A stretch of 31,536 nucleotides of DNA from positions 1-31,536 of the IMG/VR virus record IMGVR_UViG_3300020205_000283, one strand, 5' to 3'. This stretch comes from a virus. A program made the position numbers and the translations under genes. The stretch's first letter is position 1, and each line of letters starts with the position of its first letter. Shown here piece by piece: positions 1 to 31,536 of this stretch. Under the pieces are notes generated by a model. That model had not been told where the DNA came from. It saw nothing but the letters and a program-made list of their open reading frames with translations, and searched no databases.

Positions 1-705
1 CCAGGATGTGGTTACGGTGTCGCCTATCTGAACAGTTGTACCTAAAGTAGGATATGCTTCGTCACCAATAAACAATCTCCAAATGCCGCCTGGTGGCACA
101 AGTTCATCTACAGAGTTTACCTCAATATTTTCTATTAGTGAACCACCACCTACTACAATCGATGCGTTGTTATTGTTTGCGATTGTATTTGCGTTGAACG
201 TAAAGTTTCCAGTGTTACCACCACCGCCTACATTCTCGACTGTACCTGCTCGCATTTTAGGACGATATGGAATCTGGGTCCAGTTGGCCGTGTTGAATGA
301 CACAAAAGGCGTAGGAGTTGTAGTAGCCCACATGTCGGCTGCTTCAACACGAGTCTTGTCAGCGGCAGCAAATGTACCGTCACTTTCTATATTGACCTCT
401 TCAATTCGGCCATCATCTAGTTCATCTACTGAGTAGGTAGCAGCCACATAGTTGGCACTAGGAGTATCTCCATCATCAACTAGATACAAGTATTCAGCGT
501 TGTCAATAACTGTGACAGCACCTTCATCGCTACCAAATATATCTGGATTGTTGCCCCCGATAGTAATACGGCGTTCTACTTCTTCAGCACGGTAGTCAAC
601 AGCCTGTGTAACGCCAGGGATAACAACACCAGTTGCGCCTGCTTGTAAATTCACGCCGCCTAGTGTTAGGTCAGCGCCTTGTATTGCGAATGGTTTATTT
701 GCCAT
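1..705 (-). CDS. Fibre-like virion structural protein, 3' end cut by window edge
   Basis: The frame opens at an ATG (705-703) and stays open for 235 codons to the left edge, so the C-terminus is missing. The start is supported by AAGGAAT about 7 bases upstream, which overlaps the stop of the preceding gene. The protein begins MANKPFAIQGADLTLGG. It is rich in Gly, Asn, Thr and Val and has no Cys in the visible part. It carries a stretch near residues 165-190 (GNFTFNANTI, then an Asn run) of the type seen in tail-fibre and other virion proteins of T4-like marine phages, where GNFTF/ITF-type strands recur. I see no enzymatic motif, signal peptide or membrane segment. It is the last visible gene of a leftward structural run, 13 bases after its neighbour, so a role in fibres or the baseplate periphery is inferred from context and composition. 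The exact family is not recognised. Confidence 0.6.
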   Translation of the reverse strand, partial: MANKPFAIQGADLTLGGVNLQAGATGVVIPGVTQAVDYRAEEVERRITIGGNNPDIFGSDEGAVTVIDNAEYLYLVDDGDTPSANYVAATYSVDELDDGRIEEVNIESDGTFAAADKTRVEAADMWATTTPTPFVSFNTANWTQIPYRPKMRAGTVENVGGGGNTGNFTFNANTIANNNNASIVVGGGSLIENIEVNSVDELVPPGGIWRLFIGDEAYPTLGTTVQIGDTVTTSW

Positions 706-718
706 GTTATATTATTCC

Positions 719-1540
719 TTAATCTGATGTTGTAATTTCTGTCGCGAATGTTTTGACATATACGGCATTGGCACTGGGTGCGGTACACAGTACTTCTATT
801 CTGCTGGTCAGTGCGTTCCACAATGCGGTAAATGTTGCCAAGGGTGCTGCACTGGTATGTATAATGCCATAGACCGTTGAGGCTATGTCATTAGCTCTAA
901 AACTTTTGGCTATGATCATTTCACATGCTTGTGTGTCCATATCTACAGCCGCACCAACAATTCCCTCAACTTGTATCAACAATCTTATAGTGTGTTGATA
1001 TTGACCTGACGCCGAATAAACTACAGTACTGGCGTTGCCTAGACATGTAACTGTACCTGTATCTCTTTGTAGGGCAACATTAGGATATGCTAATTCGCCG
1101 CTGGCGTTAAATCTCCATGTACTTGAAAGCAGAGCTCCTGCATCACCTGCAACTAATTCAAGACTAGTGTTATCAGGATCAACAGATATAGATGCACGAG
1201 TGTTGGCAATTTTTATTTCTAGCACATCGATGTCACCAATAATTCCGTCACGCTCTGTAATTAAAGTTGACAATTCTCCTTGATATCCCGATAGTTGAGT
1301 CTGTGCTGGTCCGATTGCTGCTAGAGCAGAGGCATACTGGGGATTACTTGGTCCTTGATTTATTATGAATTGAAAGTTACTAATTTGACCCTGTACAGCA
1401 ACGATTTGACCTTGTTTAATCTGGATTTGAGAAAGTTTTGAGCCAAGTTGAATCCTTAGAGAGTCTAAAGTTTCAGTGAGTCCAGATACATCACCTGCTA
1501 TAGATGTACCGTTTTGTATTTCAAATAAACTAATTGGCAT
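719..1540 (-). CDS. Small fibre-like structural protein with coiled coil and shared C-terminal domain
   Basis: A 273-residue protein of unrecognised family. Residues about 20-115 look like a helical coiled coil rich in Gln, Leu and Ile, broken by a Gly/Pro-containing turn (GPSNPQYASALAAIGPAQ). A short fibre-type strand motif follows (TWRFNASGELAYPN, about residues 140-155). The last ~90 residues (from about HTIRLLIQVEG) align by eye with the C-terminus of the upstream 553-residue protein, including QAC/TCE, TVYGI and AP(L/I)ATF. The gene is preceded by AAAAGGAATAAAAG, a good ribosome site, and lies 15 bases from its upstream neighbour. The likely role is a trimeric or oligomeric fibre or attachment component: coiled coil plus a globular beta head is a common fibre plan. 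That role is inferred; no binding partner can be read from the sequence. Confidence 0.65.
   Translation of the reverse strand: MPISLFEIQNGTSIAGDVSGLTETLDSLRIQLGSKLSQIQIKQGQIVAVQGQISNFQFIINQGPSNPQYASALAAIGPAQTQLSGYQGELSTLITERDGIIGDIDVLEIKIANTRASISVDPDNTSLELVAGDAGALLSSTWRFNASGELAYPNVALQRDTGTVTCLGNASTVVYSASGQYQHTIRLLIQVEGIVGAAVDMDTQACEMIIAKSFRANDIASTVYGIIHTSAAPLATFTALWNALTSRIEVLCTAPSANAVYVKTFATEITTSD
722..1000 (-). repeat. C-terminal fibre domain, copy 2 (paralogue of 1559-1860)
   Basis: The last ~90 codons of the 273-residue protein. Shared features with the neighbour's C-terminus are I(R/K)L followed by a ViE/vEgI strand, an acidic plus Thr-Gln-(A/T)-Cys-Glu stretch, TVYGI, a hydroxyl-rich loop, then AP(I/L)ATF. 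The match is at protein level only. Confidence 0.65.
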
Positions 1541-1555
1541 TTTCTTTTATTCCTT

Positions 1556-3217
1556 TTATGCTAGGTAAGTAGTGTTGAGTACTGTTGCTGATACCCTAGC
1601 TTGTAAGGTAGTAGTTTCACTAGTTGGCCTCGCTCTAATTCTATATTCAGATGTAGTAACACCTGGCTCTTCTGTTGGCTGGATTACATATTGTCCTTCA
1701 AATGTTGCTATAGGAGCTGTACCTGTATAAGTAATTCCATACACTGTAAGATGTATGCTGTTTACATCATTAATTGCTGCTATGATTTCACATGTTTGAA
1801 CTTCGTATGCAGCATCAATAGTTTCAATAAGCACAAACAGTTTAATTGCACGAATCCGATTGTTGGTTCCTGTAGTATAAATTACAGTAAATTCACCTGG
1901 AGGAATTGAAATAAGAGGGCCGCCCGCGCCAGGGTAAGCAGTAGTTTGCTCTGTTCCATCTTGGAATATAATTTTGTTTCTGATACCTAATGTACTGCTA
2001 CCTTGGAGTATAACATCTCCATAAAATGCTGTACCGCTCATTTCTATTGTGTTTGTCAATGTGTCAACAGCAGTACCTGTGGGCGGGAATGCTTGCGACA
2101 TATCTCCAAGCTGTCCCATTTTAATGGATGCACGGTAAGGCGACCATTCACCGCCAGCAATTAGTTCAATTCTCCCTTGACTAGTGTATCCTAGCCCGTC
2201 GACAAAATCTCCTAAATTATTTGCAATGATACTTATTTTATTTGCACGGGGTACTTGTACTCCTATATTGTCTGTATTAGGGTCAGCTGGGCCTGTAATT
2301 TTAATATAAGACTCAAAATCAAAGTTACTAAGACTTATACTATGTGTGCCAATTCTTGATATCAATTGATCCTGAGTGCCAGTTGATCCCAATATCATTG
2401 TTGGGGCTATAAGTGAGTTGCCGTTATTTGTAGCATTTGTAAACTGCCATTTTTGTTCCAGATCAGTGTCATATTTTGTATAAATGTCTACACTAAGCTC
2501 TTTAATATCAATTTCGCTGCCACCTCGACCATCGCCATTTGATCCATAATTATAGATATAAATTGGCTTTTTATCAACGGTGCTTCGAATGTTTAATCCG
2601 GTGTCAATAACTTCGTTGTTATTACGCTGGAATACTGATGAACTAGCTTCTGTAGTATAAACTCGGCTTACTATGCCTGCAAATCCTACAACGTCAGTTG
2701 TGTTTAATGTTTGGTCAAATTGATTAACACTAACAATGCCGCCGGCATCAATTTCTAAACCACTGCCAATTTTAATGCCACCTAATACACTACTTGTTGC
2801 CTTAGGCAAAGTGTAAGCACCGGAATCTGCGCTTAGTACACCGTTAGCATCAATACTTAATCTTGCACCAACTTTAATTCCACCTAAAATTGTTTGACTT
2901 GCCTTTGGCAGTTCAGAAAAATTAGCAGTGACCACACCATCTTCATCGATACTAAGGCCTGTTCCTATGCGTATTCCGCCAATTTCGTCTGCCGTTGCTG
3001 GCTTAGTTGTTACAAGAACCTCGCCCGTTGGGCTACTGACAATTATTCCCTTTCCAGCTAAAACTTTAGAAACAAGGCCTAACGGTGCGCCAGTTTCACC
3101 TCCCAAAGCGTTATATAGTTCTGTAAAATTACTGTTTATTGCTTGGGCGCCGGCTCTTAGCGAATCGCCTGTTGCGTCATTCGCCGTAATACCCGCATAA
3201 ATTACTTTTTTTGCCAT
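1556..3217 (-). CDS. Tail-fibre-like structural protein with three LGGIKxG repeats
   Basis: A 553-residue protein starting MAKKVIYAGITANDATGDSL and then INSNFTELYNALGG, an N-terminus typical of fibre and neck-type proteins in T4-like marine phages. Residues about 73-165 hold three tandem copies of a ~30-residue unit with the core (I/L)GGI(K/R)(V/I)G..L.ID..G(V/I)(V/L)S, a beta-repeat found in many phage fibres. A central beta-rich part (about residues 170-440) contains a KIIFQDGTEQTTAY segment common before fibre heads. The last ~100 residues are a domain shared with the next gene (719-1540). A ribosome site CAGGAAT precedes the ATG, only 3 bases after the giant upstream gene, so the two are surely co-transcribed. 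I infer a tail-fibre or whisker-like role; whether it binds the host or another fibre segment cannot be told. Confidence 0.7.
   Translation of the reverse strand: MAKKVIYAGITANDATGDSLRAGAQAINSNFTELYNALGGETGAPLGLVSKVLAGKGIIVSSPTGEVLVTTKPATADEIGGIRIGTGLSIDEDGVVTANFSELPKASQTILGGIKVGARLSIDANGVLSADSGAYTLPKATSSVLGGIKIGSGLEIDAGGIVSVNQFDQTLNTTDVVGFAGIVSRVYTTEASSSVFQRNNNEVIDTGLNIRSTVDKKPIYIYNYGSNGDGRGGSEIDIKELSVDIYTKYDTDLEQKWQFTNATNNGNSLIAPTMILGSTGTQDQLISRIGTHSISLSNFDFESYIKITGPADPNTDNIGVQVPRANKISIIANNLGDFVDGLGYTSQGRIELIAGGEWSPYRASIKMGQLGDMSQAFPPTGTAVDTLTNTIEMSGTAFYGDVILQGSSTLGIRNKIIFQDGTEQTTAYPGAGGPLISIPPGEFTVIYTTGTNNRIRAIKLFVLIETIDAAYEVQTCEIIAAINDVNSIHLTVYGITYTGTAPIATFEGQYVIQPTEEPGVTTSEYRIRARPTSETTTLQARVSATVLNTTYLA
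1559..1860 (-). repeat. C-terminal fibre domain, copy 1 (paralogue of 722-1000)
   Basis: The last ~100 codons of the 553-residue protein, starting near RAIKLFVLIE and including VQTCEII, LTVYGIT and APIATFE. It is the partner of the domain that ends the next gene downstream. Confidence 0.65.
2725..3000 (-). repeat. Three tandem LGGIKxG fibre repeats
   Basis: Within the 553-residue protein, three imperfect copies begin near 3000, 2905 and 2806. Each carries GGI(R/K)(I/V)G, then L(S/E)ID, then G(V/I)(V/L)(S/T). They are related at the protein level and diverged at the DNA level, so they are old repeats rather than a recent duplication. Such units form stacked beta structure in phage fibres. Confidence 0.75.
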
Positions 3218-3220
3218 GTT

Positions 3221-6200
3221 TTATTCCTGATCGAATGTTATCGATTCGCTGTCAAACGTTCCTGTGATGCTGTCAAAGCTGGATGGAGTTCCTGCCTTGT
3301 TCTCATATTTACCAATATTCGCATACCAAATGCCCGGAGCAGCTTTTAAGAAACGTGCAATTTTACTGTCATCATCTAGGATATTTGTAGTCGAATCCCA
3401 TGCTGTTCCTGTGCGTTTAACCACGGTTACCCTTGTTCCAAACTTTAACTTGTGTGTTAATTGTAGTTCATTACTAGTACCGTCTACTGTAAATTCTGCA
3501 GCTAGTTCGATATCGCCTTCAGGACTTTCAGGAGCATTATCTACGTTATGCACTTTATAAGGTTTCTTTTTCAAACGAATATTGCCTACAAAGAATGTCC
3601 AGTTGGCGTTATCTGTTTTAAAGATATCAGAGCTAGTGTGGGCAGTTATACAACGGAATGTATAACTTCCAACTTCAACAATGTCGTCAATTTTGTATTC
3701 AACGTTTGAAGTCCACGGAATAGAACTGTAGCCCCCAACAAATACTTCAATGTCTGATGGCCACGATGTTTTTATTCCAGTAGTTGCATTAGTTTCTTCA
3801 TATAGTGCAGGAGCAAATGTTAAAGGAACAATATTAGTACCGTCTGATTTAACTTGTTCTACTATTGATTTTTCAACATAAGGGATCGTTTCGCTTGCGC
3901 CAATGTCTTGTACAAAACCACCTGATTTATGTACACGGCTCACTCCAGTTCCTAGTGTGCCTCGACGTAATTGTCCTAACAAATAAGTTGTAGTAGATCC
4001 TACTATCTTTGGCTCAAGAGTAAAGAATTCGATACGTTCTCCTCGAATTTCAATAATTCCTGGCTTATTATTAGCAATGCTTGGTGTGTCAAAATTACTT
4101 GCATCTTCAACTTCAATGTAGGTATCTAAATACTGTAAGTCTTTAACTAGAACTGTTCGCTTATTAGCGTTCAATCGCTTAAAGTGTGTTCTGTTCAACA
4201 TATCTTTAAACTGCATATAAGAAACACCAGAGTTTAATACACGACTGCCGTAGGTAATAATTGTAAACTCATCTGCTGGATCTGGATAGAACGCTAATTT
4301 AATACTTGAACGATCTTCATTCAATTTAAAGTCAGCACTTGGAGTTAACAGTAATCCGTTTTTAATAACCCATACGTAATTGTCATCTATAACAGATCTG
4401 TCTAGTTGGATTATCCCGCCAGCAACACCCTTGTAGTTATAAAACGCAGGAGTGTCTGGAGTTAATTCAAAGTTTGAAGTAACACTAATGCCAGTACGTT
4501 GTATATCTAAAATGTCGTGTTTATAAGAACTTACTACTTCAATTAAATCAGTTGACGTATAATTTTTATCAAATTGAATCTTACCTGGCAACACTCCTAC
4601 TGGAGGAATATAATTATATTCTTGATCCTGTTTAATACTAATAATTAATTCTTGGTTTAGATATTTTTTACGAACAAGTTGTGTAATTTTTACAGTGATA
4701 CCGCTCAATTCGACAATATAATCTATACTTTGTTTTAATAATACGCCGCCGGCATACACATAAATGTCATTGGCAGACAATGAATATGGAGTGAATTTAA
4801 CCGAGTCAATTACATAATTAACTTTATTACCTGTAATTGTATAATAACTATTATTTGGACCTTTTAAGAATTTATTATTAACTCTTACTAACATATTAGA
4901 TTCAGCAGGTAACTTATCACCTACAACATATTCTAAATTGTAAATGTTAGATCCGGTTCCTTGAATACGTTCAGTTTGTGTAATTGAATACGTTTGTTCT
5001 GTACCACTGACAATCACATAATTAATTATCGCGCCAGCTGATGGTGCGACACTAAAAAATAAACCTAATCTATTTGCACTTTCGTAACTGGCATCAGTTT
5101 TAAATAACGCAGGGGTACCTGGTTCAGCAGGCTGTCCGTTAACATAGACTAAAAAGTTAAAATCTTTTACCCAAGCGGCTTTAGTTACAAATTCAACTTG
5201 TGATCCATCTCCAACAAAGTAATCTAAATCTAAAATATTTGAACCGTTAAATCCAAAGCTGAATATTGAAATTAATTCGCCGATTGCTGGTGCAGAAACA
5301 AATTTAATTAAACTTGCAGCATAATCAATCGTGTAGTCGTCAGTAATATTTTTAATTATTGAAGTTGATGATAGTACATCAGTTAACGAATCTCTTAATC
5401 CATTAGTAAATTTAACAATAACTGCTGTAGGACTATTAGGTTGCTGAGACATTTTAAAATCTGTTTGAACTCCATCAGCAACATAACTGTCAACACGAAT
5501 GTTTGCAGATCCTGTATTTGGTCTGTCATATATCTTAATTGCAACGGCATCAACTACTTGTCCCGGAACAACTTCTTCTGTTGCTGGACTGCTCGTTGGT
5601 GTAACAAATCCGTCACCGTCAACTAAAATATCATCAGCTGCAATACCAGTTGCACTACTTAATGAATTTCCTAAGAACTCTCCGCCGCTTAATGCAGTGT
5701 CGTAATCTTGCTCTTGTGGCAATACTGAACCGTCGCTGCCAGCTCTACGCCATATAAATTGATCACCGTCAAAGACGTCAACTGTTCCAGGAATACTAAA
5801 TGTTTTATAAGTTGGATCTAATACACTGTCCGGAACACCGTTAGAAATTATAGTTTGCATAATAGCAGTATCATTTGCCAGTGGTGGTAAATTATTAAGA
5901 ACTACTGTTGCAGCATTGATTTGTATTTGTTTGGCCGATCTTGCTGATGTATTAGTAACAATATTTGAATTTATTGTTGCAAGACTATTTTCAGAACTAG
6001 TAATCAGCGCCTGTGTTGCAGGAATACTTCCTGGTCCAGGATTTACAAGGATATTAATTGCACTAACTGTTGGAGCATATAACGGATCTCCAGGATCTAA
6101 CCCATCTAATATAATTAGTTGTGCATTTAAGTTTGCTTGTTTAGATACTAGTTGTGCATTATATGTTTCCAAATCTGCTTCTACAGAATTTTTACTATTA

Positions 6201-9200
6201 ACTAGTACATTTCGTTGCGAAACTAAAACTTGATATTCATTTTCTAAAACATTTAACGCCGCTAGTGCTGCACCTGTACTTGTAAAATTAGGATCGTCTA
6301 GACGAACAGGGTTAACATAAGCTGTAATATCAATTATTGCTCCACTAGGAATCGGTTCTTGTAGGAATAGGGTTCCGTTTGGATTGATTGTACAATCCAC
6401 CGGGTCTACTAATGTTTTGGAAAAAATAACTGATGTAGTTGGCTGAATATCTTTAAATAAAATTTGATCTATTTCAACCTGTGTCCCATTAATAATTCTT
6501 TTTACCTTAGTGTTATATGCAAAGGAATCAACAGTCTCGTAAGTTGCTGAACCCGTAGCAGTTGTTAGAGGAATTGGAGTTGCTGCAAATCCTACTGTAA
6601 TTTGATTTGCACAATTAACTTGTCCGTTCAGAGGACTAGTAACAGAAATACTTCCAACTGTCGATGATATATATGTGAAGGTTGTTGGGTTAACAACAGT
6701 GATAGATTTATTTGTGTCAGTATCAAGTGCCGTAGATGTTGCTGTTATGCTTACAGGTTGTGCTGTGGCTAGCCCGTGTTGAACAGAAGTAACCACAGTT
6801 GCCGTTGCCGATAATGTAATAATTAAATCATTAGTAATATCAATTCCACCAAATACTGAACCCAATACTTTAACTTTAGTTCCAGAGGTATAACCAGTTC
6901 CTGGTACAGTAATAGCAATTGTAGTATTAGATGATGTAAAATCTACAATGCCAGTAGTTTTAGTAACAGTAACTCTCATTCCAGAACCAGTGCCTGATTC
7001 TATAAATGTCTCTTGATTAGTGTATGTTTTAGCAATAACAGTAAAACTGCTTCCGGCATCAACTGTTTGAGAATTGTTAACTGTATAAGTCCCAGTTAAT
7101 CCTGAACCAGATGTAAATCCAGTAATTCGTGTATTTTCAAGTACCCCAGTTCCAATAATAACTGAATTTAATCCAACAGTTCCTACATTAATTGCTGTGA
7201 TTGTTAAAATTGTTCCGCTGATCGATCCAACAAACACACAAATGTCGTCGGCCGCTTTTCCAGTTAGTGATAAATTAACTGAACGAGATACTGATAATAC
7301 TGGAATAGTATTTGCGTAGGGTTTTGTTAAAAGATAATAATCAGATGCTGAAGACAGTCCTCCAAACATTTGTCCTTTAAATTTAATCTTTTCTCCAACT
7401 GTTAATCCTGCAATAGTACTAACAGTAATAAGGTTACCAACTGAACTAGTAGATGTTACATTTCCCACTGGACGATAACTAGTAACAATATTATCTATTT
7501 CAACATCTGTAGTATTTGTTAAAGTTAAAATATTACTTCCTGAAACATTTCCAGTTCCTGCAATTTTAGTTACAGTAACAGTTGCCGTTGGCGGAAACAC
7601 ATCGTTCACATTAAAATTATAAATTAATGAGAAACCATCTCCAGTATACGTATCGTTATTTTTACCAACATAATAAACGTTCATTGGCGTGCCAGCTGAA
7701 GGCACATATGGCAGTGTAAATGAATGTGTATTTGCAGCAACTGTTACTACATAGTCATCAAACGAACTGTCAAAACTTGCCCACTTATCTGTATAATAGG
7801 GAACACTGTCCCACCCAGACGAAATATCAAAGTTTAAACCATGAATATTTACGCCGCCGTAATCGATACCTGTCATTAGTTGCGCTAAATCTTTACCAAG
7901 TTCTCCAGATGCTGGATTATAATAATATTGGATACGATCAGCAGCATTTAACATAGACCAGTCTTTAATATATGTAACTGTTACAACATAGCCTTTCTTA
8001 GGTGCTACATCAAATGTAATTTTTCCAGTGTAATTAGTATAACCTTTACTTGTAGATTTAGTTATTTCTAATTTATAAGTTGAACGCAACACTTCTACTT
8101 GCTTTCCTGGTTCACCAAGTAGTACCGTAGTTTTTCCAATACGAACGTCTGGTGCCCACTTTAAAGGAAATTGTAATCGAGATCCTGAAACTACAGTGTT
8201 TCCAGAAAATGTTTCAGTTGCTTGAAGATTAGTAACAAAGTAGTTTTGTGTTACTCGGTCAAATTTTACTTTAATTAAATTACTTCTTACAACGCCGTTT
8301 CCTATTTTTGCAGAAACTCTTGCTGGGGTGCCGTTGGCTATTAGACCGCCGTCAATTATTATTGTTGGAGTACTTAAATATCCTGATCCAGCTGTTAACA
8401 ATACAATACGATTAATTTTTCCGTTAGTAAAAAATGCTCTAGCAGTTGCGCCAGAACCAGTATTACTAATAATACGAACAGTTGGTTCTGCTCGATATCC
8501 TGATCCACCATCAATAATGTCTAAAGATATTATCGAGTATCCTAGATTATCGTACCAATGACGCCATGGATATGATAAAATTTGATTATTGTCGGATTGT
8601 ATTAACCCGTCAACAATGTTTGTTGAAATAGGAATAATTGTTCCATTTTCGTAAACAGAAGGCAAGTCAAAGTCTGTAGTTGATAATTGATTCGTATCTA
8701 GTTTAGAATACGCACTTACATATTCACGAATTTTTGTTCTATATGGTTTGACTTCGTCTATGTAATCTTCAAAATTTTCTAAATTATCACTATTGTATGT
8801 TACTTTTTGTTTTAATTCGCCAACACTATGTTGTGCTTTAACAAAACTTGTTTTAAAGATCCAGTCAATATAATTTTGTTCGCTGTAAGCATATCGAACT
8901 GAGTTGAAGAACAGGTTTAAATAAACTTCTTTCATGTCATCAACAAGGATATTATTTTTAAGAGTTTCTAAAATAATACGTAGTTCAGTTGATGCTGAGT
9001 TATCAAATATTCCCGAATCATACAACGACCCATCAAAGCCAAACTCGCTGTTTGAAAAACGATATAGTTCAGAAATAAACTGAATAGTTCCTTTTTCTTT
9101 ACCTACAACTTTATAACTCTGTGTCCAATCAACACTCGAAGAATCTGCATATTTTTCTAATAACAGCCAAGTTCCTAGTGTTGTGATTCGCACCTTAACG

Positions 9201-12200
9201 GTTTGTCCTATCTTACATTCAAGGCCCTGTAAATCAGAAATAGAAGAAACAGAATGAACAATTGAAGTAAATTGATTATATCCAGTTGCATACCAATCTA
9301 TATAATTCCAATAGTTTCGCACATCGTAAGACTGGCTACGAATACGAGACCACACTTGTGTAGACGGCTCGTAAGCATAGATGCTCCAGTTTCCATTTGC
9401 AACTGAATCTTGATGGACTAAAACACTATAATTTCTTAATGTTACCGATGTATCTGATGTATATCCGTATCCTTCTGATATAATATCTGCGCCGGTAATT
9501 TGTCCTTTTATATCAATAACAGTACGTACTATTGCTCCCGTGCCCGAACCAGTAATTGTAAAATACGGAGCAATTACATAGCCACGTCCTCGATTAAGAA
9601 TATTAATTCCTGTAATTCGGCCGTTAGTAATAATAGGAGTAAACTGAGGCTTTTCGTAATTTCCAATATTTGAAAATCTCAACTCTGCTTCAGAATCGAT
9701 TGTCGAATCGTACAATCCAGTTATAGTACTTGGTTCAGTTTCGTACAATTCAAGTTTAGAAATATCCGAATTCTCAACGACTAATTCTTTAACTAATGCA
9801 GTATTAACGTGTTCAATAAATTGTTTTAGTGCCTCAAAACGATTAATAAACATTCCCTGACGTGGACGATTTTCTACTCCGTATTTTAATTTAGGAGGTA
9901 ATAACGGATCAGGAACTAATCGACCCTGCGTATCTTTTCCGCACAAACTATCAAACCACTTTTGTTCAATTGCTGACGGTATTGTAGTTTCTGCATTATT
10001 GTTAATAATTTTCCACTGACTATGAATATTTTTGTCTGTCTTAGGACTTGTCCAATATTCGATGCTTAACACTATATCTTTATCTTGCAATAAAGGTTGT
10101 ACATTAACAAGACTAAACGAATTAGAACTAGTTAATGCAATATATTTGTATCCGTATCCTCTTGGATTTTCAATCAATGTTGAAACATCACTAGCAGACA
10201 TTGTTCTTCCAAGTACGTTTGGAATTGTTTTTTTATTCTTAACCCAGAAATAATATGTATTTTTAAAACTCTTAGCTATAGTATCGTATTTTCGTACAAG
10301 AGCATATATATTATTTCCGTATAAACTTGTACCACTAACGCCAATAGTAATTCCTTCCTCCGTGTCAGCTAGGCTATTCCATTTTTCTGGGGTATATTTT
10401 GTTTCAACCCATTCGTAAATATCAATACTTGCTCCTGGAAATATTGTATTCCATGTGCTATTTCGATAAACTAAATCAGTATCGTGACTATCATAGAACT
10501 TGGCAGTTCTTAAATCCCACCATAGTGTTCCAACTTGCGATTTTGTCCAAGCCATACCGTCGTCAACATTTACTGTGCTGTCGCCAACACTATACGTTGC
10601 AGGGTCGTAGAAAGTTTTAAATTTAATTTCTTGTTCTGCTATTCCTGGAATTTTTCCTTGAGTCGAATCGATAATATCTAGATAAGAAATTAACTTATTA
10701 GTAGATTTATTATACAAAAAGGCTCTCTTAATCTTGCTAAGATCCACTCGAACATTTTCTTTTCTGTAGACTTTCCAACTAAGTTTACCAATATCTTTTC
10801 TATATTCGTAAACTTTTCCTGATTTGTATCCCTGGTCTACTGCGTTTGGTGATCCAACTAATATTTGGTTTCTACTTACAGCGAGTCCGGTACTATACCC
10901 TGCAAGATCATCGTCTGTATTTTCTAAACTTTCACTGTAAATCCATTTCGTTGCATACCTATCATAAATGTCAATTCTTCCGTTATCCGCAATGATATCA
11001 TACACTCTTGTTAAATTATTATCAAACGTTGTTGTTTCAAGGTCAAACTTTGTTTTAATTAAATTATCAGATCCTTTATTAAAAATAACTAGTGTTTCAT
11101 AGTCGTTCATAAAAGAAATTTTAGTTCCAAAAAATTGTGCTGTTTCTGGTTTAGGATTAAACAGCTCGTGAACTACTTCATAAGACTCATTATTAATAAA
11201 TTGATAAACAAAAACTTTTCCTTGATCTAACTTTATATCATCACTCAACGTAGAAGAAATAGCAATATATTCTCCCGAATTTGAAACTGTCAAACTTGTT
11301 CCAAATCCGTATTCTGTACCAGTTTTCGTTTGATATAGTGTATATGCATTGTTTGTTTTTTTATAAACAAAAACATATCCAGAAGTTAACGTACTAGTAG
11401 ACGGACGATTAACTCCAGGTGTTGAGACTACTAGTGTAGAGTTGTCAGCACTCATGCTCATAGCATAGCCAAAATTACTGTATACAGGCAAAATTGGATG
11501 GCCAAGGGTGTTGTCTAAATTATAGCGCCAGTTGGTCGTTGTGAATTCAATTCTTCCGGATGGTGTGCTATCTGGTTCTGCACTAATAATTATTGAATTT
11601 GTTGCTTGATTTATCTGAGATACATATTGTCCGCTAGTAAATCCAGTTCCTTGCAAATACATGCCTTCTTCAATTCCAGCAGTACTTGTTAACACTACCG
11701 TTGTTCCAAAACTTCCTGTTGGATTGTAAGATGTTGTTACCTCTACAACTGTTTTATAATCTAATCTATAAACATTTCCTGTTTCAGTATTATAACCAGA
11801 TGCAGCTACAAACAAAACGTTATCGCCAAACACTAAGTTAGAACCAAATTTTTCTCCGTTTGCCGGCAATGGACTTAATATAGTTGCAACTAAACTAAAA
11901 ATATTGTTATTGTCTTTTTTGTAAATTGAAACTACACCTTGATGGTCTAACGTTGAATTAACGCCTGTTGAATCAACAGGAATATAGGCAATTGTTTTCC
12001 AATAGATTTTTGCGTTACCTGCTACAGATATAGCAGCAATTGGTCCAACGCTAGCTCCGCCAACAATTGAAGTTACTTTAATGATAAGATTATTAGCAGG
12101 AGCTGCACCACCGAGCGATGTTCCTAAAATTCTTATTGTGTCTCCGGCAGCATATAGATTTCCTGCAGAAACAATCGTTGCTTCGTAATTTGATTTTTTT

Positions 12201-15200
12201 GTTTTGATAGCAAATGTTGCGCCAGTACCAGAACCAATTAAATTTGTTCCCGATAACGTTATAGGATTAGGAAGTGTTTCTGTTCCAGGTTCTTTAGGAT
12301 TAGATGATGATGACGCCGATACCGCAACATATGGATTTGAATCTTGGATAACAATTTTTCCAACAGTATATGTTGTTGAGGAATTCCATACACCAACATA
12401 GTTACTACAAACACTAGATGCTAATGGTGTTCCAGAAGCAAACCAAGTGTTATCTGCAGAGATTGCAATCACATCCCCTGTTAATAAATTTGAAGTGTCC
12501 GAGTAACCAAATGCCGAAGATGTAGAAATAAAAGGAGCAGTTATTGTTTGTCGTTGTAACCATAAAGAAGTTGGACTAGCTTTATCAAAAATAATTGAAT
12601 TGCCTTGATTTGTGGTTACTACGGCAATTGTACTAGAAGGATTTAATAAAATTTGTCTTCCGTAAAATAGTCCAGCTTGCGGTGCTGTATTAATAATTTC
12701 ACTTTTAGAATACACAGCATTATGATACCACACCGTCCAGCGTCCGTCGCCGCCATCGTCGGTCCATAACAATTCGCCATCATTTGTCGGCAATGTCATA
12801 GTTCTATCGGCTACATCAATTGAACTAGATCTTACAGAAATTAAATATCCTAATGTTATTCTTGTTTGTTCAGCAAATATTTTTGGCTGATCTTTTAAAT
12901 CTGCATCAAGTGTTATTACTCGCCCTACAATTGATTGTATTTTGTAAAATCCGTTATAAGCAAAAGCCTGATCTATTGCAAGGTAATTGCCTAGATCAAT
13001 TGTAATATTATCTGTTAATGTTAATATTATCTGATTCTTCTTATATTCTAAATTCGCAACAGTTGCATTAAATCGTGTATATTTGTAAACATTCCATTCT
13101 CTTCCTTCGAATCCAACCCAGGTGTAATCTCCTTCCGTGAAACTTGTCACATCTTGATTAAGTATTTCATTAATATTTTTTAATGTAAGTTTTACATCAC
13201 CTGATCGAACATATCCTGGTGTTCGTAAATATAAATTTTTCTTAGTTGTGAGAGGCCATGGGTTATTATTGTACCCTATAGGTTTTAAATATACATCATT
13301 AGGGGTTTGTCTGTTAATAAAATCTACTATAGAAGTATCTATTTGATTTACAAGTTCAAATCCTTGAGGATTATTTTTTACGTATTGTTCATCTATAACA
13401 AATTCAATATTTTCAAAAGATCCGCTGGCACCGTACTGTCCAACTCGTATTGCCCATTCTTCATAAAATTTTACGCTTTCTTGGCCGTCAGCACTTAGTA
13501 CATCAAATAGTTTATTAAGAACATTCTTTGTTCCCTTTTCAACAATCATTCCTTGATAGAATTTAAATTCGCTTACATCATCCTGAATAATGTTACTTAA
13601 ATATTGTCTCTTTTGATAGCCAATTAAATGTTGTGCAACAGTTTGTTGATTAGCATCAAAATTATCACTATCTAAACTATAAAAATCAGAAAATTGAGAT
13701 GCCTTATACGACCAATTAGGTAGTAACTGAGCCGTAGGCTTACTATCTAGTTTCATCCATTTAGCAGATACAAATAAGTCTTCTCCAGCAATAAAATTCT
13801 TTGCTGTATAATAAAACTGTTTATACTTAACTATGTCGCCGAGTGCATAATCTTTCCACTCTTCCCATTCTTGGATAATTGCTTGGTCGAATATAAATCC
13901 TGGGACGTTAAAGTCGCCGCGCCAATCGCTACTTACATATCCTGAAACTTTAATACGTTCTTGTCTAAAACCGCTAGTTGGGCTATAAATTGTGTCGTTA
14001 AACAAGGTAGTATTTTTTAGTATAACAACTTGTTCTTTTTGCACCAAATAAAATATTGCACCGTATATGCCGTCTTCAACTGGAGTATAACTAACTGCAT
14101 TTTCATTTCTATAGTTGTTTAAGAAACTAGGAGTAATTGGTGTTCCGTCAACTTTAAATATTTCATATCCGTTAAACGGATTTCTTATATCGTCAACTAC
14201 AGATAAAGGAGATACAAAAGTTAAATTGGTTGCAGCTGGGCTTAGACTAATAACACTACTTCCGATGGAACTTAAACCATCTAATCTTACATAGTCGTTG
14301 GAAATAAACACAGATTCAGGTTCTAGTGTATTGATAGCTCTATAATAATCGCCATTATATTTTACAATATCCCCTATGTTGACTGGTTGATTTGCTACCC
14401 AGTCAGTCCACTTATCTTCTCCAGTGCTCCAGTTTTGAGTTGTCCAGAATAAAAATTCTTTTGCACTGGTTTCCCAATTTGTTATAGTTGCAAGTTCTGT
14501 ATTAAAATTGTCAAATATAAATCCTTGGCTTTTTAAATATTCGCCGTAGCCTAATAAGAAATCTACAACTTCTTGAATAGTTTTAAATTTTGTTCCGTAC
14601 GGTGCAACAAGCTCTTCAGTATTATCCCAAGATTGTCTAATATACGCATCTCTTCCCCCGATGATTGGCAAGGAAGGTAACGGAGTATAGTATGCCGCAT
14701 TAAATGTTGTCGTGGTAGTATGTAACGTTTTAACTCGATAGAATCTATTATTAAATGATACAATCTTACCTGACGAATATTGCGAGTCGGCTGTCCAGTT
14801 TGTATAACTTTCTGAGATTCCGCCCACATTGATTGAAATTCCAGTAGTGGTATAATTATAATATTTAAAATAAGGTTGAGTTTTATTGTATCCTTTAATA
14901 CTAAATCCGTCTGATAGTTTTGTAATAATTACACCACTATACGCAATTTTCTTTATAGGACTCGACGAGTTTAAAATAATGTCATAGTCTTCTTGGGGAA
15001 CAAAAACACTACCCGTTGTTAACGGAGTTTTACTATCAAGTAATAATTTAAATTTTTCTTTACTTGTAAAACCACCAATACGATATGACAATCTAATTTG
15101 TAAATTTTTTAAATCATAATTATATTGATCGTAAGATTTTAAATTATCACTTTGTATATAATCAACAATAAAATTAATAATTCCACTAGTTTTAATATTT

Positions 15201-18200
15201 GTTGCACTTGAAAAAATGCTTGGCAACACAATATCTGTTGGTTTAATTCGTAAACCTGTATCTTTATACACAAGTTGTCCTGCTAAATCTCGAATAATTC
15301 TTGATCTATCTAACAACAGTCCAAAAATTTTGGCTGGGGATGTTAGTAATAAAGTAATTAAAATACTGTATGGATAGTGACTACTGCGTCTCCATGCGCT
15401 CTCAACAGGACTAACATCGCCAAATACAAAGTCCCCAGCTGTTGAATTTGTAATTGTTCCTGTAGCAAGTCCTGATTCTAAAGGGCTAATTAATTCGCCG
15501 TTTTCATTAACTGGCAAATGTCCTTTTAGATACGTACGAACATATTTTTTATTATGTATTGGAGGAGTTCCAGATTTTCTAATAATACCGTTAGCTAGAT
15601 CTTCCCATAAAATTAAATTGTTACTAGTATAAGGAGCCGGACCATACACAGTGGTCCACCACACTGGCTCTTCGCTAAAACCTAACATTTCCCATGGACA
15701 AATATTAGGACGGTCTGTTCCTAGCATCCAGCGATATATACCTTTCCAGTATCCCGGAAGAGGAGTTACATTGTCTGGAGTTGCCATGTCTCGATAATTG
15801 TAAGTTCTTGAATCTAAACTATCGTAATTTAATTGTTTTGTAAAATCTTGTTCAATTACATTAGCCCAACTATAAAAATGTGTTGATAGTACGTCGTTAA
15901 ATTCAGAAGTAGAATACGGCGTTACTCTGTTATACGTGGGCAAATAATCATTTACATCAAAAATTTCTGTGTCATACGAAATTTTAATATTATTATAAAT
16001 TCTCTTTTCAAGTTCAAGAATTAAATCGTCTCTAAAATCTCCATAGGCTAGCACCTGACTACCATCGTGGCCTTGTATCATTAATCTAGGTGTAACTAAA
16101 CTTGTATCAAGATAAATTTTTGGTTCGTACTTTGGCCAAATACCTAATTTTGTAGGTGTAGGCGGTATAAAACATCCGTTTGTATTTTCAAATTCGTAAA
16201 TTGTAACAATGTCATCATTGGCTAGAGTAGCAGATATTACAACAAATCCTTGATCGTTAAATGTATAATCCTTACTGTACAATAGTTGTTCACCATTTAA
16301 GTAAACTAATACGGCAGTGCTTGATAACGAATCTAAATTAAATGTATTTGTTAGCGGGTAAGTTTTAATTCTGTAATCAAATACAGTTAAATCTGACCGA
16401 ATGCTACCAGTAAATGCTGCCATATCACTAAAATAATACGGTGATGTTTTTGGTTTATCTTTTGCAATTTCTTGTAAAATTAAATTAACTTGACGAACTG
16501 TATCTGAATCTACACCTAACTGTTCTGCTACTATAATAAAATTACGTTTAAAGCGAATATAATCGCTTTGACTAGCTTCTATTGCTCGAATAATATTGTT
16601 GTTTTCAGATGTAAGATGATATGCAGATAAGCTCAGTGGGCCGCTATGCTGTACAAAACGTGTTCCGTATGGGGTAATATTTCCTAAATCCCTAATGTTA
16701 CTCGGTCCTGGAAATATTCCATCAAATTCATTTTGAATGTTATCCACTATAGAATTTACATGCGAAGAAATTTCTCCCAAGGTAAAATCTACAATATCAT
16801 CGTTTAATGGATTATTTTGTAACCCAATTGGAGTTTCATAAAATCCGTTTTCATTTATTGGTTGCTGTGCAAATGCTTTGATGGTTAAAATATCGGTTTT
16901 TAAAATATCAGTGGTTAATACAACTTGTTTATAATAACCTTTATTGATAATTGTCCAATATTTTTTATCTAACCTAAAACCATTAACATAGATTTTAACT
17001 TCAAGGTCTTCTAAAGACTCGATGTTGTTAAAAATATCAATGTCAAAATTATTAACTTTATTTGAATCTTTATAAATTCTTACAGCAGGCTGATTATGTA
17101 TAGCCTTTGATGTTTGCCAGCCATTAACAAATGTTTGTTCTCCTGTTACTAATGTTTTTAACAAGTATCCAACATTGATTTGTTTATCTATTACGTAAGA
17201 TACATCCTTGTATTGAAAGGTATCCGAAGCAATGTTGAATTTAAAAAGAATGTCGCCAATGTTATCAATATTTTTATAAGATAAAGAAAACCCTAAATTT
17301 AAATCTGTTGACCCTGATCCGATTTTATATGAAAATAATTTAGTACCGATAAAAGTTGAACCGTCATAGACAGTTTTGTTACCAAAACTATCTTTATTAT
17401 TATCAAATATATCAAACAGTGGGGGCTGGTTTAAACTAGTTTTTTGCTGAGATTTATTCCATGCACTGCCGTCGTACCAGTAAGACAATCCTTGATTAAT
17501 CGAACCGTATTTAACTAATACACAATCAAGGATTTCAGGAATTCTTTGTTCTACTAAATGTATTTGTCTAACTCCATCCAATAAAAGAAAATCAACTTTA
17601 TAAATTTTATTTTTAACGCGGATATCTGTATCTGCAGAGAATAAAATTCGTTGCCCCTGTGCTAACGGAATTCCATCAATATTGTATCCCAGTTGCCCTT
17701 CAACTTTTGAAAACACATCTGTGGTATAAGTATCAATTAAATCAACATCGTCAATTGAGCGTGTTCCAAAATTAAATAATTTTAAGTTTGGCTCAAACTC
17801 GATAATAGGTCTTACAGCTCTAGCTGTTTGGTCAATATTTGCAATTTTTCCATTGTACTTGGCGCTGTCTTCGATTACACTTTTATGAAACCAACGGTTG
17901 TGTCGTGTCCACGGATTTAAATCGTCAGCTTGCCTGTTAATTACTACGTAATCTTTTTTGCCAGAAAAAGAAGTCGAGTCTCCAAACGGCAGCGTATCAA
18001 ATGGATCATTATCAAATAATACTTTTTGTGGAGTTGTATACGGGCTAAGTAATTCTAATCTTGCTTCAGGTATCAAAGAGATAGATTCTCCAACTCCTTC
18101 AACATAATACTGTCCTGTTGTATAACTTTCTGGAATTATTGTTCCTACAAACGAAACCTTCATACCATTGCTTAACTGAGTTCCGTTAGGCAACTTATAT

Positions 18201-19054
18201 GTTTTCTTACCTATTAAATCTGTTGTCAAATCTAAAAATGAATTTTCATCATACGACAATATTTGAAAGACTCCGCCTAGGTCGGCATCAGTTTCACTTA
18301 CATAATAAAGTAAATCTGGAGAATTATAAGGAACTAGGAATTCAATAACACCAGTTTCTACTGCATGATTAGTAACGTTTGAAACGTCATACCTGTCTGC
18401 TGGTCCGGCAACTCTAGTAGTCTTAATAGAAAATGGATTACCGGGGCTATTGATTTCAAAACGATAGGTTTGTCCTCTGTATAATCTAATACTTGGGTTT
18501 TGTGTCAGTCCAGTAGGAAAAAATACATAAGTATTGTTGTCAGCTTCTGCACTAATTTCAACTTTATATGTACTAACAATGTCTTCTTGTGCGCCAGTGA
18601 TTTCAATTACATCTGGGCCGTATGGTAGCCAATAGTATTGCTGGAAATTTACAAATTTATCCCAATCAATGTGCGGATCCCAACTATAAAATTCTTGTTC
18701 GTTTAATCGAGAATGATTCTTTGTGTTGGCGCCAAACACTCCTAACTGATTAATGTAGTCCTGATAATCTTTAAAAAATGTTGTATTATCAAGTGTGTCT
18801 TTAACAATTAAACCAGGTTCTAATTGATAATTTTGTCGTGTGTTACTAGCAGCTTGTAAAAAAATATCATTGCTGGTAGTCGATTTAGAATTTTTTCTTC
18901 CAACATAGCCGTTTATCTTTTTAACAGTACCTGGCTGTATTAACTGATCAACGGTGGCTTGTAAGAATTTTTTATTAGCATCTGTTCTAAAATATTTAGG
19001 CAATAATTCAGCACTAGATGTTTTTCCACCGTTTGGATTTGTGTTATCAGCCAT
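3221..19054 (-). CDS. Giant 5277-residue modular virion protein in the gp7 position
   Basis: An uninterrupted 15.8-kb frame, half of the window. The start at 19054 has GGAG about 9 bases upstream and overlaps the gp6 stop by 8 bases. T4 has the baseplate wedge protein gp7 (about 1030 residues) directly after gp6; this protein holds that place but is about five times longer, and I could not align it to T4 gp7 by eye. Approximate modules: 1-160, a conserved-looking head (aromatic run FQQYYWLPYG); 172-265, a cupredoxin-like fold; several VNG...DY beta modules (about 690-920 and again 4600-5000); W..Y..G carbohydrate-binding-like repeats near 1420, 1548, 1728, 2220 and 5113; an interrupted FG-GAP-like beta-propeller about 2135-2755; GxGY repeats near 3150-3210 and 3510-3570; a Ser/Thr-rich FCCH-like region about 3825-4150; a coiled coil about 4260-4390. 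No enzyme site, signal peptide or membrane helix is evident. Its likely role is a wedge-linked peripheral baseplate or fibre scaffold that may touch host surface glycans (inference). Confidence 0.8.
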   Translation of the reverse strand: MADNTNPNGGKTSSAELLPKYFRTDANKKFLQATVDQLIQPGTVKKINGYVGRKNSKSTTSNDIFLQAASNTRQNYQLEPGLIVKDTLDNTTFFKDYQDYINQLGVFGANTKNHSRLNEQEFYSWDPHIDWDKFVNFQQYYWLPYGPDVIEITGAQEDIVSTYKVEISAEADNNTYVFFPTGLTQNPSIRLYRGQTYRFEINSPGNPFSIKTTRVAGPADRYDVSNVTNHAVETGVIEFLVPYNSPDLLYYVSETDADLGGVFQILSYDENSFLDLTTDLIGKKTYKLPNGTQLSNGMKVSFVGTIIPESYTTGQYYVEGVGESISLIPEARLELLSPYTTPQKVLFDNDPFDTLPFGDSTSFSGKKDYVVINRQADDLNPWTRHNRWFHKSVIEDSAKYNGKIANIDQTARAVRPIIEFEPNLKLFNFGTRSIDDVDLIDTYTTDVFSKVEGQLGYNIDGIPLAQGQRILFSADTDIRVKNKIYKVDFLLLDGVRQIHLVEQRIPEILDCVLVKYGSINQGLSYWYDGSAWNKSQQKTSLNQPPLFDIFDNNKDSFGNKTVYDGSTFIGTKLFSYKIGSGSTDLNLGFSLSYKNIDNIGDILFKFNIASDTFQYKDVSYVIDKQINVGYLLKTLVTGEQTFVNGWQTSKAIHNQPAVRIYKDSNKVNNFDIDIFNNIESLEDLEVKIYVNGFRLDKKYWTIINKGYYKQVVLTTDILKTDILTIKAFAQQPINENGFYETPIGLQNNPLNDDIVDFTLGEISSHVNSIVDNIQNEFDGIFPGPSNIRDLGNITPYGTRFVQHSGPLSLSAYHLTSENNNIIRAIEASQSDYIRFKRNFIIVAEQLGVDSDTVRQVNLILQEIAKDKPKTSPYYFSDMAAFTGSIRSDLTVFDYRIKTYPLTNTFNLDSLSSTAVLVYLNGEQLLYSKDYTFNDQGFVVISATLANDDIVTIYEFENTNGCFIPPTPTKLGIWPKYEPKIYLDTSLVTPRLMIQGHDGSQVLAYGDFRDDLILELEKRIYNNIKISYDTEIFDVNDYLPTYNRVTPYSTSEFNDVLSTHFYSWANVIEQDFTKQLNYDSLDSRTYNYRDMATPDNVTPLPGYWKGIYRWMLGTDRPNICPWEMLGFSEEPVWWTTVYGPAPYTSNNLILWEDLANGIIRKSGTPPIHNKKYVRTYLKGHLPVNENGELISPLESGLATGTITNSTAGDFVFGDVSPVESAWRRSSHYPYSILITLLLTSPAKIFGLLLDRSRIIRDLAGQLVYKDTGLRIKPTDIVLPSIFSSATNIKTSGIINFIVDYIQSDNLKSYDQYNYDLKNLQIRLSYRIGGFTSKEKFKLLLDSKTPLTTGSVFVPQEDYDIILNSSSPIKKIAYSGVIITKLSDGFSIKGYNKTQPYFKYYNYTTTGISINVGGISESYTNWTADSQYSSGKIVSFNNRFYRVKTLHTTTTTFNAAYYTPLPSLPIIGGRDAYIRQSWDNTEELVAPYGTKFKTIQEVVDFLLGYGEYLKSQGFIFDNFNTELATITNWETSAKEFLFWTTQNWSTGEDKWTDWVANQPVNIGDIVKYNGDYYRAINTLEPESVFISNDYVRLDGLSSIGSSVISLSPAATNLTFVSPLSVVDDIRNPFNGYEIFKVDGTPITPSFLNNYRNENAVSYTPVEDGIYGAIFYLVQKEQVVILKNTTLFNDTIYSPTSGFRQERIKVSGYVSSDWRGDFNVPGFIFDQAIIQEWEEWKDYALGDIVKYKQFYYTAKNFIAGEDLFVSAKWMKLDSKPTAQLLPNWSYKASQFSDFYSLDSDNFDANQQTVAQHLIGYQKRQYLSNIIQDDVSEFKFYQGMIVEKGTKNVLNKLFDVLSADGQESVKFYEEWAIRVGQYGASGSFENIEFVIDEQYVKNNPQGFELVNQIDTSIVDFINRQTPNDVYLKPIGYNNNPWPLTTKKNLYLRTPGYVRSGDVKLTLKNINEILNQDVTSFTEGDYTWVGFEGREWNVYKYTRFNATVANLEYKKNQIILTLTDNITIDLGNYLAIDQAFAYNGFYKIQSIVGRVITLDADLKDQPKIFAEQTRITLGYLISVRSSSIDVADRTMTLPTNDGELLWTDDGGDGRWTVWYHNAVYSKSEIINTAPQAGLFYGRQILLNPSSTIAVVTTNQGNSIIFDKASPTSLWLQRQTITAPFISTSSAFGYSDTSNLLTGDVIAISADNTWFASGTPLASSVCSNYVGVWNSSTTYTVGKIVIQDSNPYVAVSASSSSNPKEPGTETLPNPITLSGTNLIGSGTGATFAIKTKKSNYEATIVSAGNLYAAGDTIRILGTSLGGAAPANNLIIKVTSIVGGASVGPIAAISVAGNAKIYWKTIAYIPVDSTGVNSTLDHQGVVSIYKKDNNNIFSLVATILSPLPANGEKFGSNLVFGDNVLFVAASGYNTETGNVYRLDYKTVVEVTTSYNPTGSFGTTVVLTSTAGIEEGMYLQGTGFTSGQYVSQINQATNSIIISAEPDSTPSGRIEFTTTNWRYNLDNTLGHPILPVYSNFGYAMSMSADNSTLVVSTPGVNRPSTSTLTSGYVFVYKKTNNAYTLYQTKTGTEYGFGTSLTVSNSGEYIAISSTLSDDIKLDQGKVFVYQFINNESYEVVHELFNPKPETAQFFGTKISFMNDYETLVIFNKGSDNLIKTKFDLETTTFDNNLTRVYDIIADNGRIDIYDRYATKWIYSESLENTDDDLAGYSTGLAVSRNQILVGSPNAVDQGYKSGKVYEYRKDIGKLSWKVYRKENVRVDLSKIKRAFLYNKSTNKLISYLDIIDSTQGKIPGIAEQEIKFKTFYDPATYSVGDSTVNVDDGMAWTKSQVGTLWWDLRTAKFYDSHDTDLVYRNSTWNTIFPGASIDIYEWVETKYTPEKWNSLADTEEGITIGVSGTSLYGNNIYALVRKYDTIAKSFKNTYYFWVKNKKTIPNVLGRTMSASDVSTLIENPRGYGYKYIALTSSNSFSLVNVQPLLQDKDIVLSIEYWTSPKTDKNIHSQWKIINNNAETTIPSAIEQKWFDSLCGKDTQGRLVPDPLLPPKLKYGVENRPRQGMFINRFEALKQFIEHVNTALVKELVVENSDISKLELYETEPSTITGLYDSTIDSEAELRFSNIGNYEKPQFTPIITNGRITGINILNRGRGYVIAPYFTITGSGTGAIVRTVIDIKGQITGADIISEGYGYTSDTSVTLRNYSVLVHQDSVANGNWSIYAYEPSTQVWSRIRSQSYDVRNYWNYIDWYATGYNQFTSIVHSVSSISDLQGLECKIGQTVKVRITTLGTWLLLEKYADSSSVDWTQSYKVVGKEKGTIQFISELYRFSNSEFGFDGSLYDSGIFDNSASTELRIILETLKNNILVDDMKEVYLNLFFNSVRYAYSEQNYIDWIFKTSFVKAQHSVGELKQKVTYNSDNLENFEDYIDEVKPYRTKIREYVSAYSKLDTNQLSTTDFDLPSVYENGTIIPISTNIVDGLIQSDNNQILSYPWRHWYDNLGYSIISLDIIDGGSGYRAEPTVRIISNTGSGATARAFFTNGKINRIVLLTAGSGYLSTPTIIIDGGLIANGTPARVSAKIGNGVVRSNLIKVKFDRVTQNYFVTNLQATETFSGNTVVSGSRLQFPLKWAPDVRIGKTTVLLGEPGKQVEVLRSTYKLEITKSTSKGYTNYTGKITFDVAPKKGYVVTVTYIKDWSMLNAADRIQYYYNPASGELGKDLAQLMTGIDYGGVNIHGLNFDISSGWDSVPYYTDKWASFDSSFDDYVVTVAANTHSFTLPYVPSAGTPMNVYYVGKNNDTYTGDGFSLIYNFNVNDVFPPTATVTVTKIAGTGNVSGSNILTLTNTTDVEIDNIVTSYRPVGNVTSTSSVGNLITVSTIAGLTVGEKIKFKGQMFGGLSSASDYYLLTKPYANTIPVLSVSRSVNLSLTGKAADDICVFVGSISGTILTITAINVGTVGLNSVIIGTGVLENTRITGFTSGSGLTGTYTVNNSQTVDAGSSFTVIAKTYTNQETFIESGTGSGMRVTVTKTTGIVDFTSSNTTIAITVPGTGYTSGTKVKVLGSVFGGIDITNDLIITLSATATVVTSVQHGLATAQPVSITATSTALDTDTNKSITVVNPTTFTYISSTVGSISVTSPLNGQVNCANQITVGFAATPIPLTTATGSATYETVDSFAYNTKVKRIINGTQVEIDQILFKDIQPTTSVIFSKTLVDPVDCTINPNGTLFLQEPIPSGAIIDITAYVNPVRLDDPNFTSTGAALAALNVLENEYQVLVSQRNVLVNSKNSVEADLETYNAQLVSKQANLNAQLIILDGLDPGDPLYAPTVSAINILVNPGPGSIPATQALITSSENSLATINSNIVTNTSARSAKQIQINAATVVLNNLPPLANDTAIMQTIISNGVPDSVLDPTYKTFSIPGTVDVFDGDQFIWRRAGSDGSVLPQEQDYDTALSGGEFLGNSLSSATGIAADDILVDGDGFVTPTSSPATEEVVPGQVVDAVAIKIYDRPNTGSANIRVDSYVADGVQTDFKMSQQPNSPTAVIVKFTNGLRDSLTDVLSSTSIIKNITDDYTIDYAASLIKFVSAPAIGELISIFSFGFNGSNILDLDYFVGDGSQVEFVTKAAWVKDFNFLVYVNGQPAEPGTPALFKTDASYESANRLGLFFSVAPSAGAIINYVIVSGTEQTYSITQTERIQGTGSNIYNLEYVVGDKLPAESNMLVRVNNKFLKGPNNSYYTITGNKVNYVIDSVKFTPYSLSANDIYVYAGGVLLKQSIDYIVELSGITVKITQLVRKKYLNQELIISIKQDQEYNYIPPVGVLPGKIQFDKNYTSTDLIEVVSSYKHDILDIQRTGISVTSNFELTPDTPAFYNYKGVAGGIIQLDRSVIDDNYVWVIKNGLLLTPSADFKLNEDRSSIKLAFYPDPADEFTIITYGSRVLNSGVSYMQFKDMLNRTHFKRLNANKRTVLVKDLQYLDTYIEVEDASNFDTPSIANNKPGIIEIRGERIEFFTLEPKIVGSTTTYLLGQLRRGTLGTGVSRVHKSGGFVQDIGASETIPYVEKSIVEQVKSDGTNIVPLTFAPALYEETNATTGIKTSWPSDIEVFVGGYSSIPWTSNVEYKIDDIVEVGSYTFRCITAHTSSDIFKTDNANWTFFVGNIRLKKKPYKVHNVDNAPESPEGDIELAAEFTVDGTSNELQLTHKLKFGTRVTVVKRTGTAWDSTTNILDDDSKIARFLKAAPGIWYANIGKYENKAGTPSSFDSITGTFDSESITFDQE
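5870..6275 (-). other. Coiled-coil segment in the giant protein
   Basis: Residues about 4260-4390 form long helices rich in Leu, Val, Asn, Gln and Glu (LNVLENEYQVLVSQRNVL and following), broken once by a Gly/Pro turn containing DPGDPLYAPTVSAI. This contrasts sharply with the beta-rich sequence on both sides and resembles the N-terminal half of the protein encoded at 719-1540. Confidence 0.6.
10790..12650 (-). other. FG-GAP-like beta-propeller segment with inserted modules
   Basis: Residues about 2135-2755 hold several blades of the pattern (F)G..(L/M)..S.D....(V/I)(V/A)(S/G)(T/S)P...G.V(F/Y)VY. Clear ones are NFGYAMSMSADNSTLVVSTP, EYGFGTSLTVSNSGEYIAIS, FFGTKISFMNDYETLVI and GYSTGLAVSRNQILVGSP. 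The pattern is that of integrin-alpha/FG-GAP propellers. Two non-propeller stretches interrupt it, near 12400-12000 and 11720-11500. Confidence 0.6.
18260..18540 (-). other. Cupredoxin-like domain in the giant protein
   Basis: Residues about 172-265 read as a beta-strand series: SIRLYRGQTYRFEI, NPFSIKT, GVIEFLVPYNSPDLLYY, then DLGGVFQI. This matches the strand plan of cupredoxin-like domains that recur in virion proteins of T4-like marine phages. In copper-binding members the region before the last strand carries Cys/His/Met ligands. Here it reads YYVSETDADLGG, with no Cys or His, so it is probably a structural version. Confidence 0.5.
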
Positions 19055-22000
19055 TGTTTGCTCCGTACGAAGAACTTGTTACGTTTTGTTGTGAAGTAGC
19101 AGTTGATTGAACAGTTGTTCCTGCTACAGATTTGATAGACGATGATGTTATGCCAGTAGTAATTTCAATGTCGTCAACGTTGGCGCCATTAACAAATAAC
19201 TCATCGCTTGCTGATTTGATTTCAAAAAGGCTACCAAAGCCAAGGCCGCCTAGTCTTGGAACAATAACAAAACTTGAAATATCAGGAGCTAATTGAGACA
19301 TTACATAAGTTGATAGTTCTGAAAAATAAAATGTATCCCCAAAGTCCCAATTTTCTAAAGCAAAAAATTCTTCAATTGCTGCAATAACACGAGTTTTAAT
19401 ATCATTATCAGATACAACTTGATTTGTATTTTTTATCACTTTAAAACTTGCTTGTATATCAGGGCTAGCAGATGATCCAAAAAGAACTTTATAATTTGCT
19501 GGATGATAGATAATTTCATCGCTTATAGATTTAATTAAATTTAAACTTGACGATACTAAATCATATAATTCCGTTGAACTTGGTGGTAACGGCTTTGTAG
19601 TTGTTGCTCCAGATAACCATTGTCTAAATTTAGTGTCATAACTTTTTGTCAGCAAATACACATCAATAATATTGCTGGCTCCCGGATCAATTCTAGCATC
19701 GTAGTCGGCGTTGTGAATATACTGAAATTTAAGTTTATCACGGCCAATAAAAACTTTATAATCTAAAGTTGGAACATATGGGTCTGCTAACAACTCGTTA
19801 TACTTAACAACTGTATCTGTATCAATAAAGTAAAAATACTGACCTGTTCTTTTTTCATTAAAAGCAACATAATTTTTACTTGCTTTGATTAACACAGTTT
19901 CTAAATTATTATCAAAGTATTGATAGTCTTCTTGACCTTGGCTAATAGAATATTTTTCTTGTACAATGTATTTTTTTTGTAATATGTTAGAAGATGTTTC
20001 CGCTACTAGCGGAGGTTTAATTATATTTAAAAACAACTCTGGATCATCTACAACTCCGTTATTATCAGAGTCTGCAAATGAAACAATTAATTTTTTAGTA
20101 TCAACATATCCATCAATTCCTACAAATTCAGAAACAATATCCCACGATTGATCGTAAGTAAATGCCAGCGTTGAAGTTGGTTGTGTGTTGATGCTCAGTA
20201 CATTAATTAAATCTTTGACCACAGCATTTGATTTGCTATCATAAATTTTATTGCTAGATTCAAAGTAAAATCGAGTTTGTGTATCACTTTCAAAAATGTA
20301 TTGTTGACAGCGTGATGTCACTGTATAGTATTCGTTGTCTGTTGTGAACAATAACAACCAACTGGCATCTTGTCGCAAGTTTGTTTGATCGCCTTGTTTT
20401 CCTAAACTAAAATTATTTTTATTATCTAAATTCAATTCAAATACAATGGTCCATATTTGATTTACAGCATCATATCGCAATCCAAAGGGTTTATTTGCAT
20501 ATATTAAATCTATCATAGTAGTAATAGTACTACTGTCAATTACAGTCCTCCATTTAGGAATAATCTGTGTAATAGATGGAAAAACCCCAGAGCCAGTTAC
20601 ACCTGAAGGAACATTGATATTCAATGTTATCGGTCCAAACTCAGTATCTAATATGCCTGTGCCTGCAGCAGTGCCGTCGTCGACTACGCTAACCACTTCA
20701 GCCCATATGGATAATGCAGCTCCTTCAGATGTGGAGCTACCGTAAACTAAATCGTTATTGCTATTTGTATCAAAATACCAACCAGTTGGTGCTGTAAATC
20801 GAACTAGAGCGCCGGCTTTGAAATATTTTAAATCAGTAGATGTGTAACTACCCACTTTGTATATCGTCGATCCTGTTTTAGCAACTAAGTATCCAGATGA
20901 AAAACCTGTATCGGTTGTAACATTCTGCCAAACTGCATCTAGTCCTGAAACAAAATTAAGGAACTTTTCATAATAAAAATTTCGTAAATCAATATTTTTT
21001 ATAATGTCAAAAATATCATTTACAATAATGCCTTCAATGTCTGTTTTATTTTGATATGAAAATCTAAAAGAATTTTTAAATTCTTCTTTATAAAGAATGC
21101 CATCGTCTGCAAACAATGTTGTAGAACTGTATTTTCCTGTTGGATCTGATAAATCAAAATAACGACTAATTCCGCTGCTAGTTCTGTTTAATGCTTTAAT
21201 TTTTGCGACTTGAGTACTGGCAGAAAGTGGACTAATATTGTAGTCCTCAGCAGTAATCATACGATTTTGTGTATAGTATGTTGCCGGTGCATTTGCTTTA
21301 ATATCATCTGATGACTCTGGACCAGTTGCATTAGACACGCTAGTTGCAAGACTCATAGTAATAGTTAAATTTTCTTGCTGTCCTACATTTGAAATGTAAG
21401 GAAAAGAAATACTAACGTTACGAATATCTTGTGAATTAATTGTATATGTTAGCCCGTTGCTTACTCTATAGTAAGTACGGAAGGATCCTACTGGTAAGTC
21501 TCCAAACGTTCCGTCACTAAATTGTAAACTAATTGCATCGTTAGTTCTAGTAATTACACTGTATATGCTTCTAATACTTTTGTTAAGACTATTGTAGATA
21601 ATGTTGTTTGCTTCAAAATTTGAAACACTAGTCCACGATTCAATTTCATCGCCAGCTGTGTTTAGTTTGTACAACCAGACATCGTTGTTGTTGATGTTTT
21701 GACTATCAATGTCAATAGACTGATTGTTGCTTGGTTGTGTAATTGAAAAAGTTCCTGTATTTAAAGTACCTTGGACAAATCGCATAAAAAATCCAGACCC
21801 TGCAGATCCTTGTCCGCGGCCATCATCTCTAAAAATACAACTTACAGGAGTACCTTGTTTTGGAGATTCTTCATAAACAAACGTGTTGCCTTTAAAAGTT
21901 GTACTAACAACTTCAAAATCCATAGATCGACCTGCAACAACTTTTGTAAAACCAAATACAGGAACACCTGTGGTATTACTTTGAAAAGTATATTGTTCTG

Positions 22001-22550
22001 TAGGAATTCCGTATATAGTATTACTGTCTGTTGGGGTTCCAAACTGTTGCGTTTTTGGTAGTGCTGAATTTATTATCTTTATAAATTGATCGTACCAGTT
22101 GGCGTTACTTGGATCATTCCAAGTGACAATTTGTCCTGCTAAATTTCTACCATTACTGTCTAAAACAGTTTCAGTTGTGCTTACTGTTGTAAATTTTAAA
22201 AGGCCGCTAGCAGATATGTTTCGTTTAGCATTGTATGAAAGCATACGTGCTAGGCGTAGAACGCTTTCACGGCGCTCGGCTAGTTCTAAGAAATTATCAC
22301 GAGCATTTAAATCAACGCGGAAAGCTATGCTTTGGCCCAAGAACGCAATGAGGTCAATTAGGGCAAGGTATTCGCTAGATTCAATGTAATCGTTGTAATC
22401 TTCTGGATAATTTTGACGAATATAATCAATCATCGTACGGCGTAAATTTTCAAAATCATAGCTTTGAAAATCTGCATTACGAAAGCTCTGGTATATTTTT
22501 TTCCAGTCTTCTGATATTAAAAGTTTGTTTTGTCTAGCTGTAACCGTCAT
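19047..22550 (-). CDS. gp6: Baseplate wedge subunit gp6 (baseplate J-like)
   Basis: A 1167-residue homologue of T4 gp6, the protein that forms the wedge ring joining baseplate sectors. The N-terminal ~110 residues (DFENLRRTMIDYIRQNYPEDYNDYIESSEYLALIDL, abbreviated, then FRVDLNARDNFLELAERRESVLRLARMLSY) are the family hallmark. The C-terminus (FALENWDFGDTFYFSEL, then ISSFVIVPRLGG) also fits gp6/baseplate J, where the end contacts neighbours in the ring. T4 gp6 is about 660 residues, so this one carries roughly 500 extra, mostly in the beta-rich middle. A late promoter octamer lies 19-26 bases upstream and the site AGGAC precedes the ATG. It overlaps the giant gene by 8 bases, suggesting coupled translation. 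Confidence 0.92.
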   Translation of the reverse strand: MTVTARQNKLLISEDWKKIYQSFRNADFQSYDFENLRRTMIDYIRQNYPEDYNDYIESSEYLALIDLIAFLGQSIAFRVDLNARDNFLELAERRESVLRLARMLSYNAKRNISASGLLKFTTVSTTETVLDSNGRNLAGQIVTWNDPSNANWYDQFIKIINSALPKTQQFGTPTDSNTIYGIPTEQYTFQSNTTGVPVFGFTKVVAGRSMDFEVVSTTFKGNTFVYEESPKQGTPVSCIFRDDGRGQGSAGSGFFMRFVQGTLNTGTFSITQPSNNQSIDIDSQNINNNDVWLYKLNTAGDEIESWTSVSNFEANNIIYNSLNKSIRSIYSVITRTNDAISLQFSDGTFGDLPVGSFRTYYRVSNGLTYTINSQDIRNVSISFPYISNVGQQENLTITMSLATSVSNATGPESSDDIKANAPATYYTQNRMITAEDYNISPLSASTQVAKIKALNRTSSGISRYFDLSDPTGKYSSTTLFADDGILYKEEFKNSFRFSYQNKTDIEGIIVNDIFDIIKNIDLRNFYYEKFLNFVSGLDAVWQNVTTDTGFSSGYLVAKTGSTIYKVGSYTSTDLKYFKAGALVRFTAPTGWYFDTNSNNDLVYGSSTSEGAALSIWAEVVSVVDDGTAAGTGILDTEFGPITLNINVPSGVTGSGVFPSITQIIPKWRTVIDSSTITTMIDLIYANKPFGLRYDAVNQIWTIVFELNLDNKNNFSLGKQGDQTNLRQDASWLLLFTTDNEYYTVTSRCQQYIFESDTQTRFYFESSNKIYDSKSNAVVKDLINVLSINTQPTSTLAFTYDQSWDIVSEFVGIDGYVDTKKLIVSFADSDNNGVVDDPELFLNIIKPPLVAETSSNILQKKYIVQEKYSISQGQEDYQYFDNNLETVLIKASKNYVAFNEKRTGQYFYFIDTDTVVKYNELLADPYVPTLDYKVFIGRDKLKFQYIHNADYDARIDPGASNIIDVYLLTKSYDTKFRQWLSGATTTKPLPPSSTELYDLVSSSLNLIKSISDEIIYHPANYKVLFGSSASPDIQASFKVIKNTNQVVSDNDIKTRVIAAIEEFFALENWDFGDTFYFSELSTYVMSQLAPDISSFVIVPRLGGLGFGSLFEIKSASDELFVNGANVDDIEITTGITSSSIKSVAGTTVQSTATSQQNVTSSSYGANNG

Positions 22551-22568
22551 GATTTGTCCTATATACGA

Positions 22569-22576
22569 TATTTATC
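22569..22576 (-). promoter_or_regulatory. Late promoter octamer GATAAATA upstream of gp6
   Basis: On the minus strand this reads GATAAATA, a match to the NATAAATA form of the gp55-dependent late promoter (TATAAATA in T4). It lies in the 47-base gap between gp25 and gp6, with the gp6 ATG 18 bases downstream. The octamer sits within a small inverted repeat (CGATA, 2 bases, TATCG; 22566-22577). It would give gp6, the giant gene and the fibre genes their own late start. Confidence 0.65.
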
Positions 22577-22597
22577 GAATAAAATTATGTGTGTACT

Positions 22598-23041
22598 TTA
22601 TCCTATCAACAACCCGTTGGCTTGATCGAATCTCAATTGCATACTTTGTTGTATGTTATAGGGCAAATAAGTCAGTACACATTCAATTTGAATTCCTGTT
22701 TCGTACTGTGTTACTGTTACTTCGTTGGTGGTGATTCGAGGATCGTAGTTTATAATTGTGTTTACATTTTGTGTTATTAAGTCTTTCAACTGTTCTGTCA
22801 ACGGTTCAAATAATAAATCCCATATAATTGTGCCAAACGAAGGGTTCATTAATCGTTCACCCTGGCGCACATGAAAATGATTCAATAAATCTTGTTGTAT
22901 CAACTGAAAATCATATAAAGCAAAATTTTCCGTATCTCGACTAACTGTACTAAATCCCTTATATGTTTTAGGAGAAATTAAATCTCTCCGTTGATTAGGA
23001 CTTAAAACAATTTTATCATATAGTTTTGCATTTGAACTCAT
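22598..23041 (-). CDS. gp25: Baseplate wedge subunit gp25
   Basis: A 147-residue homologue of T4 gp25 (132 residues), the small wedge protein of the GPW/gp25 family that sits at the baseplate core and nucleates the sheath. The family signature is seen in NHFHVRQGERLMNPSFGTIIWDLLFEPL (abbreviated), containing the conserved R.GER...P.FG core, about residues 54-80. An N-terminal extension with SPKTYKGFSTVSRDTENFALYD leads into the domain. The start overlaps the gp5-like gene as ATGA, with GGAG upstream, so translation is coupled. The order gp5-gp25-gp6 is that of T4-like marine phages, whereas T4 itself keeps gp25 elsewhere. Confidence 0.93.
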   Translation of the reverse strand: MSSNAKLYDKIVLSPNQRRDLISPKTYKGFSTVSRDTENFALYDFQLIQQDLLNHFHVRQGERLMNPSFGTIIWDLLFEPLTEQLKDLITQNVNTIINYDPRITTNEVTVTQYETGIQIECVLTYLPYNIQQSMQLRFDQANGLLIG

Positions 23042-24510
23042 GCTGATTCTCCGGTGTTGTTAGCAGGTGATAATAATTTGTCAAACGTATCATTAAGTGC
23101 TGAATAAGACTTCCATGCTGGCGGTGGTGGAATTGATGTTCCTACTTCTCTGTCCGTTTCATCAGAAATGAAACTTAAAGGATCTAAATTTTCATGATGT
23201 GGCCACGGCTCATGCATTGGAACACGACACATAATAGATTCTACTGAAGCTCCAAATTCTGTTGGTACTTGAATAGTTGTCAACGGGGTTACAGCTTCTG
23301 CTTTTTGCGAGCTGTTCATATAAATTTTTCCAGCTGTTTCTAAATGTGAAGTTTGACTATTAATATGCGACGTTGTTCCGCTAGTAATTTTTGTAGTTGT
23401 CGTTGAAACAGATTCAACCTCGTTACCTTCGCTGTGAAATTTTTCAGCACTTTTTAAATTTATATTTCTACCAGCTTCAATATTAACATCTCTATCAGCA
23501 GAAAAATTTAAGTCAGTTTTAGTGTGAATACTAATACTATCTTCAGCAAAAATATCTATTTTGCCGTTGCTGGTTAATTCTATCCAAGTTGTACCTCTAG
23601 CATTTCCAATATAAATTAAATCTTCGCTGTTATGCAATAAAATTTGATGACCTGTACGGGTTCGAATACGTACTAGCTCGTTATGCGGAACTGTCACGTC
23701 TCCGTCTTGTTCATCATTTTCTAATCTTGCATATTCAGGAGGGCCCGATGATGCCAGAGATTTTCTTAAAAATTTATCATCTCCATCATCCATGACAAAC
23801 GTTGACCCGCCAAGTCTGTTAACGGGGATTACTATTGGATCGTCCTCTGGACCAACCATACCTTGCGGGCCTACTTTATCTAACGGTCCAGGAGTGCTAA
23901 TACCAAACACCATGCTAGGAACTTCTCGTCTAGCACTACTTGTTGTAATTCCACGAGTGTCATCTTTAAGAAGACCCTGCGTGTTTAACAATTCAGCTAG
24001 AGGATGTTGTGCTTTTTTAATTTTAGTTGGGTCAGGTTGATTGCCGCTATTAACTTTTTTGTTGTACTCGCCAACTGGAACTCGTTCAGCGTCAGTTGTT
24101 TTAGTATCTTCAACAACCTGTTGTGTGGCTGCAATACCAGGAAGCATAAAATTCATACCTTCGTCTGGCACACATCCAATCCAATATCCGTATTTTGGAT
24201 CTCCTTGAACAAATACTACAACTACCGTTGATCCAACATCTGGTGGCACCATCCACATACCATAACTTTTTTGTGTATTTTCATAATCATCGTTTTCAGA
24301 AGTTGTACTTTGAGGAGTTACTCCATAAAACGGTGTCATATACTTTGCCGGATATGTTTGTCCTGTTGTGTTTGCATTACCCACTGCACGATGTAATCGT
24401 ACATCAAGTATACCCATGTAAGTTGTATCAAGATGGCCAACTACTTCTGCAAGATATATTCCTGCAGGTACTGGCGGTTCTCCTGCTTCAATTGTTTCAA
24501 CACTACTCAT
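23038..24510 (-). CDS. gp5: gp5-like baseplate spike protein without a lysozyme domain
   Basis: A 490-residue protein with the plan of a tail spike. There is an N-terminal OB-fold (about residues 15-125; AGIYLAEVVGHLDTTYMGIL, then WMVPPDVGSTVVVVFVQGDP and YGYWIGCVP), then a linker. From about residue 295 comes a beta-helix with short repeated strands (IDIFAEDSISIHTKTDLNF, then DVNIEAGRNINL). T4 gp5 (575 residues) has a lysozyme domain between these parts; no such domain is seen here, so the spike probably pierces mechanically or relies on another enzyme. After the helix a ~90-residue tail holds a His/Pro-rich HEPWPHHEN motif near residue 435. The strong site GAGGAGGAG lies in the end of the preceding gene, whose stop overlaps this start by one base. 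Confidence 0.85.
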   Translation of the reverse strand: MSSVETIEAGEPPVPAGIYLAEVVGHLDTTYMGILDVRLHRAVGNANTTGQTYPAKYMTPFYGVTPQSTTSENDDYENTQKSYGMWMVPPDVGSTVVVVFVQGDPKYGYWIGCVPDEGMNFMLPGIAATQQVVEDTKTTDAERVPVGEYNKKVNSGNQPDPTKIKKAQHPLAELLNTQGLLKDDTRGITTSSARREVPSMVFGISTPGPLDKVGPQGMVGPEDDPIVIPVNRLGGSTFVMDDGDDKFLRKSLASSGPPEYARLENDEQDGDVTVPHNELVRIRTRTGHQILLHNSEDLIYIGNARGTTWIELTSNGKIDIFAEDSISIHTKTDLNFSADRDVNIEAGRNINLKSAEKFHSEGNEVESVSTTTTKITSGTTSHINSQTSHLETAGKIYMNSSQKAEAVTPLTTIQVPTEFGASVESIMCRVPMHEPWPHHENLDPLSFISDETDREVGTSIPPPPAWKSYSALNDTFDKLLSPANNTGESA

Positions 24511-26693
24511 TATTCTCCTCCTCTTGTTCCACGGTCGCCACCTGGTTGTGCCGGTGTTGAAGTATTAAGAGCATTTTTTCCAGACCCTTGTTTTTTATAT
24601 TCTTGTCCGTTGCGCCTATAACCCTTTAAAGTTTGACTAAATTGTCCGTTTCTAAAATTGTTTGTTACCATGTTAATACAATACAAACCTGTAAATCCAA
24701 TAGCAGGTCCAGATTTGGGATCCTTTGTCATGTCCTGATGATTAGGACCTTTAAAATCATACATACCCGTTGTTTGATTTATATCTATTGGGCTTCTAAA
24801 ATTAACAATAGCATCTACTTCGCTTGTTTGCCAACTTACTGAGCCGTCTTTATTCAAGTCTTTAACTCCTTCGACTGGTTTAGCATTATAATTACCCATG
24901 CCGCTGTTAACGATCCAATACGGATCTCCTAATATTTCTAAATCTAATATTACCATATCGTAAGGATTAGTAATTGCATCGTGGAATGTTTTAGCAATGC
25001 GTTGAGTTTGTGTTTCTTGGCCGCCGCCGCCCTTGGCTCTATCGCTAGATGTACCTGTCCCGTCATTTCTAGTTATGGTTGCTTGCTGACCAGGTGTTGT
25101 TATAACTCCGCTGGCGCCTTCTGGAGCTGCATCTAAATCCTTAGGCTTGCCGTTATCTGCATTACCTGTTGACGATTCTCTAGCAATATCTGTTGAGTTC
25201 TGGTTGCTGTCAGCGGCAAAGGAATTGGCAAAACCTATACTAAAATCTATATCAAATTTTAAAACTTCTGAATTTTTTCCGGTAAAAATATAATCATACC
25301 GTTTCACTGCCCGTGCTTTTAATTGATCAAAACCTGGCATTTTAATATTAGATCCTGCTACCTTACTAAGATGCACTCTAAAAGGAACCACACGATAAAC
25401 ACAAATCTTAGGAACTGTTCCAGTAGTAGGAATGTTTTCTTTTGAATCAACGTGATATACTTGTGTGTCAATTCTCCACCACTGAACCATTCCATCAGAA
25501 TCTGCAGCGCCTGCCTTCAGTGCAGTATCTGCATACGAGCTCGATAATAACACTTGATTTATCACCGTAGGAATATCCATGTTTTGACTAAATTTAAATG
25601 TTCCGGTACTAGCATCTGCAATAAGTTTTCCGCGTAACCAAGTTTTAGTTAGTGGATCCCATGTATCTGCTTGATTACCTTGTGGCGGATCTCCTCTTCT
25701 TTTTTGATCAAATCCCATTGTTTGAGATCCAATGCTGTTTACAGTAGATTGTGATTGTTGTAAAGTGTTAGCATTAACACCTATTTTTGTAAAAATTTGG
25801 CCGCCTAATCCTGCTTGTGGATTTACATAGGCTTTGTTTGTTTTATTTTCGCTACTTCCAGATGCCGCAGGTGCGCCGGCGCTGGGCTGATTATCTTCTT
25901 TAGGAAATAAAATTACTACCTGATCTGCAATCTTACGTTCTTTTTTTGTAACTAACTCTTGAAATTTATTATTAACAACTGTTTGCAAACTTTGTTCGCC
26001 TGTTTGCAAAACTTCTTGAACTGTTTTGCCTTTTATAACAGTATCTGTTTTTAAATTTGCAAATTCAGTCGTTAATGCTTGTGCCTGAGTAGCATAGGCA
26101 TTTATTAAATACCGAGTACCTTGGTCACTTGAGTTCATTTTTACGGTTGTAAATTTTATTGGGATATGTCTTGTTGCAAATGGAACTTTTAAAATAGAAC
26201 CGTTTTCTTTATTGCCTCTAAATTCAATACTCAGTAAGAAAGATGCATCTCTCCAGTTTTCGTATTTTGCATCAGATGCAGCTTTTTGTAAAGCCAACAT
26301 GAATAATCCAATACTGTAAGGCTCATAAACATCAAACTGTATTATAGAAACGTTAGTTGATTTTGGTGAGTTAAGTCCAATTACTGACTCAAACGTTAAA
26401 TTGTTAATAAAGAAATCTTGTTTACCATAGTTTGTTTGTATTCTATTGTTTGGCTCTGCTCCGGCTGTTTTACAAATTATAGGTAAAACTTTGCCTGTCT
26501 TATATGTTGTGTCAGGAAAATTAAGTTCACTTATTGTTAACGGATGCAAGGAAATAACATAGTTATAACTTGCATAGTTTGATAAAATGTTGGGTGCTGG
26601 TAAACTTAGGCCGCCGGGTATTGACCCAAAGCTCGAGCCAAGACTTGATGCAGTACTTAACAGATTAGTTGTTGCTCCTACTACGTCAACCAT
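24510..26693 (-). CDS. Putative baseplate hub protein (gp27-like by position)
   Basis: A 727-residue protein. The frame is open to 26840, but I place the start at 26693 (MVDVVGATT) because it has GGGAG 8 bases upstream and begins 2 bases after the gp53 stop; the longer start would overlap gp53 by about 150 bases. Residues about 35-200 are beta-rich (NYVISLHPLTISELNFP; FTTVKMNSSDQGTRYLINAYA), then a helical Gln-rich stretch. The last third holds YDMVILDLEILGDPYWIVNSG and FTGLYCINMVTNNFRNGQFSQTL; a GDP.wI strand followed by a repeated-strand barrel is typical of hub proteins of the gp27/gpD type. Lying directly before the spike gene supports this. A long Gly/Ser/Asp-rich region (about residues 520-580) looks disordered. 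Hub identity is inferred. Confidence 0.6.
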   Translation of the reverse strand: MVDVVGATTNLLSTASSLGSSFGSIPGGLSLPAPNILSNYASYNYVISLHPLTISELNFPDTTYKTGKVLPIICKTAGAEPNNRIQTNYGKQDFFINNLTFESVIGLNSPKSTNVSIIQFDVYEPYSIGLFMLALQKAASDAKYENWRDASFLLSIEFRGNKENGSILKVPFATRHIPIKFTTVKMNSSDQGTRYLINAYATQAQALTTEFANLKTDTVIKGKTVQEVLQTGEQSLQTVVNNKFQELVTKKERKIADQVVILFPKEDNQPSAGAPAASGSSENKTNKAYVNPQAGLGGQIFTKIGVNANTLQQSQSTVNSIGSQTMGFDQKRRGDPPQGNQADTWDPLTKTWLRGKLIADASTGTFKFSQNMDIPTVINQVLLSSSYADTALKAGAADSDGMVQWWRIDTQVYHVDSKENIPTTGTVPKICVYRVVPFRVHLSKVAGSNIKMPGFDQLKARAVKRYDYIFTGKNSEVLKFDIDFSIGFANSFAADSNQNSTDIARESSTGNADNGKPKDLDAAPEGASGVITTPGQQATITRNDGTGTSSDRAKGGGGQETQTQRIAKTFHDAITNPYDMVILDLEILGDPYWIVNSGMGNYNAKPVEGVKDLNKDGSVSWQTSEVDAIVNFRSPIDINQTTGMYDFKGPNHQDMTKDPKSGPAIGFTGLYCINMVTNNFRNGQFSQTLKGYRRNGQEYKKQGSGKNALNTSTPAQPGGDRGTRGGE
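24515..24523 (-). promoter_or_regulatory. Strong ribosome binding site for the gp5-like gene
   Basis: The minus strand reads GAGGAGGAG, ending 4 bases before the ATG at 24510. It is the strongest such site in the window and lies inside the last codons of the upstream gene. Confidence 0.7.
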
Positions 26694-26694
26694 A

Positions 26695-26994
26695 TTAGAC
26701 TCCCAACACTGTTCGGAGACTACTTCCTTTAGGAATATAAATTTTCTTTCCCGGGACAAAATCAAAAATAGGATCTTCAAGAACATCCATATTACGTTGC
26801 ATAAAGACCCACCATAGTCCTGCTTCTCCGTACAAGTCAAATGCTAATAAATCTGGTCTATACATATATTGACTTTCAATAGTGTATAAAAAATCATCCG
26901 GTTCTGCACTAACTGGTCGTATTGACATTATATCGAGATAATCTCGTTGAGTTTCTGTCTCGTACCAGGGGCTTAAAATTGAATATGTTGCCAT
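26695..26994 (-). CDS. gp53: Baseplate wedge subunit gp53
   Basis: A 99-residue protein matching the short gp53 form of T4-like marine phages (T4 gp53 is 196 residues). The diagnostic parts are ILSPWYETETQRDYLDIM near the N-terminus, YRPDLLAFDLYGEAGLWWVFMQRN in the middle, and DPIFDFVPGKKIYIP near the end. The last part has the shape of a LysM-like strand-helix-strand region. gp53 joins gp6 and gp25 in the wedge. The start is ATG at 26994, only 3 bases after the previous stop. The upstream ribosome site is weak (CGGAT about 13 bases away), so translation probably depends on coupling to the previous gene. Confidence 0.85.
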   Translation of the reverse strand: MATYSILSPWYETETQRDYLDIMSIRPVSAEPDDFLYTIESQYMYRPDLLAFDLYGEAGLWWVFMQRNMDVLEDPIFDFVPGKKIYIPKGSSLRTVLGV

Positions 26995-26996
26995 AA

Positions 26997-28010
26997 TTAA
27001 ATGTATCCGAATGGGTTATTTAAATAAGAGCCAGTGACAAATCTATCAAGGCTGAACTTACGTACACTTGTTCTACTGTACATTGGAATCAATGTTATAG
27101 AGAAAGAACTTTTTGTTGGAACATGTGCTGTACCGCCGCTGGTAGTTCCGCCAATGCCAAATGATCCTAACAATCCTGCTACTTGTCCTACTCCTCCGGC
27201 AATACTGCTTATGTTACCCATAAGGTTTGCGCTAATTCCAGGAATAGATCCGCCTAGTGTATCAGCTAATCCGCTAACATTGTCTGCTAACCCGGCAATG
27301 TTGCCTGCGGCACTGCCAACAACATTACAACTGATATAATCACAATCATTAGGTAATATACAATTAAAACTTTGTATTGCTACCGGAACATTTTTAAAAA
27401 CATAATTTCCATAACCATTCAAATAAACAATTGGAGGTGGGTTGCCGGCTTTTGGATCAAATCCGCTAAACATTTTAGAAATACTACGTAAATAATGAAC
27501 TGCCGCAATCCAATACAATGCCTGGCCTGCATCTTCGACCGCCATTGGCGCTGTAATTTCAATAGTACCAGGATCGCTATTTTTAAAAGCATTAAAAGGA
27601 TAGTTGGTATGTACAACAGGTTCAGCTGAATACTTTGCACCAGACTTAATTGAAATCGTAGGAGTAAACGGCAACACTAAACCGCCAGCTTCTTTTAACG
27701 GTTTTAATACAGGACTAGATCTAAAACTAGACCAATTAGGGAGACTTAATCTGACTCGCCAATCGTTAGCATACGGATCACCAGAAAATGCCGAAACAGC
27801 ACTAACTAAATCGCCAATAGCTTCGCCGCCAGCTGGAAGATTTATACTCCGAATTGCTGCTCCAACTCCATCGGCACTGGCTAACGAGCTAAAATTCGAA
27901 AGTGCCGCTCCAAGATTCTTTGCTGAGTCAACAGCTTGGGATGCTGCGCCAAATACGGCCGCTCCGGCGGCAACTTTCGATGTTAGATTACTTCCTGATG
28001 TAAATGCCAT
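26997..28010 (-). CDS. Baseplate/tail-tube initiator-like protein (gp48/gp54 type)
   Basis: A 337-residue protein, first gene of the leftward run. An Ala/Ser/Gly-rich N-terminus (about residues 1-75) leads to YANDWRVRLSLPNW, then LPFTPTISIKSGAKYSAEPVVHTNYPF (abbreviated), DPGTIEITAPM, YWIAAVHYLRSISKMFSG, NPPPIVYLNGYGNYVF, and FNCILPNDCDYI. This strand order is that of the tube-like proteins capping the baseplate in T4-like marine phages, annotated there as gp48 or gp54. A Gly-rich region (about residues 240-290) precedes a basic C-terminus. It starts with AAGGAAT upstream and lies 23 bases downstream of the late octamer at 28034-28041. I cannot tell gp48 from gp54 by eye, so no symbol is given. 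Confidence 0.7.
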   Translation of the reverse strand: MAFTSGSNLTSKVAAGAAVFGAASQAVDSAKNLGAALSNFSSLASADGVGAAIRSINLPAGGEAIGDLVSAVSAFSGDPYANDWRVRLSLPNWSSFRSSPVLKPLKEAGGLVLPFTPTISIKSGAKYSAEPVVHTNYPFNAFKNSDPGTIEITAPMAVEDAGQALYWIAAVHYLRSISKMFSGFDPKAGNPPPIVYLNGYGNYVFKNVPVAIQSFNCILPNDCDYISCNVVGSAAGNIAGLADNVSGLADTLGGSIPGISANLMGNISSIAGGVGQVAGLLGSFGIGGTTSGGTAHVPTKSSFSITLIPMYSRTSVRKFSLDRFVTGSYLNNPFGYI

Positions 28011-28033
28011 ATTAGATTCCTTATTTGGTAAAG

Positions 28034-28041
28034 TATTTATT
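28034..28041 (-). promoter_or_regulatory. Late promoter octamer AATAAATA for the baseplate operon
   Basis: The minus strand reads AATAAATA, one base from the T4 late consensus TATAAATA and a full match to the NATAAATA form used by T4-like cyanophages. It sits 23 bases before the ATG at 28010, which leaves room for a start site and the AAGGAAT ribosome site. No -35 element is needed for this promoter class. Confidence 0.65.
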
Positions 28042-28069
28042 TGACTTTATTAACTGCATACATTATAAT
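28041..28069 (+). promoter_or_regulatory. Sigma70-type promoter for gp55-gp47-gp46
   Basis: TTGACT (28041-28046) and a perfect TATAAT (28064-28069) are separated by exactly 17 bases, near-consensus for host housekeeping sigma factor. Transcription should start near 28076. GGAG (28079-28082) then leads into the gp55 ATG at 28093. No MotA-type middle box is seen. Confidence 0.8.
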
Positions 28070-28092
28070 AAACAATCCGGAGACTTGATTAA

Positions 28093-28947
28093 ATGACACC
28101 AACACCAGTAAAAGTAAACTATCTAAACAATAAGGACATGCTATTAGAAATACATCGAAGCAAAAGCACATATTGTAGTTTTACTAAACCAGAATATCAC
28201 CAATATGACTTAATTTTGCCCAGTTTAGAAAAAATAAACATAAGAACAATAGCAGAAGCCAAACGTATCAAAGCCAAAAGACTTGGAGACCAAGACTATG
28301 CTGCAAGACGGGCATCTGGTGAGAAAGTTAAACTAGCAGACTGTGCAGTTGACTATAAAAAAATAACCAAAGAAGAATTAGTTTTTAGGATTATGACGTT
28401 TGATCATATTCCTCTTAATAACACACGAAAGAAAAACCCTAAAAGTCTAGCGGATCATAGAGACAAAGTTAACTTTCCTCCTTTTCAGCATTGGAAATTT
28501 AATGATGAAAACGAACTAATTTGTGTAGGCAAGAGTCATTGGAGGGGGAGTTTAGATAAAGGCAAGTTTGATAAAGATGCTGGGCAAATTACTAACACAC
28601 TAGCTCGCATGATGATTAAACTGTGTGAACGATATGCTACAAGAGGTAACGTTCGAGGCTATACTTACAACGATGAGATGAAAGGGCAGGCAATTTTGCA
28701 GTTAACACAAATTGGATTGCAATTTGACGAGAGTAAATCGGATAATCCGTTTGCCTATTTTACCGCAGCTGTAACTAATAGTTTTGTTAGAGTAATTAAC
28801 GTTGAAAAACGTAATCAGAACATTCGAGACGACATATTAGAGATGAATGGAATGAATCCAAGTTATAGTCGAACCGGACAAGGCGAACACGAAGCCGCTT
28901 TAAAACGCCATGCAGAGGACACAACGAATGACACACCAACTGTTTAA
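28093..28947 (+). CDS. gp55: Late-transcription sigma factor gp55
   Basis: A 284-residue homologue of T4 gp55 (185 residues), the sigma-like factor that directs host RNA polymerase to TATAAATA late promoters. The N-terminus (VNYLNNKDMLLEIHRSK) parallels T4's NYVNNKELL segment. Residues about 190-242 (YTYNDEMKGQAILQLTQIGL, then FDESKSDNPFAYFTAAVTNSF, abbreviated) are the conserved region-2-like core that binds polymerase and the octamer. Between them lies an extra ~130 residues (about 35-165), basic and rich in Lys/Asp, with DHIPLN and FPPFQHWKFNDENE; an insertion of this kind is usual in cyanophage gp55. T4 gp55 ends in a hydrophobic clamp-binding tail (LDFLY type); this protein ends polar, with no such motif visible. 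It is first in a rightward operon under a sigma70 promoter and overlaps gp47 by 20 bases. Confidence 0.9.
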   Translation: MTPTPVKVNYLNNKDMLLEIHRSKSTYCSFTKPEYHQYDLILPSLEKINIRTIAEAKRIKAKRLGDQDYAARRASGEKVKLADCAVDYKKITKEELVFRIMTFDHIPLNNTRKKNPKSLADHRDKVNFPPFQHWKFNDENELICVGKSHWRGSLDKGKFDKDAGQITNTLARMMIKLCERYATRGNVRGYTYNDEMKGQAILQLTQIGLQFDESKSDNPFAYFTAAVTNSFVRVINVEKRNQNIRDDILEMNGMNPSYSRTGQGEHEAALKRHAEDTTNDTPTV

Positions 28948-29944
28948 AAAGGTTGCATGTTTTACAGACATACATTTTGGTTTAAAATCAAACAGTCAAG
29001 TTCACAACCAAGACTGTGAAGATTTTGTAGACTGGTATATTGCAAAAGCAAAGGAGGAAGGCTGTGATACTGGAATATTTATGGGGGACTGGCATCACAA
29101 TCGCAATAGTCTTAATATCACTACTATGGACTATAGCCTTAGGGCCTTGGAAAAATTGGGTAGCGCCTTTGATCAATTTTACTTTTTCCCTGGCAATCAT
29201 GATTTATATTACAAAGATAAGCGGGATATTCATTCCGTTGAATTTGGAAAGTATATTCCTGGGATTACTATCGTACACGAGCCTATTACTACTGGTGACG
29301 TTACTATGTGCCCGTGGCTTGTCGCGGACGAGTGGAAAGCAATAGGTAAAAAGAAAGCCAAATATATCTTTGGACACTTTGAACTTCCGCACTTCTATAT
29401 GAACGCTATGGTGCAAATGCCAGACCACGGTGAAATACAGCTAGATGCGTTTGATGGTTACGAAATGGGATTCAGTGGACACTTCCACAAACGTCAAAGC
29501 AAAGGCAATATGCACTATATTGGTAATGCTTTTCCGCATAACTATGCAGATGCATGGGATGATGAACGTGGAATGATGATTTTAGAATGGGGTGGCAAGC
29601 CAGAATATCATAGTTGGGATAACCAGCCTACATTCCGTACAGTAAAATTAAGTCAATTAATCGACGAAGCAGATACTTTGATTAAACCTAAGCAACATTT
29701 ACGTGTTACCTTAGACATCGACATTAGTTACGAAGAAGCAAGTTTTATCAAAGAAAAATTTGTATCAGATTACGACATTCGTGAACTTACATTGATTACT
29801 GAAAAGAAAAACGTTGAGATCAATACCGATATTGATATTCAAGCATTTGAAAGCGTAGATCAAATTGTGTCCAGTCAGCTTGTAAATATCGACAGCGACA
29901 CGTATAATAAGAACACGCTCCTGGAAATTTATAACAATTTATGA
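28928..29944 (+). CDS. gp47: Recombination endonuclease subunit gp47 (Mre11/SbcD-like)
   Basis: A 338-residue protein, matching T4 gp47 (339). With gp46 it forms the nuclease that processes DNA ends for recombination-dependent replication and helps degrade host DNA. All metallophosphoesterase motifs are intact: D14-I-H16, G53-D54, G89-N90-H91-D92, G149-H150, and G184-H185-F-H187. The frame is open from an ATG at 28910, but I choose 28928 because GAGG (28915-28918) lies 9 bases before it and the second codon onward (THQLFKKVACFTDIHFG) fits the family N-terminus. It overlaps the gp55 end by 20 bases and the gp46 start by 4 (ATGA). The C-terminal part should be the gp46-binding region. Confidence 0.93.
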   Translation: MTHQLFKKVACFTDIHFGLKSNSQVHNQDCEDFVDWYIAKAKEEGCDTGIFMGDWHHNRNSLNITTMDYSLRALEKLGSAFDQFYFFPGNHDLYYKDKRDIHSVEFGKYIPGITIVHEPITTGDVTMCPWLVADEWKAIGKKKAKYIFGHFELPHFYMNAMVQMPDHGEIQLDAFDGYEMGFSGHFHKRQSKGNMHYIGNAFPHNYADAWDDERGMMILEWGGKPEYHSWDNQPTFRTVKLSQLIDEADTLIKPKQHLRVTLDIDISYEEASFIKEKFVSDYDIRELTLITEKKNVEINTDIDIQAFESVDQIVSSQLVNIDSDTYNKNTLLEIYNNL

Positions 29945-31536
29945 TAAAAATAAAAGAACTTACAGTCAAAAACTTTATGAGTGTGGGTAATCAAACCCAA
30001 GCTGTGAATTTTGACAAGCAACAATTAACACTGGTATTGGGTGAAAACTTGGATATGGGTGGAGACGATAGCGGGTCACGTAACGGTACAGGTAAAACTA
30101 CGATTGTCAATGCGTTAAGTTACGGCCTGTTTGGCAATGCTCTTACTAATATTAAGAAAGATAACTTAATTAACAAGATTAATAATAAAAACATGTTAGT
30201 TACCTTGGCTTTTGAAAAGGATGGAGTTGATTATCGCATTGAACGTGGACGCAAACCTAACATTTTACAGTTTTATGTAAACAATGTAGAACAAGAAACA
30301 GATGAAACAGATGACGCACAAGGCGATATGCGTGAAACTCAAAAAGATTTAGATGAAATTCTAGGTATGAGTCACGATATGTTCAAGCACATCCTTGCTC
30401 TCAACACGTATACTGAGCCTTTCCTTAGCATGAAGGCTAACGATCAACGAGCTATCATTGAACAGTTATTAGGAATAACTATTCTAAGTGAAAAAGCAGA
30501 GGTACTGAAAGAATTAATTCGCAATACTAAAGATGATATCACACAAGAGAACGCTCGCATCGAAGCAACTAAACGATCAAACGAAGGTATTCAAAAGAGT
30601 ATTGACAGTTTAATTACAAAACAAACTGTTTGGAACACTCAACGAGACAATGATGTTGAAAAGATTGGCCGGGCAATCATAGAACTTGAGAATGTAGATA
30701 TAGATGCTGAGCTTGCGAAGCACAGCGAGCTGAAAGTTTACGAAGAAAAGACAGCGAAGCTGAAAAGCCTAAATAAGGAACGGGCTACGTTAGATAGCGC
30801 GACAGCGCAAGCGGAGCGAAGCGTCACAAAGTATGACAGCGAGCTCGCCAAGTTGGCTAACAAGACCTGTCACGCTTGTGAACAACAGCTTCATGACCAT
30901 AAGCATGAGGAGATGACTGCTACTGCACAAGGTCATCTTGACGAAGCTAAGAAGTATCTCAACAAAGTTACTGCTGACTTGAAAAAGATTACAACAGAAA
31001 TTGCCACCATTGGCGATGTTGCAACTAGGCCGGACACTTACTACGATACTGTCGAGCAGGCTCTCAAACATCAAAACAATCTTAAAACATTGGAAACTCA
31101 GCTGACAATTCGTGCAGGTGAGCAAGATCCTTATCAAGAACAAATAGAAGAACTGATGAATACTGCCCTAGTGGACGTATCTTGGGACACTGTCAACGAA
31201 CTTACCACACTCAAGGATCATCAAGAGTTCTTACTCAAGCTGTTGACCAGCAAAGACAGCTTTATTCGTAAGAAGATTATTGATCAAAACTTGGCTTACT
31301 TGAACAATAGGCTGACTTATTATCTAGACAAGATGGGTTTACCGCATACTGTGGTGTTTCAAAACGATTTGAACGTGGAAATTACACAGCTAGGACAGGA
31401 CCTAGACTTTGATAACTTGTCGCGTGGTGAGCGTAATCGTTTAATCTTAGGATTAAGCTGGAGCTTCCGTGACGTGTGGGAAAGTTTATATCAGCAGATT
31501 AACTTGTTGTTTGTTGACGAGCTGATTGACAACGGA
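29941..31536 (+). CDS. gp46: Recombination endonuclease subunit gp46 (Rad50/SbcC-like), 3' end cut
   Basis: The frame starts at ATG 29941 and is open for 532 codons to the right edge; T4 gp46 is 560 residues, so only a short C-terminal piece is missing. The visible parts are all those of an SMC-like ATPase. The N-terminus has KELTVKNFMSVG. The Walker A is GSRNGTGKT (residues 45-53), preceded by an acidic/Gly loop longer than in T4. A coiled coil is broken by the zinc hook C310-H-A-C313. The ABC signature is LSRGER (493-498) and the Walker B is LLFVDE (522-527), followed by the D-loop. It overlaps gp47 as ATGA with no strong ribosome site of its own, so it is translationally coupled. ATP-driven closing of gp46 controls gp47 nuclease access to DNA ends. 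Confidence 0.93.
   Translation, partial: MIKIKELTVKNFMSVGNQTQAVNFDKQQLTLVLGENLDMGGDDSGSRNGTGKTTIVNALSYGLFGNALTNIKKDNLINKINNKNMLVTLAFEKDGVDYRIERGRKPNILQFYVNNVEQETDETDDAQGDMRETQKDLDEILGMSHDMFKHILALNTYTEPFLSMKANDQRAIIEQLLGITILSEKAEVLKELIRNTKDDITQENARIEATKRSNEGIQKSIDSLITKQTVWNTQRDNDVEKIGRAIIELENVDIDAELAKHSELKVYEEKTAKLKSLNKERATLDSATAQAERSVTKYDSELAKLANKTCHACEQQLHDHKHEEMTATAQGHLDEAKKYLNKVTADLKKITTEIATIGDVATRPDTYYDTVEQALKHQNNLKTLETQLTIRAGEQDPYQEQIEELMNTALVDVSWDTVNELTTLKDHQEFLLKLLTSKDSFIRKKIIDQNLAYLNNRLTYYLDKMGLPHTVVFQNDLNVEITQLGQDLDFDNLSRGERNRLILGLSWSFRDVWESLYQQINLLFVDELIDNG
30715..30845 (+). repeat. Cluster of GCGAAGC / AGCGAGCT words inside gp46
   Basis: Three copies of GCGAAGC (30715-30721, 30754-30760, 30816-30822) and two of AGCGAGCT (30724-30731, 30838-30845) occur in 131 bases, in an otherwise AT-rich gene. 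They lie in the coiled-coil arm just before the zinc hook, where sequence constraint on the protein is loose. Confidence 0.6.

Follow-up and report, generated by a model that had tools for sequence, protein, structure and literature searches.

The partner of the baseplate wedge protein is usually encoded directly after gp6 or J, as exemplified by T4 gp7 and P2 gpI, and TssG follows TssF. Contractile systems share a conserved wedge, the (gp6)2-gp7 unit (PMC10457771). Each wedge of T4 has a single copy of gp7, which contacts gp6, gp8, gp9, and gp10 and has one domain that swings outward upon infection (PMC3004832). A published core-gene list of T4 relatives includes gp6, gp8, gp25, and gp53, and gp7 is absent from it (PMC2993671). 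Very large proteins have been detected in virions of some jumbo phages by mass spectrometry, i.e., CBB_236 (21 peptides, 7.72% coverage; PMC5259590) and phAPEC6 gp245 (381.9 kDa; 17 peptides, 7.6% coverage; PMC7247149). The latter is encoded next to the baseplate wedge gene gp244, and no function of gp245 is stated in the consulted passages of that report (PMC7247149).

The DNA analyzed in this work (hereafter, the window) is a whole virus record of 31,536 bases, with relatives in IMG/VR. Half of it is occupied by a single open reading frame (positions 3221-19054, minus strand), which runs from ATG to TAA over 5277 codons with no inner stop and encodes a predicted protein of 5277 aa (585.7 kDa, pI 5.0), annotated here, on the basis of the frame, its phrog_10938 matches, and its dN/dS values, as a giant virion structural protein in the gp7 position. 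An open frame of 5277 codons excludes chance. The start codon is preceded by GGAG, the gene and the end of gp6 overlap by 8 nt, and the next gene begins immediately past the stop codon. When its codons were compared with those of a relative that has 5273 aa and 90% identity and is encoded on one contig (L007/L090), dN/dS was 0.04-0.14 in each 500-residue block, and against more distant relatives it stayed well under 1 throughout, with the highest values among long blocks at residues 2001-2500 and 4001-4500. The frame is maintained over its whole length under purifying selection.

The genes preceding the giant on the same strand were identified by PHROG matches as gp53 (26695-26994), gp5 (23038-24510), gp25 (22598-23041), and the baseplate wedge subunit gp6 (19047-22550, minus strand, 1167 aa). 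Directly after it lies a fibre or connector gene (1556-3217, minus strand), whose 553-aa product has a gp9/gp10-type N-terminus (phrog_677, E 4e-14; PF07880, slightly under cut-off). The order is thus gp53-gp5-gp25-gp6-giant-gp9/10-like, with the giant right after gp6 and before the gp9/gp10-type gene, i.e., in the position of T4 gp7. An earlier note on this DNA had described one intact 15.8 kb frame following gp6, without naming its strand, and both the intact frame and its place after gp6 are confirmed. Blast comparison of the giant with the other genes of the window revealed no significant common part. The two genes downstream of it (719-1540 and 1556-3217) have a common C-terminal domain (residues 172-241 and 444-510, respectively; 38% identity, E 5e-7). 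It is also worth mentioning that gp6 is enlarged (1167 aa versus 660 aa in T4), likewise in other giant-bearing phages, and that the gp6-position gene of Vibrio phage 2.275.O (MG592671, 290902-294765) is annotated with a CBM5/12 module.

Copies of the T4-type late promoter core ATAAATA are fewer than expected in the window (3 observed versus 18.6 expected), and all three are located on the minus strand: at 22569-22575, 19 nt before gp6, and at 28034-28040 and 29076-29082. One copy lies 24 nt ahead of the first structural gene of the cluster. The gene of the late sigma factor is on the plus strand, past 28 kb. As a scan of the window found no ATAAATA before the giant gene, gp6 and the giant probably share one late transcript.

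Pieces of the giant match phrog_10938, "virion structural protein" (hmmscan, E from 6e-27 to 1.6e-112 per piece), and the region matching this family spans residues 11-3503; members of the family have 3100-4600 aa. Its relatives occur in, among others, Atu_ph07 (gp180, 4449 aa), PA5oct (gp355, 3857 aa), SCTP-2 (gp140, 3807 aa), CBB (CBB_236, 3340 aa), RaK2 (gp465/ORF070, 3326 aa), and phAPEC6 (gp245); further members are the giants of Phosso (4555 aa) and a Vibrio phage (3771 aa) and, more distantly, those of RAS14 (3138 aa) and XacN1 (3313 aa). A tblastn search matched 97 phage records at about 25-31% identity, each with less than 80% of the first 3000 residues covered, and at least 598 confirmed IMG/VR stretches carry the core motif PWEM[LF]GF. 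A scan with the Atu_ph07 core retrieved nothing beyond Atu_ph07 itself. End-to-end measurement of nine close relatives gave lengths of 4520-5273 aa. The preceding gene is gp6 in 73 of the 75 family loci with enough upstream DNA. An exception is Salicola phage SCTP-2 (MF360958, 231230-234916), in which gp6 and the giant are separated by about 90 kb and the giant is preceded by a different gene of about 9.3 kb. By its sequence relationships, the protein is an exceptionally long representative of a known, widespread, and structurally uncharacterised family. The idea of an isolated oddity is not supported, as many isolated jumbo phages carry members of this large family and a cyanophage has a still longer protein in the corresponding slot. 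The PA5oct gp355 record also carries an ESI-MS/MS mark. Judging from the mass spectrometry data on relatives, the giant of this phage is a virion-type, presumably structural protein. With gp6 just before it and relatives detected in virions, the assertion that a structural protein stands where T4 has gp7 gains support.

Conservation across jumbo phages is confined to two blocks, residues ~1-1960 and 2690-3500/3520, and blastp detects nothing in the jumbo-phage relatives that corresponds to residues 2000-2700 or 3600-5277. All the features described below are encoded on the minus strand. The N-terminal block (residues 1-150; 18605-19054) is conserved out to RAS14 and XacN1, and it is followed by a module common to the C-terminus of the cyanophage gp9-type fibre connector (phrog_677; residues 161-267; 18254-18574). 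Core block 1 (residues 940-1960; 13175-16237) contains the GT..P...PWEMLGF motif and a KGT stretch; conserved helices with the FY.G.I..KGT pattern (residues 1795-1885; 13400-13672) form a candidate gp7-type wedge core. Core block 2 covers residues 2690-3520 (8495-10987) and has no solved relative. Between the core blocks, FG-GAP-type propeller repeats with a CBM-like insert were found (residues ~2090-2750; 10805-12787), absent from the RaK2 and PA5oct proteins according to blastp. Residues 3447-3590 (8285-8716) carry GxGY modules common to cyanophage giants and phrog_460. Residues 3850-4400 (5855-7507) are hypervariable, even among close relatives, and are replaced or missing in most of them, and the C-terminal region (residues 4440-5277; 3224-5737) is conserved within the close group only.

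A CBM5/12-like module occurs about five times, at about residues 1419, 1552, 1730, 2223, and 5114. The copy at residues 1419-1449 (14708-14800) was recognized by Pfam above cut-off and by Foldseek, that at 1552-1574 (14333-14401) by Pfam, and those at 1730-1760 (13775-13867) and 5114-5141 (3632-3715; under the Pfam cut-off) are CBM5/12-like. The assignment to CBM5/12 rests on the Pfam matches above cut-off together with a chitin-binding-domain fold (Foldseek, 1ed7, TM-score 0.73 by target length). The GxGY module is present in three copies. The description of the protein as many different small beta modules therefore holds in part: in the model, residues ~1360-1780 are rich in beta structure, and the protein has CBM5/12, FG-GAP-propeller, and GxGY modules, whereas the block with the highest conservation (940-1340) is mostly helical or irregular and 2690-3520 is mixed. 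A few module types do recur.

Confident AlphaFold2 models were obtained for residues 940-1960 (pLDDT 82.7, pTM 0.70; 116 sequences) and 2690-3520 (pLDDT 83.1, pTM 0.56; 111 sequences). Foldseek searches of the first model against the PDB gave only CBM5/12 chitin-binding modules and of the second no match, with no gp7 among the matches listed for either; against viral models, the first matched its own family, Atu_ph07 included. A PDB sequence search with residues 1-1667 gave no match, and one with the core profile gave only the CBM of chitinase A1. As far as the models tell, the conserved core of the giant is without a solved relative beyond chitin-binding modules. In neither the sequence searches nor Foldseek did any structurally characterised baseplate protein match the giant closely; such a match is what the earlier note had named as counting against its claim, which therefore stands in this respect.

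The relationship of the giant to gp7 was approached through the KGT stretch, which in the window protein (residues 1830-1853) reads FKFYQGMIVEKGTKNVLNKLFDVL, with the family consensus FY.G.I..KGT. The gene after gp6 bears the KG[TI] stretch of gp7 in T4 itself, P-RSM4, S-RIM44, Kuttervirus (gp219), and Rhizobium phage RHph_I9, and the bridging families matched by T4 gp7 are also matched by Kuttervirus gp219 and the Rhizobium phage protein. The P-RSM4 giant gave a weak match to the T4 gp7 family phrog_964 (E 0.0017, gp7 positions 731-758). When a profile of the other lineages and P2 gpI was placed among 35 segments of the giant, its best placement was the KGT stretch, with a score of 23.5 versus 22.4 for the top of 420 column-shuffled decoys; the gp7-type profile is in register there at an hhalign probability of only 5.7%, below significance. 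The KGT stretch was also the top match of the motif HMM in 40 of the 82 family members giving any match, with E-values above 3, which are not significant. Model confidence is particularly low at the KGT helices, with pLDDT values of about 50-70. Direct hhalign comparison of T4 gp7 with the whole giant gave no match, and segment by segment the probability was at most 3%; hmmscan found no phrog_964 in the giant. Tail_P2_I (PF09684) was not found in it by Pfam either, and since this model also finds nothing in the T4 genome, its silence carries little weight. The P2 gpI relatives from IMG/VR were too similar to each other for a useful profile. The statement that the protein does not look like gp7 was too strong, since it occupies the position of gp7 and its KGT-helix stretch aligns best with the gp7 core, below significance. 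We hold that the giant works in gp7's place and do not class it as a gp7 homologue, homology being unproven.

Giants are also encoded directly after gp6 in cyanophages, i.e., PRSM4_106 of P-RSM4 (6603 aa) and Np050604_093 of S-RIM44 (3274 aa), both annotated merely as "structural protein" and both showing the FY..KG[TI] stretch of T4 gp7. The P-RSM4 order gp25-gp6-giant-gp9, as well as the T4 order 6-7-8-9-10, corresponds to that of the window. Other genes directly after gp6 bear "head closure Hc2" or "head and packaging" labels (L370, 9688-10695; L368, 2096-2983; phrog_460, phrog_3465, and phrog_10938), and these look like mis-annotated wedge proteins.

With moderate confidence, we propose that the giant is the wedge protein in gp7's place in a T4-related phage of the RaK2/PA5oct/Atu_ph07 kind, with a core on gp6 and an outward arm. 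By analogy with T4 gp7, the conserved core (~1-1960 and 2690-3520) would bind the gp6 dimer in each of six wedges, in six putative copies, and the less conserved inserts (the propeller at 2090-2750, the hypervariable 3850-4400, the C-terminal beta modules, and CBM5/12) would project as an arm. This arm may dock the gp9/10-like fibre encoded by the next gene and may itself contact host-surface glycans via CBM5/12 and other modules; once the fibres engage the host, it would relay movement to the gp6 ring and further to the sheath, as T4 gp7. The idea of a baseplate arm or host-contact scaffold is probably correct, given the CBM5/12 and surface modules and the gp9/gp10-type N-terminus of the next gene product. 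The annotated gene order of the window, paralleling those of T4 and P-RSM4, argues for a wedge role; against it stand SCTP-2, which retains the giant though its gp6 is distant, and, for a gp7-type role, the lack of a significant gp7 match by sequence or fold. A broader proposal is more tentative and less likely than not: the "missing" gp7 of both jumbo phages and cyanophages would be a single chain of 3000-6600 residues that has taken over the functions of multiple peripheral wedge proteins of T4 (gp7, gp8, and perhaps gp10/gp11), six copies of which (~3.5 MDa here) would form baseplate arms with a core fold unseen in solved structures.

Alternatively, the giant could be a virion appendage (whisker, sheath decoration, or side fibre), only co-transcribed with gp6 and placed outside the wedge core. 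RaK2-like phages do bear unusual whiskers and tail hairs without assigned genes (PMC5259590, PMC7247149), the giant has CBM and fibre-type modules, and gp7 homology was never significant. This reading is nevertheless unlikely, as the adjacency to gp6 is retained in nearly all the testable loci, cyanophages have a giant in the same slot, it is present in hairless-type relatives too, and there is no other gp7 candidate between gp6 and the gp9/10-like gene here. A plain tail fibre reading was considered as well and set aside.

A polyprotein, cleaved after assembly into several virion proteins, would fit the sharp split into conserved blocks and variable inserts and the low mass spectrometry coverage of relatives (~7.6%), yet low coverage is expected of a very large, few-copy protein, the analysis revealed neither a family of cleavage sites nor a link to a protease, and the core blocks flank the inserts, so that cutting would divide the conserved part; we regard it as improbable. 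Less credible still is a tape measure or tail scaffold protein, suggested by a very long gene in a tail cluster: both models are beta-rich or mixed and do not form a long helical rod, and the protein has glycan-binding modules and lies among wedge genes. The tape measure was set aside on the secondary structure of the two models, in agreement with the earlier note. For a nonfunctional gene or an assembly artefact, extreme length is the sole support, and this explanation, with a practically negligible probability, is refuted by dN/dS of 0.04-0.14 end to end and by intact relatives of 4520-5273 aa on independent contigs.

The existence of the giant, the selection acting on it, and its family are real, the protein is not unique, and its role as the wedge protein in gp7's place is probable rather than demonstrated. 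The occurrence of a giant after gp6 in both cyanophages and jumbo phages provides a concrete candidate for the stand-in of gp7. The family is common, combining glycan-binding and fast-changing modules with a conserved core that has no solved relative; the giant would partly explain the large baseplates that these phages have, and it is likely to be involved in contacting the host.

Compared with T4 gp7 (1032 aa) and P2 gpI/Tail_P2_I, the giant has the same slot after gp6/J and a KG[TI] helix motif that resembles theirs on visual inspection and in where the profile is placed best, whereas it is five times as long as T4 gp7 and shows no significant sequence or fold similarity to these proteins. 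The cyanophage giants (P-RSM4 and S-RIM44; phrog_701 and phrog_4406) have the slot, the gene order, the GxGY modules (E 1.9e-24), and the KGT stretch in common with it; however, a search of some parts of these giants revealed neither core block of the window protein, and homology is shown for modules only. The phrog_10938 giants are homologous over residues ~11-3503 at 25-31% identity, have both core blocks, usually lie right after gp6, and are virion-associated where tested, but they are shorter (~3100-4600 aa), and blastp reveals nothing in them that corresponds to the propeller stretch or to residues 3600-5277. Close to the window protein are its IMG/VR relatives (L006-L165), which differ from it at residues 3850-4400 or lack them in most cases, and otherwise have the same architecture, 4520-5273 aa, and ~55-94% identity over the matched parts.
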